A stretch of 64,000 nucleotides of DNA, from assembly GCF_013046825.1 (NCBI RefSeq), contig NZ_CP053187.1, positions 341,501 through 405,500 on the forward strand, written 5' to 3'. Both the position numbers and the translations under genes were made by a program. This DNA is from Turicibacter sanguinis (lineage in GTDB: Bacteria; Bacillota_I; Bacilli_A; MOL361; Turicibacteraceae). This document shows positions 1 through 64,000 of the stretch, piece after piece. The notes under the pieces are model-generated. The model ran no database searches. It was not told the origin of the DNA and saw only the letters and a list, made by a program, of their open reading frames with translations. Numbering within the stretch: position 1 is the stretch's first letter; every line of letters begins with the position of its first letter.

Positions 1-465
1 TGTAGCCACATTAATCTGGCTACACTTTAAACATAAGTAAAAAAAGACAAATGGATTATATGTCGGATAAATAGAATAGCGATGTGTATCGACATGCGAA
101 ATTTTAATACCATCACTTAATACTTTCTTAAACTGTAAATCAATTTCTCTTTTCAAATCCTTAAATTTAAAATTTTTCATAAAACAAAACTTATCTAAAA
201 ATAAAAAACCATTTTCATTTTCTAGTGTTTTCCCTCGACTCAAACTTTTAAAATTATAAGATGAACCACCATTAACTAAAGTTAAATGTAATCCAACCTG
301 ATTTATCTTCCCTTTACTCCACTCCATTGCCTGATTATAATGTGAAGTATTAGGCATTATTGTAGCAGATGAAATACGTTTTTTTTCAAGCAAATCAATG
401 ATAGCTGAGTTAACATCTGCGCATAATCCAAAATCATCAGCATTTATAATTAAATACTTCTTCAT
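1..465 (-). CDS. YdjC/ChbG-family carbohydrate deacetylase (partial, 3' end outside window)
   Basis: The frame is open from the window edge to an ATG at 463-465, giving at least 155 residues. The product begins KKYLIINADDFG; the NADDFG motif is the metal-binding Asp pair of the YdjC/ChbG deacetylases. HLTL near residue 60 and SHVDTH near residue 122 match the family's metal-ligand motifs. These enzymes remove acetyl groups from N-acetylated oligosaccharides. The start overlaps the stop of the upstream glycosyltransferase as ATGA, so the two are translationally coupled. Inference: it deacetylates a sugar of the exopolysaccharide or its precursor. The C-terminal part cannot be seen. Confidence 0.8.
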   Translation of the reverse strand, partial: MKKYLIINADDFGLCADVNSAIIDLLEKKRISSATIMPNTSHYNQAMEWSKGKINQVGLHLTLVNGGSSYNFKSLSRGKTLENENGFLFLDKFCFMKNFKFKDLKREIDLQFKKVLSDGIKISHVDTHRYSIYPTYNPFVFFYLCLKCSQINVAT

Positions 466-1439
466 CTTAATCCCCTCTTTAAATCATTAATATACAGTAC
501 AGTATTTGGATTTATATATAGCAAAATTAAATTAAATTTATTACGAATTGTCAAAATAGGGCTTTTTAAAATTAAATATTTTTCTTCTTTAAAATATTTT
601 CTAATTACATTTAAAAATTCAATTTGTTTTTTCTCATCATCCAGTTGGGATAAAACATACGTCATATGATCTAAACAAAAATAACTATAACAGGCAATCA
701 CCTGATTAATTAACTTAGGATATCTCTGTTTGATAAATTCAATTATCTCTTGCCACCCCATAAATGCCTGTAACCTCTTTTCATTATAGCGACTAGTTAG
801 TATGCTTTCTTCTCTCTTCACATAAATATAGCCTTTAAAACTCTGATAGACTATCTTAGAAGCCTTTGAAAATAATAAGTATGTTGTCGATAAATCCTCA
901 TGTATTCTTCCCTCAGGAAATTGAATCCCTTCAAAGCAATGCATCTTAAATAACTTATTACATAATGAAAAACGATATAATATCCCCTTAAATAACTCAA
1001 CCATTCCATGTTCATTGTCTAACTCGATTATTTGTTTTTCTTCCTCATTATACTGAATTTTTCCGTTTATTTCCCTAGCAAACTTACATACCGAAATATC
1101 AGCATTTCTATCCTTACACAAATTAAATAACGTTGAATACATCTCAGGATCAATATAATCATCAGGATCAACAAATCCAATATAATTCCCTCTTGCAGTA
1201 TCTAATCCAGCATTTCTTGCAGAACTTACACCACCATTTTCCTTATGAATAACAACAATTCTTGAATCTAACGCTGCATAGCTATCACAAATTTCTCCAC
1301 ATTTATCTGGGGATCCATCATTAACTAATATCAATTCAAAATTTTTGAAACTTTGATTTAGGATACTATCGATACACTTTGGCAAATATGTTGCAACATT
1401 ATATATTGGCACAATAATACTAATATCTATATTTGACAT
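462..1439 (-). CDS. Family 2 glycosyltransferase
   Basis: This 325-residue protein has an N-terminal GT-A fold: SIIVPIYNV near residue 8, NDGSPD near residue 40, and the DXD-type nucleotide-sugar/metal motif as FVDPDDYID near residue 90. It should transfer a sugar from a nucleotide donor to a lipid-linked acceptor on the cytoplasmic face; donor and acceptor cannot be read from sequence. GGGGGATGTT precedes the ATG. It is the last full gene seen in the eps operon and overlaps the deacetylase gene by four bases. Confidence 0.85.
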   Translation of the reverse strand: MSNIDISIIVPIYNVATYLPKCIDSILNQSFKNFELILVNDGSPDKCGEICDSYAALDSRIVVIHKENGGVSSARNAGLDTARGNYIGFVDPDDYIDPEMYSTLFNLCKDRNADISVCKFAREINGKIQYNEEEKQIIELDNEHGMVELFKGILYRFSLCNKLFKMHCFEGIQFPEGRIHEDLSTTYLLFSKASKIVYQSFKGYIYVKREESILTSRYNEKRLQAFMGWQEIIEFIKQRYPKLINQVIACYSYFCLDHMTYVLSQLDDEKKQIEFLNVIRKYFKEEKYLILKSPILTIRNKFNLILLYINPNTVLYINDLKRGLR

Positions 1440-1448
1440 AACATCCCC

Positions 1449-1868
1449 CTATATCGCCATCAACTTCTCTCTTAAAATAGTTGACGATGTATTCTTTGTA
1501 TATGGGAAGTACACCACATCAACGCCAATTCTTTTAAACTCTTTTTCGACCTCCATAAACAATGGTTTCCCTTTCCAATCATCGCCTACAAACATCACAT
1601 CAAATTGCAATTTATGTTGAGCAGCTATCTTGTCTCGACTTTTTTGAGCCACAACTAAATCAACAAATTCAATCGATTGAACAATCTCAGCCCTCTCCTC
1701 GAACGGAATAATCGGTAACTTATGCTTATACCCCATCACTAACTCATCTGTACTAACCCCAACAATTAAATACTCACATTGTTCTTTAGCTCTTTTCAAA
1801 ATGTTTAAATGCCCCACATGAAACATATCAAAAACCCCTGTCGTATACCCTACTTTATATTTTTTCAC
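1449..1868 (-). CDS. Glycerol-3-phosphate cytidylyltransferase-like nucleotidyltransferase (TagD type)
   Basis: The 139-residue product has the cytidylyltransferase signature GVFDMFHVGH (canonical HxGH) at its N terminus and the C-terminal TSSTILREKL motif (RTxGISTT equivalent). The family makes CDP-glycerol from CTP and glycerol 3-phosphate. I chose the GTG at 1866-1868 because GGAGGG lies seven bases before it; ATGs further upstream are inside the preceding gene and have no ribosome site. It overlaps the stop of the TagF-like gene by 14 bases. The pair suggests that glycerol phosphate decorates the polysaccharide. Other alcohol-phosphate cytidylyltransferases share this fold, so the substrate is inferred. 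Confidence 0.8.
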   Translation of the reverse strand: MKKYKVGYTTGVFDMFHVGHLNILKRAKEQCEYLIVGVSTDELVMGYKHKLPIIPFEERAEIVQSIEFVDLVVAQKSRDKIAAQHKLQFDVMFVGDDWKGKPLFMEVEKEFKRIGVDVVYFPYTKNTSSTILREKLMAI

Positions 1869-3015
1869 ATGTTGTCCCTCCATAACAAACTTCACGAATT
1901 CTCTCTACCACTCTTTCGCAGCACCTTCCATCTTCAAAACTACCGACTTGATTTAAGAATCTAACCACTTCTTGTTCATAATTCTCCTGATTAAACTGAT
2001 GAATTTCCTGGCTTAATTCCTGTTGATTAAAAACCGAGATAAATGGTAATGATAATAAATCAAAATATAAACCTCGATCATGACTTGTATACTCTTTGTA
2101 GTCACTCATATATAAAAAACAAGGTCGTTTGGTTAGAGCATAATCAAACATTAAAGATGAATAGTCAGAAATCAAAACATCTGATATGTACAATAATTCT
2201 TGAATATCTGGATAATCAGTCACATCTAAAACATTTGCTCCCTCAGTCAATTGTTTTGAAAAATTCATTAAATGCGGATGCAATTTAACTAAACAAACCC
2301 ACTCTCCATCAAATCGTTCGTTTAAATCTGTCGTTAAATTTCCAAAATCTAACTGATAATAATCCAAACGAGGATTCTTTCTAAAAGTTGGGGCATACAA
2401 AACAATCTTAGTTTCGAGTGAAATTCCTAAATTATTTTTTATCTTCTCTAATAATGCAACATTATTCATAAAAAAAAGGTCGTTTCTTGGACTTCCTGCT
2501 TCAAAAATCTCACCTTTATACCAAAAAGCTCGATTAAAAATTTCCGTACTAACCTGGCATCCAGACAATAACAAATCAATCTTCGGAGAATCCATCTTGG
2601 CCATGTGAATATATTGTTTTGATAATGATTCTTCAACATCCTTTTCAATCTGCTTTAGTCTTAATGAACTATGCCAAGTTTGAATATAGTATTGATCCAT
2701 TCTTTTCTTAAAATCGATTGTTGTTCTAAAATTAGTCACAATAACTTTAGCCGTTGCCAACTCATAAAAATATCTCAAACTTCTATTTCGAACAACCCTT
2801 ACCCCTGTAATGTCTATTGGATTATTTAAACACCAAACAACATCAAATTCATTACCTGATGTATGATTAGTTATCCATTCCGATATATACTTTGGATTGC
2901 ATCCATACTGACTTCCATAGTAACTTTCGAAAAAAATCTTATTCTGTTTGATAGGAAGAGCCTGACAAACATTAGTTAATATTTTATGGACACTATCTTT
3001 AACCTGATTTTTCAT
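1855..3015 (-). CDS. CDP-glycerol glycerophosphotransferase-like protein (TagF/TagB family)
   Basis: A 386-residue protein of the CDP-glycerol:poly(glycerophosphate) glycerophosphotransferase family. Visible family motifs are QTWHSSLRLKQ near residue 113, GSPRNDLFF near 173, LYAPTFRK near 205 and DYSSLMFDY near 284. It is about the length of the catalytic domain alone, without the N-terminal glycosyltransferase domain found in some homologs. It should transfer glycerol phosphate from CDP-glycerol to a sugar acceptor, and the TagD-like gene directly downstream would supply the donor. It is more likely to decorate the eps repeat unit than to build teichoic acid, since no other teichoic acid genes are present. 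Confidence 0.8.
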   Translation of the reverse strand: MKNQVKDSVHKILTNVCQALPIKQNKIFFESYYGSQYGCNPKYISEWITNHTSGNEFDVVWCLNNPIDITGVRVVRNRSLRYFYELATAKVIVTNFRTTIDFKKRMDQYYIQTWHSSLRLKQIEKDVEESLSKQYIHMAKMDSPKIDLLLSGCQVSTEIFNRAFWYKGEIFEAGSPRNDLFFMNNVALLEKIKNNLGISLETKIVLYAPTFRKNPRLDYYQLDFGNLTTDLNERFDGEWVCLVKLHPHLMNFSKQLTEGANVLDVTDYPDIQELLYISDVLISDYSSLMFDYALTKRPCFLYMSDYKEYTSHDRGLYFDLLSLPFISVFNQQELSQEIHQFNQENYEQEVVRFLNQVGSFEDGRCCERVVERIREVCYGGTTCEKI

Positions 3016-3021
3016 AACTTC

Positions 3022-4059
3022 CTATCCCCCAAAACTTATCTTCTTCAATTCCTTATAATCTTCAATAATCCCTATTTTTCTTAAACTATAGTTAATCAAC
3101 CTTTCAACCTGTAACAGGTTTGGATTTATTAAGAATATTTTTAATTGCCAATATAACCGTCTATCATTTTTAATACTCTCGAATAGCGACTGTTGATTCA
3201 TTCTTAAATAATCTTTTAATTTTGTTCGATAAACCTTCTCTCGGTCTTGTGTCTCATTCATTGATAATAAATTAAAATGAATCAACATTGATTGAACAAT
3301 GATTTTATCTTGCTCGGATATTAAACTTGGATAATAATTAACGACAAACTCTTTTCGTTCTATTTGTCCTCTTATCAAATCTAAGTTTTTTATTCTATAC
3401 TGGGCAACAATACTATCCATCCGTTGTCGATAAAAATATAAAGGTTGATGAATCAAAACATATTTTTCTATCCGAGCAAAAACTTGATGCATCCAAAAGA
3501 TATCTTCAAACAAAACACCCTTTTCAAATGGAATGTCATGCAATAAAGAAGCTTTGAATAACTTTCCCCATGCAAAATTTTTAATTCTTTCATTTTGAAT
3601 TAATTCTTTCATTGCCTCATGATGATTTAGCACGTAATATGGATCATTTTCATTAAACCAACGATTATCGTATTCTAGACATTCATCATAAGTATAATAA
3701 AAACCACACTGAACAATATCAGCAGCTTCTATTAAACTAACATTGACTAAGCTTTCTACAAAAGATTTATCAATCCAGTCATCACTATCAACGAATAAAA
3801 CATACTCCCCAGTTATATAGCGCATACCATAATTACGCGCATCGGATAAGCCGCCATTTTCTTTATGAAAAATACGGATTCGTTTATCCACCTCTAAATA
3901 ACTACTTATGATTTGACCACTTTGGTCTGTTGATCCATCATTAACTAAAATAATCTCAATATTTTGATAAGTTTGAGAAATAATGCTATCGATACATTTT
4001 CGTACATAATTTTCAACGTTATAGATTGGAACAACAATACTAACAACCGGTAGCTTCAT
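3022..4059 (-). CDS. Family 2 glycosyltransferase
   Basis: The 345-residue product begins MKLPVVSIVVPIYNVENYV and carries NDGSTD and FVDSDDWID, the donor and metal-binding motifs of GT-A family 2 enzymes, in the first 100 residues. The start at 4057-4059 is preceded by AGGTGAG at seven bases; the upstream in-frame GTG would lie inside that ribosome site. It lies between a GT4 gene (12 bases upstream) and the TagF-like gene (6 bases downstream). It resembles the GT2 at 462-1439 in its N-terminal half, so the two may be old duplicates. The transferred sugar is unknown. Confidence 0.85.
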   Translation of the reverse strand: MKLPVVSIVVPIYNVENYVRKCIDSIISQTYQNIEIILVNDGSTDQSGQIISSYLEVDKRIRIFHKENGGLSDARNYGMRYITGEYVLFVDSDDWIDKSFVESLVNVSLIEAADIVQCGFYYTYDECLEYDNRWFNENDPYYVLNHHEAMKELIQNERIKNFAWGKLFKASLLHDIPFEKGVLFEDIFWMHQVFARIEKYVLIHQPLYFYRQRMDSIVAQYRIKNLDLIRGQIERKEFVVNYYPSLISEQDKIIVQSMLIHFNLLSMNETQDREKVYRTKLKDYLRMNQQSLFESIKNDRRLYWQLKIFLINPNLLQVERLINYSLRKIGIIEDYKELKKISFGG

Positions 4060-4071
4060 AATAATTCTCAC

Positions 4072-5247
4072 CTACATTAGTGCATATAATTTTTGTAACT
4101 CATAACTATTTCCGTAATTTGTTCTCTGTGTCATTAACTCTAATTTATTTTTTAACTCATAATTCGAATATAGCAATTTAATCCCATTTACTATTCCATT
4201 AATTGATAAATCTGTAATATATCCATCAACTCCATGCTCAAGTTGAGAATGAGCTGTATCATAATTCGTAATCAAAACAGCTTTTCCTAAAATTTTAGCC
4301 TCTGTTACTGTAACGGCTTTTCCCTCATATCTTGATGGTTGAACATAAAGATCAGCAGCCTTCATATAAGGATATGGATTAATTTTCTTTCCATGTAAAA
4401 TAAAAGAATCCTCTAATCCATATTCTTTTATCAATGCTCTTAACATTTCTTCATCAGTACCATATCCAATAATATGCCATTTAATATCAGTTAACCCTTC
4501 ATCATATAACTTTCTTAATGCTTTAATGGCATTATCATAACCTTTTGCATAACAAAGTCGACCAACTGAAACCAAATTAAAATCTTGTGAATTAAATCCT
4601 TTAATTTCTTCATTCACTTGATTTTTTATAAAATCCGGAGAAATAATATTTTCTACTAATGAAATCTTATTTTCTAAACTTGGATACTTTGATAAGAATG
4701 AAGCTGTTACATCTTCTGAAATTGAAATGATATGATTAAATCGATTCCAAACTTTTAAATCTCGCTTTATATCAGTCCTAATTTTAGAATAATCCGTATG
4801 AATCCAAGCTATTTTCTTTTTTGCTTTTACCTTATATGCAACATAATCATGTGGCCATAAAAAACTAATCGCGACATCATACTCTTGATCCAATGATTTT
4901 AAAAGTGGTAATGAATACTTCCACATATCCTGCATTTGAATCACACTTTCACCATCAGTCCCTTCTAATTTTGACTTTAAATTAGCCCCAATTCGAGATA
5001 AAGCTAAGAGAAAGTGCCCCTCTTTAATTAAATAAACCACTGGTTTTCTAAAAGAGGCTAATTGATTAATTTGTGGTAGTAGATTTATCTTATTAGTTAA
5101 GAAAGGAAAGAAATCTCCGCTATGATGATATAGTAATAAATCCACTTCAAATTGCTCATAGTCGAACTGTTCAAGCATACTAATTAAACTTCTTTCAACT
5201 CCACCAACTTCTAAATCATAAGAGGCAATTAAGATCTTCTTTTTCAT
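4072..5247 (-). CDS. Family 4 glycosyltransferase
   Basis: A 391-residue GT-B protein. The N terminus KKKILIASYDLEVGGVE is the GT4 glycine-rich acceptor loop. The C-terminal donor domain shows VSVGRLCYAKGYD near residue 230 and an EX7E-like motif in YEGKAVTVTEAKILG near 305. It should be a retaining transferase acting on the growing lipid-linked repeat. Its start overlaps the stop of the EpsF-like gene as ATGA, so translation is coupled. Confidence 0.85.
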   Translation of the reverse strand: MKKKILIASYDLEVGGVERSLISMLEQFDYEQFEVDLLLYHHSGDFFPFLTNKINLLPQINQLASFRKPVVYLIKEGHFLLALSRIGANLKSKLEGTDGESVIQMQDMWKYSLPLLKSLDQEYDVAISFLWPHDYVAYKVKAKKKIAWIHTDYSKIRTDIKRDLKVWNRFNHIISISEDVTASFLSKYPSLENKISLVENIISPDFIKNQVNEEIKGFNSQDFNLVSVGRLCYAKGYDNAIKALRKLYDEGLTDIKWHIIGYGTDEEMLRALIKEYGLEDSFILHGKKINPYPYMKAADLYVQPSRYEGKAVTVTEAKILGKAVLITNYDTAHSQLEHGVDGYITDLSINGIVNGIKLLYSNYELKNKLELMTQRTNYGNSYELQKLYALM

Positions 5248-6335
5248 GCAGATTCTCCCTTATAAATATTCATCAGATTCCCAACAACCTGTTCTTTTGT
5301 ATACCCTTTTTCATAAAGTGCCGAAATCAATGACTGAGAATCATCTAATTTACTAGATGATCGATTTAATACTTGTTCACACCATAAATCTAAATTGTCT
5401 GTCAATCTTAATTGACTCATAAGTCCTAATCCTAAATCTGCCTCTGGTTGGATTGCCTCAGAAACAATACAAGGAACACCACACATCTGTGCCTCAAGTA
5501 AAACCAATCCTAATCCTTCAAATATTGACGGGAATAAAAACACATCAAAGCAATGTAATATCGTTGAAATATCTTCTCTGAGTCCTAAAAACAGAACATG
5601 ATTTTCTAAATTCTTTTCCTTAACAAGAAACTCAATATCAGTCTTCAAAGATCCTTCCCCTACTAAAACTAAATACGCATTTGAATTAATCTGAACTATT
5701 TTTTCCATTAAATTAATCATAAAAATATGATTTTTTGCTTCTGTAAATCGTCCAATATGACCAATCACATACCTATTTTCTAAATGATATTGCTTCTTAA
5801 AACTACTAACTGCTGCTTTATCAATCATCATAAATTTCGAATAATCAATTAAATTAGGTAAATAAAGATATCTCTTATTCTCTCCAAACAAATACTTTCC
5901 TGCTTCTTGACTACACGATAACAAATTAGTTGATGAAAAATGAATGACCTGTCTCATTAGATTAATATAAGTACGCCTAATCACACTACTCTGATTATCT
6001 AATGTCGTATGAGCATGAGCGATTCTAACAGGTATCCCTGCTAACTTCCCAGCAAGATTAGCGATGCCACAGTGAAATAACGTATGTGAATGAATAACAT
6101 CATATGGCCCATTCTCTTTAATAACTTTCATCAGCTGCTTAACCGAAGTCGTTTTATTAAGATGAAAAATGCGCCCACCTAACTTTAAAATTTCATCATC
6201 ATAATAAGCTTTATTAGGACTGTAAGAAACAAAATCAAATTGTATCTCATTTCGATTAATCGAACGAAAAACATTCATTAGCATCGTTTCCGTTCCCCCC
6301 ATATTCATCGCACCAACAACATGTAATACCCTCAT
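5244..6335 (-). CDS. epsF: Family 4 glycosyltransferase, EpsF-like
   Basis: The 363-residue product opens MRVLHVVGAMNMGGTE, the same start as B. subtilis EpsF as I recall it, with IHSHTLFHCGIANL in the acceptor domain and IGHIGRFTEAKNH and SIFEGLGLVLLEAQ (EX7E) in the donor domain. GGAGG precedes the ATG, and a run of nine G (minus strand) lies just upstream of that. It sits directly after the EpsG-like polymerase gene, whereas in B. subtilis epsF precedes epsG. The gene symbol is by similarity only. Confidence 0.75.
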   Translation of the reverse strand: MRVLHVVGAMNMGGTETMLMNVFRSINRNEIQFDFVSYSPNKAYYDDEILKLGGRIFHLNKTTSVKQLMKVIKENGPYDVIHSHTLFHCGIANLAGKLAGIPVRIAHAHTTLDNQSSVIRRTYINLMRQVIHFSSTNLLSCSQEAGKYLFGENKRYLYLPNLIDYSKFMMIDKAAVSSFKKQYHLENRYVIGHIGRFTEAKNHIFMINLMEKIVQINSNAYLVLVGEGSLKTDIEFLVKEKNLENHVLFLGLREDISTILHCFDVFLFPSIFEGLGLVLLEAQMCGVPCIVSEAIQPEADLGLGLMSQLRLTDNLDLWCEQVLNRSSSKLDDSQSLISALYEKGYTKEQVVGNLMNIYKGESA

Positions 6336-6349
6336 TTTCCTCCCCCCCC

Positions 6350-7405
6350 CTAAAATAAACTAATAATACTCTTATACCCTGATCCTAATCCCTGTAACAC
6401 CTGCTCATAATACATAAAAATAAAATAACAGACTAAAAATCCATAATATAATAATCGCTTCTGCTTTAAATTAGGCCATTTCATCAAAATATACGGCAGT
6501 AGTACAAACGAATAAGGTAGAAAATAATAACTTAACCTTGCAAAAATCCAATTATACATTGAGAAACATAAGATAATTCCATTAATTAAACACATATTGA
6601 CAAATATTTTGCTTTCAGGCCACTCCTTCTCTAATTTATCTTTGAATAAATAGGCTCCTATGACAGGAAGCAATCCAATAAATGCACGAATAAAGCTCGA
6701 TCCACCTTCATCAAACTCTGAATAATGTCCGTAGTTTGTATTTCCTAATATCTCAAAGATAATTGGCTCTAAAATATCATATAAGATTAATCCTACTCCT
6801 AAAAATCCAATCATCATCCATATTTTTTTAGACCATGGTTTCTCTTGTACAACAAAGTATAAAGGAATCATAATGAGTGCTGATTCATGAATACTACACA
6901 ATAAAACAACAATTAAACAATATAGCCAAAACTTTTTTTTTATAATTAATGGTGTACAGGCAAATAAAATAGCCGCAGCCATCGCTTGCCGAATACCATT
7001 CATTGTTGTCAACCAATAACCAGATGTAATAAACATAAATAACTGTAACTCAAAATAATTATGGTAGCGATACATTGTAAAAACAGTACTAACATTAGTA
7101 ATTAGAGCTGTAAAAAAAACTAAAAACTGAGGATTTGTAGAAATAGAAATTAAAATAAGCTGAAAAATAACAAAACCAATATCACGACCATCCTCTGGTA
7201 AAACAGGATTTTGAGCTAACAATTCATAGGTATGCTTATAAAAATACGTATCTCCAATCCCTGTTCTACTTCCCGCTACCCCAACGAAAATAGCAGTGAT
7301 GACAAACACAAAAAAGTATTTTATGTACTTATATTTATTACTTGTCAGTCGTGTGATAAGACCTAAAATAAATGTTACGATTAATGTTGTGTAAAATACT
7401 TGCAT
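6350..7405 (-). CDS. EpsG-family polysaccharide polymerase (Wzy-like membrane protein)
   Basis: The 351-residue product is strongly hydrophobic with about nine to eleven predicted membrane helices. It contains GSRTGIGDTYFYKHTYELL near residue 45 and a SGYWLTTMNGIRQAMAAAI segment near 127, both typical of the EpsG/Wzy-type polymerases. These proteins join lipid-linked repeat units on the outer face of the membrane. AAAGGGGAATTATC precedes the ATG. It is the only candidate polymerase in the operon. No Wzx flippase gene is visible, so one must lie beyond the left edge or elsewhere. Confidence 0.75.
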   Translation of the reverse strand: MQVFYTTLIVTFILGLITRLTSNKYKYIKYFFVFVITAIFVGVAGSRTGIGDTYFYKHTYELLAQNPVLPEDGRDIGFVIFQLILISISTNPQFLVFFTALITNVSTVFTMYRYHNYFELQLFMFITSGYWLTTMNGIRQAMAAAILFACTPLIIKKKFWLYCLIVVLLCSIHESALIMIPLYFVVQEKPWSKKIWMMIGFLGVGLILYDILEPIIFEILGNTNYGHYSEFDEGGSSFIRAFIGLLPVIGAYLFKDKLEKEWPESKIFVNMCLINGIILCFSMYNWIFARLSYYFLPYSFVLLPYILMKWPNLKQKRLLYYGFLVCYFIFMYYEQVLQGLGSGYKSIISLF

Positions 7406-7417
7406 GATAATTCCCCT

Positions 7418-8302
7418 TTAATTGGATGTCTTTTTTAAAATCACTCGATATAATCCATATCCTAGAGGACTAGCTAATGCAGTAAGGAACTTTTGTGGAT
7501 TCTCATGAAAAATAGATTTATTGTTAATTAGGCAACAACTCGAAACATAATGCACACACTCTTTAAATTTGTAACTTAATGAGGCCTGTGGATTCTTTAA
7601 ATTCTCTAATCGATAAAAAGCAAAACCTTTTGGATTTTTACGATATTGATGCCACATGCTATTTGATGAACCGTCAGGTAGATATTCAACAATACATAAT
7701 ACCTCATTTAGTAACCCAAGCTTATGCGTTTGATCAATCTTATAATACTTGTAAGCCAATCCTACATATCGTTCTCCCTCAAATAAAGGATATGGGTAAT
7801 CTCTAGTTAAATCTGTTCGATAGACGATTTTCTTATCTCCTCTAACACCATGTTTTTGATATAAATTAAATAAGGTTTCAGACTGGACTTCAACAGGTAA
7901 CTTTGTTCCAATAATTGTTCCATCTTCAAAAGCATCTAATCCAACAAAGCCAGCTAATGAATCACTTCGATGCTGACTCCAATAGTTAACAATCTTTTCT
8001 ACTGCATCTATTGGCATATAATCATCCGAATCAATGCAAACATTCAACTCAGTATCAATCAGCTCATAAGCTGTGTTATGTGCTCCATGCATGCCTTGAT
8101 TTTCTTGATAATGATACGTAATATTCAACAAGCCTTCTGCCATCCACTGAGTCACTAACTCTTTTGTATCATCAGTTGACCCATCATCAATAATCAACCA
8201 GTTAAAACTTTGATTCGTTTGATATTTTAAACTCTCATAACATTTAGATAGCGTATAGGCCCGGTTATACGCCGGTGTAAAAACTGTTAATAATGGTTTC
8301 AT
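7418..8302 (-). CDS. Family 2 glycosyltransferase
   Basis: The 294-residue product has TVFTPAYNRAYTL, IDDGSTDDT and CIDSDDYMP motifs in the first 100 residues, as in GT-A family 2 transferases. It differs from the other two GT2s in the operon and resembles EpsJ-type or capsular amylovoran-type enzymes in the order of these motifs. The ATG at 8300-8302 follows GGGGGATAATTG; a TTG codon directly before it is the alternative start. It is tightly packed between a GT4 and the polymerase gene. Confidence 0.8.
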   Translation of the reverse strand: MKPLLTVFTPAYNRAYTLSKCYESLKYQTNQSFNWLIIDDGSTDDTKELVTQWMAEGLLNITYHYQENQGMHGAHNTAYELIDTELNVCIDSDDYMPIDAVEKIVNYWSQHRSDSLAGFVGLDAFEDGTIIGTKLPVEVQSETLFNLYQKHGVRGDKKIVYRTDLTRDYPYPLFEGERYVGLAYKYYKIDQTHKLGLLNEVLCIVEYLPDGSSNSMWHQYRKNPKGFAFYRLENLKNPQASLSYKFKECVHYVSSCCLINNKSIFHENPQKFLTALASPLGYGLYRVILKKTSN

Positions 8303-8305
8303 CAA

Positions 8306-9418
8306 TTATCCCCCTATCACTGCTACTTCATATAATGATTCTAATTTTTCTTGATAGCTGGCTATCCCATAATTCTCACAAACAAACTTATGACCTCTTC
8401 TGGATAATAAAGAACGTTTTCGAACTTGATTTTTAAGTTTAATCATTTCTTCTATGAATTGTTTATACTCTCCCTGATAAACTAATACGCCTCTATCATC
8501 TTTCAGTAATTCTCCGATACTACCAACATTCATGCTTACGACGGGTAATGAGTTAACCATTGCTTCTAAAATAACCATTGGCAAACCCTCATAAACCGAA
8601 GGAAGAAAGAAAACATCAATCAATTGATAAAATTGTTTAATATCTTCCTGAAAACCAGTAAAAATAAAGTACTCTTGCAAAGAATGTTCCTGAATTAACT
8701 GTTTAATCTCTCCCTCTTGTTCACCACTTCCCACAAGAAGGATTTTACAATCATTAAATCTTCCTTTAAAGTTCACAAATTCTTTTATGAAAGGAATCAA
8801 TCCCTTAGCTTCCGTTAATCTTCCAATAAATCCGAATATAAAATCATTCTCTTGAATTCCATAAAAATTCTTAATTTTTTGAATATTAATTTGAGGAAGC
8901 TTTATTAAGTCTGTTGTATCAATAGCATTAGATAAAATATAGGAGCTATCTTCATCAAAATAATCAGAGTTTAATACATAGTGATCCTTAACTAATTCCC
9001 CGCACAAAATATTATAATCAACACGTGGTCTTAAATAAGAATCAATTTTTTTATTGAGATTATCCCCTATTAACCAAGGGTAACAACTATGGACGTGAGA
9101 AATAACTTTCACATCTAATCGATACAATCTTTTTGTTAAATACGCCGCTAACGTAGCCGTGTTATCATGAGCATGAATTAATTTAATTTGATGAACTTTT
9201 ATCGTTTGCTTTAATTGGTGAAGCGTTAAAGGAAGTTTAGCTTTTGAAAAATTCATGCTATACGCTTGAATGCCTTCCTTTTCAAACACTTTCTTTAACA
9301 CCTCTCCACCTGTCACAACAATCGGCTCATACTTTGTTAAATGCTTGCAAATTAACAGTGCCATCTTTTCAGCGCCACTTAACTGATTCATCGGTAAAAT
9401 ATGTAGTACTTTCTCCAC
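8306..9418 (-). CDS. Family 4 glycosyltransferase
   Basis: The 370-residue product begins VEKVLHILPMNQLSGAEK and has FGFIGRLTEAKG near residue 195 and PSVYEGLPMVILEAM (EX7E) near 274, typical of GT4 GT-B enzymes. I prefer the GTG at 9416-9418 because GAGGGGG lies six bases before it. The ATG at 9422-9424 abuts that ribosome site and cannot use it. It follows the bifunctional PglD/EpsD-like gene by 12 bases. Confidence 0.8.
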   Translation of the reverse strand: MEKVLHILPMNQLSGAEKMALLICKHLTKYEPIVVTGGEVLKKVFEKEGIQAYSMNFSKAKLPLTLHQLKQTIKVHQIKLIHAHDNTATLAAYLTKRLYRLDVKVISHVHSCYPWLIGDNLNKKIDSYLRPRVDYNILCGELVKDHYVLNSDYFDEDSSYILSNAIDTTDLIKLPQINIQKIKNFYGIQENDFIFGFIGRLTEAKGLIPFIKEFVNFKGRFNDCKILLVGSGEQEGEIKQLIQEHSLQEYFIFTGFQEDIKQFYQLIDVFFLPSVYEGLPMVILEAMVNSLPVVSMNVGSIGELLKDDRGVLVYQGEYKQFIEEMIKLKNQVRKRSLLSRRGHKFVCENYGIASYQEKLESLYEVAVIGG

Positions 9419-9430
9419 CGTCATCCCCCT

Positions 9431-11182
9431 CTAAACTAAAATCTTTTTAAGCTCTCCGACCACTGACTCCACATTATATTTCTCAACCTCTTCTAACGCT
9501 CTAACGCCCATCACACTTACCAATTCAGCATTAGACATCAGTTTCTCAATACAATTAGCAGTAGTCACGGCATCTCCAACAGGTACTAAGAATCCAGTCT
9601 CTCCATCAATCACTAAATCACGAATCCCACGAATATTCGTTCCAATCACAGGTTTGCCACAAGCCATTAATTCCATGATATTTCGTGGCAATCCTTCACG
9701 ATATGACAACAAAATTCCAATATCGCTAACCCCGATTAATTCTTTAATATCCGTTCGATAGCCAAGCATCTGAATACAGTCTGATAACCCGCGTTTCTCC
9801 ACCTCAGCAACAACCTCAGCAAATAACGATCCTTCACCTGCACAAAGCACCTTAACCGATTTTCCTCTTTGCTTCAATAATTCAACCGCTTGAATCATCT
9901 GATGATGATTTTTATTTTTGTTCACCTCTGCAATCATCAAAATCACAAAGTCATCCTTCGCTAAATCATACTTGTATCGATTGAACTTCGCTTCATAATC
10001 ACGTAACTGATAATCACTCACCGTAACGCCAACACCATTCACCTTATAAGTTGCTCGAACTCCGAGTCGTTTTCCACGCTCAAAATCCTCATCATTAATC
10101 GTAATCAACTGATCCGTAAACTTTGCCATCACCCACTCAATTGGATAATACATCAGCCACCCGGATAATGAGCCACCTTGATGAAAATGGAATCCATGCA
10201 CCGTATAAACTGTTTTTAAAGTGTGATATTTGAGTTTTAACAATCTTCCATACAACGCGGCAATCGGAGTATGAACATGCACCGTTTCATACCTATTCTC
10301 TTTTTGTATCTTTGATAATTTCCTAAATGCTTTTAAATTCCTTAGATCAAGCGGATTTCTTGTAAATGGAAGATCATAAACTTCCACACCTCGATTAAGC
10401 AAGATATCATTCACTTCTTGATCAACACAACAGGCAATATCCACAAGGTATCCTTGATCAAGTAACATCATAATATGGGGAACTAAAAAAGCATTGACCG
10501 TTCGACTAACCGTTGTCACATACAATATTTTCTTCATCTTTTTTCCCCTAACCACTTTAGCAGGTACCCCCACCACAGTACAGTAACCATATGTACTCTT
10601 TAATACAACACTTCCAGCTCCAACCTTCGTTTGTGGGCCAATTTTTAATCCTTGAATAATTGTGGCTCCACTTCCAATAAAACACCCTTCTTCAAGAGTC
10701 ACATGACCTGAAATATTACAATTCCATAAAATATCACAATAATCTTTAATCACACTATCATGCCCAATGCCTGTTGATGCACAAACAATGACGTGATCTC
10801 CCAACATCACATCAACTGTCATCATTACCTGCTGATAAATGATACATCCTTCTCCAATACTCATGAATGGATTTAAATCCACCTTCGGATGAATTAACTT
10901 CGCAAACTTCACCCATGGATAAAACTCTTTAATTTTCATGATGATTTTCTTTTTGACTGTATAATTAGCGATAGCACATACCACATAAATCGGCCCTTTA
11001 TATTGCGTTAAAATATCTAATGGGCCAAGAACAGAGACCCCATTATATTCCGTTCCGACCGCTGTAAAATCATCAATGAAACCTAGTAAATCCCAAGTAG
11101 GATGAACACGATTAATTGCCTCAACAATTAGCGTTGCCTCGCGTCCAACACCACCTGCCCCAATAATCAACAGAGGTTTCAT
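9431..11182 (-). CDS. Fusion of PglD-like sugar acetyltransferase and EpsD-like GT4 glycosyltransferase
   Basis: One 583-residue frame encodes two normally separate enzymes. Residues 1-213 are a NeuD/PglD/EpsM-type acetyltransferase: a Rossmann-like start (LLIIGAGGVGREA) and a left-handed beta-helix with hexapeptide repeats ending GVPAKVVRG, the usual C terminus of such proteins. Residues 216-583 start MKKILYVTTVSRTVNAF and form a GT4 enzyme with VYTVHGFHFHQGG and YREGLPRNIMELMACGKP, matching EpsD. The linker is only a few residues. AGGGGAAAAAAG precedes the internal ATG at 10534-10536, so the GT4 half could also be translated alone. The acetyltransferase half would finish UDP-diNAc-bacillosamine. 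Confidence 0.85.
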   Translation of the reverse strand: MKPLLIIGAGGVGREATLIVEAINRVHPTWDLLGFIDDFTAVGTEYNGVSVLGPLDILTQYKGPIYVVCAIANYTVKKKIIMKIKEFYPWVKFAKLIHPKVDLNPFMSIGEGCIIYQQVMMTVDVMLGDHVIVCASTGIGHDSVIKDYCDILWNCNISGHVTLEEGCFIGSGATIIQGLKIGPQTKVGAGSVVLKSTYGYCTVVGVPAKVVRGKKMKKILYVTTVSRTVNAFLVPHIMMLLDQGYLVDIACCVDQEVNDILLNRGVEVYDLPFTRNPLDLRNLKAFRKLSKIQKENRYETVHVHTPIAALYGRLLKLKYHTLKTVYTVHGFHFHQGGSLSGWLMYYPIEWVMAKFTDQLITINDEDFERGKRLGVRATYKVNGVGVTVSDYQLRDYEAKFNRYKYDLAKDDFVILMIAEVNKNKNHHQMIQAVELLKQRGKSVKVLCAGEGSLFAEVVAEVEKRGLSDCIQMLGYRTDIKELIGVSDIGILLSYREGLPRNIMELMACGKPVIGTNIRGIRDLVIDGETGFLVPVGDAVTTANCIEKLMSNAELVSVMGVRALEEVEKYNVESVVGELKKILV

Positions 11183-11199
11183 TTTATTCTCCCTTTCCC

Positions 11200-11796
11200 T
11201 TAGACGATTCTTCTCTTAAACTTCTCCATCGTGACTTGCCCTTCCTGGCTAATTCCCTCCCGCTTCAATACCTTAATAACGGTCATCCACAGGATTTTTA
11301 AATCTAACCCAAAATGACGATGGTCCACATACCAGACATCCAAATTAAAACGTTCCTCCCAAGAAACCAAATTTCGACCGTTCACTTGGGCCCATCCCGT
11401 TAATCCAGGTCTGATTTCATGACGTCTAATTTGATGCTCATCATATTCTAGCAAATACTCAACAAGCAGTGGGCGTGGTCCCACAAAACTCATTTCTCCC
11501 TTTAAAATATTAAATAACTCTGGAAGTTCATCCAAACTTGTTTGACGGAGAAATTGGCCAAATTTCGTGAGACGCATCTCATCTGATAATGGCTGCCCCT
11601 TTTTATCGACCGAGTTACTCATTGTTCGAAATTTATAGATTTTAAAAATTTGATTATCTTTCCCAACACGTTCTTGTACAAAAAATACGGGCCATCCCAT
11701 CTTAATCCCAACTAAAACAGCGACTAGCAGTATAACAGGCGATAATAAAATAATTAAAACAAGACTCATCACAATATCAAAAACTCTCTTTCGCAT
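11200..11796 (-). CDS. Initiating sugar-phosphate transferase, PglC/EpsL type
   Basis: The 198-residue product has one N-terminal membrane segment (residues 10-30), then [27 protein letters not shown] and [13 protein letters not shown], the signature of small PglC-type phosphoglycosyl transferases. These load the first sugar phosphate onto undecaprenyl phosphate. The neighbours encode all the steps to UDP-diNAc-bacillosamine, the PglC donor, so that sugar is the likely first residue. AAAGGGGAATAAGG precedes the ATG. Length is typical for the minimal enzyme without the polytopic N-terminal domain of WbaP-type transferases. Confidence 0.88.
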
Positions 11797-11798
11797 CC

Positions 11799-12923
11799 TT
11801 ATTCCCCTTTAAATAAAGACTTAATGATTTCGATAACATATTCTTGTTCTTCGATGGTCATCTTCGTATCAGATGGTAAACAAAGGCCACGATTGAAAAC
11901 ATCTTCACTCACTGAGTGATTATCGTCCATATAATAAGGATAATCTTTAAAAATCGGTTGCAGATGCATTGGCTTCCAAATCGGGCGTGATTCAATATTT
12001 TCAGCTTCTAAAGCCAAAATAATATCTAATGGTTTAATCTGACACTCTGCATCTAAAATGGCACAGCTTAACCAATAATTTGGTTCCCCGTACTCACGAA
12101 TTGGCATCATATTAAGTCCTTCAATCTCTTTAAAGGCTTCTTCATATCGTTTGAAGATGGCTTTCTTTTGTTGAATTCGAGTTTCTAAGACTTGTAGTTG
12201 CCCTCGTCCAATTCCTGCCAATACGTTACTCATACGGTTATTGTATCCAAGTTCCTTATGTTCATAATGACGGGCGGCTTCTCGCGCCTGAGTTGCCCAA
12301 AATCGTGCTTTTTCAACATGAGCCTGATGATTTGAAATCATCATACCACCACCCGATGTTGTAATAATCTTATTGCCATTAAACGAATAAATTCCAATCT
12401 CACCGAGTGTTCCTGAAGCTTGGCCTTTGTACGTTGCACCTAATGATTCTGCCGCATCCTCTAAAATCGGGACCCCATGTTCATCACAAATAGCTTTGAT
12501 TTCATCCATATCAGCACTTTGACCGTATAAATGGACAACCACGACAGCTTTTGGTGTATAATCTTCAAACGCTTTGCGAAGTGCATTTGGTGACATATTC
12601 CAAGAATTTATTTCCGAGTCAATAAAAACGGGCGTTGCTCCTTCATAGATAATTGGATTACAACTTGCTGAAAAGGTAAGTGTCGAACAAAACACCACAT
12701 CACCTGGTGAAACACCAAGGGCTTTTAATCCTAAATGAATGGCTGCTGTCCCAGAAGATAGTGCTGCCGCATGTGAAGTTCCCACTCTATGGGCGAGCTC
12801 CTTTTCAAACTCATTAACATTCGGTCCAAGCGGTGCCACCCAGTTCGTTTCAAAAGCTTCAGCTACATAAGCTTGCTCGGCCCCTCCCATATGAGGTGAA
12901 GCTAAATAAATCCGTTTCCCCAT
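11799..12923 (-). CDS. PLP-dependent sugar aminotransferase (DegT/DnrJ/EryC1; PglE/EpsN type)
   Basis: The 374-residue protein starts [15 protein letters not shown], with [17 protein letters not shown] near residue 56 and the PLP-binding lysine in [15 protein letters not shown] near residue 185. It should transfer an amino group to UDP-4-keto-6-deoxy-GlcNAc made by the dehydratase encoded just upstream. The [13 protein letters not shown] start region and length match PglE/EpsN. It follows the dehydratase by 12 bases and precedes the initiating transferase by two bases. Confidence 0.88.
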
Positions 12924-12935
12924 GTTTATCTCTCC

Positions 12936-14846
12936 CTAACTAACATCCTCTACGACTAAATTTAACTCTTTCTTAAAATGATGGTCTGGCTCTTTATATG
13001 TTGTCACAATTTCTTTCATCATCTCTCTAACCAACTTGTCATCTGAAAGGACACATTTTAATTGATCCAAATGATGTTGCAACCTTTCAAAGCTTTCTAC
13101 TGGAGGACGGCCAATAAATATTTTCTTATTCGCGGTCTTTAATAGTCCCTCTTCAGATAGCAACAATTCTTCAAACATTTTCTCACCAGGACGAAGCCCT
13201 GTATATTTAATATCAATGTCTTTTCCAAGTTCGAGTCCTGACAGACGAATCAATCCTTTAGCTAAATCGACAATTTTAACCGGTTCTCCCATATCTAAAA
13301 CAAAGACTTCGCCCCCACGAGCCATTGCTCCAGCTTGTAACACCAACTCAACAGCCTCTGGTATTGTCATAAAATAACGAATAATATCAGGATGTGTTAC
13401 TGTGATAGGGCCACCATTTTCTATCTGACGCTTAAACAATGGAATCACACTCCCATTGCTTCCAAGCACATTTCCAAAACGAACCGCGACATACTCACAA
13501 CGGCTGTGCTCATTTAAACTTTGAATAATCATTTCCGCTAATCGTTTTGAAGCTCCCATAATATTTGTTGGATTCACAGCCTTATCCGTTGAAATTAACA
13601 CAAAGCGTGACACCTTAAATTCATGTGCACATTTAGCAACATTTAAGGTTCCAAACACATTATTTTTAATCGCTTCTTGTGGACTAGCTTCCATGAGTGG
13701 TACATGTTTATGAGCTGCCGCATGATAGACAATCTGTGGGTGATACTGATTAAAAATTTGTCTGATACGGCTAAAGTCACGAACCGATGCGATGATAACT
13801 TTTAAATCTAATCCTTTTCCATACATCGCTTTTAACTCATTTTGAATGTCATACGCTGAATTTTCATAAATATCGACGATAATTAATGTTTTCGGGTTGA
13901 AACTAGCAATCTGACGACAAAGTTCAGAACCAATCGAACCGCCACCTCCTGTCACTAGCACCACTTTACCATGAATGAAGTTACTGATTTCTTCAAGGTT
14001 TGTTTCGACCGGATCACGTCCAAGTAAATCCTCAATTTCAACATCTCGTATTTTTCGAATATCGACTTCTCCGTTAATTAACTGATACAATCCCGGCATC
14101 GTCTTCAATTTACACGGCGTTTTCTGACAAATATCAAGAATCTGCTTCATCTCTTTTCCATTCATCGATGGAATCGAAACCAAGATTTCATCCACGTTCT
14201 TCTCTTCTACGACTCGCACGATATCGTGACGCGTTCCAACGACATCCACCCCATGTAACGTGCGACCTTGCTTACTTTTATCATCATCAATAACCCCAAC
14301 CGGACGTAATTTTACATCCTCATTGATTTGAAGCTCGCGAATCACTGTTGATCCGGCATCTCCTCCGCCGACAATCAATACATTTTTCCACTTTGATTTA
14401 GGTTGCAGTTGTAAAGTAAATCGGCGATCGCGTCTTACCACACGATAAGCAAATCGAATCCCTCCGATAAAGAAAACGAGCAGTAAAATATAAACTGGCA
14501 TTAAAATCACATCAAAATTAATATGCAAGATTGGGTTAATAACAAGAAATAAGATTAATCCCCCAATGACACAGGCCTTTAATACATTTAATAATTCTGA
14601 AATACTCGCATATTGCCATAAACTTTTATACAGTTTAAACAAATAAAATAACCCGACTAAACAGATAGAATAAGGGAGAACACTTTTTAAAAAATCATCT
14701 CCAAAATAGATAGGCCAATTGACCCCATATTTAAAACTTAAGATGAGATACGTACTAAGCTGTATTAAACAAACATCAATAAAGATTAAACTCATTTTCC
14801 AAACTTGGCCTAAATACATTCCTTTTAACACAGTCTCGCTCTTCAT
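12936..14846 (-). CDS. UDP-sugar 4,6-dehydratase (PglF/EpsC/CapD family)
   Basis: The 636-residue protein has about four N-terminal membrane helices (residues 15-135), a CoA-binding-like domain (VLIVGGGDAGSTVIREL), then an extended SDR domain with VTGGGGSIGSELC near residue 285. STDKAVNPTNIMGASKR near 415 carries the TDK version of the catalytic motif found in PglF-type dehydratases. It should convert UDP-GlcNAc to the 4-keto-6-deoxy sugar used by the aminotransferase. The start lies 32 bases after the kinase gene. No terminator is seen in that gap, unlike the two degenerate cassettes further right. Confidence 0.88.
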   Translation of the reverse strand: MKSETVLKGMYLGQVWKMSLIFIDVCLIQLSTYLILSFKYGVNWPIYFGDDFLKSVLPYSICLVGLFYLFKLYKSLWQYASISELLNVLKACVIGGLILFLVINPILHINFDVILMPVYILLLVFFIGGIRFAYRVVRRDRRFTLQLQPKSKWKNVLIVGGGDAGSTVIRELQINEDVKLRPVGVIDDDKSKQGRTLHGVDVVGTRHDIVRVVEEKNVDEILVSIPSMNGKEMKQILDICQKTPCKLKTMPGLYQLINGEVDIRKIRDVEIEDLLGRDPVETNLEEISNFIHGKVVLVTGGGGSIGSELCRQIASFNPKTLIIVDIYENSAYDIQNELKAMYGKGLDLKVIIASVRDFSRIRQIFNQYHPQIVYHAAAHKHVPLMEASPQEAIKNNVFGTLNVAKCAHEFKVSRFVLISTDKAVNPTNIMGASKRLAEMIIQSLNEHSRCEYVAVRFGNVLGSNGSVIPLFKRQIENGGPITVTHPDIIRYFMTIPEAVELVLQAGAMARGGEVFVLDMGEPVKIVDLAKGLIRLSGLELGKDIDIKYTGLRPGEKMFEELLLSEEGLLKTANKKIFIGRPPVESFERLQHHLDQLKCVLSDDKLVREMMKEIVTTYKEPDHHFKKELNLVVEDVS

Positions 14847-14878
14847 CTAACCCCCAACCTCTTTTCAATTCTCTTAAT

Positions 14879-15619
14879 TTATTTTCTTCCAAATGCTTTT
14901 TTACCAAATGATTTTCTTCGCATAGGTTCCTCTTGCGTATAAGTATAATATTGATATCCTAAATAACGAGCAGACTCCACTGGTACCATCGTTAAAACGG
15001 CTCCAAGTAATCTTGCATTGACCTTTTCTAGATGATTCTTTGCCTGTTTCGTTAGCTCGATTTGCGTTTTTCCCGAAGCTACAACTAATAAGGTTCCATC
15101 TGTTTTAGTTGCAAGTAAGGCTGCATCCGTCACAACACCAACCGGTGGCGTATCATAAATCACGACATCATATGTTTCTTTTGCTTTTTCAAAGAAATGA
15201 TTCATAGCACGTGAACTTAAAAGTTCTACTGAATTAGGCGGAATCGGGCCCGTTGTTAAGACACTTAAATTTTCTTTCACTGCGTGTACCACTTCAGAAA
15301 TTTCTAAACGACTCGCCACTACATTTGTAAGTCCACGTGAGTTTTGTAAGTCAAAAAACTTATGTAATTTGGGACGACGTAAATCAGCATCGATTAATAA
15401 GACTTTTTTTCCTGTTTGAGCATAAGCAACGGCTAAATTAACTGATGTCGTGCTCTTTCCTTCTGATGGTCCTGGACTTGTAATCGTCAATGTTTTGATA
15501 GTTTCATCTAATCCTGAGAATTGAATATTCGTATATAAGGTTCGATAGGCCTCAGTAGCAGGAGACTTTGGACTAATCAAACTAATAACGTCATTATGCT
15601 CGACTTGTTTTCGCTTCAT
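14879..15619 (-). CDS. BY-kinase of the main eps operon (CpsD/CapB/EpsB type)
   Basis: The 246-residue cytoplasmic kinase has Walker A (TSPGPSEGKSTT near residue 47), Walker A' (VLLIDADLRRP near 73) and Walker B (VVIYDTPPVG near 152). A C-terminal tyrosine cluster (YLGYQYYTYTQEE) is the autophosphorylation site. YRTLYTNIQF near the N terminus is the adaptor contact. It needs the CpsC-type membrane partner, encoded just upstream with a 26-base overlap. The pair controls chain length and export of the polysaccharide. Confidence 0.9.
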   Translation of the reverse strand: MKRKQVEHNDVISLISPKSPATEAYRTLYTNIQFSGLDETIKTLTITSPGPSEGKSTTSVNLAVAYAQTGKKVLLIDADLRRPKLHKFFDLQNSRGLTNVVASRLEISEVVHAVKENLSVLTTGPIPPNSVELLSSRAMNHFFEKAKETYDVVIYDTPPVGVVTDAALLATKTDGTLLVVASGKTQIELTKQAKNHLEKVNARLLGAVLTMVPVESARYLGYQYYTYTQEEPMRRKSFGKKAFGRK

Positions 15620-16322
15620 CCTTTTTCCCCTCCATCATTTTTTGTGCTCGATATTTTGAGAGTTCAATATCAGTATTTGGAATGACTCCCATAATTGGAA
15701 TGCCCAGTTCATCTTCTACTTCTTTTGCTGTTTTAAAAGTTGTATCTAAAACTTCTAATAAAAGGATGATTCCAATTGCTAAAACAACTCCAATCATGCC
15801 CCCTATCATAATACTTCGATTTAAATTCATTCCTGATGTCACATACGGGACTCGTGCTTCATCAACGACAGATAAATCAATATCAGACATCATTTTCTTT
15901 ACCATATCCATTAAAACTTCTGCTGTGATATTAGCAACTTTGGCAGCTGACTCTGCATTTGTATGTGTCACCGATAATTTGACGAGTGATCCATCCCCAG
16001 CACTGATACTAATACTTCCTAATGAACCACTACCTACTGCCTCAGCTATTTGTGTTCGCACTGACTGACTATTTAACATGCCAGTAAATGTTGTGATCAC
16101 ATTACTTCCAACAGAAAAATCACGACTACTCGTCGTCAATCCTGTGCTTTTATAGTGCATTAATAAAGTCGTTGACGCTTGATAAACTGGAACATAACTA
16201 CTATAGGTACGGTATCCCATTAATCCAGCTAACAAACCACCTAATAGGACGATGAGCCACCAACGTTTTTTTAATAAATCAATGTACTCATAGAAATTAA
16301 TTCCTTTTTCAGCTATTTGCAT
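15594..16322 (-). CDS. Polysaccharide chain-length regulator / BY-kinase activator (CpsC/EpsA type, Wzz domain)
   Basis: The 242-residue product has a membrane helix near residues 20-40, an extracellular Wzz-like domain, a second helix near 175-195, and a cytoplasmic tail with LGIPIMGVIPN that activates the kinase. It is the first gene of the eps operon, 238 bases after the pseudokinase gene. RBS AGGGGGATAAAAAG precedes the ATG. The C-terminal tail beyond the activator motif is rich in charged residues and overlaps the kinase gene. Confidence 0.88.
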   Translation of the reverse strand: MQIAEKGINFYEYIDLLKKRWWLIVLLGGLLAGLMGYRTYSSYVPVYQASTTLLMHYKSTGLTTSSRDFSVGSNVITTFTGMLNSQSVRTQIAEAVGSGSLGSISISAGDGSLVKLSVTHTNAESAAKVANITAEVLMDMVKKMMSDIDLSVVDEARVPYVTSGMNLNRSIMIGGMIGVVLAIGIILLLEVLDTTFKTAKEVEDELGIPIMGVIPNTDIELSKYRAQKMMEGKKDEAKTSRA

Positions 16323-16491
16323 CTTTTTATCCCCCTATTTCTAAAAATTAAACTTGGTGTGGCTAAATGTTCATTTTATTCATTTCTGTAAAATTTATAT
16401 CTTATTTTGCCTGTCAGATAGTGTCATATTATCAATAAGAATCATATTTATTGGGATATTCGACGTGTAGTGTAATCTTTTTCACTTGATT

Positions 16492-16520
16492 AGTTAAAAT
16501 TCACTATTGTAAATTGTCAA
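16492..16520 (-). promoter_or_regulatory. Probable promoter of the main eps operon
   Basis: On the minus strand TTGACA (16515-16520) and TTAACT (16492-16497) are separated by 17 bases. They lie about 170 bases before the chain-length regulator start, after the pseudokinase gene. The -35 matches consensus fully and the -10 only partly. The long leader would leave room for further control. No terminator hairpin stands out in it. Confidence 0.5.
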
Positions 16521-16560
16521 AAAGGGGAATTTAATATTTTTTAGTAAAATATGTAACAAT

Positions 16561-17211
16561 TTATATGTTATCGTAATAAGAAGAAGAATTGATGGAGCTT
16601 TTTGTAAAAATAGTTCCTATTACATTCGCCTTGACTTGATTTAATTGCTTTTGACACAGTTTTACTTTTCCTATTTTTGATTTACCTTCCTCTATTAAAA
16701 ATAAAACCCCACTTGAGTGAGTCGAAAGAATCGTTGCATCATTCACAAAGCACATTGGAGGACTTGTCATTAAAATAACATCATAGTTAGTTTTTAAATG
16801 AGATAATAATGAATTCATTTTCATCGAACCGATAACCACATTCGGATGAGGGACTAATGGTCCCGATGGTAACACATGAAGATTATGTTCAATTTCAGTA
16901 ATGGCTTTTCCTATGGGAATTTCATTTAATAATACATTACTCATCCCCGGTTCTTTGTTCAGTTGAAAAAAGCGATGTAAACGAGGACGGTATAAATCTC
17001 CCTCTACAATTAATACGCGCTGACCAATTTTAGCAAACATCAAGCCGAGTTGACTGATGATGGATCCCATTTTTTCATTGAGTTCATACGAGACAAATAA
17101 AAATATTTTATGTTTCTCATTTAAAGCACTGTATTGTAAATTCGTACGTAATGTACGATAATATTCCGAAGCATGCCTATATTCTTTAGTTATTTTTTGC
17201 GACTTTTTCAT
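16561..17211 (-). CDS. Degenerate BY-kinase paralog lacking Walker motifs (pseudokinase)
   Basis: The 216-residue protein aligns along its length with the three BY-kinases of the window: YYRTLRTNLQY at the N terminus, RPRLHRFFQL, LHVLPSGPLVP and a central NDATIL. Walker A is ELNEKMGSI instead of GPxEGKST. Walker A' has lost its first Asp (LIVEGDLYRP), and Walker B reads VILMTSPP without Asp. The tyrosine cluster is reduced to SSYYDN. The frame is intact, so it is not simply decayed; it probably does not bind ATP. I start at 17209-17211, eight bases after GGAGG. Possible roles are a scaffold or decoy for the CpsC-type activator. Confidence 0.75.
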   Translation of the reverse strand: MKKSQKITKEYRHASEYYRTLRTNLQYSALNEKHKIFLFVSYELNEKMGSIISQLGLMFAKIGQRVLIVEGDLYRPRLHRFFQLNKEPGMSNVLLNEIPIGKAITEIEHNLHVLPSGPLVPHPNVVIGSMKMNSLLSHLKTNYDVILMTSPPMCFVNDATILSTHSSGVLFLIEEGKSKIGKVKLCQKQLNQVKANVIGTIFTKSSINSSSYYDNI

Positions 17212-17325
17212 CGATTCTTCCTCCAATCAAATTAGTTTTATGTCTATTATTAGAACGATTAAAACTTATCTGAAGTTATATATATGTCAGTCAATCATTA
17301 AATAATACTTTATTAAAAAAATACC

Positions 17326-17360
17326 CAAAAAAAAGCAGACCATTTACTAAGTGGTCTGCT
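17326..17360 (-). terminator. Rho-independent terminator after the metallophosphoesterase gene
   Basis: A nine-base-pair stem (AGCAGACCA / TGGTCTGCT, 17334-17360) with a nine-base loop is followed on the minus strand by eight T. It lies two bases after the metallophosphoesterase stop and separates it from the pseudokinase gene. Confidence 0.9.
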
Positions 17361-17362
17361 AC

Positions 17363-18157
17363 TTATTTTTGGTTAGTTAAAGTAATTAAATTGATTTCTG
17401 GTGGATTAAACCATCGCTTTTGAAGCCATTTACTAGAGGCACTCGCGCCTAGGCCCGCTGTTGTATATTGGCTATACCCTTCAAATTGTTTTAAACCCAT
17501 GACGTCTGATTGGTCAGGAAACCATTGTTGACCATCAATATTTGGAATAAAAATAGCTCCATATCCCGGAATCCGAATTTGTCCCCCATGATAATGACCT
17601 ACGAGTATCAAATCATAGCCAAGATTTTGAGGGAGTGGCTCATGTCCAAGACCAATAACCACTTTGTCATCGAATTCATCACCTAGTACGGTATTCCACA
17701 CGTATTGTTTAATCAGTAGCTCTTTCCCATTGCGATTAAAAACGTACGGTTCATCTAACATTTCTAAACCATGTTGCCGAATAATTTCCACATCCTCGAG
17801 TGAATCAATGTTTCCTTTCACAAAAAATTGTGGTGCATCTGACTCAATCCCTTCTAACACATCAAAAAATGGAGTTAAATCAGGATTATGTCGATCCACA
17901 ACGTCTCCTGTAATGGCAATCATATCAAACGATTGCTTGTTAATGAGTCTTGTGAGAATCCATTGGTCCCGTCCAAAGGTTTTTCCATGTAAATCGCTAA
18001 ATTGTAAAATTGTAAATCCTTCAAATTCATCTGGTAAGTCTTCAATATAGATGACTTCTTTTCGAACGATTGGAAAAAGATTTAGGAATTCATTAAATAA
18101 ATAAATCCCCATGATTCCTATACATAAACTACAAACCATCACCTTAAATTCTCCCAT
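17363..18157 (-). CDS. Membrane-anchored metallophosphoesterase (YaeI/YkuE-like)
   Basis: The 264-residue protein has an N-terminal membrane anchor (residues 5-22) followed by a calcineurin-like domain: FSDLHGKTFG, TGDVVDRHN, GNID and GHYHGGQIRIPG are the metal-binding blocks. Homologs such as YkuE and LpxG-like proteins act on phospholipid or lipid-linked phosphate substrates at the membrane; the substrate here is unknown. The usual GNHD block is GNID, so one metal ligand may be replaced. GGAGGGGAAA precedes the ATG. It is transcribed alone, divergent from galU. Confidence 0.8.
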   Translation of the reverse strand: MGEFKVMVCSLCIGIMGIYLFNEFLNLFPIVRKEVIYIEDLPDEFEGFTILQFSDLHGKTFGRDQWILTRLINKQSFDMIAITGDVVDRHNPDLTPFFDVLEGIESDAPQFFVKGNIDSLEDVEIIRQHGLEMLDEPYVFNRNGKELLIKQYVWNTVLGDEFDDKVVIGLGHEPLPQNLGYDLILVGHYHGGQIRIPGYGAIFIPNIDGQQWFPDQSDVMGLKQFEGYSQYTTAGLGASASSKWLQKRWFNPPEINLITLTNQK

Positions 18158-18286
18158 TTTCCCCTCCTTTTTTATTAGTCAACTATATTATAAAAAAACA
18201 AGTCCTACAAAATTCATAGAAAAGTGCCACTGTTCATTAAAACGCTTTATATTAAAGTTTTTATATTATCGTTTATTCAAATATGA

Positions 18287-18292
18287 TATAAT
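18287..18292 (+). promoter_or_regulatory. Candidate -10 element of galU
   Basis: TATAAT lies 74 bases before the galU start in the divergent region. The bases at the expected -35 position match the consensus poorly, so the promoter assignment is tentative. Confidence 0.35.
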
Positions 18293-18365
18293 TTAAAGAG
18301 TATTTTTGTAAAAAAATAGGGATTTTTACGAAATATTTGAATATGGGATTGGAGAGATAAGTTTT

Positions 18366-19247
18366 ATGAGAAAGCCTGTACGTAAAGCCGTGATTCCCGC
18401 TGCAGGATTTGGAACTCGTTTCTTACCTGCAACAAAATCACAACCAAAAGAAATGTTACCAATCGTTGATAAGCCAACGATTCAGTACATTATTGAAGAA
18501 GCGATTGCTTCAGGAATTGAAGAAATTTTAATTGTCACTAGTTCAACTAAACGTTCAATTGAAGATCACTTTGATAAATCATATGAACTTGAAGATACAT
18601 TAGCTAAAAAAGGGAAACAAGACATGTTAGAAATGGTTCAAAGCATTTCAAATATGGCTCAAATTCACTACATTCGTCAAAAAGAAGCGAAAGGTTTAGG
18701 GCATGCCATTTTATGTGCTAAAACGTTTATCGGTGATGAACCCTTTGCTGTCCTTTTAGGAGACGATATCGTCGTAAACGAAGAAAACCCAGCAACAGGG
18801 CAATTAATTCGTGCCTACGAAAAGAATGGATGCTCAATCATGGGAGTTCAATCCGTTGCTGACGAGGACGTCTCAAAATACGGAATCATGAAACCATCTA
18901 CTTCATCTAAACCAGATGGACGCTTAGTGAAATTAAGTGGAATGGTTGAAAAACCAAAACAAGAAGAGGCGCCATCTAATTTAGCCGTGATGGGACGCTA
19001 CGTCTTAACACCTGAAATCTTCGAAATGTTAGAAACGCAAGAACCAGGAGCAGGTGGAGAAATCCAATTAACAGACGCGATTGACCGCTTAATGGACCGC
19101 CAAGCGGTTTACGCTTACGACTTCGAAGGAAATCGTTACGATGTCGGAGACAAATTCGGCTTCATTAAAGCAACGATCGACTTCGCCTTAAGCCGCGAAG
19201 ACTTAAAACACCAAGTAGAAGCTTATTTAAAAGAATTAATGGCATAA
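18366..19247 (+). CDS. galU: UTP-glucose-1-phosphate uridylyltransferase
   Basis: The 293-residue product shows the full GalU pattern: [26 protein letters not shown] at the start (nucleotide loop plus lysine), [18 protein letters not shown] near residue 137, and [10 protein letters not shown] near 235. It makes UDP-glucose for polysaccharide, glycolipid and teichoic acid synthesis. It is the only plus-strand gene between the eps operon and the LCP gene, and it ends in a bidirectional terminator. RBS GGAGAGATAAGTTTT precedes the ATG. Codon use is richer in G and C than in the flanking regions. Confidence 0.93.
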
Positions 19248-19248
19248 A

Positions 19249-19286
19249 AAAATGAGGAACGACAGATGATCGTTCCTCATTTTTTT
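19249..19286. terminator. Bidirectional terminator between galU and the LCP gene
   Basis: The stem AATGAGGAACG / CGTTCCTCATT with an eight-base loop is flanked by A-runs on one side and T-runs on the other. It can therefore stop transcription from both convergent genes. Confidence 0.9.
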
Positions 19287-20298
19287 ATTTATTTGTATAT
19301 CCAAACTTTTCATAAATAGCTGTTTCAGTTTGTAAAACAGTGTCTGATGGTTGATAATTTTCATCTCCATAAATATTTTGGTGTAGTTCTTTAACAATCG
19401 TTTGATAGCTATTCATGACATATAACGGGCTATATCCTTTGTAACTAACGCTATGGTTAATATCTGAATATCCATTAGTCGGAATTTGATATTGTTCAAT
19501 GTTAGCAAGATCTATTTTAAGAGCATCAAGCCCTAAATTAATGATTTCATCTTTTGAAAGATTGGTTTCAATATAAGGAAGTGTCTCATTTAACAGGGTT
19601 AATAATTGTGTATATGGTGTCTGTTTCATTTTAGCGAAGATTGCTTTCATCACAGTTGTTTGGCGCTCCATTCTAACGTAATCGCTATCTGCATATCTAA
19701 TACGCATATAAGCCATGGCTTGCGCACCATTTAAGTTTTGTAATCCTGCCGATTTAATTTGATCACGAGCATATGGAACTTCAGATTCTTTGACATCGAT
19801 TTCAACCCCACCAACTATATCAACTATTTTTTCAATTGCGTCAAAATTAAATGAGACATAGCGTGTTAAATCTAAATCAAAATTGTAATTGATGGTTTGC
19901 ATGGCAAGCTTTGCCCCACCATAAGCATAAGCATGATTTAATTTATCAAAATCTTGTACCTCTGCTGGAATATAGATAAGTGTATCACGCTGTAAAGATG
20001 TTACAGCCGCGCGTTTATTTTCAGTATCTAAAGATAAAACCTTCATCGCATCACTACGCCCATCCGATCCATCACCATTTTGATCGAGACCAAATACCGC
20101 AATATTGACCACTTTTGATTCTTCTTCTTTTTGAATGATTTGCTCAGTAATCCCTGCCTCTTCTTTTGTTATACTCTCCGTCATCACCATCTGATCAAGC
20201 GTAGAGTTAATGACATAGTTTGCGAATATAAATCCACCACCTATTAAGAGCATCAGTATGCTTAAAATAATCGCCAATGTTATCCCAAATTTTTTCAT
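19285..20298 (-). CDS. LytR-CpsA-Psr (LCP) family glycopolymer ligase
   Basis: The 337-residue protein has a short cytoplasmic start, a membrane helix (residues 4-27), and an extracellular LCP domain with FGLDQNGDGSDGRSDAMKVL, the Arg/Asp pyrophosphate-binding pattern, and YMRIRYADSDYVRMERQ near residue 195. LCP enzymes attach teichoic acids or capsular polymers from lipid carriers to peptidoglycan. AGGGG stands eight bases before the ATG at 20296-20298; an upstream in-frame ATG lacks a site. Its closeness to the eps locus suggests it anchors that polymer. A C-terminal fragment of a paralog lies at 38777-38919. Confidence 0.88.
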   Translation of the reverse strand: MKKFGITLAIILSILMLLIGGGFIFANYVINSTLDQMVMTESITKEEAGITEQIIQKEEESKVVNIAVFGLDQNGDGSDGRSDAMKVLSLDTENKRAAVTSLQRDTLIYIPAEVQDFDKLNHAYAYGGAKLAMQTINYNFDLDLTRYVSFNFDAIEKIVDIVGGVEIDVKESEVPYARDQIKSAGLQNLNGAQAMAYMRIRYADSDYVRMERQTTVMKAIFAKMKQTPYTQLLTLLNETLPYIETNLSKDEIINLGLDALKIDLANIEQYQIPTNGYSDINHSVSYKGYSPLYVMNSYQTIVKELHQNIYGDENYQPSDTVLQTETAIYEKFGYTNK

Positions 20299-20762
20299 AA
20301 AATCATCCCCTAATTTTCTATCCATTCCTATTTTATCACAATATTTTACACATTAAGATTGTTTACATTATTTTTTCAAAATTTTAAACGTTTTATAAAA
20401 TCATTATCACTCTTTAATTCAATTTTAAATACTTTTTTCTAAGAATGGTTGGTGCTAAACATAGGATTACGAATCTAAAATTACAACAAAAATGTTGATC
20501 GCCTGTAAATTCGAATGACATTCAATAGTCGACTCATCACATGTGCTAATCTTCTCATAAAATAGTCAAAATAATAATTTAGTTATGAAACCTTTGACTT
20601 CAACTGAATACGGCTTTAGTTCTAACTTGTTTAAATGAGATACTGTAAGTCAGTGTAACCTTATTCACTTAACGTCTTCGTCTCAAATCAAGTTTTCTAT
20701 CAACTAAAAAGATGCTATCACAAACGTGATAACACCTTAACTCTATTTCATCCTCTTTTTAA
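20299..20762. other. Intergenic region with no gene seen
   Basis: AT-rich spacer between the LCP gene and the unknown gene at 20763. The only clear structure is the terminator at its right end. No frame with a ribosome site and family resemblance was found on either strand. Confidence 0.6.
20706..20736 (-). terminator. Terminator after the sigma-factor operon
   Basis: On the minus strand GGTGTTATCAC and GTGATAGCATC form an 11-base-pair stem (with G-U and one mismatch) and are followed by five T. It lies 27 bases after the stop of the unknown gene. Confidence 0.7.
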
Positions 20763-21209
20763 TTAATCTCTAACTTTCTTTAAAAGTTGAAGCTTACGCT
20801 TTCTTGCCGTTAACCTAAAAATTAATGATTCACTCAAACAATACTTCTTTGCAATCTCATCCCAATCCAAATATGCCTCTACCTTCAAAAGCTCTTCTTT
20901 CACATGTTGAGCTCTATGATACCGAATCTCTGGATTAATCGATTCAAACACATTAAAATACCAATCACCGGGTAAGTGGCTCTTTTTATTAAACACCATG
21001 ACAGTTAGATTAGGACAACCGCATTCCTTACAAATCATCCATAAATTTTTAAGATGGTTGACAGAATCTTTGGCACTAAGTTTAAGGCCTGACTGAGCAC
21101 AAAGCAAAGAATGATTTAAAATTTCTGCTGTTGGATCGACTAAGTGCCAAAGAATCGTTTCCATAAAAGTAGTACAAATCTCAGCAGGAGTTGGTTTAAT
21201 AGTCCCCAT
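20763..21209 (-). CDS. Protein of unknown function paired with a sigma factor
   Basis: I do not recognise this 148-residue protein. It has a Cys-rich CKECGCP segment near residue 60 that could bind metal, and the last 35 residues (DEIAKKYCLSESLIFRLTARKRK) look like a helix-turn-helix. There is no membrane segment or signal peptide. It starts three bases after the stop of the sigma factor gene and ends in a terminator, so the two form an operon. Inference: it may be an anti-sigma or co-regulatory protein. The ribosome site GGGGG lies about 11 bases before the ATG, which is long. Confidence 0.55.
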   Translation of the reverse strand: MGTIKPTPAEICTTFMETILWHLVDPTAEILNHSLLCAQSGLKLSAKDSVNHLKNLWMICKECGCPNLTVMVFNKKSHLPGDWYFNVFESINPEIRYHRAQHVKEELLKVEAYLDWDEIAKKYCLSESLIFRLTARKRKLQLLKKVRD

Positions 21210-21212
21210 CTT

Positions 21213-21710
21213 TTACATTTCCCCCTTCAAAATCTTTCTTAACTTCTTCAGCGCATCTCGAGTACGATTTTTAACTGCGTTCACACTAATCCCTAAATGT
21301 TTTGCTGTCTCTTCAACTGAATAATCATTAATATAACGTTCCCTAATAACCTCTTGTTGATTTTTCGTTAAATAACGTAAATAATTTTCCATGATTAAAT
21401 CATTAATAATGTTCTCACTTTTAGAAAACTCTTCTTCATAAGTTTCTAGAAAGTGATCCTCTGTTAAGCAAATTCGTTCTTGATATTTAGTCATTCTTGT
21501 CAGCGATGTCTTCATTCGATTAATAATATAAGAGTAAGCAAAATGATCAAATTCTCCTTTTTCTTCATTATAACGAAGTGAAGCTTCCCAAAGTGCTACC
21601 AACCCAATTTGATAAAATTCATCTAAATCCCCTCTAAGATGCAATTTTTTCATTGCCCCATAAACAAGATATAACTTTTCTTCATACCAATGTTCGAATT
21701 GCTTTTCCAT
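21213..21710 (-). CDS. Small sigma-70-family RNA polymerase sigma factor
   Basis: The 165-residue protein has a region-2 core (DEFYQIGLVALWEASLRYNE, followed by FAYSYIINRMKTSLTRM) and a region-4 helix-turn-helix (VEETAKHLGISVNAVKNRTRDALKKLRK). There is no region 3 linker of normal size, as in ECF-like or ComX/SigH-like factors. The ATG at 21708-21710 follows AGGGGGAATAATC. Its targets are unknown. In Firmicutes such factors control competence, sporulation or mobile-element genes. Confidence 0.8.
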   Translation of the reverse strand: MEKQFEHWYEEKLYLVYGAMKKLHLRGDLDEFYQIGLVALWEASLRYNEEKGEFDHFAYSYIINRMKTSLTRMTKYQERICLTEDHFLETYEEEFSKSENIINDLIMENYLRYLTKNQQEVIRERYINDYSVEETAKHLGISVNAVKNRTRDALKKLRKILKGEM

Positions 21711-22221
21711 GATTATTCCCCCTGTTAGGTTTAATTTTTGCCACAAGAAAATTATACCAAGCATTGTAACCGTTTTCTAGTTCGTCAAAAAGGCGATGAA
21801 ATCGCCAAAAAAATTTGATTTCTTTAAAAAACAGCCACACCACGTTCAGAAGCAATTCACAAATCCACACAAGCGTATGGACAATTTTGATAACTTAATC
21901 AAAAAAACAGCCAAAAAATTTATCAAAATTTTTTTATTTTTGGCTCATTTTATTACGATTTTAACGCTTTTACCTAAATTTAGCCCACTTTTGTCGAAAA
22001 ATGTTATCACAGTTATATAACTGAAACAAACAAAATCAAATAAATTATTCCCTATTTTTATAAAAACTGTAGTATTTAAACTCAAAATAAATAAAAAATC
22101 ACTCATAAACTTAATTTTTTCAACTCTAATAAACATATCTATTTAATAAAAAAACAGCAGAAACATCCTTAATAACATTAATACATCTTTTATAAAATAG
22201 TCTATATCAAACCGTGAACGA
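21711..22221. other. AT-rich intergenic region, no gene seen
   Basis: Very AT-rich sequence upstream of the sigma factor. AGCCAAAAA (about 21910) and TTTTTGGCT (about 21940) form a long-looped inverted repeat. Otherwise I see only promoter-like AT tracts. It ends at the left inverted repeat of an IS3-family element. Confidence 0.55.
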
Positions 22222-22262
22222 TGGATCTAAGTCAATATTTTGGACACAAAAAAGTTAAGTTT

Positions 22263-23171
22263 TTAAGCCACTTGTCGAGCAAGTTGCTCACATTCTTCAG
22301 GTGTTAAATAATTAATCGATCCATGCATTCGTTTTCGATTGTACCAGCCCTCTATATATTGAAACAAAGCGATTCTAGCCTGTTCAAATGTAACATATGT
22401 TGTTTGATACACTTCTTCTTTCTTTAGAGTGGCATGGAAAGATTCGATACAAGCATTATCGTAAGGACATCCTTTACGACTAAAAGACTGGATGATGTTA
22501 AAGTCTAAAGTTAAGTCTTTAAACTCTTGGCTGGTATACTGCGATCCTAAATCAGTATGGAGAATAATCTCACCTTTAGGTTTTTGAGAAAAATAAGCAT
22601 TCTTTAAAGCTTTGACGATAATATCCGTTGTCATTTGTTTAGAAAAGTGATAACCAATAATTTTTTTAGAATGTAAATCCATGACTGATGCTAGGTAGCA
22701 CCAACCTTCTTCTTGAACGTGAATATAAGTAATATCCGATACCCATTTTTGGTTAATTGAGTTGGTCGAAAAATCCTGTTCTAGAATGTTTTCACGTTCT
22801 AAAACAAGTTCTTTAGATTGCTTATAAGGGGTATATTTCTTTTGAATAATAGAAGCTAAGCCTGCTGATTTCATTAATCGTTGGACACGCTTTAAGCTAA
22901 CAGATAATCCTTCTTTAATCAACTGACGGTGTATCTTAATAGCACCATATCGACGCTTACTTTCAAAATAAATTTCCTTAATACGTTTAAGCAATTGTTC
23001 GTTCTCGTACTTCCATTTAGATTCCGTTTGATGCTTAGATTGATAATAGGTACTTCTTGGAACATATAACACCTTACAAAGTTGTTTAATATCGTATTCT
23101 TCTCGGTGTTGCTCGATAAAGTGACATAATTCAGATTGGCTTACCTTCTCGCGAATATGGTCATAGCCTTT
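22263..23171 (-). CDS. IS3-family transposase OrfB (DDE integrase core), copy 1
   Basis: The frame is open for 302 codons from the slippery site to the stop at 22263. An HTH_21-type N-terminal region (YGAIKIHRQLIKEGL) is followed by the rve core: WVSDITYIHV (first Asp), HTDLGSQYTS (second Asp) and NACIESFHATLKKEE (Glu). It catalyses element transposition. Translation is expected as an OrfAB fusion by -1 frameshifting at the A6G site 23168-23174. An internal ATG at 23072 could give a shorter OrfB. All catalytic residues are present, so the copy may be active. Confidence 0.85.
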   Translation of the reverse strand, partial: KGYDHIREKVSQSELCHFIEQHREEYDIKQLCKVLYVPRSTYYQSKHQTESKWKYENEQLLKRIKEIYFESKRRYGAIKIHRQLIKEGLSVSLKRVQRLMKSAGLASIIQKKYTPYKQSKELVLERENILEQDFSTNSINQKWVSDITYIHVQEEGWCYLASVMDLHSKKIIGYHFSKQMTTDIIVKALKNAYFSQKPKGEIILHTDLGSQYTSQEFKDLTLDFNIIQSFSRKGCPYDNACIESFHATLKKEEVYQTTYVTFEQARIALFQYIEGWYNRKRMHGSINYLTPEECEQLARQVA

Positions 23172-23401
23172 TTTAAAATCTCATTCTCCTCTTGTAAACG
23201 TAACATTTCTTGCTTCATACGTTTAATGTCCTCTAGGGTAATCTCTGTATCATCTATTGAGGCAATTGGAGAAATCTGTTTAATCCATTTGTAAATTGTT
23301 ACTTCTGAAACACCATATTCACGACTTAGATCTTTAACTGAACGCCCAGTTTTATAAAGTTCAACAATCATTGATTTAAATTCAGAATTATATTTTTTCA
23401 T
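23141..23401 (-). CDS. IS3-family OrfA (HTH/leucine-zipper DNA-binding subunit), copy 1
   Basis: This 86-residue protein starts KKYNSEFKSMIVELYKTG and has a helix-turn-helix (VKDLSREYGVSEVTIYKWIK) followed by a leucine-zipper-like heptad region (MKQEMLRLQEENEILKKAM). The frame ends 33 bases after the A6G slippery heptamer, which allows -1 frameshifting into orfB. It binds the element's ends and regulates transposition. Confidence 0.88.
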   Translation of the reverse strand: MKKYNSEFKSMIVELYKTGRSVKDLSREYGVSEVTIYKWIKQISPIASIDDTEITLEDIKRMKQEMLRLQEENEILKKAMTIFARR

Positions 23402-23505
23402 ATCGACACATCCTTTAATTATTAAGTCTATTGTAACGACTTAACTTAAATGTGTCCATATGACTATACTAGCACCAATATTTTGGACACAAAAAAGTTA
23501 AGTTT

Positions 23506-24414
23506 TTAAGCAATTTGTCGTGCAAGTTGCTCACATTCTTCTGGTGTTAAATAATTAATGGATCCATGAATTCTTTTACGATTGTACCAGCCCTCAATAT
23601 ATTGAAATAAGGCCATTCTAGCCTGTTCAAACGTCACATATTTGGTTTGATACACTTCTTCTTTCTTTAAAGTGGCATGGAACGATTCAATACAAGCATT
23701 ATCGTAAGGGCATCCCTTACGGCTAAAAGATTGAACGACATTAAGTTCTGAAGTTAAGTTTTTAAAGTCTTGGCTGGTATACTGTGTCCCTAAATCAGTA
23801 TGGAGTATAACCTTGTCTTTGGGGCTTTGAGAAACATAAGCATTCTTTAAGGCTTGAACAATAATGTCCGTTGTCATTTGCTTAGAAAAATGATAACCAA
23901 TAATTTTCTTTGAATGTAAATCCATGACTGAAGCTAAGTAGCACCAACCTTCTTCTTGAACGTGAATATAAGTAATATCTGATACCCATTTTTGATTAAT
24001 TGAAGTCGTCGAAAAATCCTGTTCTAGAATGTTATCACGATCTAAAACAAGTTCTTTAGATTGTTTGTATGGGGTATATTTCTTTTGAATAATCGAAGCT
24101 AAACCGCCTGATTTCATTAATCGCTGAACACGTTTCAAGCTAACAGAGAATCCTTCTTTAATCAATTGACGGTGTACCTTAATGGCACCATATCGACGGC
24201 TACTTTCAAAATAAATCTTCTTAATTCGTTCAAGCAGTTGATGATTTTCACGTTTCCACTTAGATTCAATTTGATGCTTGGATTGATAATAAGTGCTTCT
24301 TGGGACACTTAAGACCTCACAAAGTTGCTTAATATCATGTTCTTGATGATGTTGATCAATAAACTGACATAATTCAGATTGAGTTACTTTCTCGCGAATA
24401 TGGTCATAGCCTTT
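23506..24414 (-). CDS. IS3-family transposase OrfB, copy 2
   Basis: The frame is open over the same 302 codons as in copy 1 and ends in the same residues, with WVSDITYIHV, HTDLGTQYTS and NACIESFHATLKKEE intact. It lacks the internal ATG that copy 1 has near codon 34 and reads as complete only from the A6G slip site (24411-24417), so the product should be made solely as an OrfAB fusion. An ATG at 24165 gives only the integrase half. Confidence 0.82.
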   Translation of the reverse strand, partial: KGYDHIREKVTQSELCQFIDQHHQEHDIKQLCEVLSVPRSTYYQSKHQIESKWKRENHQLLERIKKIYFESSRRYGAIKVHRQLIKEGFSVSLKRVQRLMKSGGLASIIQKKYTPYKQSKELVLDRDNILEQDFSTTSINQKWVSDITYIHVQEEGWCYLASVMDLHSKKIIGYHFSKQMTTDIIVQALKNAYVSQSPKDKVILHTDLGTQYTSQDFKNLTSELNVVQSFSRKGCPYDNACIESFHATLKKEEVYQTKYVTFEQARMALFQYIEGWYNRKRIHGSINYLTPEECEQLARQIA

Positions 24415-24644
24415 TTTAAGATTTCATTTTCCTCTTGTAGACGTAACATCTCTTGTTTCATGCGCTTAATCTCCTCAAGTGTGATGTCAGTATCATCGAT
24501 TGAAGTAATAGGAGAAATTTGTTTGATCCATTTATAGATAGTGACTTCTGATACACCATATTCACGACTAAGTTCTTTGACTGAATGTCCGGTTTTATAA
24601 AGTTCAACAATCATTGATTTAAATTCAGTATTATATTTTTTCAT
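24384..24644 (-). CDS. IS3-family OrfA, copy 2
   Basis: The 86-residue protein differs from OrfA copy 1 at few positions and keeps the helix-turn-helix (VKELSREYGVSEVTIYKW) and the leucine-rich coil. It ends ARK just past the slippery A6G heptamer, as copy 1 does. It belongs to the element that cut the neighbouring glycosyltransferase gene. Confidence 0.88.
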   Translation of the reverse strand: MKKYNTEFKSMIVELYKTGHSVKELSREYGVSEVTIYKWIKQISPITSIDDTDITLEEIKRMKQEMLRLQEENEILKKAMTIFARK

Positions 24645-24717
24645 ACAGACACATCCTTTTATTAAGTCTATTGTAGCGACTTAACTTAAGTGTGTCCATA
24701 AAACTATACTAGCACCA

Positions 24718-24979
24718 TATCTTGCGTAATAAATATTAAAATATCACCTTGAGCTTTTTTAGCAGCTTCATGTCTAGTTAAACCATGATTAAAATTTTCG
24801 AATCGATAAACATTATCAAATAATTCTTTAGCTAAATTATAACTGTTATCTTTTGATTTACTAATTGGAGCAATAATTTCAACATATCCATTATATTCTT
24901 GTTCACTAATGCTTTTCTTTAAGTTTTTTAAATACTTTTCACCATTGTGTACAGGTAATATTATCGAAACAGATTTCAA
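24718..24979 (-). pseudogene. Family 2 glycosyltransferase, 5' fragment cut by IS3 copy 2
   Basis: The first 87 codons of a GT2 gene remain: SVSIILPVHNGEKYL, then FITQDM, where rhamnosyltransferase-like GT2s usually read FLTQDA. Immediately afterwards the sequence becomes the right inverted repeat of IS3 copy 2, and the frame stops at 24704 after a few element-derived codons. It starts with TTG behind GAGAGGAAGTG. The 3' part is not elsewhere in the window, so it was lost. The protein would be inactive. Confidence 0.85.
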
Positions 24980-24995
24980 TTCTTCACTTCCTCTC

Positions 24996-25652
24996 TTAGT
25001 AAGCTCCCCTTCTTAACAAAACACTTTCAATAGTTCTAAAGATAATTTTCATATCTAAAAAAATAATTCTATTATTAATATAATAAATATCCATTGTAAC
25101 CCTTTCTTCGTATGAAGTATCACTTCTACCAAATGCTTGCCACATTCCTGTTAAACCTGGAGTTACTGATAGATATAAATCAGCATTTTGTCCATATTTC
25201 TCTAACTCTGCTTTTACAATTGGTCTTGGACCCACAATGGTCATTTCACCCTTTAAAACATTAACTAATTGTGGTAACTCATCTAAACTCGTCTTTCTAA
25301 TAAAATTTCCTATCTTTGTTATACGAGGATCATTTTTTAATTTAAATGTTTCAGCATACTCTTTTTTTTGTTCGGGAGTAAATAGATTAAACATTTGATC
25401 TGCATCTTTAAACATCGATCTAAATTTATATACTGGAATTACTTTTCCTTCTTTACCTAATCGATTATGTGAATAAAAAACTGGACCTTTAGGATCTTCT
25501 AGTTTAATCAAAATTGAGATTATTAAAAATACTGGAGATAATATTATTAAACCAATACCACATCCTAAGATATCTATCAAACGTTTAATAAAAAAATAAC
25601 TTTTATTTAAATAATTTTTCATATCTTTAGATTTATCATACAAAAATTCCAT
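24996..25652 (-). CDS. Initiating sugar-phosphate transferase of decayed cassette 2
   Basis: The 218-residue product has one membrane helix (about residues 32-52), then YKFRSMFKDAD, DELPQLVNVLKGEM, IVGPRPI and TPGLTGMWQAFGRSD, the catalytic domain of bacterial sugar transferases. It is larger than the PglC-type enzyme of the main operon and closer to the C-terminal domain of WbaP/CpsE-type galactosyl or glucosyl transferases. It follows a BY-kinase gene but is separated from it by a strong hairpin. Its next gene is an IS-cut fragment, so this locus no longer builds a full repeat unit. TGAGGTGAGAAT precedes the ATG. Confidence 0.82.
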   Translation of the reverse strand: MEFLYDKSKDMKNYLNKSYFFIKRLIDILGCGIGLIILSPVFLIISILIKLEDPKGPVFYSHNRLGKEGKVIPVYKFRSMFKDADQMFNLFTPEQKKEYAETFKLKNDPRITKIGNFIRKTSLDELPQLVNVLKGEMTIVGPRPIVKAELEKYGQNADLYLSVTPGLTGMWQAFGRSDTSYEERVTMDIYYINNRIIFLDMKIIFRTIESVLLRRGAY

Positions 25653-25684
25653 ATTCTCACCTCAGGTCAATATTCTTCTAATCA

Positions 25685-25730
25685 AAAAGGTTTCTTAAGT
25701 TTATCAAATGATAAAGTTAAGAAACCTTTT
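25685..25730 (-). terminator. Long hairpin between BY-kinase 2 and its sugar transferase (terminator or attenuator)
   Basis: A near-perfect palindrome covers 46 bases: AAAAGGTTTCTTAA on one arm, an inner TTTATC / GATAAA stem, and TTAAGAAACCTTTT on the other, with a four-base loop and one C-C mismatch. On the minus strand it ends in T5. It lies 113 bases after the kinase stop and 33 before the transferase start, so it would end kinase transcripts or gate expression of the transferase. Confidence 0.75.
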
Positions 25731-25842
25731 AGACATATATAAAAACAATCAAAAAATATTTTGACTTATCCCATATCTGTATTTGTTCTATTTAACTCTA
25801 CCCTAATTTTTTAAACTCTCTGTTTATCTATTCACGAACTAA

Positions 25843-26547
25843 TTATCGACGTTTACGTCTTTTTTTCGTCTCTACCTGTTCTTCATAGTTATAATATTGA
25901 TAACCGTAGTATCCCTTTTTACTAACCGGCATCATTGTCATCACGACCCCAATGATTCGTGCATTGACTTGTTCTAATAATTGCTTCGCGCGTTTTGCCC
26001 CGTCAATTTGCGTTTTATGAGAAGCAACCGTTAAAATCGTCCCATCTACCATCCTAGCCACAATGGCCCCATCCGTTACCACTCCTACTGGTGGTGTATC
26101 AATTAAAATGACATCAAAATGTTGTGATAGCAGTTCAAGTAACTGTTTCATTGCTTTAGATTCCAGTAATTCCGCAGGATTTGGTGGAATTGGACCAGAA
26201 GTCAAGACTTGAAGATGACTTCCGGTGATTTGTAAAACATCCTCAAATTTTTCTTGCCCTGTTAAAACATTTGTAAGTCCGACTGCGTTCGATAACTTAA
26301 AAACTTTATGAACGCGTGGCTTTCTTAAATCTGCATCAATAATTAATGTACGCTTTCCACTTTGAGCAAACGTCTCAGCAACGTTACATAATGTCGTCGT
26401 TTTCCCTTCACCCGGTCCAGAACTTGTAATTGAAATCGTCTTTAAATCCCCATCCACATTTGAAAACTGTAAATTAGTACGAAGTGTCCGATACGCCTCA
26501 GATATCGGTGACTTCGGTTGTGTTAATGTGATAACGTCTAAACTCAT
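25843..26547 (-). CDS. BY-kinase of cassette 2 (CpsD/CapB type)
   Basis: The 234-residue kinase has intact motifs: TSSGPGEGKTTT (Walker A), LIIDADLRKPRVH (A'), VILIDTPPVG (Walker B), and a C-terminal YYGYQYYNYEEQ tyrosine cluster followed by a basic tail. I start at 26545-26547, eight bases after AGGGGG; the ATG two codons upstream is too close to that site. It differs from the main-operon kinase but is close to the kinase at 36946-37647. It is probably functional as an enzyme even though its locus is decayed. Confidence 0.88.
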   Translation of the reverse strand: MSLDVITLTQPKSPISEAYRTLRTNLQFSNVDGDLKTISITSSGPGEGKTTTLCNVAETFAQSGKRTLIIDADLRKPRVHKVFKLSNAVGLTNVLTGQEKFEDVLQITGSHLQVLTSGPIPPNPAELLESKAMKQLLELLSQHFDVILIDTPPVGVVTDGAIVARMVDGTILTVASHKTQIDGAKRAKQLLEQVNARIIGVVMTMMPVSKKGYYGYQYYNYEEQVETKKRRKRR

Positions 26548-26560
26548 CCTCATGTCCCCC

Positions 26561-27256
26561 TTACTTCATCTTTTTGCTTAATTCAAGATCTGGAATAGCT
26601 CCGATAATCGGTAATCCTAGATGACGTTCAATATCCGTCGGTGTTTTATACGTACGATCTAAAAACTCTAAAACTAAGACTAATCCAACACTGACCATCA
26701 TCCCAAGAACACCCGCAATCGCGATATTCATCATTTTATTCGGTGAGACTGGATTGACAGGAATTTCTGCTGTATCAATCGTTGATACATTATCAACCTT
26801 CATCATACTTTTTACTTCTTTTTTAAATACATACGCCACTGTATTCGCAATATTAGCTGCTAACTGAGGATTCTCATTTTTTACTTTAATTTGAATGACT
26901 TCGGTATCACCCACACCAGAGACACTCAACATATCCTGAACTTGTGATGGAGTTAAATCTAAATCTAACTTTTTAATCACATCTTCAGCAATACTACGAC
27001 TTTTTACAATTTGACTATACGTATTAACGAGTTTCTGACTCATCTGCATATCGCTATACGTCATCGTTGTTTCTTGATTTTGCTTATAATTGACTAACAT
27101 TGTCGTTGATGCCTCATAATTTGGAACCAACACAAAAAAGCTAATAATTCCTGAGGCAATAACAGCAATCACCGTTATGCTAAAAATCATTAACCAGCGT
27201 TTTTTGAGCATGCTAAAAATCTCTCGTAAATCGATTTCGTACTCGTTATTCTCCAT
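26561..27256 (-). CDS. Chain-length regulator of cassette 2 (CpsC type)
   Basis: The 231-residue protein has EYEIDLREIFSMLKKRWLMI before a first membrane helix (about residues 20-40), an extracellular domain with MTYSDMQMSQKLVNTYSQI, VNPVSPNKMMNIAIAG before the second helix near 175-195, and the tail LGLPIIGAIPDLE. It pairs with the kinase 13 bases downstream. The ATG at 27254-27256 follows GGGAGTTGAAC; 26 further codons upstream are open but lack a ribosome site. Confidence 0.88.
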   Translation of the reverse strand: MENNEYEIDLREIFSMLKKRWLMIFSITVIAVIASGIISFFVLVPNYEASTTMLVNYKQNQETTMTYSDMQMSQKLVNTYSQIVKSRSIAEDVIKKLDLDLTPSQVQDMLSVSGVGDTEVIQIKVKNENPQLAANIANTVAYVFKKEVKSMMKVDNVSTIDTAEIPVNPVSPNKMMNIAIAGVLGMMVSVGLVLVLEFLDRTYKTPTDIERHLGLPIIGAIPDLELSKKMK

Positions 27257-27450
27257 GTTCAACTCCCTTTCCCATTTAACCCCTGTCATCCTAACCCATT
27301 TCAAATGACAGTAAAAATATCCTGTTTTATACAAACAAGCTCACTATAACACGTTTTTTTTACATTTCCACCTATAATACGACACTTTTACCTATTTTTT
27401 TCTAAAAAACGTTTTCTATAGTTAAGTTAATTAATGAGTTTTCCGTTGTT

Positions 27451-27495
27451 TTATAACAAAATTAGAAAAATTTCGTCTTTCTAATTTTGTTATAA
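27451..27495. promoter_or_regulatory. 18-base-pair perfect inverted repeat overlapping the ABC transporter -10
   Basis: Arms TTATAACAAAATTAGAAA (27451-27468) and TTTCTAATTTTGTTATAA (27478-27495) are exact inverted copies with a nine-base spacer. A TATAAT (27491-27496) overlaps the right arm, 33 bases before the transporter start, which suggests an operator. The repeat also lies in the upstream region of the divergent cassette 2. There is no T-run at the right place to make it a plain terminator. Confidence 0.6.
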
Positions 27496-27528
27496 TTTAA
27501 ATAAATAACAGTTTGGGGGGAACACGTT

Positions 27529-29184
27529 ATGAAAAAAAATTTGAAGGTTTTAATTTGGATTTTTAAACACGGAAAATCAGTCTTACCGCTCATCATCCTG
27601 ACATCTATCTTAGGGGGGATTTTATCAGGAATCGGAGTTTATTCAGCATTAGTTTCGAAGTCATTAATTGATGCTGCAACAAGCGGTAATATGAATTTAG
27701 TGATTAAATGGCTCATTGTAATGGGGGCCATCTACTTTATTCGTCTTGGATTAAATATCGTGAGTTCATTAGCATCAACTTATAGTTCAACAAAGCTCTT
27801 TAATGAAATTCAAAAAAAGCTGTATATGTCCTTAACCTATAGCGAATGGATGGCGCAGTCGAAGTATCACAGTGTTAATTTACTGACGCGAATTACGAGT
27901 GATGTGGGGACCGTCTCAGGAGTGATTTTATCCTCTCTAAACTCAATTATCTCACTATCCGTAACGCTTGTGACTTCCTTCCTCGCCCTACTTTATTTAG
28001 ACCCAACCATTGCGATTTTTACAGTGACGATTACACCGATTTATCTCATTTTTAGTAAAATGTATAGCCGACGTTTGAAAACCATCTATAAAGAGGTACA
28101 AGATCAGGACATCAATTATCGTGCCTTCATCCAAGAATCTATTCAAAATCTGATGATTGTGAAGACATTTTGTCATGAAGAGCAAAATTTTGAAACATTG
28201 AATCAGCATCATCAAAAGAAACTTCAATTAAATTTGAAATCAACGCGATTCAGTTTATATTCAAGCATGATTTTTGGAACGATTTCTTTCTTTATTTATT
28301 TTGCAATTTATGGATTTAGCGCAATTAAGCTAACGACTGGTGCGCTAACATTTGGTAGTATGACCGCTCTCCTCCAACTTTATGGAAAAGTTTCAGGGCC
28401 ACTTAGCAGCTTTGCTGGAATCGGAAAGCAGTTTATTCATGGAATTGCAGCTGCAGAGCGCTTGATTGAAATTGAAAATCTGCCAACAGAACGCATTAAT
28501 AAAGACTTAAGTTCTTTGCATATCGAAAAACCGGTCATTGAATTTGAAAATGTCTCATTTGATTACACGCAAAAACAAAATATATTAAAAAATATCACCT
28601 TTAAGATTAAACCAGGTGAAACCGTTGCTTTAGTCGGGCCTTCAGGTCAGGGTAAAACGACAATTATTCGACTGATTTTGTCACTCATTAACGCGAACAA
28701 AGGAAAACTAACCATTCAAAAACAAAAGATTAGTCGCGAACACCGTCAGTTAATTTCTTATGTTCCACAAGGAAATACCCTATTCTCAGGAACGATTCGA
28801 GAAAACATCACTTTCGGAACGCCACATGCCACAGATGCAGAAATTATCGAAGCGGCTAAACAAGCATATGCGTGGGAATTTATTAATAAACTTGACGATA
28901 AACTAGACACTCGTATCGGAGAAAAAGGCCTTGGATTATCAGAAGGTCAGGCACAACGAATCGCGATTGCCCGTGCTTTCTTACGTCGAAAGCCAATTTT
29001 AATTTTGGATGAGGCAACCTCGGCACTAGATAGTCAGACCGAAATAGATGTTCTAGAATCCGTTAAAAATCTACCTCATCAACCAACATGCATCATTATT
29101 ACACACCGCCCATCCGCCCTTGAAATCTGTGACCGCGTTTTAAAACTTGAAAGTGGCTACCTTCAAGAAGAATTAGCTGGATAA
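27529..29184 (+). CDS. ABC exporter, fused permease and ATP-binding domain
   Basis: The 551-residue half-transporter has a six-helix type IV exporter domain (residues 15-300) and an ATPase domain with GPSGQGKTT (Walker A, near 368), YVPQGNTLFSGTIREN (Q loop), LSEGQAQRIAIARA (signature) and ILILDEATSALD (Walker B). It should work as a homodimer exporting a lipid, drug or peptide. There is no C39 peptidase domain. It sits 2.2 kb from the RiPP operon and is of the size and type of lasso-peptide exporters, but it is on the other strand with IS30 debris between, so a link is only a possibility. GGGGGGAACACGTT precedes the ATG. Confidence 0.88.
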   Translation: MKKNLKVLIWIFKHGKSVLPLIILTSILGGILSGIGVYSALVSKSLIDAATSGNMNLVIKWLIVMGAIYFIRLGLNIVSSLASTYSSTKLFNEIQKKLYMSLTYSEWMAQSKYHSVNLLTRITSDVGTVSGVILSSLNSIISLSVTLVTSFLALLYLDPTIAIFTVTITPIYLIFSKMYSRRLKTIYKEVQDQDINYRAFIQESIQNLMIVKTFCHEEQNFETLNQHHQKKLQLNLKSTRFSLYSSMIFGTISFFIYFAIYGFSAIKLTTGALTFGSMTALLQLYGKVSGPLSSFAGIGKQFIHGIAAAERLIEIENLPTERINKDLSSLHIEKPVIEFENVSFDYTQKQNILKNITFKIKPGETVALVGPSGQGKTTIIRLILSLINANKGKLTIQKQKISREHRQLISYVPQGNTLFSGTIRENITFGTPHATDAEIIEAAKQAYAWEFINKLDDKLDTRIGEKGLGLSEGQAQRIAIARAFLRRKPILILDEATSALDSQTEIDVLESVKNLPHQPTCIIITHRPSALEICDRVLKLESGYLQEELAG

Positions 29185-29188
29185 ACAA

Positions 29189-29227
29189 AAAAGTCATTAA
29201 ACTCACGGTGAGTCTAATGACTTTTTT
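29189..29227. terminator. Bidirectional terminator between exporter and methyltransferase
   Basis: The stem AAAGTCATTAAACTCAC / GTGAGTCTAATGACTTT has one mismatch, almost no loop, and is bordered by A-runs and T-runs. It serves both convergent genes. Confidence 0.88.
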
Positions 29228-30014
29228 CTATTTTCTTAAAAACACTATATCTCGTTACTTTTTCTGTTATCAGTTCACTATTTTTATCAAAAATAGCTGA
29301 TGTGTAATCATCTTGATTATACGAACCGAACACTTCATAATTCGAAGCAACCTTCGTATCAGTTACGGCGTATTGACTAAAATGAACAACCAATAATCCC
29401 TCTGGTTTTACATAGCTATCTAACTCAGCAACCTGTGTTTCAAACTTTTCAAATGGGTAGATTTTTTTTAAACTTTTGATGCCTTTTTCTGTAACCAGAT
29501 GCGGTGTTCGTTGTAAAACAGCCATGCAAAAAACAAGATCGAATGGTCCATATTTATTTATTTCACTCGGTTTTGACGTAATAAATTTAATGTTATCATC
29601 TACCGAATGACTTCTACAAATTTCTAAACTATGTGGATTAATTTCTGCGCCAACAATCGTTGCATTCGGAAAATACTGACGAAGTGTTAAGACTTCTTCT
29701 CCCGTTGAGCAACCATAAGATAAAATTTTAAGATTTTTATGTCCATCAAAGTAGTCACGACATCCCGAAAAAATAATAGGATAACGATCCATTCCAGTGT
29801 ATGGTGTGGTCTGTTGCAAACGAGTCGATTTAAAAACCTTCATATACATAATAGCACGATAATTCTTATCACAGACTAAACACTTCATGCTATTTAAACC
29901 TTTAACCCCAAAATCTAAACTTCCAATAACCACCCTAATAAATACATTTTTAGATGACCGATGAGTCCTAACCCATTGCCGTCCCCTTGTTAACCCTAAA
30001 AATCTAACTCCCAT
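29214..30014 (-). CDS. SAM-dependent methyltransferase, class I
   Basis: The 266-residue protein has the SAM-binding motif KILSYGCSTGEEVLTL near residue 95 (GCSTGEE as in CheR-type enzymes), GAEINPHSLEICR about 25 residues later as the acidic motif II, and FDLVFCMAVLQRTP as motif IV. A CLVCDKNY segment near residue 45 has two cysteines. It lies alone in its orientation and ends in a terminator shared with the exporter. The substrate is unknown; methylation of a small molecule, sugar or peptide are all possible. Confidence 0.7.
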   Translation of the reverse strand: MGVRFLGLTRGRQWVRTHRSSKNVFIRVVIGSLDFGVKGLNSMKCLVCDKNYRAIMYMKVFKSTRLQQTTPYTGMDRYPIIFSGCRDYFDGHKNLKILSYGCSTGEEVLTLRQYFPNATIVGAEINPHSLEICRSHSVDDNIKFITSKPSEINKYGPFDLVFCMAVLQRTPHLVTEKGIKSLKKIYPFEKFETQVAELDSYVKPEGLLVVHFSQYAVTDTKVASNYEVFGSYNQDDYTSAIFDKNSELITEKVTRYSVFKKIEKSH

Positions 30015-30257
30015 TTCTCTTCTTTCCTCCCTAATAATTCTTCTTTCTAACTTGCTATCAAACGAATAACTCTATTTTACCACGTATTTCACCTACTTCA
30101 TGAATTTGACCATTATATGACAAATGTAGTCTTACCTAAAAAATAATTCTATTTATCGCTTCCCAATATATCCTTCTACTGAGCGTAAAATTCGATATAT
30201 TTTTTAAAAGTATATATCATTTAATCACGCTATTGCACCATCTATTCTAATGACAGA

Positions 30258-31300
30258 TTGTAATATTAAGTGCGACATATAAAAAAACTCATAAATAGAA
30301 TCTTTGTTATAGAATGAAGTTAGCATACCAAATTCTAAACAAGGAAATCTATTTATGAGTTATCACCATCTTAACACATTTTAGCGTACACGTATAAAAA
30401 TTCTTTCAAAATGGGCTATTCAACGAGACAAATTGCAAGCCAATTAAATCGCATCATTCAACCATTGCTCGTGAATTGAAACGAAATACTCAACAGACCT
30501 ATCAGGCTGAGCTAGCAGAAGAATTAGCTAGGGAACGTCGCTTAGCTTGTCATCGTCCAGAGATAAAGTCTGAAGAACTCATTCAAACTATCCAACACTA
30601 TTTAAAGCTAACTTGGTCGCTTGAACAAATTTCTAATATCGTTTTAAAAGGTGTTATTTCATTTAAAATCATTTATCGTTGGATTTACGATGGCACGATT
30701 TTATCAGGAGATTTAGGTTGTCTAAGACAAAAAGGAAAACGTCGAAAACCTCGAGAAACACGTGGACGCTTTAACATTGGAACCTCGATTCATCAACGTC
30801 CAAAAGAAGTCAAAAAACGTGAGACGTTTGGGCACTGGGAGTTGGATACTGTTGTTTCAAGTCGTGGCAAAAGTAAAGGATGTTTAGCGACCTTTGTTGA
30901 ACGTCAAACACGTTTTTATATAGTCATTAAAATAGACAATCGCTCAGCATCCGAAATGTACCGAACGATTCATCAGTTATATGAACATTTTCCTAAAAAC
31001 ACCTTTAAAACCTATACGGTTAATAGCGGAAAAGAGTTTGCTTGTTATTCCAAAGTAGAAGCCGACTTAAAGGTTCCTGTTTACTTCGTAGATGCCTATT
31101 CATCTTGACAAAGAGGAAGTAATAAAAATGCCAATGATCTTCTTCGAGAGTTTTTCGCGAATAAGACAGATTTAGCACGAGTCAGTGATAAAGAGATTAA
31201 TGAGGCACTCCCCCTCATAAATCATCGACCACGAAAATGTCTAGGTTGTAAAACTTCATTCAAGCTATTTCATGAACAACTATTGCATTTGTATTGACAA
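30258..31300 (+). mobile_element. IS30-family element, inactivated
   Basis: Imperfect inverted ends (TTGTAATATTAAGTGC at left; TTGTCAATACAAATGC at right on the minus strand) bound about 1.04 kb of IS30-type transposase sequence. Three lesions in the transposase make it inactive. The right end has a second, truncated copy at about 45100-45199. Confidence 0.75.
30355..31297 (+). pseudogene. IS30-family transposase with three inactivating lesions
   Basis: An ATG at 30355 opens MSYHHLNTF followed by a TAG where homologs read Glu (ERTRIE). Around 30454 one base is missing (AATCGCATCATTCAAC for AATCGCCATCAT), shifting the frame before TIARELKRN. At 31106-31108 a TGA stands where family members have Trp in YSSWQRGSN. 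Between these, HWELDTVVSSRGKSKGC (first Asp), TVNSGKEFA (second Asp changed to Ser; usual TxDNGxEF) and NHRPRKCLG are recognisable. The normal stop is at 31295. Confidence 0.88.
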
Positions 31301-31314
31301 TTCATCATATAAAA

Positions 31315-31347
31315 AAATCCATTAAGCCTTATAGCTTAATGGATTTT
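31315..31347. terminator. Terminator of the RiPP operon
   Basis: The stem AAATCCATTAAGC / GCTTAATGGATTT with a six-base loop has A-runs and T-runs on both sides. It lies directly after the stop of the last precursor gene on the minus strand and close to the end of the IS30 remnant. Confidence 0.88.
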
Positions 31348-31349
31348 TA

Positions 31350-31613
31350 TCAAGACATTGGATTATTTTCCTCACTTCTTGGCGTATAGCAACAACAAGT
31401 ATTCCCATGTTCAGGACAGCCAACACTCATGAAATGATCATTTGGTTTTGGATTAGAATCATTTGTATGATTTCCAGAATGACTTCCACTAGGATTGTGA
31501 TGGCAGTAGTGTTTCTCACCTCTTGCAACACTCATTTCACATTCACAACCATATTCACCATGTGTCTTATCCAATTCTAAGTTTGAAATAATTGGCGTTT
31601 CCCATTTCTTCAT
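31350..31613 (-). CDS. Candidate RiPP precursor peptide A1 (lasso-type leader, Cys/His-rich core)
   Basis: The 87-residue peptide starts MKKWETPIISNLELDKTHG. This fits the paeninodin-type leader pattern (W..P near the start, Leu, then Thr two residues before the core), recognised by B1 proteins. Cutting after His19 would give a core starting Gly with Glu at core position 8, a possible macrolactam acceptor. The core is about 68 residues, far longer than lasso cores, and holds eight Cys and seven His, including TCCCY. It ends NPMS; paeninodin-type kinases phosphorylate a C-terminal Ser. GGAGG stands ten bases before the ATG. It has no database identity I can recall. Confidence 0.65.
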   Translation of the reverse strand: MKKWETPIISNLELDKTHGEYGCECEMSVARGEKHYCHHNPSGSHSGNHTNDSNPKPNDHFMSVGCPEHGNTCCCYTPRSEENNPMS

Positions 31614-31819
31614 CTTTAATCATCCTCCAATAAATTATATATTATATTAATGACAACGATAACTCCATCAAACATTACTGGCAAAATACTTCAATGGATT
31701 CTTCATATCATGTCAATTAATACCCCCATCACTCACATTTTTATAAGACTATTTATGCTTAAGCACTGGTAACGGTTATCCCCAAATAACGTATCCAGGC
31801 ATGTTTCTCTAAATTCATA

Positions 31820-32068
31820 CTAAGATAAAGCACCGCAGACTGTCGAAGCTACATTACTATCCACCCAGTAATCTCTATCATTTGGATGTTCTGGATGATT
31901 ATCTTTACCTGCATTACTATGTAAGTGACTCATAATCCCACTACAGTCATTTGTTTTAAAATCACAGTAATTACAATAAATATATGAGATTAGCGCTGGT
32001 TCAATACCATCCTCATCTGTTTTATTTATAGTTAGATTAACTACTTCTGGCTTCATCCACTGTTTCAT
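31820..32068 (-). CDS. Candidate RiPP precursor peptide A2 (lasso-type leader, zinc-finger-like core)
   Basis: The 82-residue peptide starts MKQWMKPEVVNLTINKTDEDG, sharing K.W..P....L....KT..G with A1 and hence the leader pattern. The remainder has CNYCDFKTNDC followed by SHLHS, spaced like a C2H2 finger (C-x2-C-x12-H-x-H), and later VCGALS with a C-terminal Ser. No Asp or Glu stands at core position 7-9 under the Thr -2 rule, so a lasso ring is unlikely here. It starts 19 bases after the leader-peptidase gene, which supports its role as a substrate of the same operon. Confidence 0.65.
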   Translation of the reverse strand: MKQWMKPEVVNLTINKTDEDGIEPALISYIYCNYCDFKTNDCSGIMSHLHSNAGKDNHPEHPNDRDYWVDSNVASTVCGALS

Positions 32069-32087
32069 TTTTCATCTCTCCTTTTCC

Positions 32088-32540
32088 TTAAACAAGAATT
32101 TCAGCATTTGAAAAATAGGCAACTTGAATAAAGTGATCTTTCTCATACTGACCCGTGACAATCATTTCCCCACAGCGAATCCAAGCATGAGCCTTCATAT
32201 TGTTTAAATCATCTTTATTAACTCCAAGATAAATAGTGGTTGCTATTTTTTTACGCTTTAAAAAATGTTGTACCAGCATCGCACGAATGAGGCACTTACT
32301 TTCCCACGGAGTATATTTGCACACCAGTAAGACTAATCCTCTAATCTCTTTCGCAAGTCGATACACTTCAATTGATTCTTCTTTAGCAGACTCTTTTTTA
32401 GGAACTCCTAGTCGTTTTTTGACATATTTAAATGGTAGATACAACACCATAAAACGATAAACTCCACTTAAAATAAATGCTTCAATAAACATTAGCTGTT
32501 TTCTAAACCCAAGCTCCCAAAAAATCTTTAATTTATGCAT
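32088..32540 (-). CDS. Lasso-type B2 leader peptidase (transglutaminase-like fold)
   Basis: The 150-residue protein shows the B2 pattern: Cys83 in WESKCLIRAMLVQHFL and His118 in KAHAWIRCG, the nucleophile and general base of this papain/transglutaminase-like family, followed by the usual terminal strands (MIVTGQYEKDHFIQVAYF). The family removes the leader of lasso precursors after the conserved Thr-x. Its first eight bases overlap the B1 stop. An N-terminal hydrophobic stretch (residues 17-40) is common in split B2 proteins. Confidence 0.85.
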   Translation of the reverse strand: MHKLKIFWELGFRKQLMFIEAFILSGVYRFMVLYLPFKYVKKRLGVPKKESAKEESIEVYRLAKEIRGLVLLVCKYTPWESKCLIRAMLVQHFLKRKKIATTIYLGVNKDDLNNMKAHAWIRCGEMIVTGQYEKDHFIQVAYFSNAEILV

Positions 32541-32823
32541 GAATCATCACAAGGTTAGCGTGATGCATATTGTGTAATAAATCTTTAACTGATGCCTCAC
32601 ATTCTGCACGTTCTACCTCATACTCATTCATTAAGGATGTGATAATCGTTTCAACAGACGTTGGAGTTTTCATTAATTCCCAAACATCTCCGGCTACCCC
32701 ATTTAACATAAAATACTGACCTTTTTCAAGATCCATCATCACTTTTTCTCCATCTAAATCTGTTGCATCAATTTCATGATTACGTTCAACGACTGTAGAT
32801 AATTTCACACAATGACAACACAT
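32533..32823 (-). CDS. Lasso-type B1 / PqqD-family RiPP recognition element
   Basis: The 96-residue protein is a PqqD-like domain: a beta-rich DLDGEKVMMDLEKGQYFMLNGVAGDVWELM core and helical C terminus. PqqD-type B1 proteins bind the leader peptide and hand it to B2. The order B1-B2 with a short overlap is that of lasso clusters in Firmicutes. The N terminus carries CCHC (residues 2-5), unusual for the family and possibly a metal site. Confidence 0.85.
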   Translation of the reverse strand: MCCHCVKLSTVVERNHEIDATDLDGEKVMMDLEKGQYFMLNGVAGDVWELMKTPTSVETIITSLMNEYEVERAECEASVKDLLHNMHHANLVMIHA

Positions 32824-32835
32824 ACTAGCGCCTCC

Positions 32836-33771
32836 CTAAGCTTTTAATCTTTCTTCATTTACTAAGAATGTTTCTTCTAACCATTTAATTTGTGCATCCA
32901 CCGTCATCACACCTTTTGGGCGATAAATACGGTAGACTGGAATCTCTTTCGCAATCTCAACGCACTTCTTAAAGTACTCCGGATTCACCCCCGCAAATCG
33001 TTTCATCTCAATTCGATAAATATTGTTATAAATCGTCATCAATTTCTCCTGACCTTTTAACAACTCCACCTGAATTTCATGAATATCATCCACCACTTTT
33101 AACTCAACAATTCCGTGAAGTGGAACCTTATCATAAACAAATGATTCGCGTGCAGGGATTAAATATTTCATCTGTGTATCGCTCATCAAAGTTTTAAACT
33201 CATCTAGCTTGTACCCTAGCTGATGCATAGCGTCTTGGCACAGTTTTTGTTGTGGAAATCCAGGATGAATAAAATGACGTTGGCCGACCTCAACAGAAGA
33301 CACATCGTCTGCCACAAATGGGTATCCCTTTAAACGAAGTGCCGATGTAATCGTCGATTTCCCAGCTCCACGATCTCCTGTGAAAATAATCCCTTTCCCA
33401 TCAAAAACAATCGTTCCCCCATGAATCGCAATCATGTTACGCTGTAACATAATCATCCCAAGACAACTTCCAAGTAAGTACTGCTTTGCCATTGATAAAT
33501 CTGCGCCATGACATAACTCAATTGAAATCAAGTTCCCATCTTGCATCCAATATGTCGCTATTTCTGGAACATGGAACCACATACTTTCATTGGTATAGTC
33601 AGAACGACGACCCAATTCAATTTGTTCATGAATTTCAACCGATACCTGATTGACATCAATCAAAACATCATATTCATGTTCGTGTAGCTCATCTAATCTC
33701 ACAAGTTCAGGACATTCGATGTCTGATAAAACCTTTAATCCATAAACTAGATAACTAAATTTTTTCCCCAT
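32836..33771 (-). CDS. HprK-like precursor-peptide kinase (paeninodin-type)
   Basis: The 311-residue protein has an HPr-kinase-like fold: HGG at 117-119, P-loop GDRGAGKST at 132-140, ADD at 154-156, and HPGFPQQKL near 169. HprK-like enzymes in paeninodin-type lasso clusters phosphorylate the C-terminal Ser of the precursor. Both candidate precursors here end in Ser. It is the first gene of the operon, 12 bases before B1. It lacks the usual HPr-binding N domain. A true HPr kinase is less likely given this context. Confidence 0.82.
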   Translation of the reverse strand: MGKKFSYLVYGLKVLSDIECPELVRLDELHEHEYDVLIDVNQVSVEIHEQIELGRRSDYTNESMWFHVPEIATYWMQDGNLISIELCHGADLSMAKQYLLGSCLGMIMLQRNMIAIHGGTIVFDGKGIIFTGDRGAGKSTITSALRLKGYPFVADDVSSVEVGQRHFIHPGFPQQKLCQDAMHQLGYKLDEFKTLMSDTQMKYLIPARESFVYDKVPLHGIVELKVVDDIHEIQVELLKGQEKLMTIYNNIYRIEMKRFAGVNPEYFKKCVEIAKEIPVYRIYRPKGVMTVDAQIKWLEETFLVNEERLKA

Positions 33772-34069
33772 ATCCTACCCCTATTTAATTAACATTTAAT
33801 CAATGTTATATTATCACAACACCATATATATTTCCATATTATAACAAAATTAACGTTCGACTAATTTTCCATAATAAATACAAAACTCGTAACATCCCCC
33901 CCATACTTTTCATTCTCTTATTACATCTTATCCTATGATGAAGCTCATTCTGTTATGATAAAAAAATTAGCAAAAGATTTCCTTATCATTTACTATCTCA
34001 TAAAAAAATCGACCTCTTACCCTTTAGCTTAGGATAGGAGGTCGATTTAGACCAGTTTACATCAATTTA
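33772..34069. promoter_or_regulatory. Upstream region of the RiPP operon with candidate promoter and an upstream terminator
   Basis: On the minus strand TATAAT (33838-33843) lies about 70 bases before the kinase start, in an AT-rich tract. Its -35 is unclear. The right part of the region carries the terminator of the surface-protein pseudogene. No other gene is seen. Confidence 0.45.
34003..34047 (-). terminator. Terminator after the dockerin/Ig-like pseudogene
   Basis: The stem AATCGACCTCTTA / ATAGGAGGTCGATT (34007-34046) has a 13-base loop and is followed by T-runs on the minus strand. It isolates the RiPP operon from upstream transcription. Confidence 0.85.
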
Positions 34070-35365
34070 TTATTTATTCATTTTAGTACTAATGTTGACA
34101 ATATCATATAAGTCAATGATGCCATCTCCATTTAAATCGAATTTTTCATTCCATTCGGAATCTTGACTGGTCACCTGATATAACGTAGCTAATAGCTCAA
34201 GATCCCTCTCATCGATCACTCCATCGTTATTTAGGTCTAAATGACCTAAAACAAGTACTTCTTGACTTAAAAGTCTCCCGTCATAGTTACTATCGCGAAC
34301 TTCGACTGAAATAACTTGTCCACTGTACTCTTTTGTTACCACAAAGGTTGAAGCAGTCGCACCAGGGATTTCTGTTCGATCCGCAAACCATTGATACGTG
34401 ATATTTTGCATCCCAGCTGGTAATCCACTTAATTCTGCCGTTAATGTTTCTCCGATTTTTGGAGTTCCTTTTAACGTAAGAGTCCCTGTTAATTCAGGTA
34501 ATAACACGCGAGTCGTTGAAGTGGATAAGTGTTCGATATAATCATCAGCTGTCACAACCACACTAATAATGTGTCCCACATGTTCTGGCTTTAACTCTAA
34601 AGTAGCTGAAGTGGCTCCTGAAATCTCTTAATCCTCCATTAACCATTGATACTTTAACTGAGAGGTTTGAGCATTTTCTACAACTGCTTGTAAGGTTTCT
34701 CCCTGTCTTGGAGTTCCTTCTATGCGGACGGTTCCTTGTAATTTATTCGTTAACACAGTCTTTTCTGAACTTGAGACACTTCCAATATAATTGCTTGCTC
34801 GAACTTCGACTTGAATCGATTTCCCAACATAGTCTTCTTTTAATTCTAAAGTCTGCTCCATTCCATCGTAAACTTCTTGTCCATCTACTAACCATCTATA
34901 TTTTAATCGCTCTGCATCTTGAGGGAAATCTTTCGTCGTCGCCGTTAATGTGTCTCCCACTTTTAACGTATCACTCAATTCTACTGAACCTGTTAGATGA
35001 GGAATACTTTCATTTTCCTGACTTCTTAAAACAGTAATCATTTTTGTAATCACCGATCCCGTTGGGATATGTTCTAATTTAATCGTTAAGTCACCCTCAT
35101 AATCTTTCAAATCAAGTTCGCCTGAATTTGGATCATCTGGATCTGGATATTTATAAATAAATGCGATTATAACATTTCCATCTAAGTCAAAATAGACAGT
35201 TAAATCCATATCATCATCTTCGGTCACTTCAAGATCATTTTGTGAATGTTTAATAAAAGATAATTTAAAGTTGCCTAAATCATCTGGAATATACTCTTCA
35301 TCAAACTCATTAATATACTGCACAGGGAAGAGATATTCCTCCATAGCGATAGGATTAATCAGTTG
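34070..35365 (-). pseudogene. Surface protein fragment with Ig-like repeats and C-terminal dockerin-like module
   Basis: The coding sequence runs in one frame from about 35365 to 34070 but has a TAA at 34628-34630 between LMED and EISGATSATLEL. The part before the stop has Ig-like repeats (LTGSVELSDTLKVGDTL, YRWLVDGQEV, LQGTVRIEGTPRQGETL). The part after it has another (LTGTLTLKGTPKIGETL, YQWFADRTEIPG) and ends in two calcium-loop repeats, DLNNDGVIDERDL and DLNGDGIIDLYDI, as in dockerins. The 5' end, with any signal peptide, is gone and replaced by an IS3 stub. The intact protein was probably secreted and bound a cohesin or cell-surface partner. Confidence 0.82.
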
Positions 35366-35473
35366 AGTTTCATCTTTCTTCGGTTTAGACTCATAATAAT
35401 AAGTGCTACGAGGCACATTAAGGACTTTGCACATCGCTGAAACTGAATATTTGTGTGTATTGTTTTTAATCAC
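34628..35473 (-). pseudogene. Chimeric reading frame: IS3 OrfB stub joined to surface-protein fragment
   Basis: The first 36-41 residues (SVSAMCKVLNVPRSTYYYE and following lysines) are the start of an IS3 OrfB. From about residue 40 the protein becomes the acidic, Ig-like surface-protein segment. The junction is in frame, giving a 281-residue frame that ends at a TAA. It arose by deletion or recombination between an IS and a surface-protein gene. A functional product is unlikely, as it has neither a transposase core nor a signal peptide. Confidence 0.8.
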
Positions 35474-35843
35474 ATTTATCTTTGTCCTAAGATCAGCGCG
35501 GCTTGCTTTAAAATATCATTTTCCATTTCCAATTGCTTAACTTTTTTACGAAGTTGGATTAACTCCTGTTCTTCTTCTGAGCGGTTATCTTTCTCCTTAA
35601 AAGAACCTGTAGAAGTTGACTGTTTAATCCATTTATCGAGTAAAGACGATGAGATATCGTATTCACGAACAATATCACATTTACGTTTCCCATTTAAATA
35701 AAGCTGGACTAATTGGTTTTTAAATTCATCTGTATACGTACGGCGTGGTCTACGAGTTTTAGTTTGGGTCATGTTAAAGCTCCTTTAGATTGATATTATT
35801 TATAATTCTACATGACCTTAAAAAAACTGTCTAATTAATTGTA
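35345..35843 (-). mobile_element. Truncated IS3-family element
   Basis: It contains an intact orfA and only the first codons of orfB. The missing 3' half includes all catalytic residues. At the right it borders a GT8 gene fragment after GGTTACAATTAATT on the minus strand. It is a different IS3 lineage from the tandem pair at 22-24.7 kb. The exact ends are not fixed by a matching inverted repeat. Confidence 0.65.
35476..35772 (-). CDS. IS3-family OrfA of a truncated element
   Basis: The 98-residue protein starts with a basic stretch (KTRRPRRTYTDEFKNQLVQL), has a helix-turn-helix (CDIVREYDISSSLLDKWIKQ) and a heptad coil (ELIQLRKKVKQLEMENDIL). It is full length for OrfA. Without a complete orfB it cannot support transposition by itself, but it could still bind related ends. 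Confidence 0.85.
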   Translation of the reverse strand: MTQTKTRRPRRTYTDEFKNQLVQLYLNGKRKCDIVREYDISSSLLDKWIKQSTSTGSFKEKDNRSEEEQELIQLRKKVKQLEMENDILKQAALILGQR

Positions 35844-35845
35844 AC

Positions 35846-36088
35846 CTATCCAATAATTTCTTGTATATTAACAGCCTGTATCCAGATTGGGAGACCTCTA
35901 CCGTATGTAAAACAAATTTCATCTAATCTCTTTTTATTTTGTTCGCTAATTCCACCATCTAAAATATACAAAGTAATACTATTTGCATCTTTGTTGTTTT
36001 GAAATAAAGACACCATCGAAACACCTAGAATCTCCGCAAACTTATTATCTGATGCATAAACAATATGAAAATCTGAATTTATTTCCAT
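35846..36088 (-). pseudogene. GT8-family glycosyltransferase, 5' fragment
   Basis: About 80 residues remain: FHIVYASDNKFAEILGVSM and SITLYILDGGISEQNKKRL, the start of family 8 (lipopolysaccharide galactosyltransferase-like) enzymes. The DXD metal site would lie downstream and is missing. The fragment ends at IS3 sequence. AAGGTG precedes the ATG at 36086-36088. This parallels the IS-cut GT2 fragment at 24718-24979. Confidence 0.8.
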
Positions 36089-36134
36089 ACATTCACCTTC
36101 TTCAAATACTGTATTCTTTTTTATAAAAATAAGT

Positions 36135-36788
36135 TTAACTTGCGTTCTCATCACCTAGCAGTGCTGGAATTGTCATTAAAATCAGTTTAATATCTAACCA
36201 TAAATTTCTTGTTTTAATGTATTCGATATCTAGATCCACCCACTCATCAAATCCAATATGATTACGTCCACTCACTTGCCAAATACAGGTTATTCCAGGT
36301 TTTACAAGTAATCGTTGCATTTGATAATCATTATAAAGTTTTACCTCACGAGGAATCGCGGGACGTGGTCCTACAAGACTCATCTCACCTTTTAGTACAT
36401 TAATTAACTGAGGTAATTCATCTAAGCTTGTCTTTGGAATAAATTTTCCTACTTTCGTAATCCGTGGGTCATCTTTGATTTTAAAAACAGGACCTGTTTG
36501 TTCATTTAAATGCATCAATTCTTGAATTCTATCCTCAGCATCCACATACATACTTCGGAATTTATACATTTTAAAAGTGTTAGGATACTGTCCTACACGG
36601 ACTTGTTTAAAGATAATCGGTCCCTTAGGATCTTCAATTTTAATCAAAATGGAGACTATCAACATTAAAGGAGAAGCTAGAATCAGACCTGTTATTGCAA
36701 CGACTATATCTAATAATCGTTTTAAGAAAAGATATAGCTTTGTATCATTTACAATTTGTTTACCTTGTTTCAATAAAACTATTTCCAC
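36135..36788 (-). CDS. Initiating sugar-phosphate transferase of decayed cassette 3
   Basis: The 217-residue product has a membrane helix (about residues 25-48), YKFRSMYVDAEDR, KTSLDELPQLINVLKGEM, LVGPRPA and KPGITCIWQVSGRN, the catalytic pattern of undecaprenyl-phosphate sugar phosphotransferases (WbaP/CpsE C-terminal domain type). It starts with GTG behind AAGGTG. It differs from the cassette 2 enzyme, so the two cassettes came from loci for different polymers. The following glycosyltransferase is cut, so there is no complete pathway here. Confidence 0.82.
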   Translation of the reverse strand: MEIVLLKQGKQIVNDTKLYLFLKRLLDIVVAITGLILASPLMLIVSILIKIEDPKGPIIFKQVRVGQYPNTFKMYKFRSMYVDAEDRIQELMHLNEQTGPVFKIKDDPRITKVGKFIPKTSLDELPQLINVLKGEMSLVGPRPAIPREVKLYNDYQMQRLLVKPGITCIWQVSGRNHIGFDEWVDLDIEYIKTRNLWLDIKLILMTIPALLGDENAS

Positions 36789-36817
36789 TACTTCATCACC
36801 TTCTATCTAATTCGATT

Positions 36818-36862
36818 TTAAAAAAAGAGACTATATCTAACATGAAGATAGATTTAGTCCCT
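36818..36862 (-). terminator. Terminator between BY-kinase 3 and its sugar transferase
   Basis: On the minus strand GGGACTAAATCTA pairs with TAGATATAGTCTC across a nine-base loop and is followed by seven T. It occupies the same place as the hairpin at 25685-25730 in cassette 2, between kinase and transferase. Confidence 0.85.
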
Positions 36863-36945
36863 TTTCAAACGCAAAAAACAGAATCATACCATGATACTCA
36901 AACTAATCTATCTTAATGTATTAGATTGTTTCTTTCTCCCTGAAC

Positions 36946-37647
36946 CTAATTTCGTCTCTTTTTCTTTAATTCATTTTCTTCATAGTAACCATAATACTGA
37001 TACCCGTAATACCCTTTTTTACTTACTGGTATCATTGTCATCGTTACGCCTAAAATACGAGCCCCAACATTCTCAAGTAGTTTTTTTGCACGTTTTGCCC
37101 CATCAATATCAGTTTTCCCCGATGCCACTACTAAGATGATTCCATCTACAATGGCTGATAAAATAGCCGCATCTGTTACCAATCCAACTGGAGGTGCATC
37201 AATTAAAACAATGTCATATCTTTTTTTTAACACTTCCAATAAATCTTTCATTCTTTTTGACCCCAATAACTCTGATGGATTTGGGGGAATCGGACCACTA
37301 GTAATGACTGTTAAATCAGATCCAGCCACTTGAATCACATCTTCAATCTCACTTTGTCCTGATAGTAACGTCGTGACACCTTTTGTATTCGTTAATTTAA
37401 AAATCCTGTGAAGACGCGGCTTACGCAAATCACAATCTATAATCGCAACTCTATTTCCAGCCTGAGCAAAGGTTTCTGCTAAGTTTGAAATGGTCGTTGA
37501 TTTTCCTTCTCCAGGCCCTGAACTGGTTACACAAATAGTTTGTAAATTTCCATCGATATTTGAAAATTGAATATTCGTACGAAGGGTGCGATATGCCTCG
37601 GCAACTGGTGATTTTGGATTTGATATTGTAATTAAGTCACTCATCAT
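36946..37647 (-). CDS. BY-kinase of cassette 3 (CpsD/CapB type)
   Basis: The 233-residue kinase has TSSGPGEGKSTT, VAIIDCDLRKPRLH, IVLIDAPPVG and a C-terminal YYGYQYYGYYEEN cluster with a KKKRRN end. It resembles the cassette 2 kinase closely. RBS AGAGG lies seven bases before the ATG. The activator gene upstream is frameshifted, so unless the frame is restored or a paralog acts in trans the kinase lacks its membrane partner. Confidence 0.88.
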   Translation of the reverse strand: MMSDLITISNPKSPVAEAYRTLRTNIQFSNIDGNLQTICVTSSGPGEGKSTTISNLAETFAQAGNRVAIIDCDLRKPRLHRIFKLTNTKGVTTLLSGQSEIEDVIQVAGSDLTVITSGPIPPNPSELLGSKRMKDLLEVLKKRYDIVLIDAPPVGLVTDAAILSAIVDGIILVVASGKTDIDGAKRAKKLLENVGARILGVTMTMIPVSKKGYYGYQYYGYYEENELKKKRRN

Positions 37648-37662
37648 TTCACATCCTCTTTC

Positions 37663-38358
37663 CTATTTAAGTTTTTTTTCCATTTCAATATCTGGGATAG
37701 CTCCAATAAGCGGTAATCCTAATTGACGTTCAACATCTGTTGGAATCTTCAAGGTACGATCTAAAAATTCTAATATAAATGCAAGCCCTACACTCACCAT
37801 CATACCAAAAACACCTGCAATGGCCATATTCATGATTTTATTTGGTTTGACAGGACATTCAGGTACTTGGGCTGTATCAATGGTTGACACGTTGTCAATT
37901 TCCATAATGTTTTTAATTTCTTTTTTAAAAACATCCGCAATCGTATTTGTCAGTAAAGTAGCGGTCTCAGGATTTGTATCACTAACTTTAATTCGAATGA
38001 TTTCGGTATCATTCACCTTAGAAACTGTAATCTTTTTTGATAATTCTTCAGCTGTTAAATCTAAATTTAATTGCTTTATCACAGCTTCAGAAATACTTCG
38101 ACTCTTAATAATTTCACTATAAGTATTCACAAGTTTTTGGCTCATGGTTAAATCATTATAAGTCATAATACTTTCCTGATTTTGTTTATAACTAACTAAT
38201 AACGTTGATGAGGATTCATAAACAGGTGATAAAATAAAAAAAACTAATAACCCCTGCTATAATGACAGAAGTTGCGGTAATACTACAAATCATTAACCAA
38301 CGTTTTTTTAGGACATTAAAAATGTCTCGCAAATCAATTTCATATTCTGTATTTTCCA
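37663..38358 (-). pseudogene. Chain-length regulator of cassette 3 with frameshift in an A8/T8 tract
   Basis: An ATG at 38356-38358 with AGGGGAGTTGAAC opens a CpsC-type frame (EYEIDLRDIFNVLKKRWLMI) that runs into the first membrane helix and stops about 47 codons later. The rest continues one frame off, from SPVYESSSTLLVSY through to LGLPLIGAIPDIE. The break falls at eight T (minus strand) near 38236; seven would restore the frame and match the cassette 2 protein. It may be a pseudogene, a phase-variable gene or a sequencing error. An ATG at 38164-38166 gives a 167-residue part without the first helix. Confidence 0.82.
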
Positions 38359-38776
38359 TGTTCAACTCCCCTTCTTCATCCTTCTATTTATTAATTCGAC
38401 TTCACACAAAAAACTATTTCTTCAAAAACAAAACCATTATAGCACCTTTTCTTTTCCCCCTTCGGTCATTTCACGACTTATTTCGACACATTCAAGAACG
38501 ACCGATTCAGGCAACTTTTATTTATTCTATATTTTTCTAATGATAGCTATTTCAAACCTAAAACCAGATTTTTCTTATATTTATTTAAAATTAATTGATT
38601 CCTGATTTCATCGCATCGAGTAAAATCACAGATCAGTTTCATGTATTAAATTGATGGTATAAAAAAAAGCCATAGTGAAATCATTTTTTGACTTCACTAT
38701 GACTTTTTTTGCAATCTCATTAAACTTAAATCGTATGAATCATTGACTATATATATCAGAAAAATCTTCTATTTGG
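38359..38776. other. Intergenic region upstream of cassette 3
   Basis: AT-rich spacer that should contain the cassette 3 promoter, with no strong consensus I can fix. It includes the terminator at 38667-38705. No intact gene was found. Confidence 0.5.
38667..38705. terminator. Terminator downstream of the LCP fragment
   Basis: The stem AGCCATAGTGAAATCA / TGACTTCACTATGACT, with small mismatches and a short T loop, is flanked by A8 and T7. It can act in both directions. Confidence 0.85.
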
Positions 38777-38919
38777 CTATAAGCCTTCTATTGTTTCATG
38801 AATCATATCATGTTGATGACTTATCGTTTCACTATCCTTATAATAACCATAAATATTCTCATGAGCATCACTTGCTAACTTCACATAATCCTGTAATAGA
38901 TACACCGGTTCATATCCTT
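38777..38919 (-). pseudogene. C-terminal remnant of an LCP-family gene
   Basis: Forty-seven codons ending at TAG 38777 read KGYEPVYLLQDYVKLA then HENIYGYYKDSE. This lines up with KGYSPLYVMNSYQTIV then HQNIYGDENYQP at the end of the LCP protein at 19285-20298. A stop codon precedes it and no start is present. It is the leftover of a deleted paralog, which probably belonged to the decayed polysaccharide locus. Confidence 0.78.
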
Positions 38920-38927
38920 TTTATTCT

Positions 38928-39455
38928 TTATTCTCCACTCACCATTAACTGAATCACCATTCCAAGAAGTAAAATGGCCGTCGTTCCAACCCCTGTTAAC
39001 ATATACTTCTCATGATCATTTTTCCAGTGATGGCGATGCTCCCGTTTTTTCTTTTCTCGCTTTTGGCGTTTCTTTTTCGACTTTTCATCCTCTTCCTCTA
39101 AATCCTCCTCCACCTCAACTTCTTCTACAACCTGCGTCAACGCATAAAAATGAATCGCCAAATCTAAACATAAATGATATCTCTTACGCGAAAAATTCAT
39201 CTCAAGCGTCTTCTTAAGTTTCGCATAGCCCTCTTCACTCCAATGATTCACATCATAATCTAAAATCTCATAATTATGGCGCTGGAAGATAAGTGAATCA
39301 TTTTTAACTAAATCGTAGCATGTGATTAAAAAGTCGGCATCGTCTGGACACAACGTCAAAACGTCCACCAACATGTTTCGCACTGTAAAAATACTGCGCT
39401 TCCTGATATTCACCTTAAATTCATTTAAAAAAGCTTCTTTCTCTTCAGGTAACAT
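38928..39455 (-). CDS. Unknown protein with charged linker and C-terminal membrane anchor
   Basis: I do not recognise this 175-residue protein. Residues 1-108 look helical and cytoplasmic, with two cysteines in LTLCPDD and LITCYDL. Residues 110-145 are a highly acidic then highly basic linker (EEVEVEEDLEEED, then KKKRQKREKKKREHRHH). A single helix lies near 152-172, so it may be a tail-anchored protein. AAGGGGGAATCTTTTT precedes the ATG. Its 3' end lies nine bases from the LCP remnant, so a deletion may have brought them together. Confidence 0.65.
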   Translation of the reverse strand: MLPEEKEAFLNEFKVNIRKRSIFTVRNMLVDVLTLCPDDADFLITCYDLVKNDSLIFQRHNYEILDYDVNHWSEEGYAKLKKTLEMNFSRKRYHLCLDLAIHFYALTQVVEEVEVEEDLEEEDEKSKKKRQKREKKKREHRHHWKNDHEKYMLTGVGTTAILLLGMVIQLMVSGE

Positions 39456-39682
39456 AAAAAGATTCCCCCTTTTCTATCTTTACAACCCTGACTCATCACA
39501 TTCCTACAAACTAACTTTAGAAGTTATAAAATATTTTTATTTCAAACAAATTACAACGTCTTATATCTCATTTTATTCAAAAAACGATACCGAATATGAC
39601 ACATTCATCCAAAAACCTGTTATAAAAATAGTCTTTTTACGAAACACTACACATATATTAAGTCAAAAAGGAGAATAACGGT

Positions 39683-39934
39683 ATGAAAAAACCTCCTAAA
39701 ATAAAGCAAGTAGAAAGCTTTGTCGTGACTAAACGTCGCCACCATCCGCATCATCTCTTTAAAAATGCCCCTAAATCACCTTCGTACTTCGTCACCTTCG
39801 AAATTCAAGATGGAAGCCAACTCGAACTTGAAGTCCCATACGAATACTTTACCTTCTTTATAGAAGGAGATGAAGGAGTTCTTTACTACCAAGACCGTGC
39901 CTTCCTGTCCTTTGAAAGAACCAAAAGATTATAA
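39683..39934 (+). CDS. Small DUF2500-like protein without membrane anchor
   Basis: The 83-residue product has the core of DUF2500-type proteins: YFVTFEIQDGSQLELEVPYE followed by IEGDEGVLYYQDRAFLSFER. DUF2500 proteins usually have an N-terminal membrane helix, but here the first 30 residues are basic with a HHPHH stretch and no helix. AAGGAGAATAACGGT precedes the ATG. It faces a related, broken gene (39959-40416) across a shared terminator. Function unknown. Confidence 0.7.
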   Translation: MKKPPKIKQVESFVVTKRRHHPHHLFKNAPKSPSYFVTFEIQDGSQLELEVPYEYFTFFIEGDEGVLYYQDRAFLSFERTKRL

Positions 39935-39960
39935 AAAAACAGCCAAAATGGCTGTTTTTT
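39934..39960. terminator. Bidirectional terminator between two DUF2500-like genes
   Basis: AAAACAGCCA / TGGCTGTTTT hairpin with a very short loop, flanked by A and T runs, between convergent genes. Confidence 0.88.
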
Positions 39961-40416
39961 ATACTTTTGGAGTCCGTTCAAAAGAAACAAATAAGTGTCC
40001 TTGAAATTGTAATAATCCCTCATCTCCCTCAATCATATATCCATATTGATTGGAAGGAACACGAAGTTCCATCCGTTGTCCGGTTATAAATTCAAAAGTA
40101 ACATCATATGTCGTAGAAGTTGAGTGATGTATATTGTCATTCATTGAATGATGATGCCTCGAAATATTCGTCCGATTCGCTACCACAATTCCCCCATTAG
40201 CGGATAAAACCTACTTTGCAGGATGGGGGCCCCGCACTTTCCGTTTGAATTGGCTTCGATTTATCCTTCGCATAATGAATACCTGAATAAATAAACATCC
40301 CAATTATGATACAAAAGATCATAATAAAAAATTACCCCATCCATTGAGGAGAGCTAAGACTCACTCTTCGAGTTTCGTACTTAGTTATCAACTAGTGAAA
40401 AAAATGGATCGTACAT
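39959..40416 (-). pseudogene. DUF2500-family membrane protein, broken by stops and a short palindromic insertion
   Basis: An ATG at 40414-40416 with AAGGGGGAATTTTG starts MYDPFFSLVDN and then meets a stop. A membrane helix (FFIMIFCIIIGMFIYSG) and linker (KDKSKPIQTESA) follow in frame with a second stretch, then about 45 bases with CCCCCAT..ATGGGGG ends, and then the conserved domain (TYDVTFEFITGQRMELRVP, IEGDEGLLQFQGHLFVSFER). The distal part could be translated from a GTG at 40184-40186 behind GGGGG as a 75-residue soluble product. The complete family member would be one anchored protein. Confidence 0.7.
40191..40230. repeat. Short palindromic repeat inside the DUF2500 pseudogene
   Basis: CCCCCAT (40191-40197) and ATGGGGG (40223-40229) face each other around CCTACTTTGCAGG. 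The core resembles CCTAGCTTCGCTAGGAT at 48532 and 50567. It interrupts coding sequence. Confidence 0.5.
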
Positions 40417-40521
40417 CAAAATTCCCCCTTACCTGATCTCACCCTTATAGCATCATCAGTATAAAAATATATTAAATAATGGAAAAACGAAGAAACATAA
40501 ACAATTAAACATCTAATCATA

Positions 40522-40546
40522 AAAAAACAGCCAAATAGCTGTTTTT
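40522..40546. terminator. Orphan terminator-like hairpin
   Basis: AAAAACAGC / GCTGTTTTT with T7 after it, almost the same as the hairpin at 39934-39960. No intact gene ends beside it, so it may be left from a deleted gene. Confidence 0.6.
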
Positions 40547-40683
40547 TTATTAAATTCTGCTCAGGAATTTGTTTTATTGGTGAAACCATACCTTTCACGC
40601 ATCTAATACATTATATGGATTTTTCAGTTAAAAGATACCTGATTCGCTACATTTTTTTCAAAATACTATGATAATAAGGAACA

Positions 40684-40715
40684 AAAAGGTGATTCCTAGA
40701 AAGAATCACCTTTTA
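40684..40715 (-). terminator. Terminator after the P-type ATPase gene
   Basis: AAAAGGTGATTC / GAATCACCTTTT, a perfect 12-base-pair stem with a seven-base loop and T5 on the minus strand, about 70 bases after the ATPase stop. Confidence 0.88.
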
Positions 40716-40786
40716 AATGTAACGAAACCTTATCCCCGCCTGTCACGCTACTAATATTATATGTAATACATTCCTGCATGATGTTT

Positions 40787-43381
40787 TTATCGTTTAAATA
40801 ATCTCACAATTTGAATCATTAACGTTGGCATAAATCCAAGGATGTAGATGATTCCAAGTTGAGATAACGTAATGTCAGTGACCATAAATAATGAATTTAA
40901 AGCTGAATTTAATAAGATTAAATTTAATAGCCCAAATCCAATAACGAATGCCCCGATACTATACTTGTTAGTAAACAATCCAAGTTTGAAGATTGACTCA
41001 CGTCCACGACAGTTAAATCCGTGGAATAAACGCGCTAAGCAAAGCGTTGCAAATGCAAGTGTTGCTGCCAATCCATGACTTTCCTGAAGTCCAATGAAGT
41101 AAGCAATCATCGTAAACACCGCAATTAAAGCCCCTTGCCATCCGATTTGAATCATGGTGTCTTTATCCAAAATCGATTCTTTTTGATGACGTGGTTTGTC
41201 CTGTAATAAATTACGCGTCGATTTCTCCATTCCAATCGCGATAGCTGGTAAACTATCTGTCACTAAGTTAATAAATAATAAATGCACTGAGTAAAAGGGT
41301 ACCGGTAAAGCAAATAACGTTGCAAATAAGACGCATAAAATTCCCGAGAAATTCCCTGATAATAAATACTTGATTGTATTTTTAATATTGGCATAGACAT
41401 TTCTACCCGTCATAATCGCCTTCACAATCGTTGCAAAATTATCATCCGTTAAAATCATAGAAGCGGCATCTTTTGAAACTTCTGTTCCGGTAATTCCCAT
41501 CGCAATTCCGATATCAGCCGCTTTAAGTGCTGGCGCATCATTCACACCATCCCCTGTCATCGCGACTAAATGTCCAAGTTCTTGCCAAGCTTGTACAATA
41601 CGAATTTTATGAGCCGGAGCAACACGCGCATACACTGAAATCTGTTCTAACTTTTCATGTAACTCGGCATCAGACATCGCATCGAGTTCGTTTCCATCTA
41701 AAACAAGATCCCCCTCTTGATAAATTCCAATTTGCTTAGCAATACTTTTTGCGGTTACTTTATGATCCCCTGTAATCATAATTGGCTTAATTCCAGCCTG
41801 TAAACAGTCCGCTACCGCCTCTGCACTTTCAACACGAGGAGGGTCCATTAATGAAATCAATCCAAGGAAGGTTAAATCGTACTCATCCTCAAGTGTTAGA
41901 GCCGAATCATCATGTGTTTTCATCGCAAATCCAAGTACTCGAAGTCCTTGCTCTGCAAACTGCTGATTCGTTTGTTCAATTTTCTCAATTTGTTCTGGTG
42001 TGAAATCAAAAATTCCATCTGGTGTTAAAACAGAGGTACAACGTTTGATTAATTCATCGGTTGCCCCTTTAACAAACATCGTATACTCGCCACCCACTAC
42101 TTGAAGTGTACTCATCATTTTACGATCAGAATCAAATGGTAGTTCTGATAATCTCGTATATTCTTGACGTAAATCTAATTCATCCATTTGATATTTTTCA
42201 AGTAAATCAACTAAAGCAAGTTCTGTTGGATCTCCAATTCGCTGATCAGCTGTTGTCGTGGAATCATTACAAAGACCGCACGCTAAAATTAATAAGTGAT
42301 CCGCTTCTTGATGTGGATTTAACCCATCTGCATCGACTAAATGATGGTTGACATAAACTTGCTGTGCAATCATTTTATTTTGGGTTAACGTTCCTGTTTT
42401 ATCTGAACAAATCACAGACACTGACCCTAAACTTTCCACACTATTTAAATTTTTAATGATGGCATTTTCTTTCGCCATTTTTTGTGTCCCAATCGCTAAA
42501 ACAATCGTTACAATGGATGCTAATGCTTCTGGTATTGCGGCAACCGCTAAAGCTACAGCAAACATCATGGCATCAAGCGTCGTTGCTCCTTGTAAATCGT
42601 TTAAAATATAAACAAAGATACAGATTCCAATAATGACGAATGATAACTTTTTACTGAAGTTATCTAAGTTACGTTGAAGCGGTGTTTTACGCGCCTCTGT
42701 TTCATTCATCATCGTGGCAATTTTACCAATCTCGGTCTCCATCCCAACGTTTGTGACAATCGCAGTTCCACGACCATAAGTCACAAGACCGCTCGAGAAA
42801 ACCATATTAATTTGATCTCCAAGAGGACAATCTTGTTTCTCAATCATCGCTGTACTTTTATCAACACTCACCGATTCACCGGTTAGGGAGCTTTCATTAA
42901 CTTGTAAACTGTAAGCTTCAATTAAGCGTGCATCAGCACTGACAACATCTCCCGCTTCAAGTAATAAAATATCCCCAATCGTTAATTCAGTCGATGGAAT
43001 TTCTTGCTTGATTCCACCACGAATGACTTTTGCCTGCGGTGTCGATAAAGCTTTTAAGCTTTTTAAAGATTGACGTGCCTTAACTGTTTGCACGGTTCCT
43101 AAAATCGCATTTAATGAAATGACAACTAAAATAACGATGGCACTTTCTAAATGACCCGAAAGCATTGAAATAACAGCTGCCGCAATTAAGATTAGAACTA
43201 AAAGGTCCTTAAATTGCGAAATAAATACCATGAAGACAGATTCTTCTTTTTCCTCAAGCAATTGATTTGGCCCATATTGCTCAAGACGTTTAATCGCTTC
43301 TTCCTCACTTAAACCTAAATGAGATGTTCGATAGCGAGAACATACTTCTTCAATCCCTTGCTCATAAACCTTTTTCTCCAC
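40787..43381 (-). CDS. Calcium/manganese-type P-type ATPase (P2 type)
   Basis: The 864-residue transporter shows an N-terminal cation ATPase domain, TGES (near 175), AIPEALASIVTI in helix M4 (near 285), the phosphorylation site CSDKTGTLTQNKM (near 325), TGDHKVTAKSIA, GDGVNDAPALK and FINLVTDSLPAIAIG in M6. The PEAL and NLVTD residues fit Ca2+-ATPases of the Listeria LMCA1 type; Mn2+ export is also known for such proteins in streptococci and lactococci. The GTG at 43379-43381 follows GGAGG by seven bases. It lies 178 bases after DedA in the same orientation, behind a possible Mn2+ riboswitch. Confidence 0.9.
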   Translation of the reverse strand: MEKKVYEQGIEEVCSRYRTSHLGLSEEEAIKRLEQYGPNQLLEEKEESVFMVFISQFKDLLVLILIAAAVISMLSGHLESAIVILVVISLNAILGTVQTVKARQSLKSLKALSTPQAKVIRGGIKQEIPSTELTIGDILLLEAGDVVSADARLIEAYSLQVNESSLTGESVSVDKSTAMIEKQDCPLGDQINMVFSSGLVTYGRGTAIVTNVGMETEIGKIATMMNETEARKTPLQRNLDNFSKKLSFVIIGICIFVYILNDLQGATTLDAMMFAVALAVAAIPEALASIVTIVLAIGTQKMAKENAIIKNLNSVESLGSVSVICSDKTGTLTQNKMIAQQVYVNHHLVDADGLNPHQEADHLLILACGLCNDSTTTADQRIGDPTELALVDLLEKYQMDELDLRQEYTRLSELPFDSDRKMMSTLQVVGGEYTMFVKGATDELIKRCTSVLTPDGIFDFTPEQIEKIEQTNQQFAEQGLRVLGFAMKTHDDSALTLEDEYDLTFLGLISLMDPPRVESAEAVADCLQAGIKPIMITGDHKVTAKSIAKQIGIYQEGDLVLDGNELDAMSDAELHEKLEQISVYARVAPAHKIRIVQAWQELGHLVAMTGDGVNDAPALKAADIGIAMGITGTEVSKDAASMILTDDNFATIVKAIMTGRNVYANIKNTIKYLLSGNFSGILCVLFATLFALPVPFYSVHLLFINLVTDSLPAIAIGMEKSTRNLLQDKPRHQKESILDKDTMIQIGWQGALIAVFTMIAYFIGLQESHGLAATLAFATLCLARLFHGFNCRGRESIFKLGLFTNKYSIGAFVIGFGLLNLILLNSALNSLFMVTDITLSQLGIIYILGFMPTLMIQIVRLFKR

Positions 43382-43559
43382 TTTAATTCCTCCTCGTATC
43401 CTAACATACACTGAATTTTAAAAGGACAAACCATCCCACTAATGGTGAAGAAGCCCTCACCCGTGCAAGGTTTTAAAGGTTAAACTTTTTATCCATCTCT
43501 TTTCAAGATCATCGCAACAATAAAATAATCATCCAACTGTTTGACTGAACCGATAAGTT

Positions 43560-44141
43560 CTATGCTTCTTTTTGGCGGCTCTTTTTTAAAATTAAAAGAC
43601 CGATGACGGCACAGCCAAGTAATAAAAGAATCCATTTACCTGAATCATAATATCCCATGACGTTTTTCCATTCATCTGCTAACCAATAACCAAGCCCCAT
43701 CAGTAACGTATTCCATACCGCAATTCCTAATGTTGAAGCAAGTAAAAAGGTACTGACACGTTGTTTCGTGATTCCTGCGATAAAGGAAATATAGGTTCTA
43801 AATAACGGAATGACACGTCCAAGTCCTACTGAATAAGTTGCATACTTTGCATAAAACTGACGTGTTGATTCAATTCCTTTTCGTGTACTCGGATACTTTT
43901 TCATCATTCGATCGATCACTGCGTTTCCACCTGTATATCCGATACTATAACAAATCATTGAGCCTATTAAACCAGCCATAATACTGATTAAAATCGCAAG
44001 CATAATTGAATCTCCACTTGCTAAAACCATGGCTCCTGACAGTGGTAGAATCACTTCACTTGGAAGTGGGAGACACGCATATTCTAAAATTATAAATAAA
44101 AACATGGCGACGAGTCCGTACTGCGTCATAAATTCAATCAT
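43560..44141 (-). CDS. DedA-family (SNARE-associated) membrane protein
   Basis: The protein (about 193 residues) has four to five hydrophobic segments and the DedA blocks LEYACLPLPSEVILPLSG near the N terminus and FGRVIPLFRTYISFIAGI-like GLGRVIPLFRTYISFIAG near residue 107, with its conserved Arg residues. DedA proteins help recycle undecaprenyl phosphate or other lipids and affect ion homeostasis. The start is uncertain: ATG at 44139-44141 is favoured, while a GTG at 44165 abuts AAGAAGG and has no proper spacing. It is first in the operon with the P-type ATPase. Confidence 0.85.
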   Translation of the reverse strand: MIEFMTQYGLVAMFLFIILEYACLPLPSEVILPLSGAMVLASGDSIMLAILISIMAGLIGSMICYSIGYTGGNAVIDRMMKKYPSTRKGIESTRQFYAKYATYSVGLGRVIPLFRTYISFIAGITKQRVSTFLLASTLGIAVWNTLLMGLGYWLADEWKNVMGYYDSGKWILLLLGCAVIGLLILKKSRQKEA

Positions 44142-44287
44142 TAAATCCACTCTTGGTTCACTCACCCTTCTTAAATGTATAACCGTTTCTCTTAATCATA
44201 TTGAGGATGAGAATTCTTTATTACCAGTTTATTTCGATGTTTGCTGTGAGATGGATAACATGAGAACTCGTATTTTTGGCAACAAAA

Positions 44288-44333
44288 AAACGAGCCTCAT
44301 TAAAAGCTTAACTCCTTTTAATAAAGCTCGTTT
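44288..44333 (-). terminator. Leader terminator 2 upstream of DedA
   Basis: On the minus strand AAACGAGCTTTATTAAAAG pairs with CTTTTAATGAGGCTCGTTT and is followed by T7. It lies between the structured leader and DedA, so it is a candidate expression platform. Confidence 0.75.
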
Positions 44334-44371
44334 AAATTTGATTGACGATACAAATCAAGCAAAAAATAGTA

Positions 44372-44411
44372 TGAGCCTTATTAAAAGTCCGATTACTTCT
44401 AATAAGTCTCG
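44372..44411 (-). terminator. Leader terminator 1 upstream of DedA
   Basis: CGAGACTTATTAGAAG and CTTTTAATAAGGCTCA pair imperfectly and are followed by ATACTATTTTTT. It is a diverged copy of the hairpin at 44288-44333, one unit further from DedA. Confidence 0.6.
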
Positions 44412-44496
44412 TTTAATGAAGTCGTTAGCAAAATCATAAAAAGATGAATTAAGCTACGTCCTTCACGACATGACCAGAGGAACTACCCTACTATCA

Positions 44497-44610
44497 TTTA
44501 GTATTGCCCAAGTACTTGATTGTTAACATAAATCAAATACAAGGGACCTCCTCGCGATTGTTGACCATGTCTCACCAAAATCAACATTTGGTGTGAACTA
44601 CTCCCTTATT
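44497..44610 (-). ncRNA. Structured leader, probable yybP-ykoY (Mn2+) riboswitch
   Basis: Read on the minus strand it starts ATAAGGGAGTAG, close to the family's GGGGAGTAG. A hairpin (CACACCAAA / TTTGGTG) follows, then ACATGGTCAACAATCGCGAG in the place of the conserved GGTCGTCAATACG, a second stem (CCCTTGTATTTG / CAAGTACTTGGG) and GGGCAATAC where the family has GCAAGAC. It precedes a DedA gene and a P2-type ATPase, the usual kind of targets. Several conserved bases differ, so a covariance-model search is needed. I see nothing else between 44611 and 44780. Confidence 0.5.
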
Positions 44611-44780
44611 TATAACTAATATAACATCAATTTATTATTTTGTGAACCCCCATTTTGAATTTTTCCCATATATTTCTGTCAGTGATTGAAGTAGAAATTT
44701 AAACCCTCATCTTTTTTGTGCACGATCGGCGACACGATTAATAGGATGCATAGCTATAGCTACAGGTTTTCATCTATTAT

Positions 44781-45098
44781 TTAAATTGAAGAGGTTGTAA
44801 ACTTATTATTACCACGCTGTCTTGATTTTTCTAAGTTGTTCGTTGCCAACTTAATTTGTTGATCGATTGCCTCTTCTGAATCTAGGATGCCGCTGCTAAT
44901 CCCTGCACTAATCGTCAAACGTCTATCTTTTAAATCGGTTGAATTTTCAATATTTAAATCGTAGATTGTTTGCATTAAATGCATTAAATTAGGAACAAAT
45001 GCCTCCTTTGAATGATACGACACAATAATAAATTGATTGCCCAAATGACGTGAAATATATTCATTTTCAAAAATCTCTTTAATACAATTTACCAAAGT
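44781..45098 (-). pseudogene. C-terminal fragment of a fourth TPR/GGDEF-like protein
   Basis: One hundred and four codons match the end of the GGDEF-like domains of the proteins at 45245, 48567 and 53380: FENEYISRHLGNQFIIVS, LTISAGISSGILDSEEAID and LEKSRQRGNNKFT. The N-terminal TPR and membrane parts are missing; at 45099 the sequence changes to an IS30 fragment. SRHLGNQF replaces the GGDEF motif. It is the remnant of a tandem gene copy lost through IS30-linked deletion. Confidence 0.82.
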
Positions 45099-45099
45099 T

Positions 45100-45199
45100 T
45101 TTAAGGCGGTCTACCTGATTAATCATCGATCACGAAAATGTTTAGGTTGGAAAACTTCATCCGAATTATTTCATGAGCAAGTGTCGCACTTATATTGAT
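45100..45199 (+). mobile_element. 3' fragment of an IS30-family element
   Basis: About 100 bases encode LINHRSRKCLGWKTSSELFHE and end in a TGA, matching the end of the transposase at 30355-31297 (NHRPRKCLGCKTSFKLFHE). The right end (TATTGATAATTCATCATA) also matches. It truncates the neighbouring GGDEF-like gene. Confidence 0.82.
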
Positions 45200-45244
45200 A
45201 ATTCATCATAAAAAAAGATTTTTGTAGTTGATTTATCCATACTT

Positions 45245-47197
45245 TTATACAGTAAAGGTATTACATCCTCTTTGTCTTGAAACTTCTAAATGGTGTGACG
45301 CTACTTTAATATAGTGATCGATATCCTGCTTAGAGTGAATGATGCCGCTACTTAATCCTGCACTAACCGTCATTCGCCTATGCTCTAAAACAAGTGTATT
45401 GATAATATTCAAGTCATATATCATCTGTAAAAGTTTTTTTACTTTAAGAACACAATTTTCTTTAGAGTCAGTGGAAACAATAATAAAGAAATGCCCCGAA
45501 TGACGGGCAATATACTCTTGAGTAAAGGTGTTTTTAATTTGATTCGACAATATTCTAATAATATGATCGCCATTTAAGTATCCGTAAACTTCATTATATC
45601 GCTTTAAATCATCATACTGAACAACGGTAAACGTCAATTCTTGCCCGAAATATTTTTCTAATCTGTTATATAGAGCAGACTTCGTTAAAGTATGGGTCAA
45701 AGAATCAAAATCTTTTTGAGCTTCGACTTCCGTCACTAAATCTAGTATTCTCTTTTTATGATTGGATATTAAATACACAATCGACCCTATGCCCATTGTT
45801 GTGATTGATATCATAAAGAATAAAACAATCCTTTTGCTTACATTTCGATTTTGTCTCTCTTCTTTCGTTTTAAGATAAATCTCATTTAAATCAATAAGGT
45901 CATCATCAAGTAATTCATTATCAACAATCTGAGCACGACTCTTCATCGCATCATAAGCCAATGAATAATGATTAAGCTTTAAACTTTGATTGACAATTTC
46001 ATCTAACAAACTAATTTTACTAATGAAATATATGTCAGAAGATGCAATTTTTTTATACAAGTCAATATACTGCTCAATGATTTGATCACTTTTTTCACCT
46101 TTTAAGACCAAAATATCTAAGTCTATTTTTTGTATCCAATAGTTTAACATCGCATGGAGACTTGTCTCATTTTTTTCGTAAATAACTCGTGCTCGATTAA
46201 GATAAATCTTTGCAATCTCTGGTTTATTTTCAAAAACTGACAATTCTGCTTGTAATAATTCTACCCAAAACTGTAACCAAATTTCGTGATCCGTCATCGA
46301 ATTTTTAACACTCTCGATGTGTTGATTCAAAAATTCAATGGCATGATCATATCCATAAACCACTCGTAAAGATTTAGCTAGCTGCTCAAAATAAGTGATT
46401 AAATCAAGATCTCCCCATGTTAGCAAACAGGGATATAGCGTTTCAACTGCTTCTTCATAATTTTTATTTAAAAAATAGGCGTTTCCTAATTCAATTGTAA
46501 TCGCTCGCTGGAGATTTTTATAATCGTTCCAAACAGATACTTCAAAAGCATCTAACAGATAGTTAATGCTTTTACTATATTGGCCAGAGAACAAATAAAT
46601 TTTAGCTAATAACCTTAAATTTTGAATTTCTTGAAATGGTTCTTGTTTTTTAGTTTTATTAGACTCCAATATTTTTATAATTTGTGCTTTGTAATCTTTT
46701 GTAACATCTAAGGCCTGTGAGAATCGATAATTCAAACTCATCACTTCCGCTTCATCGTCTTTAAAAGCTTGAAGCGCCAAATTATAATACTCAAATCCTT
46801 TTTCGATTTTCCCTTGATGAATCGCATTAAAGCTTAACTCTCGATAGACCATTCCACATAAGGTATCACAATGCATGCTATCTATACTTAATGCTCGATA
46901 ATAATAATCATTTGATTGATTATAATCTTCATTTAATGATTCAATATAACCTAAAGAAAAATAGCTGTGTTTTAGCGCGTCACGGTGTTCGGTTCCTTCA
47001 ACTTCTTGTTGAATTTTATCCTTATAAAATTTAAGATTATTTTTTAAATCATCTTCCTGAATTGTCCCTATTTTATTCAAAAAATCTTTCGTCATAGGAG
47101 GTAATGTTAAATAATCAACAGCTAAACCTATACATATGACAGTCACGATAATAAAAAAAATTAATATTGCCTTGAAAGATTTTGACTTCAAAACCAT
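45245..47197 (-). CDS. TPR membrane protein with degenerate GGDEF domain (paralog 1)
   Basis: About 650 residues: membrane helix near the N terminus (AILIFFIIVTVICIGLA), an extracytoplasmic region of TPR-like helical repeats (residues 60-430; DYNQSNDYYYRALSID and similar), a second helix near 460-480 (IVLFFMISITTMGIGSIVYLI), a coil, and a GGDEF-fold domain. DDLKRYNEVYGYLNGD keeps the substrate-loop pattern, but the signature is ARHSGHFF instead of RxGGDEF, so cyclase activity is unlikely. The start is uncertain: ATG 47195-47197 is two bases, and TTG 47189-47191 eight bases, from AGGGGAG. Confidence 0.85.
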   Translation of the reverse strand: MVLKSKSFKAILIFFIIVTVICIGLAVDYLTLPPMTKDFLNKIGTIQEDDLKNNLKFYKDKIQQEVEGTEHRDALKHSYFSLGYIESLNEDYNQSNDYYYRALSIDSMHCDTLCGMVYRELSFNAIHQGKIEKGFEYYNLALQAFKDDEAEVMSLNYRFSQALDVTKDYKAQIIKILESNKTKKQEPFQEIQNLRLLAKIYLFSGQYSKSINYLLDAFEVSVWNDYKNLQRAITIELGNAYFLNKNYEEAVETLYPCLLTWGDLDLITYFEQLAKSLRVVYGYDHAIEFLNQHIESVKNSMTDHEIWLQFWVELLQAELSVFENKPEIAKIYLNRARVIYEKNETSLHAMLNYWIQKIDLDILVLKGEKSDQIIEQYIDLYKKIASSDIYFISKISLLDEIVNQSLKLNHYSLAYDAMKSRAQIVDNELLDDDLIDLNEIYLKTKEERQNRNVSKRIVLFFMISITTMGIGSIVYLISNHKKRILDLVTEVEAQKDFDSLTHTLTKSALYNRLEKYFGQELTFTVVQYDDLKRYNEVYGYLNGDHIIRILSNQIKNTFTQEYIARHSGHFFIIVSTDSKENCVLKVKKLLQMIYDLNIINTLVLEHRRMTVSAGLSSGIIHSKQDIDHYIKVASHHLEVSRQRGCNTFTV

Positions 47198-47290
47198 CTC
47201 TCCCCTATTCAAACCCAATCCAATTCACTTCTATCACAAAGGTATCATATTTTCCTACAATATAACAATATTTTCAACAATTATACACAA

Positions 47291-47320
47291 AAATCCTGAT
47301 AAATTTTTATCAGGATTTTT
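47291..47320 (-). terminator. Terminator after the old yellow enzyme gene
   Basis: AAATCCTGATAAA and TTTATCAGGATTT form a stem with a very short loop and T-runs on both sides. It ends at the stop codon of the oxidoreductase gene. Confidence 0.88.
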
Positions 47321-48355
47321 TTATTTCATTCGAATACAGCGTCTACCTTCACGATAATAAAGACCATAACAACGATTACATGAGACACACTTTGATTTGT
47401 GGCCTGCTTTTAATTGTCTAACCAGATTTGGTTCACAAATAAAAGGACGGCAAAATGAAATCATGTCGATTCCATTTTGCAAAACGTGCTCAATATCAGA
47501 TAAGGTTCGAATTCCTCCCACTAAGATTAATGGAACAGTTGTTAATTCTGCTAGTCTTGAGGCACGTTCTAAATAGTAATTGTGATCGGTATATTTTTTC
47601 TTGCCAAAGTCGCATCCGCTTAGTTCGACTGCTTCCACTCCTAGAGTTTCAAGTTCATTGAGCATATAAAGTAAATCTGATTCATACGCTTCGTCATTTA
47701 GTTCAACATTACTATTGATTTTTATAAATATTGGATAATTTTCTCCGCAAGCTTGTTTGATTCCTAATATGATTTCGCGTGGGAACCTGAATCTATTTTC
47801 CACGCTCCCACCATACTCATCCTGTCTTAAATTATGTTGGGGCGTAATGAATTCACTTAATAGATAACCGTGAGCCATATGAACCTGTACGCCATCAAAT
47901 CCCGCTTCTTTTGCGCGTTTTGCGGCATCAATAAAAGCGTGGCGAATGCTTTTCAACCCTTCATGCGTTAATGCCAAAGAAGGCGTATCTCCCCGTAGCC
48001 ATAATTCTGAAGGTCCAACTGGTTGTGCTACCCTTGCTTTTGCTCCTGCATGCGCAAGTTGTGCAATAAACTTACTATCATACTGGTGAACAGCGTCGAC
48101 GACTTCTTTTAACCTTGGAATAACAGCATCACAATCAATGGCATTTTGATCCTCACTCGCACGTCCTTCTTTCGAAACATAAAGATGTCCCGTCATAATT
48201 AAACCCACCTGGTTTTTCGCTAATTCCTCATATATTTCTAACTGTTTATCACTCATCAATCCATTACATTCTTGAGCATAATCGTGTGTGGCGGAGCGCA
48301 CAAAACGATTGATTAATGATAAGTTTTTTAACTCCAATGCTTTAAATGGACTCAT
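47321..48355 (-). CDS. NADH:flavin oxidoreductase, old yellow enzyme family (barrel only)
   Basis: The 344-residue FMN barrel has NRFVRSATHDY near the N terminus, QLAHAGAKA, VHMAHGYLLSEFITPQHNLR (catalytic His region and active loop), RFPREIILGIK, and the FMN phosphate site LVGGIRTLSDIEHVL. The C terminus has CVSCNRCYG, which resembles part of the iron-sulfur cysteine motif of 2,4-dienoyl-CoA reductase-type enzymes, but the FAD/NADH domains are missing. It probably reduces alpha,beta-unsaturated carbonyls. GGGAGGGATTTCG precedes the ATG. It is flanked by TPR/GGDEF-like paralogs but no functional link is evident. Confidence 0.88.
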   Translation of the reverse strand: MSPFKALELKNLSLINRFVRSATHDYAQECNGLMSDKQLEIYEELAKNQVGLIMTGHLYVSKEGRASEDQNAIDCDAVIPRLKEVVDAVHQYDSKFIAQLAHAGAKARVAQPVGPSELWLRGDTPSLALTHEGLKSIRHAFIDAAKRAKEAGFDGVQVHMAHGYLLSEFITPQHNLRQDEYGGSVENRFRFPREIILGIKQACGENYPIFIKINSNVELNDEAYESDLLYMLNELETLGVEAVELSGCDFGKKKYTDHNYYLERASRLAELTTVPLILVGGIRTLSDIEHVLQNGIDMISFCRPFICEPNLVRQLKAGHKSKCVSCNRCYGLYYREGRRCIRMK

Positions 48356-48503
48356 CGAAATCCCTCCCGTTAATTCTCACATCTCTAATTACTACTGTAG
48401 TCTATTTTAAACACACAAACAACCCTTCAAATAATATCCCATGGTTAAAAATAAAGAAAAGCTATGAGCCTTTTTACTACATAGCTTTAATATGATCTGT
48501 GAA

Positions 48504-48560
48504 ATGGATGATCCCTTTCTTCAAGAGGAAACCTAGCTTCGCTAGGATAGGCCCCCCCAT
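48504..48560. repeat. Short palindromic repeat
   Basis: GGATGATCCC, then CCTAGCTTCGCTAGG (48532-48546, a perfect seven-base stem) and GATAGGCCCCCCC. The same core occurs at 50567-50587, and the GGATGATCCC start recurs near 60272. It lies just after the stop of paralog 2. Confidence 0.6.
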
Positions 48561-48566
48561 TCTTTT

Positions 48567-50519
48567 TTAGACTGTCACCTTATTTGATCCACGTTTTTTA
48601 GATAACTCTAATTTATAAGTCGCATCATTAATATGTTGATCAACCTGTAATTTGGTTAATACTTTACCAGTCGATAATCCTGCACTAATCGTCACACGTC
48701 CATCGACTAGATTAGATGTATTCTCTATATTTTCATCATACATCTTTTCTAATAAATACTCCAATTTCAATAAACAAGCTGAACGATCATTAGGTGAAAC
48801 GACAATAAAATGATGCCCTGCATGTCTTGCCACATAAGCCTCCGGGAAAGTTGTCTTAATTAACTGAGCTAGCTTTTGAAGCACCCTATCTCCAGTTAGA
48901 TAACCATATACCTCATTATAACGTTTAAAATCATCAATATTAATCACCATAAAATTCAATAAATCATCTTGACCCATATGAACTTCAAGACAGTCATACA
49001 ACGCTTCTTTCGTTAAGGTGTTCGTTAATGTATCCACATCTTGCTTCGCTTTAATCTCATTCGATAAAGCTTTAATTCGAGATTGCTTCTTGAAAATAAT
49101 ACAAATAAGAACTCCTACACCCCCAACCAATAGGGTACCTATTATACTCACGATTAATTTCATCATGATCTGATTTTGTTTAATCTGATCTAATATCATC
49201 TCATAAAATTCACTAATATTAAAGGAATCATTTTTAATATCAGTACTTTTAAAATTGCATAATCTTTCATTTAGATATTGATATCCTAATTCATAATTAT
49301 TAATCTCAATACTCTGTTTAACCACCTGCTCCAATAAATTGATCTTAGCTGTGACATAAATTTCTGAATCAACAATTTCTTTATATAATTGGTCATATCT
49401 ATCTGCAATTTCTTGATTTCTTATTCCAGTTTGCACTAAATAATCTAATTCAACTTTCTCTTTCCAAAGATACAATGTTGTCTCTTGCAACTCCTCGTTA
49501 CTTGTATAAACTTTATCCAAGTGTTGAATAAGGTCATTTGCTTCTGCAACTTTTCCTTCATTAATTGCTAAACTAGCACGAATCCATGTATACCAAAAGT
49601 CTAACCATTCTGATGATTCAACAGATAATTGACTCACATAATCATTCAAAAATTCAATTGCTTTATCGTATCCCTGAACCACTCGATAAGATTCTACAAG
49701 CTGAGGAATATATGAGATAAAATCGTCTTTTTTGTTTCTTGGAAAAAGACTTTCTAAAATTGAAATAGCTTGTTCATAATCCCCATTTAAAAAATAAGCT
49801 TGTCCTAGCTTAATTGAAACTTCCTCTTGAATAATTTTATAATCATTCCATACACTCACCTTATATGCATCCAGTAAGTACATGATACTCTTTTCATAAT
49901 ATCCACTAAGCAGATAAACATTAGTTAATAAGCGATGAGCTTCTAAATAATCATACTCATTCACATTTTTATCTATCACAAATTCTAGTAGTGGGATACT
50001 AGACTGAGGATTACTAGAAAACTCAACGATTCCTTGAGAAAAACGTCGATAAAGACTTGATTTAAGTTTTATCATATAAAATTTTGAAACATTTTTTTCT
50101 GCTAATTCAAAATAATAATTAGCACTTTCTTCATCGTTTAAAGCTAGGGCATTATAAGCCAACTCTTTGTATAAATTAATACAAATAGTTGAACTTGAAT
50201 CTTCCCCAATACTTAAGGCTTTTAAATAATAATGAGTTGATTCTTCAAAATTCCCATCTAAAGCCTCTAAAAAGCCAAGTGCATAAAATCCTTTTTGAAG
50301 ATCTGATCGCCTTGTCATCTGTGATAATTCAGCTAAAATCTGAGACTTGTATTCCTCGACTTGATTTTCTTCCCATGAATAAATAGAAAAATGATCAATT
50401 TGATTAACGACTTCCTTTGTAACTGTTGAACGGTTCCATTCTATCAGCATAAAGACAAAACATAAGCATAAAAGTGCAGTCATTATTTTAATTGATCCCT
50501 TTAAATATTTTATCTTCAA
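48567..50519 (-). CDS. TPR membrane protein with degenerate GGDEF domain (paralog 2)
   Basis: 650 residues: N-terminal helix (IMTALLCLCFVFMLIEW), TPR-like repeats (residues 50-420) with NFEESTHYYLKALSIG and GYYEKSIMYLLDAYKVSVWND, second helix near 440-465, and a GGDEF-fold domain with DDFKRYNEVYGYLTGD. The signature is ARHAGHHF in place of GGDEF. It starts with TTG behind AAGGGGGTGTTTGA. It is closest to paralog 1 (shared SVWNDYK and GYDKAIEFLN segments), so the two are recent duplicates. The second and fourth residues of the signature are His, which recurs in other paralogs. Confidence 0.85.
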   Translation of the reverse strand: MKIKYLKGSIKIMTALLCLCFVFMLIEWNRSTVTKEVVNQIDHFSIYSWEENQVEEYKSQILAELSQMTRRSDLQKGFYALGFLEALDGNFEESTHYYLKALSIGEDSSSTICINLYKELAYNALALNDEESANYYFELAEKNVSKFYMIKLKSSLYRRFSQGIVEFSSNPQSSIPLLEFVIDKNVNEYDYLEAHRLLTNVYLLSGYYEKSIMYLLDAYKVSVWNDYKIIQEEVSIKLGQAYFLNGDYEQAISILESLFPRNKKDDFISYIPQLVESYRVVQGYDKAIEFLNDYVSQLSVESSEWLDFWYTWIRASLAINEGKVAEANDLIQHLDKVYTSNEELQETTLYLWKEKVELDYLVQTGIRNQEIADRYDQLYKEIVDSEIYVTAKINLLEQVVKQSIEINNYELGYQYLNERLCNFKSTDIKNDSFNISEFYEMILDQIKQNQIMMKLIVSIIGTLLVGGVGVLICIIFKKQSRIKALSNEIKAKQDVDTLTNTLTKEALYDCLEVHMGQDDLLNFMVINIDDFKRYNEVYGYLTGDRVLQKLAQLIKTTFPEAYVARHAGHHFIVVSPNDRSACLLKLEYLLEKMYDENIENTSNLVDGRVTISAGLSTGKVLTKLQVDQHINDATYKLELSKKRGSNKVTV

Positions 50520-50548
50520 TCAAACACCCCCTTCTCAAATGTCAACAA

Positions 50549-50590
50549 TCCCATGAGCACATCACACCTAGCTTCGCTAGGATGGGGACA
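50549..50590. repeat. Short palindromic repeat
   Basis: CCCATGAGCACATCACA, then CCTAGCTTCGCTAGG and ATGGGG. The outer CCCAT and ATGGG face each other, as in the copy at 40191-40230. Confidence 0.6.
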
Positions 50591-50840
50591 TTTTAAATTC
50601 TAATGATACTGATCTATAAAAAGATGCACATGGAGTTAAAAATTGACATGAACTTAAGTCTCATTGCTTTCCTCCCCTAATAAATCAGATTTCAAATGAT
50701 TTAATTCCATATTGCCTGTTATATTTATTACAAAATTATACAAAAAACATCTTTTATTATCTTAACATTTCTAACAAAATACATCAATATGTGTTCCTAA
50801 TTTATTCCATTTTAACATCAATATGGATACTTTTTTAAAA

Positions 50841-50872
50841 AAATCGGGTAAATGATTACATTAAGCCGATTT
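50841..50872 (-). terminator. Terminator after the sensor histidine kinase gene
   Basis: AAAATCGG / CCGATTTT eight-base-pair stem with an 18-base loop, T7 after it on the minus strand, directly after the kinase stop. Confidence 0.75.
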
Positions 50873-50878
50873 TATCCA

Positions 50879-52546
50879 TTATTGTGGCTTTTCTAATGTA
50901 ATTGAAAATACAAATTGATGTCGACACTCATCATAATCAAAATATGTACTTCCATTATACTTAGCCACAGCACGTTTAATATTTTCAACTCCATAACCAT
51001 GCTGACCCTTTTGAATCTTTGTACTTTTCAATTTCCCCTTCGAAATAATAGGGGCCACATCGCAACTATTCACCACTTTGATGATGACATACGTCTGATT
51101 AAAAGACGACATCGTAAATTGAATTTCCTTTTGTTCACTTTTCTCACAACTCTCAATCGCATTATCAAGCATATTCGTCAAAATAATCGTCATCTCTTTA
51201 AAATCCACAAAATCTAGTGACACGTGTTCAATCCGTTTCGTAAAGGTAATGCCTATTTTCTTCATCTGAGAAATCTTATCATTCAAAATAATATCTACCA
51301 ATCGATTTCCCGTAATCACAATCGACGACAACTGATTCAAATCTTCATAAACACTATCAATATAATGACTTGCCTCTTCCGGTGTCTGTTGATTAATAAA
51401 ACCTTTTATACAAATAAGATGATTTTTAATATCATGAGCTAGCTGATTAATTTGATCATTCTTTCTTAATAGTACCTTGTTGTGCTCGATAATCATCCGA
51501 TTTTGTTCACGTTCGTTCTCAATTTCCTTTGATTTCATGTACTTAAATGTTGCAATCCCACCTAATATAGCGATGATAAATGAAGCACACGCAATTCCTA
51601 TTGCAACATGAATCTGGGTTTCAAAATTTTGTTCAAAAGCCTTAAATTCAGACATTGTTTGCCGATAAAAATCTTTCATGGGGGTACTAGTTAACACAAC
51701 TAAATCATACGGAGCATACAACTCAGCATATAACATATCCTGATTGTCATTGTTTTGAACATAACCAAAATAAGTTCCATTATCCTTTAGCCCCCCTAGC
51801 ATTTCTTCTAAAACATAACGTCCCCTATCATCTTGATAGGTTGTATTAATATAGCATCCTTGTCTTGCACAACTTGGTGAGACACTTATCCCTTGAATGA
51901 CTTTAGCAAATTTATCTCCACCTTTATAATCAACAATTTCGATTAAGGTGTAAATCGATGTTAAATTAGGATTTTCGTCGAACGCGTCTTTTAACATTCC
52001 TTTATACATTGTCTTTAAATCGGAATCTGAAATCCCAATAATTACAATATACCGATCCTCTCCCACCATATGCTGCCTCCATAGTGCAAGATCAAAGAAT
52101 AAATCACTATACAGGATATCCTGTGCAAGTATCATATTATTTTGTTTAAATTCAGCTACCACGGTTTGATGGTGTTGATCGTAGACCCTAATTTGTAAAT
52201 CTTTGTAGACAGAAGTTAAAAAAATAAACATCTCCATAATATCCTTGTCTTGTTCAGATTTTTCAATGATATATTCATGGAGGATTGAATCGACAACATT
52301 TAACGATTTATTATAATCTTCAATCAGATAATCAAAATCAATATTCACTCTAATCATCAACTCATTAACATCATTTTTCAATTTACTTTGTTCCACTTCA
52401 ATTAAAGATTGCGTTAAACAATTAATATTGTTTTGATAAGCCACCTGCATAATCCTAATATAAATCCATATTAAACCAAAAACGACGATCCCAATAATAA
52501 GAATAGCATTAAGGTAAATTCGCTTTTCCGAGTTGTTTTTTTGCAT
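50879..52546 (-). CDS. AgrC/CitA-type sensor histidine kinase with extracellular sensor domain
   Basis: The 555-residue protein has a membrane helix (about residues 12-32), an extracellular domain of some 290 residues with a CARQGC pair, a second helix (about 320-345), then QLAHDIKNHLICIKGF (phospho-accepting His), NMLDNAIESCE (N box) and GQHGYGVENIK (G box). The HDxKNHL form and fold are those of AgrC/NatK-type kinases (HPK10) that pair with LytTR regulators. The LytTR gene is directly upstream. ATG 52544-52546 lies eight bases after AAGGA. Confidence 0.88.
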   Translation of the reverse strand: MQKNNSEKRIYLNAILIIGIVVFGLIWIYIRIMQVAYQNNINCLTQSLIEVEQSKLKNDVNELMIRVNIDFDYLIEDYNKSLNVVDSILHEYIIEKSEQDKDIMEMFIFLTSVYKDLQIRVYDQHHQTVVAEFKQNNMILAQDILYSDLFFDLALWRQHMVGEDRYIVIIGISDSDLKTMYKGMLKDAFDENPNLTSIYTLIEIVDYKGGDKFAKVIQGISVSPSCARQGCYINTTYQDDRGRYVLEEMLGGLKDNGTYFGYVQNNDNQDMLYAELYAPYDLVVLTSTPMKDFYRQTMSEFKAFEQNFETQIHVAIGIACASFIIAILGGIATFKYMKSKEIENEREQNRMIIEHNKVLLRKNDQINQLAHDIKNHLICIKGFINQQTPEEASHYIDSVYEDLNQLSSIVITGNRLVDIILNDKISQMKKIGITFTKRIEHVSLDFVDFKEMTIILTNMLDNAIESCEKSEQKEIQFTMSSFNQTYVIIKVVNSCDVAPIISKGKLKSTKIQKGQHGYGVENIKRAVAKYNGSTYFDYDECRHQFVFSITLEKPQ

Positions 52547-52569
52547 TCTTATCATCCTTTCTAAATAAA

Positions 52570-52600
52570 AAAAACGCCCATTGCTCTCAAGGGGCGTTTT
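52570..52600 (-). terminator. Terminator between response regulator and histidine kinase genes
   Basis: AAAACGCCCC / GGGCGTTTT with a ten-base loop and T8 on the minus strand, three bases after the LytTR stop. It would reduce kinase transcription relative to the regulator. Confidence 0.85.
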
Positions 52601-52602
52601 TA

Positions 52603-53307
52603 TTAAAGTTGACTAATATAACGAACAAAACTCGTTTTAAAACCTTTATATTTCCTTAATGACATATAAACTTCTTCACCTGTTGTCAATGTCACTTTAT
52701 CCCGAGCAACTAATTTTACATATTTTAAATTTACTAAATAACTTGAATGGGTATATTCAAAATGATGAATCGCTAAACGATGATACCAACTATTTAAATT
52801 ATAGCTACTTGTATAGATTGCTTCAGGTGTATGAATTAAAACTTTTCGACCTGATATTTCTAAATATGTGATATCCTCAATTAATACTTTCTCTAATGCC
52901 CTTTCACTACGAGCAGAAATATATTTTTTTGCAGTATTTAATTCTTCAATTAAGGAAGTCAACGCTTCAGTTAATTCATCCTGCTTTAACGGTTTGATTA
53001 AAAATCTTGATGCCATGACCTTATATCCTTCTGGCCAATAATGTTCATAAGCTGTAACAAAAATGATTTTACTTTTAGGACACGTTTTTCTAATTTCTTT
53101 GGCCACTTCTATCCCATTAATCCTAGGCATCTCAACATCTAGAAAGATGACATCATATTCAAAATAATTTTTTTCTAAAAAATCTTCACCACATTCAAAA
53201 TAATCAATCTCAAACTTAATTCTACACTCACTTCCATAAGCCTTTAAACTGTCAATTAACTCAACTGCTTGAATTCGCGAATCTTCACAAATTGCAATTT
53301 TATACAT
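52603..53307 (-). CDS. LytTR-family response regulator
   Basis: The 234-residue protein has a receiver domain (IAICEDSRIQA; phosphorylation site in FLDVEMPRING; FVTAY; FLIKPLKQDEL) and a C-terminal LytTR DNA-binding domain (DITYLEISGRKVLIHT, FEYTHSSYLVNLKYV). ATG 53305-53307 follows GGTGGTGAAATA. It should be phosphorylated by the AgrC-type kinase encoded downstream. Likely targets are the neighbouring TPR/GGDEF-like genes, but no direct-repeat LytTR box is certain. Confidence 0.9.
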   Translation of the reverse strand: MYKIAICEDSRIQAVELIDSLKAYGSECRIKFEIDYFECGEDFLEKNYFEYDVIFLDVEMPRINGIEVAKEIRKTCPKSKIIFVTAYEHYWPEGYKVMASRFLIKPLKQDELTEALTSLIEELNTAKKYISARSERALEKVLIEDITYLEISGRKVLIHTPEAIYTSSYNLNSWYHRLAIHHFEYTHSSYLVNLKYVKLVARDKVTLTTGEEVYMSLRKYKGFKTSFVRYISQL

Positions 53308-53379
53308 TATTTCACCACCATTAATCCGCAAACTCTCCTAAGTTAACATTTTAACAAGCAAACTATACCTAATCCAAGT

Positions 53380-55302
53380 TTAAATCGTCAACCTATTTTT
53401 TCCTTTTTCTTTTGAGATTAAGACTAAATCCTGTGCTTTTTTTAGATATTTATCTAAATTAATCGATGAATCTAAATTACCACAAACAATTCCCACACTT
53501 AACGTCATACGTAAATCTCTTAAATTCGTCACATGTTCAATATTTAAAGCATATGTTTTATCAATCAATTGTTGTGCACGCTGTGCTGCTCTCATTTTAT
53601 CATCTTGTGTCACAATAATAAACTGTTGTCCATTATGTCTCGTCAACAATCCTTCTTTAAACTCACTCTTAATTAACTCAAATACTTGCTCAATCACCTG
53701 ATCTCCAGCAATATATCCATATGTCTCATTGAACTTTTTAAAATTATCTAAATCAACAACAAAAACACTTCCATTTGGATATTTCTCCGAGCATTGATCA
53801 TATAACTGTTGTAACGTTAAAGCTTCCATCTCTTTATCAGGTAAGTCTTGTTTTTTAGAACGTAAACTTTTTCGTTTTTTATTATAACAAACAAACAAAA
53901 TCGTTGCGAGTAATCCCCCAACAAGAATCCATCTGCCTATTATTAAGGATGGATTCTTATCGTCAACTTTATCACTCATCGTATTTTTAAGATTTTCTTC
54001 AATCAAATTAATTTGAATCAAACTTTCTGATTTTAATGGGGTAGGGATTTGACTTGCAAAGTAAAAAGCTTGTTCATAATTTTCTAACTCAAGATTTTTT
54101 TGAATGATATCCTTTAACAATAAAATTCTTAATACCGAATCAATATCCCCTTTCATTACCTCTTCATAAAAATCTGTATAAAAATCAAGCAGTTCTTGCC
54201 CCTCGAACTTAATGTCACCATAGAGCTTATTTTTAAAAACATTTAGAGACTGAATTTCATAGTTCCCCTCCGCCTCAAATTCGGCTGCCAATAATTGTTC
54301 TAATGCTTTTTCCTTTTGTCCATCCTCAATATATAACTTGGCTCTAATGAGTGACTTGTAACCCTCTTCATACTCACTCTCTTCTAATACTGAGTTAACT
54401 CTTTCATCTTCAATCAACTCTAAGGCTTTCTCAATCCCGTGCTCGTTAGCAATACTATAAATATACGGCCCGAACATATAAAAAGGAATTTCCTCTTGCC
54501 TTGCCACAATTAAATCTTCATAGATCGAAATCACATTCGTATAAGATTCATTGACATACTCATTAATAACTAAACTACTAATGCCACAACTTAGTAAGTC
54601 TTCATAGCCATAAGTTTGAGCCAGTGTGATAGCTTTTAGGGCATACTGATTCGATAAATCTATCTGTAAAGTTCCTAAATAAAGATTCTTTAAGATTAAG
54701 CAACTCATAATATTTTGATAAACATCTGAACTAAGTTCTATAGACTCTTGTAATAATTGGACTGCTTGATCAGTATTCACAAGTAGATTAATGTAATCTT
54801 TAGCTCGCATCTGATAAATCAGCGATAACAACTGATCATTCTCACTCTCAATAGCAAAAGATTTAGCGTATTCAAAATACTCATCTGATTTAGGATTATT
54901 CTCAAGATATAAATAATTTTTAGAAATCCCCATCAATACGATTGCTTCTACTTCTTCAGGTTGATTTTTTCCAATAGATAATTCCTTTACAAAGTAATTA
55001 TTTGATTCTTCATACTCTCCTTGATAAAAGTTCACATATGCTAGATAAGAATAAGCTTTTTTTAATTCATTCCGATTTTTACTGTCATCGAGCCTCTCAA
55101 TGACCTCTTTCTCATAGCTTACTAACACATCTGGGGTTAGACTCATGAGCTGATGATCTAAATTCTCAATAAACTCACTTAACTCTAACGATTCTGTTGT
55201 TTCCTTATGATGAATACCGATTCCAACGAGTGTTCCCAAAAGGAGAAGGACGAATAAAATCCTCTGCAAAATGATCCACCTCAATATATAAATTTTAGAC
55301 AA
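53380..55302 (-). CDS. TPR membrane protein with degenerate GGDEF domain (paralog 3)
   Basis: 640 residues: N-terminal helix (ILFVLLLLGTLVGIGI), TPR-like repeats (residues 55-400), second helix near 455-473 (WILVGGLLATILFVCY), basic linker, and GGDEF-fold domain with DNFKKFNETYGYIAGD. The signature is TRHNGQQF, without the GGDEF acidic pair. It starts with TTG behind CAGGGGATGG; later TTG codons are alternatives. It is more diverged than paralogs 1 and 2. It lies directly upstream of the LytTR gene in the same orientation, so it may be co-transcribed. Confidence 0.83.
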   Translation of the reverse strand: MSKIYILRWIILQRILFVLLLLGTLVGIGIHHKETTESLELSEFIENLDHQLMSLTPDVLVSYEKEVIERLDDSKNRNELKKAYSYLAYVNFYQGEYEESNNYFVKELSIGKNQPEEVEAIVLMGISKNYLYLENNPKSDEYFEYAKSFAIESENDQLLSLIYQMRAKDYINLLVNTDQAVQLLQESIELSSDVYQNIMSCLILKNLYLGTLQIDLSNQYALKAITLAQTYGYEDLLSCGISSLVINEYVNESYTNVISIYEDLIVARQEEIPFYMFGPYIYSIANEHGIEKALELIEDERVNSVLEESEYEEGYKSLIRAKLYIEDGQKEKALEQLLAAEFEAEGNYEIQSLNVFKNKLYGDIKFEGQELLDFYTDFYEEVMKGDIDSVLRILLLKDIIQKNLELENYEQAFYFASQIPTPLKSESLIQINLIEENLKNTMSDKVDDKNPSLIIGRWILVGGLLATILFVCYNKKRKSLRSKKQDLPDKEMEALTLQQLYDQCSEKYPNGSVFVVDLDNFKKFNETYGYIAGDQVIEQVFELIKSEFKEGLLTRHNGQQFIIVTQDDKMRAAQRAQQLIDKTYALNIEHVTNLRDLRMTLSVGIVCGNLDSSINLDKYLKKAQDLVLISKEKGKNRLTI

Positions 55303-55537
55303 CCATCCCCTGTTGTCTACGTCTCTTAGCTTCTAAAAAGTTAGCACTAAATAAATAGGTCTTTTAAAATTGTAAGTTATGATTTAAAAGATAGTTTATC
55401 AAAATAAACACCTAAAATGTAACTCCCTACTCTGCTACAATAAATTATATTCCCCACCATCATATCACCATAAAAAAAAACAAAACAACAATTCACGTAA
55501 TAATGTCATAAAAACCGACAAAAAAGAATGTATTATT

Positions 55538-56893
55538 TCAATTAAGATATAACGCTTTCCCAACATATATCATATTAGGATTAGTGATCCCATTCAACTT
55601 CACTAATTCGGAAACCGTTGTACCATATTTAGTCGCAATCGCCCACAACGTATCCCCTGCTTTCACTGTATATTCAGTCGCTTCAACTCCACTCAATTCA
55701 CCTGGCATTTGTAATACTTCCCCGACATAAATCACATTAGGATTACTAATATCATTCAATTTCACTAATTCAGAAACCGTTGTACCATATTTAGCCGCAA
55801 TCGCCCACAACGTATCCCCTGCTTTCACTGTATATTCAGTCGCTTCAACTCCACTCGATTCACCTGAAATTTGTAATACTTCCCCGACATAAATCACATT
55901 AGGATTACTAATATCATTCAATTTCACTAATTCAGAAACCGTCGTACCGTATTTATTCGCAATCCCCCACAACGTATCCCCTGCTTTCACTGTATATTCA
56001 GTCGCTTCAACTCCACTCGATTCACCTGGCATTTGTAATACTTCTCCGACATAAATCACATTAGGATTACTAATATCATTCAACTTTACCAATTCAGAAA
56101 CCGTCGTACCGTATTTATTCGCAATCGCCCACAACGTATCCCCTGCTTTCACCACATAATCAACCGTCGTCTGTGGTTGAGACGGAATCTCAGGTTTTGA
56201 AACCTCAACTGAAGATAAGAAAATACCATCCGTAAAATAATCTAAATCAACTGAATTCGTTTCAATCCCATTAACTTCTCCTGCATCACTATATTGAAAA
56301 CCAACCCAGTTGGACCATTTTCCATTATCCTGTGGCTCAGATCCCCCGTAATCTGCTACCCATAGTGGATAGCTGGCTATCTCATCATTCCAAATGTTAA
56401 TCGCATTATAACTATCACTATATACGACGACCTCTTTCCCACTCAAAGCTTCAACCTCTTGAATAAACGCTAATCCAACCTCATTAATCTCCTCATTATT
56501 CAACAATCCAAACGACTCAAAATCCATCGCTAACCGGCAATCATATGAATAATCTTCAACAAGTGACACAAAAAAAGACGCCTGATTCTTTGCTTCCTCC
56601 ACACTCATCGCTGTCACATAATGATAAAAACCAACTTTTAACCCTGCTTCATTCGCCTTCTTGGCATTTGCCTCAAACTGCTGATCCACATAATCAAAAC
56701 CCTCACTACTTCGAATATACACCACCTCAACCCCAGATTCCTTAACTGCCTCAAAATCAATATCACCTTGCCACTCACTCACATCAATTCCATTATATTT
56801 CAAATCACTAGACGGAGACAAAGCTAATGCCTTTATATCAGAGCCTAAGATAACACTCACCATCACCACAATAGATACCATCCACTTTTTCAA
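55538..56893 (-). CDS. Secreted GH25 lysozyme with four LysM repeats
   Basis: The 451-residue protein has a signal peptide (residues 1-25, ending ALA), a GH25 muramidase domain (30-230) with [13 protein letters not shown] and AMDFESFG carrying the acidic catalytic residues, a linker, and four LysM repeats (about 246-450), each starting VKAGDTLW. It should cleave peptidoglycan outside the cell and bind it through LysM. It starts with TTG behind AAGGAGTG. The repeats are 54 residues each and almost identical. It may act in cell division or turnover, or be a prophage-like lysin; no phage genes are near. Confidence 0.9.
55541..56160 (-). repeat. Four tandem 162-base LysM repeats
   Basis: The sequence TATCCCCTGCTTTCAC recurs at 55651, 55813, 55975 and 56137, exactly 162 bases apart. 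Units are highly similar even at third codon positions, which points to recent expansion by recombination. Confidence 0.88.
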
Positions 56894-56952
56894 CTAAAAA
56901 CACTCCTTTCAATGATTAAATAGATACTATAACTTATGACAACAACAAAAAA

Positions 56953-56976
56953 ACGGTCCTGCTTACGCAGAACCGC
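56953..56976 (-). terminator. Terminator after the GNAT gene
   Basis: CGGTTCTGCG / GCAGGACCG stem with a short loop and T7 on the minus strand, just after the acetyltransferase stop. Confidence 0.88.
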
Positions 56977-56980
56977 TATC

Positions 56981-57442
56981 TTAAATAACGCATTTAAATG
57001 TTTGTTGAGTGACCGCTAACTGTTCTCTTGCCAAGAAATTAACCATCTTCACATCATTTATTAACTCATGTAATTGAATATATGATAAGAAATATTTTTT
57101 TCCCCAAGCGCGCACTGCCGTAAACAACTCGTGACCATAATAATTTAAATCAAGCTCAGGCACAATATAAAAGGACATCAAATCCAAATACTTATACTTC
57201 ACGCTTCCGGGAACCGAATACGTCTCCTTAATTTCAACTAAAGCCATTCCCTTAATCTCGTTATCAACCTCTAATAAAATATAATCTCGATAACGAGTTT
57301 TAATATTTTCCTCAATCCATTCCTCATCCATACTTTTTCCTTGATAATTCGTTGGTTGTAAACTGTGACGATGACGATTTAAGGCAAAATGCAGATTATG
57401 TAAAGTTTCTACATCTTCAAGCGTTGCCATTCTAATATTCAT
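56981..57442 (-). CDS. GNAT-family N-acetyltransferase
   Basis: The 153-residue protein starts MNIRMATLEDVETLHNLH and has the GNAT core: LLEVDNEIKGMALVEI followed by LMSFYIVPELDLNYYGHELFTAVRAWGKK. The acetyl-CoA loop is not a clean RxxGxG/A. The end is short compared with most family members. It carries its own terminator and GTAGGAGGAATGAAAT before the ATG. The substrate is unknown. Confidence 0.75.
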   Translation of the reverse strand: MNIRMATLEDVETLHNLHFALNRHRHSLQPTNYQGKSMDEEWIEENIKTRYRDYILLEVDNEIKGMALVEIKETYSVPGSVKYKYLDLMSFYIVPELDLNYYGHELFTAVRAWGKKYFLSYIQLHELINDVKMVNFLAREQLAVTQQTFKCVI

Positions 57443-57524
57443 ATTTCATTCCTCCTACTTCATTCAAGGTATTACTAACCTATGAACGATAAGTAATCAA
57501 ATATGAACGAATCGACAAAAGCTC

Positions 57525-58463
57525 TTAAATAAACTGTCCCTCTTTCAAAATAAAAATCCAAATAAACATCGTGAGGACCGAAAACATCGAGCCAAACACA
57601 ACAAGTTGTCCTGCCAAATCTGCATCGCCATCCATTTGCTTCGCCATACTAAACGACGAAACCGCCGGAGGAGATCCAAAAATCGCAAGTAAGATTGCTA
57701 AACTCGTCCCTTTAAGATCAAACATAATCGCCAGGGGTAAAAAGATAACAGGTGCTAACACCAATTTTCCAAGTAATCCAATGCACAAGTTTCTTAAATT
57801 GCCTCGAACGCTCGAAAACGTAAATGATGCTCCTAAAATAACGAGTGCCAATGGCGTTGTCACCTTTGATAAATCGCTAATTGTTTTCTCAATAGCCGAT
57901 GTTAACTTAATGCCTATAGCCAAAAATAACAGACCGAGTAGCGACCCGATAATTAATGGATTCGTGACAATTCCTCTTAGAATTTTCCTCACATGGATGC
58001 GACTTCCACGAAATGTTTCGAGGGTGATGACCGCTAAAATATTAAATAACGGCACAATAACTGCAACTAATAAAGCAGCTGCTCCTGTCGATTCAGCCCC
58101 ACATAAAGAGGTAGCAATTGGAATCCCAAAAATCACAAAATTACTTCGAAAAATAGCCTGAATCAAAACACCACGCTTAGGATTTTCTTTCTCAATTAAA
58201 CAAATAATGCCCCAAGTGATTAAGAAAATAAGTATCACACTGAAAATCGCAAACAACATGAGTTTTAAATTAAAAACTCCTGCGATGTCTGTTTGATACA
58301 CATTAATAAATAATAACAATGGTAAAAATACTTTGAAAACTACCGTATTCATTCCATTAATCGTATGTGTGTCCCAAATCTTTAAAACCTTTAATACATA
58401 TCCTAGTACAATCATTAAAAACAGTGGTAGCACTACGTTTAATGATAAAATTAAATTCTCCAT
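57525..58463 (-). CDS. AEC-family (auxin efflux carrier) transporter
   Basis: The 312-residue protein has about ten membrane helices in two repeats, starting VVLPLFLMIVLGYVLK and with NTVVFKVFLPLLLF, FGIPIATSLCG, and LAIFGSPPAVSSFSMAKQ near residue 260. It belongs to the family that carries malate, malonate or other organic anions; the substrate cannot be predicted. GGGGAGACGT precedes the ATG. It is 22 bases from the PEBP gene and probably co-transcribed with it. Confidence 0.85.
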   Translation of the reverse strand: MENLILSLNVVLPLFLMIVLGYVLKVLKIWDTHTINGMNTVVFKVFLPLLLFINVYQTDIAGVFNLKLMLFAIFSVILIFLITWGIICLIEKENPKRGVLIQAIFRSNFVIFGIPIATSLCGAESTGAAALLVAVIVPLFNILAVITLETFRGSRIHVRKILRGIVTNPLIIGSLLGLLFLAIGIKLTSAIEKTISDLSKVTTPLALVILGASFTFSSVRGNLRNLCIGLLGKLVLAPVIFLPLAIMFDLKGTSLAILLAIFGSPPAVSSFSMAKQMDGDADLAGQLVVFGSMFSVLTMFIWIFILKEGQFI

Positions 58464-58485
58464 ACGTCTCCCCTACAAACTCCCT

Positions 58486-58986
58486 TTAGTTTGAGTACTC
58501 TCCTTTTAATGTGAAGCAATCTAAAATATGACCGTCCATCGCACGATAAAGCTCGTTCATATAAAATCCTGGTTTCAAATCAAGTAATGTATCTAATGCA
58601 TAAACATGTGTCTCATAAAGATGAGGGGCATTGGGTGGAGCCATTCCTCCATAGTAACTAGAGGCTTCAATACTTTGATTATCTCCTTGAATGCTAATCC
58701 AACTATTGACACCTTGAATAAAATCAGTAGCTGTTTGAGATTCACCTGCTAATAACTCATCGCGCGTTAAGTTAGCGACTAACCAATGAATCCATGAAAA
58801 ACCACAAACTGGAACTGCGTCTTTATCTTCCATCACAATGGCAAAAGACTTCGTACCTTGTGGTGCATCTTCAATTTTTAACGGTAACGAATATAAAGGC
58901 ATCTCATTCTCATTAAATTGAGTCCCTTTTGCTCCATACTCATCGGCAATGATTCCATCAATAATACCTGTACTTGTCACTTTCAT
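58486..58986 (-). CDS. YbhB/YbcL-family (PEBP, Raf kinase inhibitor-like) protein
   Basis: The 166-residue protein matches bacterial PEBP: FAIVMEDKDAV (the DPDAP-like strand), GFSWIHWLVANLT, YYGGMAPPNAPHLYETHVYALD with the conserved PPxxxHxY region. Its cellular role in bacteria is not settled. AAAAGGAGATGATTAA precedes the ATG. It is the first gene of the unit with the AEC transporter. Confidence 0.88.
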   Translation of the reverse strand: MKVTSTGIIDGIIADEYGAKGTQFNENEMPLYSLPLKIEDAPQGTKSFAIVMEDKDAVPVCGFSWIHWLVANLTRDELLAGESQTATDFIQGVNSWISIQGDNQSIEASSYYGGMAPPNAPHLYETHVYALDTLLDLKPGFYMNELYRAMDGHILDCFTLKGEYSN

Positions 58987-59032
58987 TTAATCATCTCCTT
59001 TTAAATACATTATAACGTTTTCCACATCAAAA

Positions 59033-59078
59033 AAATAGGGAGATTCCCAATCATTGTATTAGGATTCTCTCTATTTTT
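59033..59078. terminator. Terminator-like hairpin upstream of the PEBP gene
   Basis: AAATAGGGAGATTCC and GGATTCTCTCTATTT form a long imperfect stem with A and T runs. With the hairpin at 59112-59137 it isolates the PEBP-AEC unit from the XRE gene. Confidence 0.75.
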
Positions 59079-59111
59079 ATCTGAACACCCACTTTTTATG
59101 CGATTAAACTA

Positions 59112-59143
59112 AAGGACGAACATAACGCTCGTCCTTTTTTATC
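59112..59143 (-). terminator. Terminator after the XRE regulator gene
   Basis: AAAGGACGA / TCGTCCTTT stem with an eight-base loop at the end of the regulator gene. The stop codon overlaps its A/T-rich border. Confidence 0.85.
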
Positions 59144-60131
59144 TTAAAGTTGTTTGATACCCCGTATAAATCATGCCCACTAACAAAATAAGACAGGCTA
59201 AAATAATTAAATATGTCATCCGATCCGGGCGATATGCACGCTGTTCTTTGACTGCCTTTTTCACACGATTTTGTTCTAAAAATAGGCCTACCATATTTAA
59301 AAAGATATACGGTAAAATAAACAAAACTAATTGACCTGCTTCTACTGTATTGTTACTAATATTGAAAGCTAATTGAGTCACGATTGTTGCAATCACCATA
59401 ATCATAATCGAACTGACAAATACAAGGACAATCCACATCCCAACTCGTGCTTCTTCTTGTTCAGATGGCTCTACGAATATCTCTTGACGATATTTAACAT
59501 TAATCAATAAAATTCCACCGATAAATTGAATCATAAAGACAACGATTAACAACATAAAAAGCCAAGAAATCTCTAACTGCATCAAACTTAGGATGATATA
59601 AATCAAACTGTAACTAAGCGTCGTAAAGAGACAATAAAACTCAGTGATATACGCCATTTTTTTTAAACTTGAATCATGATAATGAACTCGTTTATCGTAT
59701 CCGGCCACTAAGGTATAATCACCTGTTTTAATGCCATGTGTAAACACAAAATAAATGCTAGTTGCCATCATTAAAAAAGTTAACAAGATGATGAGAATAC
59801 CAGAAACTTCATACCTTGGACTAAGTACAACAAAGACGAAATAACCAATCAAAGAAAACAGCTGTGTTAAGTACATCCACTTCATAGGCTTTAAATTTAA
59901 CTCAACGGGTTCTTCTTTAATATCTGACTTTATGCCCATTAATCCATCTAAATCTGTTTCAAAGATAGCCGCTAACTTCATCAACATCTCAAGATCAGGC
60001 TGCGTCATACCTCGCTCCCAATTTGAAATGGCCTGCCTCGTCACACATAGTTGGTTTGCCAACTCTTCTTGAGACATTCCCCTACGTTTTCTTAATGTTG
60101 CAATCTGAGTTCCTAACTGATGATGCTCCAT
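59139..60131 (-). CDS. XRE-family transcriptional regulator with C-terminal membrane domain
   Basis: The 330-residue protein starts with a helix-turn-helix of the XRE type (LGTQIATLRKRRGMSQEELA to NWERGMTQPDLEMLMKLA, residues 6-62), followed by a linker and about eight hydrophobic segments (residues 85-327). Membrane-tethered XRE proteins respond to cell-envelope or quorum signals in Firmicutes. GAGGAGATGGAGAA precedes the ATG. It is transcribed alone between terminators and a large intergenic region. Confidence 0.83.
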   Translation of the reverse strand: MEHHQLGTQIATLRKRRGMSQEELANQLCVTRQAISNWERGMTQPDLEMLMKLAAIFETDLDGLMGIKSDIKEEPVELNLKPMKWMYLTQLFSLIGYFVFVVLSPRYEVSGILIILLTFLMMATSIYFVFTHGIKTGDYTLVAGYDKRVHYHDSSLKKMAYITEFYCLFTTLSYSLIYIILSLMQLEISWLFMLLIVVFMIQFIGGILLINVKYRQEIFVEPSEQEEARVGMWIVLVFVSSIMIMVIATIVTQLAFNISNNTVEAGQLVLFILPYIFLNMVGLFLEQNRVKKAVKEQRAYRPDRMTYLIILACLILLVGMIYTGYQTTLR

Positions 60132-60542
60132 TTCTCCATCTCCTCTTTGTCTCTATCTGATGATATCTTACTAAATTCTACATCAGTATGCTACTTTTTA
60201 TGCGCTGCAGTCACGCAATAATCTGTTGCCTCTCTCCTTTGTGCATTTAATAAAGTGTCAGGCTTTAAAAGTGGATGATCCCACTAAGCCCACCCCATCA
60301 AATGAAGATGGCTAATATAACAATCTTCGATTGTTCTTCTTAGCATGGGGGCTGCACCCCTTTTCCTAGGAAATATTTTGAGATATTTTGTTGGTGTGAT
60401 GTTGAAAAACAGTGGATGAAAAAGAGAAATTGTCATAGTTAGATAAAATATGTTAGTTAGTTATGAGTTTTGATTTAATGTGTCTTTTTGACTGTTTTTA
60501 TTGTAGATAAAAATAAAAGACAAATCGATGTGATTTGCCTTT
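60132..60542. other. Long intergenic region with a repeat and a terminator
   Basis: Contains the palindromic repeat at 60268-60371 and the terminator at 60515-60544. No gene was found in the remaining sequence on either strand. Confidence 0.55.
60268..60371. repeat. Palindromic repeat related to the short dispersed repeats
   Basis: GTGGATGATCCCACTAAGCC at the start and CTTAGCATGGGGGCTGCACCCC at the end face each other. It shares GGATGATCCC with the copy at 48504 and CCCA..ATGGGG ends with the others. An inner stem (ACAATC / GATTGT) lies in the middle. Confidence 0.5.
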
Positions 60543-60544
60543 TT
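60515..60544. terminator. Terminator after the small membrane peptide gene
   Basis: AAAAGACAAATC / GATTTGCCTTTT with a five-base loop. On the minus strand it immediately follows the stop of the 31-codon gene. Confidence 0.8.
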
Positions 60545-60638
60545 AAAAGAAATGAGACCCTATATTTAGAATCAAATAAAATAAACTATATGCACTAATT
60601 AAACCAATCAAAAGCCTTCGTGATAATCCACTATCCAT
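60543..60638 (-). CDS. Small membrane peptide (31 residues)
   Basis: An ATG at 60636-60638 with GAGGGG nine bases upstream opens MDSGLSRRLLIGLISAYSLF and runs to a TAA at 60543. Two Arg precede a hydrophobic stretch (residues 9-26), so it should be a single-pass membrane peptide. A terminator overlaps the stop, and TATAAT (60662-60667) lies upstream with TTGACA 20 bases further, longer than ideal. It follows the thi operon, 90 bases after thiD. It could be a regulator or toxin-like peptide; I do not recognise the sequence. Confidence 0.55.
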   Translation of the reverse strand: MDSGLSRRLLIGLISAYSLFYLILNIGSHFF

Positions 60639-60728
60639 CCGAATCAACCCCTCATCATTTCATTATACGGATAAATTAAACGGAATATGTCAAAATTATA
60701 GATTAACTTAATAAAATGACGTTATTTT

Positions 60729-61502
60729 TTAAACAAGATGATTTAAAGGTCCACGACCATGCCCTAAATCAAGATTAGCCTTTAACGCTTTAGTAATATA
60801 CAACTTCGCATTTTTTACACTCGTTTGAACATCATAGCCTAATGCTAAATTACTCGTAATCGCAGAAGAAAGTGTACATCCCGTTCCATGTGTATTAGGA
60901 TTTTCAATCTGCTCTCCTAAAAACCATGTCACTTCTCCATCAACGTACAATAAATCATCTGCACAATCATCCAAATGACCACCTTTAATTAAGATATGTC
61001 CTTTATAAAAGGATGCAATCTTTTTAGCGGCTAAAACCATTTCTTCTTTTGACTGAATGTTAAATCCACATAAACACTCAGCTTCTTGTAAATTTGGCGT
61101 AATCATTGTAGCCAGTGGCATCAATTTTTTAATTAAGACGCTCATTGCTTCTTCATTTAATAAGCGACTTCCACTCGTAGAAACCATCACAGGATCAAGA
61201 ACAATAGAAACAGCTGGATACTCCATTAACTTTTCGACAATTGCTTCAATAATAACTGAAGATGAAACCATTCCAATCTTTACACTATCCGGTACAATAT
61301 CCGTAAAAATAGCATCCAATTGAGCACGTACCATCTCAGGGCTCACTTCTTCAACCATTGTAACTCCTAATGTATTTTGCGCTGTTAATGCCGTAATCGC
61401 ACTCATTCCATAAACACCGTGTGCGCAAAACGTCTTTAAATCCGCTTGAATTCCAGCACCTCCACTACAATCTGATCCCGCAATACTTAACACTTTTTTC
61501 AT
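60729..61502 (-). CDS. thiD: Hydroxymethylpyrimidine/phosphomethylpyrimidine kinase
   Basis: The 257-residue protein has KVLSIAGSDCSGGAGIQADLKTF at the start, TALTAQNTLGV, VLDPVMVSTSGSRLL, TPNLQEAE and the NTHGTGCTLSSAI ATP/anion hole. It phosphorylates HMP and HMP-P to HMP-PP for thiamine synthesis. ATG 61500-61502 lies nine bases after AAGGGA; a TTG upstream is the other choice. It ends the riboswitch-controlled operon and overlaps the thiE stop. Confidence 0.93.
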   Translation of the reverse strand: MKKVLSIAGSDCSGGAGIQADLKTFCAHGVYGMSAITALTAQNTLGVTMVEEVSPEMVRAQLDAIFTDIVPDSVKIGMVSSSVIIEAIVEKLMEYPAVSIVLDPVMVSTSGSRLLNEEAMSVLIKKLMPLATMITPNLQEAECLCGFNIQSKEEMVLAAKKIASFYKGHILIKGGHLDDCADDLLYVDGEVTWFLGEQIENPNTHGTGCTLSSAITSNLALGYDVQTSVKNAKLYITKALKANLDLGHGRGPLNHLV

Positions 61503-62128
61503 AATACCCAATCCCTTTTTAAGTTTTTTGCAGCTTGCGTTATATCATCTGACGCTAAAATAGCTGATACGACTGCGACTCCACAAATTCCGCTACCAGT
61601 TAACTCGTCCACATTATCTTCATCAATTCCCCCAATCGCAACGACTGGAAGATTCACAGCCTCGCAAATTTCTTTTAATACCTGTAGGGGAACATGTTTC
61701 GCATCCTTTTTGGTGTCAGTAGAAAATACAGCACCAACACCTAAGTAATCCGCACCTTGTCTTTTGGCAATTTGAGCTTGTTCAACAGTTTGAACTGATA
61801 CTCCAAGTATTTTTTCTTCACCTACTAACTTTCTAACTTCATCCGCAGGTAAATCATCTTGGCCAATATGGATTCCATCTGCATCAGACTGAATCGCCAC
61901 CCAAACGTTATCGTTAATCATAAAAGGAACTTTATACGTTGTAGTCAATTCCTTTAACTCTAAAGCTTTTAATAAAAACTCTTCATCGCTTAAATTCTTT
62001 TCTCTTAATTGAACCATGGTCACACCACCTTTAAGTCCTGCTTCAACTTGTTCAACTAATGATTGATCTTTAGTCCAATGTCGGTCAGTCACTAAATATA
62101 GACTTAAATCTTGCTTATTTAGTTTCAA
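61499..62128 (-). CDS. thiE: Thiamine-phosphate synthase
   Basis: The 209-residue barrel has YLVTDRHW, MVQLREKNLSDEEF, FMINDNVWVA, GIHIGQDDLP, GVSVQT, GAVFSTDTKKDA and VAIGGIDEDNV, the HMP-PP and phosphate-binding loops. It joins HMP-PP and thiazole phosphate into thiamine phosphate. It starts with TTG behind GGAGGAATGAAGA and overlaps thiM by 14 bases and thiD by a few. Confidence 0.93.
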   Translation of the reverse strand: MKLNKQDLSLYLVTDRHWTKDQSLVEQVEAGLKGGVTMVQLREKNLSDEEFLLKALELKELTTTYKVPFMINDNVWVAIQSDADGIHIGQDDLPADEVRKLVGEEKILGVSVQTVEQAQIAKRQGADYLGVGAVFSTDTKKDAKHVPLQVLKEICEAVNLPVVAIGGIDEDNVDELTGSGICGVAVVSAILASDDITQAAKNLKRDWVL

Positions 62129-62927
62129 TCTTCATTCCTCCTTCAAGAATGGTTTCATTTAATGTGCTCATTGCATCAATTAAATGCATTTTAAAACTTG
62201 AAGTTCCTTCACATTTGGTTGCTGCGATTTCTCCACATAATCCCATTGCACAAATTGCAGTAACTGTTGCCTCTATTACCTGATTTGGATTAGCTCCACA
62301 ATATGCTCCAATCACCGCAGTTAACATACAGCCTGCCCCTGTAATTTTAGACATTAACGGATGCCCATTTCGAATCATAAAAACTTGGTTTATATCTACT
62401 ACTAAATCAATAACACCACTGATGGCAATCACAGCACCTGTTTTTTCACTTAATGTTCTCGCCATTTCGATTACTGAATCTATGTTTTTATCAGTGACTA
62501 AATCGGCTGCACTAGCATCTACCCCAAGTGTCTGACCTGTTCCAGCCGCTAACGTCTTAATCTCAGAAATATTCCCACGAATAACTGAGAACTTCACCTC
62601 TTTAATCAATCGTTCGACTGTTTCAGTCCGAAGTGTCGATGCTCCAGCCCCAACTGGATCTAAAATAACCGGATGATTTAATTGATTTGCTTTTTTACCA
62701 GCCGTAATCATTGCCTCAATTGTACGCGAATTTAAAGTTCCAATATTAATGACAAGACTTTGACAGATCGTCGTAATCTCTTCAACTTCAGTCATTTCAT
62801 CTGCCATGATTGGAGATCCACCACAAGCTAAAATAATATTGGCACAGTCATTAACGGTCACATAATTCGTGATATTGTGTACAAGTGGTGTTTGGTTTTG
62901 AACATTCTTTACGATTTTTTTTAACAT
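62115..62927 (-). CDS. thiM: Hydroxyethylthiazole kinase
   Basis: The 270-residue protein has PLVHNITNYVTVNDCANIILA, GGSPIMADE, NIGTL, VILDPVGAGAS and the ATP site KITGAGCMLTAVIGA. It phosphorylates salvaged thiazole alcohol. ATG 62925-62927 follows GGGGGGAATTTTA; 15 further codons upstream are open but overlap the leader terminator. With thiE and thiD and no thiC/thiG, this is a salvage route. Confidence 0.93.
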   Translation of the reverse strand: MLKKIVKNVQNQTPLVHNITNYVTVNDCANIILACGGSPIMADEMTEVEEITTICQSLVINIGTLNSRTIEAMITAGKKANQLNHPVILDPVGAGASTLRTETVERLIKEVKFSVIRGNISEIKTLAAGTGQTLGVDASAADLVTDKNIDSVIEMARTLSEKTGAVIAISGVIDLVVDINQVFMIRNGHPLMSKITGAGCMLTAVIGAYCGANPNQVIEATVTAICAMGLCGEIAATKCEGTSSFKMHLIDAMSTLNETILEGGMKIETK

Positions 62928-62946
62928 TAAAATTCCCCCCATCATC

Positions 62947-62977
62947 AAAAAAGGGATGGACCATAGGCCCATCCCTT
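62947..62977 (-). terminator. Expression-platform terminator of the TPP riboswitch
   Basis: AAGGGATGG / CCATCCCTT stem with T6 on the minus strand, between the aptamer and thiM. TPP binding should favour it. Confidence 0.88.
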
Positions 62978-63010
62978 ACATCAAAACGATATACGTTAAA
63001 ATTCCAGTAC

Positions 63011-63098
63011 ATTCCCTACGTTGGCATTATCCAAATCAGGTTATAGGTCGACGCTCCATTTCGCATCCTCTCAGCCGGCTTGGGCCAGCTCCCTTTCC
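63011..63098 (-). ncRNA. TPP riboswitch (THI element)
   Basis: The minus strand has all core blocks: GGGAGC, GGCTGAGAGGATGCG, GACC, then ACCTGATTTGGATAATGCC and AACGTAGGGAA. It precedes thiM-thiE-thiD and is followed by a terminator, so it acts at transcription. Confidence 0.96.
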
Positions 63099-63102
63099 AT
63101 AT

Positions 63103-63999
63103 TTAATTATACTTAACTTTATCATACGACTTAAACTCCGTCAACAACATAACTCTAAAAATCAAAATGAGCATCAGGTTCAGTCCAATGGTGACTAAAA
63201 CGAACATACTATCCTTTGGCTCCGACGAATAAAATACAAGATATAAAAGAGGGAGTTGCAACACATATAAAGGAAGTGAAAGTTGCTTCACTAACTTAAA
63301 TACCTTTGATTTGAATTGAACCTTCATCAACACGACCATAATGCCTAGTACACTAGCAATCGGTAATAAAAAGTTCCAACTAATAGAAAGCAACAATAAA
63401 ATCCCACAAATTAAACTCAGATTTAATAAATGCTTTCTTAATATCATAAATACAACTTTTTGATAACGTGCAACCCACATCCCAACCATAACAAAGATCC
63501 CTGGCCACCCAGCTAACAAACCAAATAGACTCAAAATTTTTATATTTTGTGTGAATCCCATTAATAAATAAAACACAAACAACGTCACAATCAAAGACGC
63601 CTGACTTCCATCTAAAAACTGTCCCATTATCGTATGCTGTAAGATTTTAAACAACGAAACTTCCTCACCAAGATAAACCTGAACCAATCCCATTAAAACG
63701 TTACCTGATACAAACATCAAAAACAAGCGTATTGCCCTTTGAAATATTCTCTTTTTAATCAATCGATTTGCTTGAATTGAAAAATTCCTAAATTCTACCC
63801 CCACCAAAAACAAATAAACAGCTAAAGCGCCAGTTCCTAGGGTTTGAAGAAACTGAAGTATTAAATCAGGATGGCTCACTCGTTCAATCACTTGGTGAAA
63901 CAAAATTAAAATCAGACAGACGCCTTGAATACATTCAATATTCGATTTATTTAAAAATGCATAGCTTCCGCGGCCATAAAAATATGATTTATATGCCAA
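63103..63999 (-). CDS. Acyltransferase-like polytopic membrane protein (5' end outside window)
   Basis: At least 298 residues with about nine hydrophobic helices. IECIQGVCLILILFHQVIERV near residue 20 resembles the first helix of acyltransferase-3-type proteins, with the His near the helix end. The last visible codon at the window edge is TTG, so the start probably lies outside. The frame ends AT-rich just before the TPP aptamer. The acyl acceptor is unknown; surface polysaccharides or peptidoglycan are common ones. No signature beyond the first helix is certain. Confidence 0.55.
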   Translation of the reverse strand: MAYKSYFYGRGSYAFLNKSNIECIQGVCLILILFHQVIERVSHPDLILQFLQTLGTGALAVYLFLVGVEFRNFSIQANRLIKKRIFQRAIRLFLMFVSGNVLMGLVQVYLGEEVSLFKILQHTIMGQFLDGSQASLIVTLFVFYLLMGFTQNIKILSLFGLLAGWPGIFVMVGMWVARYQKVVFMILRKHLLNLSLICGILLLLSISWNFLLPIASVLGIMVVLMKVQFKSKVFKLVKQLSLPLYVLQLPLLYLVFYSSEPKDSMFVLVTIGLNLMLILIFRVMLLTEFKSYDKVKYN

Positions 64000-64000
64000 A

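Follow-up and report, generated by a model that had tools for sequence, protein, structure and literature searches.

A paeninodin-like RiPP operon of Turicibacter sanguinis that encodes no lasso cyclase

We analysed a 64-kb stretch of the Turicibacter sanguinis genome, hereafter called the window, which carries a five-gene operon on the minus strand (31350-33771) encoding a kinase (K), a RiPP recognition element (B1), a leader peptidase (B2) and two precursors (A2 and A1). Neither the operon nor the genome encodes a lasso cyclase (C). The best supported reading, to which we give a probability of roughly 0.7, is that this RiPP system derives from a paeninodin-like lasso pathway of Clostridia type, which lost its cyclase and kept the rest, and that B2 would release linear, C-terminally phosphorylated peptides. 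The initial annotation of this DNA had already suggested a leader-cleaved, phosphorylated and non-lasso product. It covered neither a methyltransferase (MT) and an exporter as parts of the system nor the linear polyphosphorylated peptides (LPP), a family already published in 2026 (PMC13381572).

All five ORFs were intact. Their order and the single terminator were found as first described; RNA folding predicted a hairpin 3' of A1 (-19.5 kcal/mol, z -5.1) with a T-rich 3' arm. K and B1 are separated by 12 bases, B1 and B2 overlap by 8, and gaps of 19 and 206 bases lie between B2 and A2 and between A2 and A1, respectively. The assignment of the accessory genes to the paeninodin type was borne out by family searches. 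B1 scored 84.3 bits with NF033536, the Bacillota lasso PqqD family (curated cut-off 80), and was closer to PbaB1 (9x90, 52.7 bits) than to LppB (9x8z, 25.2 bits). B2 scored 84.5 bits with the lasso B2 family NF033537 (curated cut-off 33), and its residues C83 and H118 were invariant. Searched with HPr-kinase models, K remained below the general HprK cut-offs and the match was confined to the P-loop region. A full-length alignment with the kinases of lasso-type clusters gave 27-46% identity: 27-29% with those of lasso clusters that have a cyclase, 40% with that of cluster L052 and 46% with that of cluster L111, both described below. Residues H117, K138, D155 and D156 of K were invariant in this alignment, and the catalytic residues of lasso kinases are His-Lys-Asp-Asp (PMC9266682). 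K is therefore a candidate kinase of paeninodin type, whose expected target is the C-terminal Ser in A1 and A2.

Table 1 Features of the operon and its surroundings, in window positions.
Feature	Positions	Strand	Size or basis
K, HprK-like paeninodin-type precursor kinase	32836-33771	-	311 aa; identity to lasso-type cluster kinases
B1, discrete RiPP recognition element, paeninodin-type	32533-32823	-	96 aa; NF033536
B2, transglutaminase-like cysteine leader peptidase	32088-32540	-	150 aa; NF033537
A2, precursor, leader WMKPEVVNLTINKTD, 64-aa core, Ser at end	31820-32068	-	82 aa; leader motif
A1, precursor, leader WETPIISNLELDKTH, 69-aa core, 7 Cys + 7 His, Ser at end	31350-31613	-	87 aa
Intrinsic terminator 3' of A1	31313-31348 (approximate limits)	-	predicted fold, T-rich 3' arm
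IS30-family transposase remnant, between A1 and MT	30476-31290	+	rve domain; frame broken at 31106-31108
MT, class I SAM-dependent methyltransferase	29214-30014	-	58-62% identical to MT within L111 cluster
MsbA-like ABC exporter, convergent with operon	27529-29184	+	49% to L111 exporter, 42% to L052 exporter

That C is missing, as first proposed, was confirmed at two scales. No cyclase fragment was found in the 64-kb window, and a check set beforehand, a search of the whole genome (a single 3.0-Mb contig with a listed completeness of 100%), found no lasso-type macrolactam cyclase and only ordinary asparagine synthetases. Two large Asn_synthase proteins scored 495 and 455 bits against an asparagine synthase cut-off of 267, and both begin with MCG, one of them after a short extension; two other weak Asn_synthase matches were QueC- and GuaA-like sequences. 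Against the lasso cyclase model NF033535, lasso cyclases used as controls (from clusters L052, L110 and L008) scored 343-389 bits (L052, 346 bits; L110, 343 bits), and they stayed under the asparagine synthase cut-off.

The initial annotation had also reasoned from gene spacing that there was no room for a lost C between K and B1 or between B1 and B2. The short K-B1 gap and the B1-B2 overlap are real, but they cannot exclude a loss, because the C gene of relatives stands upstream of A/K, adjacent to B1, or behind K at the exporter, and at neither of these two junctions. A better argument is provided by a sister cluster, L111 (contig G832:C37, Clostridia), another cluster without C of the kind the initial annotation had proposed to look for. 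L111 encodes K, B1, B2, MT, an exporter and three precursors in the order A-A-K-A-MT-B1-B2, with two nucleotidyltransferase genes first and the exporter gene on the opposite strand. Identity to the window proteins was 46% for K, 47% for B1 and 46% for B2 (MT and exporter, Table 1). No cyclase was found along the 32-kb contig of L111 and no lasso cyclase in the G832 genome, an assembly that may be incomplete; the Asn_synthase matches there were an AsnB of 613 aa and an asparagine synthase of 528 aa, each scoring above the asparagine synthase cut-offs. A 75-aa ORF with Cys, His and Trp lies beside the L111 exporter (15397-15624); it has no WxxP leader and could be another substrate.

When K, B1 and B2 sequences were joined for a tree, L111 paired with the window (support 96/92) inside a 100/99 clade that also contains a Lachnospiraceae group and the cyclase-bearing clusters L052 and L110, and the Bacillales paeninodin clusters formed a separate 100/100 clade. 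A tree of B1, which is too short to resolve the pairing, placed the window in the same Clostridia clade, away from LppB. The pairing of two cyclase-free clusters beside cyclase-bearing ones argues for an old loss of C, not a local accident, and the simplest reading would be one loss in the common ancestor of these two clusters.

Sampling of 391 class members by means of the B1 family yielded L111 as the only firm sister cluster. Three other stretches (L113, L116 and L117) look cyclase-free, but a lasso-type C is encoded elsewhere in their genomes and they were not counted. L114 (G577), L115 (G599) and L118 (G531) may be additional clusters without C but were not retained as firm cases: no Ser-ended WxxP precursor was found beside B1, and the assemblies may be incomplete. 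L115 is weakly similar, and L118 has no kinase nearby. The L114 stretch (5500-11200) carries B2, an exporter, a kinase, a precursor (MKQWKRPQIW..LCWPF, the last residue not being Ser), B1 and a nucleotidyltransferase, and is possibly cyclase-free.

A close relative carrying the operon together with C was not found. K was present in 0/4 sampled other Turicibacter species, and the relative found was the cyclase-free L111 instead. B2 occurred in this genome only, among 392 sampled phylum members. The absence of K from four congeners and the uniqueness of B2 suggest that the operon was gained horizontally. Apart from L111, MT was found in no further genome among 226 order members and 391 class members. 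Scans of viral contigs gave no match to K or MT, and no convincing match was obtained for A1 homologs in plasmids or A2 homologs in phages. Another genome of the same family (G006) carries a B1-B2-cyclase cluster (L040, 6500-11200), unrelated to that of the window, with an adjoining class V aminotransferase-like gene and a possible precursor of 78 aa rich in Arg and Thr.

A1 and A2 display the features of paeninodin-type precursors: a WxxP leader, a Thr near the cleavage site and a C-terminal Ser. The leader form W-x2-P ... L-x4-T is common to 25 precursors of cyclase-bearing clusters, with Tyr in place of Trp in 2/25. A terminal Ser was found in 30/30 compared precursors (A1, A2, three from L111 and the 25 from cyclase-bearing clusters), a set chosen by eye from a motif search in which three left-out matches were not Ser-ended (Lys in L112, Phe in L114, Trp in L077). 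Kinases of the paeninodin type phosphorylate this terminal Ser while it is still part of the precursor, ahead of B2 and C (PMC9266682). Core starts were taken two or three residues past the leader Thr, giving two cleavage registers. Cores were 59-69 aa long in the five cyclase-free precursors versus 17-52 aa in the 25 cyclase-bearing ones, and contained 2-7 versus 0-2 Cys; both contrasts are descriptive, the rows being related. An Asp or Glu at core positions 7-9, the acid used for the lasso ring, was present in 25/25 cyclase-bearing precursors and, in either register, in neither A2 nor the first L111 precursor; A1 (E8) and two L111 cores retain such an acid at position 8 or 9. A1 and A2 were below the threshold of the precursor model NF033524, and one L111 precursor scored 24.6 against 27. 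The five cyclase-free cores had no mutual alignable similarity beyond chance.

The genes for MT and the exporter are separated from the operon by the IS30 remnant, and the terminator also lies before MT. We assign both to the RiPP system because the same genes stand in the L111 cluster; the exporters of L111 and L052 are likewise on the strand opposite their clusters. In Azospirillum and Bacteroidetes, MT relatives adjoin B1 and K in clusters that do have a cyclase, so MT probably serves lasso-like systems with a kinase as a tailoring enzyme and does not stand in for the cyclase. Assigning its class by structure failed, the model being too poor for a fold search (pLDDT 55); weak sequence matches with solved structures were scattered over class I methyltransferases, including WbdD (E about 0.1). 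In an Azospirillum oryzae plasmid, a lasso-like cluster beside glycosyltransferase genes (L149, 4494-10903) encodes a methyltransferase, a 2OG-Fe(II) oxygenase, a nucleotidyltransferase and a cyclase, and a similar cluster (L151) has an Asp/Asn beta-hydroxylase.

A possible but doubtful extension would give MT a larger part and treat these systems as a separate RiPP class, sister to the paeninodin lassos. The products would be long Cys/His-rich peptides whose terminal Ser is phosphorylated and then capped or crosslinked by MT (e.g. as methylated phosphate, His or carboxylate); in polysaccharide loci they would act at the surface or bind metal.

The operon is flanked by IS remnants, which show that the region has been rearranged locally. 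Just upstream, at 34070-35772, the start of an IS3-type transposase is fused in frame to a truncated gene for an Ig-like/dockerin surface protein, which may be a sign of IS-mediated deletion. The system could be decaying, with such remnants on either side and MT cut off by the terminator and the IS. Taken further, IS activity would have deleted C from a lasso cluster and left a non-functional remainder, a scenario that we consider unlikely. The IS30 remnant between A1 and MT, the parting of MT from the operon and the IS3-type fragment 1-2 kb upstream of K would all fit, as would the location of C in L110, adjoining the convergent exporter and thus near the present position of the IS30 remnant. 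Decay is nevertheless difficult to reconcile with five open ORFs and retained catalytic residues, with a sister cluster at 44-45% identity that is also cyclase-free and has the same MT, and with precursors that depart in part from the lasso core pattern and keep the terminal Ser.

It is also improbable that the lactam ring was exchanged for another ring or crosslink, made on the Cys/His-rich core by MT or an enzyme encoded elsewhere, either as a new ring chemistry or to give a peptide that binds metal. Unlike lasso cores, these cores have as many as 7 Cys and 7 His, and the MT partner is conserved, but no candidate cyclase, radical SAM enzyme or oxidase was seen within the L111 cluster or adjoining the operon of the window, and the cores could not be aligned beyond chance. 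A C2H2 zinc finger in A2 (CxxC-x12-HxH) was considered and rejected: the AlphaFold2 model was poor (pLDDT 53), and the pattern arose in 5% of shuffles (17% for L111b).

The RiPP cluster is bracketed by two cassettes of sugar transferase, CpsD and Wzz genes (24900-27400 and 36000-38250), 70% identical over 1.24 kb; these polysaccharide gene names rest on reading of the sequence and not on a family search of each. More CpsD/Wzz-like genes are located at 14.9-17.2 kb of the window. The cluster thus appears to lie within a long polysaccharide locus, in agreement with published work that connects paeninodins and LPPs with capsule loci.

For the linear, phosphorylated product that we favour, we infer the chemical steps, methylation, export and linear state from the gene content. 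B1 would bind the WxxP leader of A1 and A2, K would phosphorylate the C-terminal Ser of the precursor, and B2 would cut after the ..KT-x end of the leader. The freed core of 64-69 residues would remain linear, with disulfides or a bound metal possible. MT may methylate the core, and the convergent ABC transporter would export the peptide in a cell-surface polysaccharide setting. Phosphorylation of paeninodin precedes cleavage and needs no cyclase, so the other steps could have remained workable after the loss of C.

A precedent for a linear product exists in the LPPs, a cyclase-free phosphorylated RiPP family described by Popov et al. 2026 (PMC13381572), which has a YxxP leader, the signal-peptidase-like protease LppS, phosphorylation at Ser3 and an NTP transferase (PMC13381572). 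The window system resembles LPPs in being cyclase-free, in combining an RRE, an HprK-like kinase and an MsbA-like exporter, in its capsule locus and in its expected linear phosphopeptide. It differs by its WxxP leader, B2, C-terminal Ser and MT, and no NTP transferase was found in the window. Despite the shared cyclase-free make-up, discrete RRE, kinase, exporter, capsule locus and long cores (PMC13381572), membership of the operon in the LPP family is very improbable, as the leaders of A1 and A2 are both WxxP and lack the motif YxxPxVLxHQxIxFETxxS, the peptidase is B2 in a genome with no archaeal-type signal peptidase (no TIGR02228 match for the SpI-like LppS), and B1 is far closer to PbaB1 and outside the LppB clade. 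The window system would instead be LPP-like in its working and built with paeninodin parts. In two Paenibacillus stretches (L055, 2693-5511; L062, 2590-5471), a second kinase-B1-exporter set adjoins a complete paeninodin lasso cluster, an arrangement also described for LPP, and the B1 of this second set is 52-80% identical to LppB.

Paeninodin-type lasso clusters (PadeK/ThcoK kinases; e.g. Priestia pB2.3, L008) share with the window a kinase, B1, B2, an exporter, the WxxP leader and the terminal Ser of the precursor. Unlike them, the window has no cyclase, its cores are Cys/His-rich and 64-69 aa long versus 17-52 aa, two precursors stand at the 3' end of the operon, and there is a methyltransferase. 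Because C is lacking, the system falls outside the lasso definition. A search of open-licence papers found no description of a cyclase-free combination of WxxP leader, B2 and kinase. The paeninodin-type lineage would also have lost the lasso cyclase, separately from the lineage of the published LPPs. A kinase and a leader peptidase without a cyclase would then be a recurring route to linear phosphopeptides, and such clusters will escape genome-mining tools for which a cyclase is required.

The closest cyclase-bearing relatives are L052 (JAAYPK010000097) and L110 (G700), both from Clostridia, with K, B1 and B2 at 35-44% identity. Like the window, they have the exporter on the opposite strand and adjoining Wzz/BY-kinase genes; they differ in encoding a lasso cyclase and in their shorter cores, and MT was not found in them. 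L111 shares with the window K, MT, B1, B2, the exporter, long Ser-ended precursors and the absence of a cyclase, and differs in its third precursor, its gene order and its two nucleotidyltransferases. Comparing the window and L111 with L052 and L110 can test directly which product arises from a phosphorylated lasso pathway without the ring step, and which purpose the terminal-Ser phosphate serves in capsule loci.

Follow-up and report, generated by a model that had tools for sequence, protein, structure and literature searches.

Paeninodin-type machinery accompanying long Cys/His-rich precursor peptides in a locus of Turicibacter sanguinis without a lasso cyclase

In MNIO-type RiPPs such as the bufferins and methanobactins, the processing of a Cys-rich, metal-handling core is guided by a leader. 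In paeninodin-type lasso peptide biosynthesis, cleavage of the leader by PadeB1 and PadeB2 is independent of the cyclase PadeC (PMC5067487), and the tail kinase takes the linear precursor as its substrate, requiring a C-terminal Ser while the rest of the peptide matters little (PMC8498205). By these findings, a missing cyclase would be needed for the ring alone. Genome mining calls lasso clusters by the combination of B1/B2 with a cyclase and sets the remainder aside. The discrete lasso RRE model of RRE-Finder retrieved almost 8,000 proteins, of which ~4,000 co-occur with a leader peptidase and a cyclase, and lasso RREs without these partners were treated as possible false positives (PMC7470986). 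Neither lasso clusters without a cyclase nor zinc-finger RiPPs are described in the literature searched, which covers few subscription papers and preprints, and Cys/His cores of the present kind are likewise not described there.

The locus described here lies within a 64 kb stretch of the T. sanguinis genome, hereafter the window. Five genes follow one another on the minus strand in the order kinase, B1, B2, A2 and A1, forming a compact operon in which B2 overlaps B1. The kinase (32836..33771) is a diverged relative of HPr kinase of the lasso tail kinase type: its PF07475 score of 28.6 bits falls under the cut-off of 33.3, an alignment shows all eight active-site residues intact (H116, G131, G134, G136, K137, S138, D154 and D155), and both motif and spacing match BsfK, a biochemically tested lasso kinase. 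B1 (32533..32823), a PqqD-like leader-binding RRE, and B2 (32088..32540), a leader peptidase of the transglutaminase fold, both exceed the cut-offs of the curated NCBI lasso models, with 84.3 bits to NF033536 (cut-off 80) and 84.5 bits to NF033537 (cut-off 33), respectively. B2 also matches PF13471 with 75.7 bits, retains the aligned residues C82 and H117 and is encoded in a single copy in the genome. The kinase and B1 of the clostridial cluster L132 are 45% and 48% identical to those of the window.

The two precursor genes are located where an earlier note on this DNA had placed them. A2 (31820..32068, minus strand) encodes 82 aa with the leader MKQWMKPEVVNLTINKTD, a core containing the finger-like segment CNYCDFKTNDCSGIMSHLH and the C-terminus GALS, and is preceded by the Shine-Dalgarno sequence GGAGAG (32076..32081, minus strand). 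A1 (31350..31613, minus strand) encodes 87 aa with the lasso-type leader MKKWETPIISNLELDKTH and the C-terminus NPMS, preceded by GGAGG (31624..31628, minus strand). It had been credited with eight Cys and seven His; the richness in both residues stands, and the corrected count is 7 Cys and 8 His overall, with 7 of each in the core. Immediately past the stop codon of A1, a strong hairpin carrying a U tract (31313..31348, minus strand; -19.2 kcal/mol, z=-6.2) appears to be the operon terminator.

As had been claimed from inspection, both precursors end in Ser and share a lasso-type leader, reading K-[KQ]-W-x2-P-x4-L-x4-K-T in A1 and A2 alike. The likeness to the leader that marks lasso clusters, [YW]xxPxL with a Thr near the cleavage site, was quantified with a profile of 19 columns, for which 48 precursors from elsewhere, without A1 and A2, served as the training set. 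Of the window's 1,130 stop-to-stop segments, A2 scores best (E 2.9e-5) and A1 second best (E 4e-4), the next segment (E 0.096) being more than two orders of magnitude weaker. A profile derived from Bacilli lasso precursors alone was too narrow and missed both. A1 and A2 are real genes, in view of these ranks, their good ribosome sites, the terminal Ser, their place behind kinase, B1 and B2, and the terminator.

The complete genome (3.0 Mb, one contig) encodes no lasso cyclase, and a tblastn search of the window revealed no cyclase remnant. An Asn-synthetase-like lasso cyclase (C protein) is what defines a lasso cluster, and with none genome-wide the locus does not qualify as one. Lasso precursors combine a short core with an Asp/Glu acceptor at ring position 7-9; here the cores measure 69 (A1) and 64 (A2) residues, and the acceptor column (Thr+10/+11) is non-acidic in A1 and in A2. 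Assuming cleavage after Thr-x, A1 does carry a Glu at core position 8, as previously observed, but its proposed role as ring acceptor is not supported: the genome has no lasso cyclase, the residue lies off the acceptor column, and it is not conserved in homologs.

The two cores were also said to diverge completely, which holds for A1 against A2; the A1 core, however, has homologs in other genomes. Intact copies are found at L132:7496-7795 (genome G975), L131:11602-11892 (G947) and L130:9144-9425 (G995), so that the A1 family comprises four genomes, the window's included, and in L131 and L132 the homolog lies immediately downstream of B2. An A1-family pseudogene with an internal TGA and TAG (L130:7718-7980, minus strand) occupies the position right after B2 in L130, a cluster which also holds the intact paralog. 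When cores only are compared, none of 5,000 shuffles reaches the score of A1 against the L132 homolog (p 0.0002); for the L130 homolog, p is 0.01. The L132 homolog keeps 14/15 of the aligned core Cys and His residues of A1 versus 16/55 of the others (Fisher p 8e-6), and nine of the 12 residues identical across all four family members are Cys or His. With a dN/dS of 0.28 between L131 and L132, the family is under purifying selection. No clear homolog of A2 was found, and an AlphaFold model of A2 alone, calculated without an alignment, is uninformative (pLDDT 53).

The conserved Cys and His residues of the A1 family have the look of a metal site or of a disulfide framework, and the sequence fits both. 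Because His is kept alongside Cys, metal is favoured, and the cores seem more likely to be folded by metal than by disulfides. Gram-positive exported peptides often carry disulfide bonds, and A1, with its 7 Cys including a CCC run, as well as a Cys/Ser-rich precursor of L130 (5117-5287), would suit a bacteriocin-like, disulfide-rich product that takes the same route of leader, kinase, protease and exporter and binds no metal. Such a product is nevertheless considered unlikely, given the retained His, the odd number of Cys in A1 and a relative at L130:14672-14890 with the textbook C2H2 spacing C-x2-C-x12-H-x4-H (PF00096, 17.6 bits, E=0.005, under the cut-off of 25.2). A2 shows the C-x2-C-x12-H-x-H spacing reported for it, where C2H2 zinc fingers have C-x2-4-C-x12-H-x3-5-H, and its CDFKT resembles a C2H2 finger, with zf-H2C2_5 as the best Pfam finger at 12.2 bits, far under the cut-off of 27. 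Both matches lie below the Pfam cut-offs, and the idea of C2H2-like fingers in these cores is no more than suggestive.

A scan of genome contigs together with searches of clostridial genomes identified many kinase loci, which fall into two sorts according to whether a cyclase is adjacent. Precursors next to a cyclase have a median core of 25 aa with a median of 1 Cys+His, as opposed to 56 aa and 5 Cys+His for precursors away from one (length difference p=0.0006, Cys/His density p=0.002, with one count per locus). An acidic acceptor at Thr+10 or +11 is present in 16/17 of the cyclase-adjacent precursors versus 3/17 of the others, and 24 of the 30 precursors away from a cyclase end in Ser. The layout without a cyclase, consisting of kinase, B1, B2, exporter and lasso-type leaders on long Cys/His-rich cores with a final Ser, recurs in clostridial genomes. 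Genomes G995, G975, G833 and G1113 carry such precursors and yielded no lasso cyclase genome-wide, an absence which, owing to the fragmented state of some of the comparison assemblies, weighs less than that in the complete genome of the window. The leader pattern, whose absence from orthologous clusters the earlier note had named as counter-evidence, is present there. Its view of A1 and A2 as substrates of B1, B2 and the kinase, yielding a metal-binding or disulfide-rich RiPP and no lasso peptide, gains support.

The related clusters vary considerably in composition. In L130 (5117-14890), a single B2 is surrounded by seven kinase genes, of which one is truncated, and by five or more precursors with lasso leaders; kinase-precursor pairs have apparently multiplied. 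A second conserved precursor family (L131:12318-12587 and L132:6655-6924) has 89 aa, two CxxC pairs, the ending VGLS and a dN/dS of 0.12. Cyclase-linked clostridial precursors of L123, L124, L125, L127 and L128 share a conserved Asp at Thr+11 and may be cleaved after Thr-x-x, giving a ring of 9, instead of after Thr-x. A precursor next to a kinase at L048:7106-7327 (minus strand) joins a lasso-type leader to a Thr/Pro-rich core of 73 aa ending in FPWFPWWPW; in that genome, which also holds L075, B1/B2 lie on a different contig and a search for a lasso cyclase found none.

On the kinase tree, the window kinase groups with the kinases of cyclase-free clusters (support 97/89). The same clade includes G947, where a cyclase lies elsewhere in the cluster region, and G972, where the L135 kinase adjoins a cyclase; adjacency to a cyclase thus alternates repeatedly across the tree, and the cyclase has switched between presence and absence more than once. 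No relative of the window kinase was detected in four congeners or in nearly 400 genomes of the class, so the locus was probably acquired horizontally. Weak kinase matches across the phylum were rejected as short P-loop matches. No relatives emerged from viral contigs scanned with the kinase as a single protein, from scans with alignments of the A1 and kinase families, or from a search of A1 against plasmids.

Insertion sequence remnants flank the locus at 30476-31108 and 34628-35772, and the closest kinase of the first genome scan sits in a cyclase-bearing cluster (L023). Both observations would fit a degraded lasso cluster whose paeninodin-type ancestor lost its cyclase through insertion-sequence activity, leaving A1 and A2 as drifting leftovers. 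This scenario is improbable, and the conservation of the A1 family already speaks against it: other genomes hold the same cyclase-free set together with many intact precursors, the Cys and His residues of the A1 core are selectively conserved with low dN/dS among homologs, a conserved ring acceptor is lacking from both cores, and the gene set of the window is intact throughout. In an open frame at 34070-35473, the beginning of an IS3-type transposase is fused to the mid-part of a surface protein with repeats, those at its end (34070-34579) being dockerin-like; here the remnant of an IS has merged with a gene of the host. Pairs of Wzz/BY-kinase-like genes with sugar transferases recur around the cluster (14879-17226, 25843-27334 and 36946-38365), and the peptide operon is embedded in a repeatedly duplicated exopolysaccharide region.

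Two further genes are assigned to the set on the basis of their identity to proteins of clostridial clusters. An ABC exporter (27529..29184, plus strand; PF00664 and PF00005) is 50% and 49% identical to the exporters of L130 and L132 and, with no match to peptidase C39, has no peptidase domain. A SAM methyltransferase (29214..30014, minus strand; PF13847) is 58% identical to one located between precursor and B1 in the cyclase-free cluster L088 and is probably a tailoring enzyme. It shows a faint match to the C-terminal part of OvoA (mercaptohistidine N-methyltransferase; E=1.7e-4, far under the cut-off); methylation of His in the His-rich cores would be a speculative role for it. The precursors have an exporter and a leader peptidase alongside them in the window as well as in L088, L130, L132 and L136. 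Together with the wide variation of the cores between paralogs, this makes it very improbable that A1 and A2 are cytoplasmic regulators or adaptors which share the leader alone and are not exported, even if their finger-like spacing recalls nucleic-acid- or protein-binding fingers. Scarcely credible is the closure of A1 and A2 into lasso or macrolactam peptides by an unlinked enzyme such as a housekeeping AsnB, for although A1 has its Glu8 and the genome encodes two full-length AsnB-type proteins, these reach at most 122 bits against the lasso-cyclase profile (control genomes: 746-1,021 for their genuine lasso cyclases) and sit in ordinary neighbourhoods, so that profile score and gene context rule them out, while A2 lacks an acceptor, that of A1 is not conserved in homologs, and the cores are 2-3x too long.

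The reading we consider likely is that the locus represents a cyclase-free branch of the paeninodin-type machinery, making Cys/His peptides which are phosphorylated at the tail, freed of their leader and exported. All biochemical steps are predicted from the genes, their order and homologs, the missing cyclase and the conserved Cys and His residues. B1 would bind A1 and A2 through their K.W..P....L....T leader and pass the peptide to two enzymes, the kinase for phosphorylation of the C-terminal Ser and B2 for cleavage of the leader just past the Thr (Thr-x); no ring would be closed. Cys and His would instead shape the freed core of 60-70 residues, most probably as ligands of a metal, zinc for example, with disulfides as a possibility. 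In A1 the metal framework would consist of the conserved CxC / HxCH / H / GC / H / CCC and in A2 of the C2H2-like finger. The neighbouring methyltransferase would perhaps methylate the core, and the peptide would leave the cell through the ABC exporter. Glycosylation of the phosphate by a nucleotidyltransferase, known from pseudomycoidin, could be an additional step in the clostridial clusters. Candidate roles for the product include antimicrobial activity, metal scavenging and signalling.

Whether this cyclase-free type of locus deserves a class of its own is an even call. It is about equally plausible as not that a separate, undescribed RiPP class extends over Clostridia and one or more further lineages of Bacillota: leader-guided, exported mini-proteins which are phosphorylated (in places phosphoglycosylated) at the C-terminus, fold around metal by zinc-finger-like Cys/His frameworks, are made by lasso B1, B2 and kinase without a cyclase, and come from clusters in which kinase-precursor pairs have multiplied around a single B2. 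The locus suggests that part of the remainder of RRE-Finder may represent a genuine, conserved class of products whose cores resemble metal fingers. This raises the questions of what role lasso leader, peptidase and tail kinase play when no lasso is made, and why an exported Cys/His peptide should be phosphorylated at its tail.

Among known systems, siamycin and BI-32169 share the lasso machinery and Cys within the core; these disulfide-bearing lasso peptides are, however, short and threaded, contain one or two disulfides and are made with a cyclase. The leader-guided, Cys-rich core recalls the bufferins and methanobactins, metal handling being predicted in the present case; unlike these MNIO-type RiPPs, the locus uses a lasso-type RRE and leader for recognition and includes a kinase, and none of the neighbouring genes was recognised as encoding an MNIO/DUF692 enzyme. 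Pseudomycoidin, a phosphoglycosylated lasso peptide, has the set of kinase and nucleotidyltransferase that is common in clostridial cyclase-free clusters, but its product is a lasso, and tblastn found no nucleotidyltransferase copy or remnant in the 64 kb window. The closest likeness is to the paeninodin type (PadeA/B1/B2/K/C), with which the locus shares the leader pattern, the split B1/B2, the HPr-kinase homolog, the C-terminal Ser and the ABC exporter. It differs in having no cyclase, no conserved Asp/Glu acceptor, a Cys/His-rich core of 60-70 residues (about 23 in paeninodin) and an extra methyltransferase. Judged by its genes, the locus is not a lasso peptide cluster and appears to carry out only the opening half of the paeninodin pathway.

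Follow-up and report, generated by a model that had tools for sequence, protein, structure and literature searches.

GGDEF proteins are often degenerate, and proteins that join TPR to GGDEF have been described; to our knowledge, few roles have been assigned to GGDEF domains that lack both the A-site and the I-site. A count cited in PMC3974145 puts the degenerate share of all GGDEF domains at about a quarter (24%). RcbB of Vibrio vulnificus and the periplasmic-TPR cyclases of V. parahaemolyticus (PMC12282931) combine an N-terminal TPR solenoid with a C-terminal GGDEF fold, as do the proteins described here. RcbB is controlled, by TPR–TPR contact, by a second TPR protein, RcbA, which is encoded beside it, and a likeness to this arrangement was found in three congeners of the genome studied here. 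However, RcbB is an active protein of the cytoplasm, and the V. parahaemolyticus pair depends on its catalytic motif being intact, whereas this motif was lost in all members of the present family.

A degenerate A-site within a GGDEF fold, as in our family, is also found in PopA, SgmT and CdgI (PMC3509222, PMC5635695). SgmT further ties such a domain to two-component signalling, although its domain sits inside the kinase, unlike in the proteins studied here. All three keep the RxxD I-site, and SgmT and CdgI have been shown to bind c-di-GMP, in contrast with the present family, which is without an I-site. In PdeB, CC3396, RbdA and RmcA (PMC9061725), a cyclase-inactive GGDEF domain serves as an internal switch, and that of PdeB also docks a protein partner. 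These domains are fused to EAL phosphodiesterases and PdeB keeps its GTP-binding residues, whereas our proteins carry no EAL domain and have lost the signature acids.

Here, we analyzed a window of 64,000 nucleotides (the whole stretch of DNA under study) from Turicibacter sanguinis. It encodes a family that is best explained, with a probability of roughly one in two, as catalytically dead transmembrane receptors whose pseudo-GGDEF domain is a cytoplasmic protein-contact or dimerisation module. In the literature searched, we found neither a description of a LytTR-linked family of membrane TPR-GGDEF proteins with clade-wide loss of A-site and I-site nor anything relevant on Turicibacter with c-di-GMP.

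Architecture and predicted topology of the window proteins

The genes of the window cluster are ordered as follows: GH25-LysM hydrolase, copy A, LytTR regulator, hairpin, GHKL kinase, copy B1, an oxidoreductase of the old-yellow-enzyme type that separates B1 from B2, copy B2 and the fragment (Table 1).

Table 1. Features of the pseudo-GGDEF cluster, in window coordinates
Feature	Position	Strand	Remarks
GH25 muramidase-like hydrolase with LysM repeats	55538..56893	minus	upstream neighbour kept in G001, G003 and G004
Copy A: TM - TPR - TM - pseudo-GGDEF, 640 aa	53380..55302	minus	RHNGQQF at 53620-53640
LytTR-type response regulator	52603..53331	minus	48 nt downstream of copy A; same transcript probable
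Terminator-like hairpin and T run	52570..52601	minus	between response regulator and kinase; z -3.8
GHKL (SpoOB-type) histidine kinase, weak extracytoplasmic Cache match	50879..52555	minus	relative present in G003
Copy B1: TM - TPR - TM - pseudo-GGDEF, 650 aa	48567..50519	minus	RHAGHHF at 48807-48827; AlphaFold-modelled
Copy B2: TM - TPR - TM - pseudo-GGDEF, 657 aa	45245..47218	minus	RHSGHFF at 45485-45505
Fragment: C-terminal 104 residues of a further B-like copy	44781..45095	minus	RHLGNQF at 45030-45050

The Pfam GGDEF model (PF00990) scored above its cut-off in all four window ORFs (73, 65, 46 and 28 bits), while for TPR models the curated cut-off was exceeded by copies B1 and B2 but not by copy A, which matched below it. 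Hydropathy analysis placed two hydrophobic helices, one near the N terminus and the other near residue 460. Positive charges precede the first helix and follow the second in the full window proteins, and because of this charge pattern the predicted topology that is favoured has the N terminus inside, the TPR part outside and the GGDEF part inside. The initial annotation had assigned one shared architecture to all four genes, which holds for the three full ORFs by Pfam, hydropathy and the model of B1, but not for the fragment, where only the last 104 residues are encoded.

An AlphaFold model of B1, built on an eight-member alignment (mean pLDDT 79.6), consisted of an alpha solenoid and a GGDEF fold. 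Residues 492-650 of the model matched the GGDEF domain of WspR with a Z score of 20.1 (rmsd 2.1 over 155 residues), and a long helix (residues 435-492), partly of low confidence, linked the membrane to this domain. Residues 13-387 resembled TPR superhelices, with LGN as the top match (Z 24.7) and the peptide-pheromone receptors RapI (Z 22.3, rmsd 4.6, 340 residues) and NprR (Z 20.9) as further ones. The likeness to Rap/NprR concerns the fold only and is generic to TPR solenoids, since the eukaryotic LGN scores at least as well (24.7 vs. 22.3); further, the predicted location of the present solenoid is extracytoplasmic. A search of the PDB by sequence returned ordinary GGDEF proteins only.

Between the A copies of two congeners, G003 and G002, residues 160-240 were approximately 91% identical, compared to about 55% across much of the remainder, and third codon positions in this stretch differed as elsewhere. 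It is a constrained patch of the solenoid and a candidate ligand site.

In an Rfam scan of the cluster, no c-di-GMP or other riboswitch was found at gathering score near the pseudo-GGDEF genes. The sole Rfam match at that score was a TPP riboswitch at 62995-63105, distant from the cluster. PADLOC gave no defence-family match, the plasmid collection contained no DNA match, and the structured-looking leader of B1 (50520-50700) folded no better than shuffled sequences.

Family members, active-site residues and selection

Five further members were identified, all in the four sampled congeners (one each in G001, G004 and G002, two in G003). The family analyzed here therefore had nine members, eight of them full-length (three A copies, from the window genome G000, G003 and G002, and five B copies) and one a fragment. 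One genome per species was sampled, five genomes of the genus in total including that of the window, and the G002 genome is 85% complete. No family member was detected in three other genomes of the order, nor, with the TPR half as query, in the rest of the 395 genomes of the class. Outside the genus, a phylum-wide search with the full profile yielded ordinary GGDEF domains and one protein of the same layout, in another family, with RYGGEEF. This protein, G012:C15:33465-34508 (L107), comes from another family within the class and aligned to the profile at positions 306-644 (E 4.5e-36); it likewise has TPR, a hydrophobic helix and GGDEF, but it differs in its canonical signature, and its grouping with our family was supported by 47 only. 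A scan of a genome-contig collection, from which the genus is possibly absent, gave general GGDEF proteins only, nearly all of them canonical.

In a tree of the GGDEF domain calculated without the seven signature columns, the eight full members formed one clade (bootstrap 100). The full-length tree separated the A copies, which adjoin a LytTR regulator, from the B copies (support 92 for A), and the domain-only tree left the A group unresolved. Identity to B1 was low across the members (19-36%).

Residues are given in PleD numbering (327-447), transferred by alignment to the canonical GGDEF domains of the genus and by reference to PleD. The four signatures reported by the initial annotation were exactly as given in Table 1. 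Its shared RHxGxxF held in the alignment of homologs for R366, G369 and F372, invariant in 9/9 members, but not for position 367, which was His in seven members and Tyr in two (RYNGHQF and RYNGPRF, both in congeners). Position 368 was free. Strict invariance of RHxGxxF was thus rejected, and the family signature is strictly R[HY]xGxxF. Other degenerate GGDEF families of the genus show different signatures (RLSNDVF, RLGNDVF and RLDGSIF), and R[HY]xGxxF therefore belongs to the TPR pseudo-GGDEF family. Most of this pattern (R, G and F) is scaffold common to all GGDEF domains; the novelty is the joint loss of both acids.

Both catalytic acids were replaced in all nine members (HH, QQ, HF, NQ, HQ, HH, QQ, QH and PR, the last in G002). 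A mixture of canonical and degenerate homologs, named by the initial annotation as evidence against its proposal, was not seen inside the family, where 0/9 members carried GG[DE]EF with both acids. As neither the A nor the B group has GGDEF, the loss would most simply predate the split of the sampled species, and since changes from D to H, E to Q and D to N each need a single base, it could have been a short step.

The first metal-binding Asp (D327) was replaced by N in B1 and by Q in B2, that is, in two of the three complete window copies, and was kept in the other six full members; B1 and B2 have thus lost both metal-binding acids (D327 and E370). We know of no GGDEF enzyme that works without the signature acids. 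If His, Gln or Asn took the place of the acids in a changed metal site, the proteins could be cyclases or nucleotidyltransferases; this would draw on positions 370 and 371, where 15 of 18 cells held H, Q or N, none was acidic, and the rates were moderately slow (percentiles 0.19 and 0.29). Against it, B1 and B2 lack D327 as well as E370, positions 370/371 vary (PR in G002), and known active non-canonical sites (AGDEF, SGDEF) keep the DEF (PMC3974145), which leaves this explanation barely conceivable. The persistence of H, Q or N at these two positions despite identities of 19-36% suggests mild constraint.

The substrate-loop motif was N-E-x-Y-G-Y-x-x-G-D, the canonical His after G being Tyr in every member. 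It had been claimed that all four window copies keep N-D-Y-G and GD; GD was indeed kept in the full window copies, but the motif differs from that stated, and the fragment cannot be covered because it begins after the loop. N335 and D344, which contact guanine, were retained in window copy A and in every one of the five full-length B copies. In these B copies, K442 stayed K or R; R446 was variable. No member, in the alignment of the whole family, combined R at 359 with D at 362, and no EAL match was found in the window pseudo-GGDEF proteins. On these residues, the family members are almost certainly catalytically dead. The residue losses strongly support the earlier proposal that c-di-GMP is not their product; such synthesis appears very unlikely, as does c-di-GMP binding at an I-site, since no member has RxxD.

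Alternatively, in line with the nucleotide binding that the initial annotation had named as one option, the B copies could bind GTP or another guanine nucleotide without catalysis and integrate an outside signal with the nucleotide state. The retention of N335, D344 and K/R at 442 in 5/5 full-length B copies would fit such a nucleotide-sensing pseudo-enzyme, and GTP-binding inactive GGDEF domains exist in PdeB, CC3396, RbdA and RmcA (PMC9061725). However, both signature acids are absent here, and a GGAAF substitution served to disable GTP binding in PdeB (PMC9061725). Moreover, D327 is lost in B1 and B2, R446 varies, and the A copies of G003 (D344N) and G002 (N335S and D344N) remain constrained in spite of these losses. 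Overall, we consider nucleotide sensing unlikely.

The site rate was 0.78 in the GGDEF part vs. 1.06 in the TPR/TM part. R366, the residue at 367, F372, N335, D344 and the Tyr at 340 were within roughly the slowest 5% of alignment columns, and R, G and F of the signature were among the slowest sites. Hardly any column was slower than that of N335, which would agree with guanine binding still being present in the B copies and counts against the reading of the domain as a contact module. A dN/dS ratio was measurable in one pair only, the A copies of G003 and G002, and was approximately 0.08 in the GGDEF part, compared to 0.19 in the remainder of the protein; these values are rough, since dS (2.4 and 1.5) was saturated or nearly so. 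Full-length, stop-free ORFs were present in every sampled species.

These data bear on whether the GGDEF half is a relic in slow decay, a leftover kept only to anchor a functional TPR ectodomain on the membrane side. In its favour, one of the copies exists only as a fragment by now (44781-45095), neither N335 nor D344 is left in the G002 A copy, and identity between members is low (19-36%). Nevertheless, evolution is slower and dN/dS lower in the GGDEF part than in the TPR/TM part, ORFs are intact in all sampled species, and R, G and F are invariant, so that the relic explanation is largely refuted and, in our estimation, highly improbable. The family is very probably maintained by selection, and random decay appears very unlikely because purifying selection continues on the fold. 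This agrees with the original suggestion of selection instead of decay, which is backed by a single clade (bootstrap 100), slow R, G and F, a dN/dS of about 0.08 and the absence of any canonical signature from the family.

Cellular c-di-GMP context and the adjacent two-component system

The window is part of a single contig of 3.0 Mb, and its genome had nine GGDEF matches: the four in the window, four canonical ones (RLGGDEF, RYGGEEF twice and RIGGDEF) and one PAS-type degenerate domain (RLDGSIF). It also had four EAL domains and one PilZ domain. One canonical protein (C1:991297, RYGGEEF) shares the TM-TPR-TM-GGDEF layout, but its TPR part is only weakly related to the family. In G003 and G002, the only other GGDEF detected was one SGDEF-EAL composite in each, and no PilZ domain was detected; such absences are weak in G002, since that genome is 85% complete. 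The family is thus maintained in genomes with seemingly minimal c-di-GMP synthesis. Activity is possible at an SGDEF site (PMC3974145).

This distribution is relevant to a dominant-negative role, in which the pseudo-GGDEF domain would pair with canonical GGDEF proteins such as C1:991297 and switch c-di-GMP output. Four canonical proteins are available in the window genome, one of them with the same layout, and heteromeric GGDEF contacts in E. coli include degenerate domains (PMC5635695). By contrast, no active partner of the same layout was found among the GGDEF proteins of G001, G002, G003 and G004, and with the SGDEF-EAL composite as the only other detected GGDEF, G003 and G002 have almost no cyclase to pair with. 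We consider a dominant-negative partner decidedly unlikely.

With regard to gene neighbourhood, each of the three A copies (in G000, G003 and G002) directly precedes the gene of a LytTR response regulator, with a gap of 48 nt in the window and about 8 nt in G003 and G002. In G001 and G004, no A copy was found, and no regulator closely related to this one (best regulator match 26% identical in G001, none in G004). This linkage is read from five genomes, all from the same genus, of which that of G002 is 85% complete. The gene order in G003 is GH25-LysM, A, LytTR, kinase, B and a TPR membrane protein, while G001 and G004 have GH25-LysM, B and the TPR membrane protein without the two-component pair between; in G002, A is followed by LytTR at a contig end. 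Hence, the TPR membrane protein is directly downstream of the B copy in three congeners (G001, G003 and G004), and the B copies of G001 and G004 do not adjoin a two-component system. In the window, the terminator-like hairpin after the regulator (z -3.8) suggests that A and the regulator form one transcript and the kinase another. No exact LytTR consensus direct repeat was found in the window or in the congener loci.

Coupling of copy A to the adjacent LytTR/GHKL system is a tentative proposal. In a more specific form, which seems rather unlikely, A would be a transmembrane TPR co-receptor, and the co-transcribed LytTR regulator or the GHKL kinase would be the direct target of its dead GGDEF domain, with no cyclic dinucleotide involved.

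Proposed mechanism and its implications

In the mechanism that we propose for catalytically dead receptors, the extracytoplasmic TPR solenoid (residues ~30-420 of B1) would be the input domain and sense an extracellular ligand or partner, the ligand perhaps being a peptide or cell-wall product. The transmembrane helix, continuing into the signalling helix (~435-492), would carry the change inward and shift the dimer state, and the pseudo-GGDEF domain, no longer making c-di-GMP, would contact partner proteins. For copy A, the natural partner may be the adjacent LytTR/GHKL pair; for the B copy in congeners, RcbA-RcbB (PMC12282931) offers an analogy by which the adjoining TPR membrane protein could be a co-receptor.

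Output through protein contact without catalysis is the outcome towards which we lean slightly. There is precedent in PdeB-HubP, where an inactive GGDEF domain acts by protein contact (PMC9061725), and in the E. coli GGDEF interactome, whose heteromeric protein contacts include degenerate domains (PMC5635695).

The family is a clean case, with one genus, one clade, copies in every sampled species, a constrained sequence and, in part, a fixed genetic partner. As such, it would allow a direct test of whether a cyclase fold can persist purely as a protein-contact module. If copy A is coupled to the LytTR system, this would be a new kind of input to two-component signalling, and if its dead GGDEF domain acts directly on the LytTR regulator or the GHKL kinase, a cyclase fold would have been turned into the sensor arm of a two-component system.

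Sequence features around the B copies

Two copies of the hairpin CCTAGCGAAGCTAGG flank B1, a B copy of the TPR/pseudo-GGDEF family, where 0.02 were expected within the window, and the hairpin was absent from the congener loci searched. The two may have been left behind when a segment was inserted or duplicated. The short open stretch KAVYLINHRSRKCLGWKTSSELFHEQVSHLY gave no match in the libraries searched; it is reminiscent of the end of an IS30-type transposase and may account for the truncation of the neighbouring B-like fragment. Elsewhere in the window, a TPP riboswitch (62995-63105, minus strand) was matched at gathering score.

Coordinates of features in the window, T. sanguinis (G000) and a congener (L074, G003)
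Feature	Position	Strand	Remark
Perfect 15-nt hairpin CCTAGCGAAGCTAGG	48532-48546; 50567-50581	-	One each side of B1 gene
Short open stretch KAVYLINHRSRKCLGWKTSSELFHEQVSHLY	45103-45195	+	Between fragment (44781-45095) and B2
Membrane TPR protein	L074:7004-7825		Directly downstream of B copy
PAS-type protein, degenerate GGDEF (RLDGSIF)	G000:C1:1207522-1207953 (L005)

Neighbouring and related proteins

Relatives of the membrane TPR protein also lie immediately downstream of a B copy in G001 and G004, three congeners in all with the one in the table; that of G000 (26% identical, C1:1293310) lies away from the B copies. The closest G001 relative of the PAS-type protein (C1:894435) carries an intact RIGGDEF; the PAS-type family is mixed, unlike the R[HY]xGxxF TPR family.

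A conserved patch in two A copies

Between the A copies of two species (L074:12926-14803 and L010:327-2204), residues ~160-240 of the TPR solenoid share ~91% identity, compared with ~55% for much of the remaining sequence, while third codon positions within the patch diverge normally. From its sequence conservation, this patch is a candidate ligand site.
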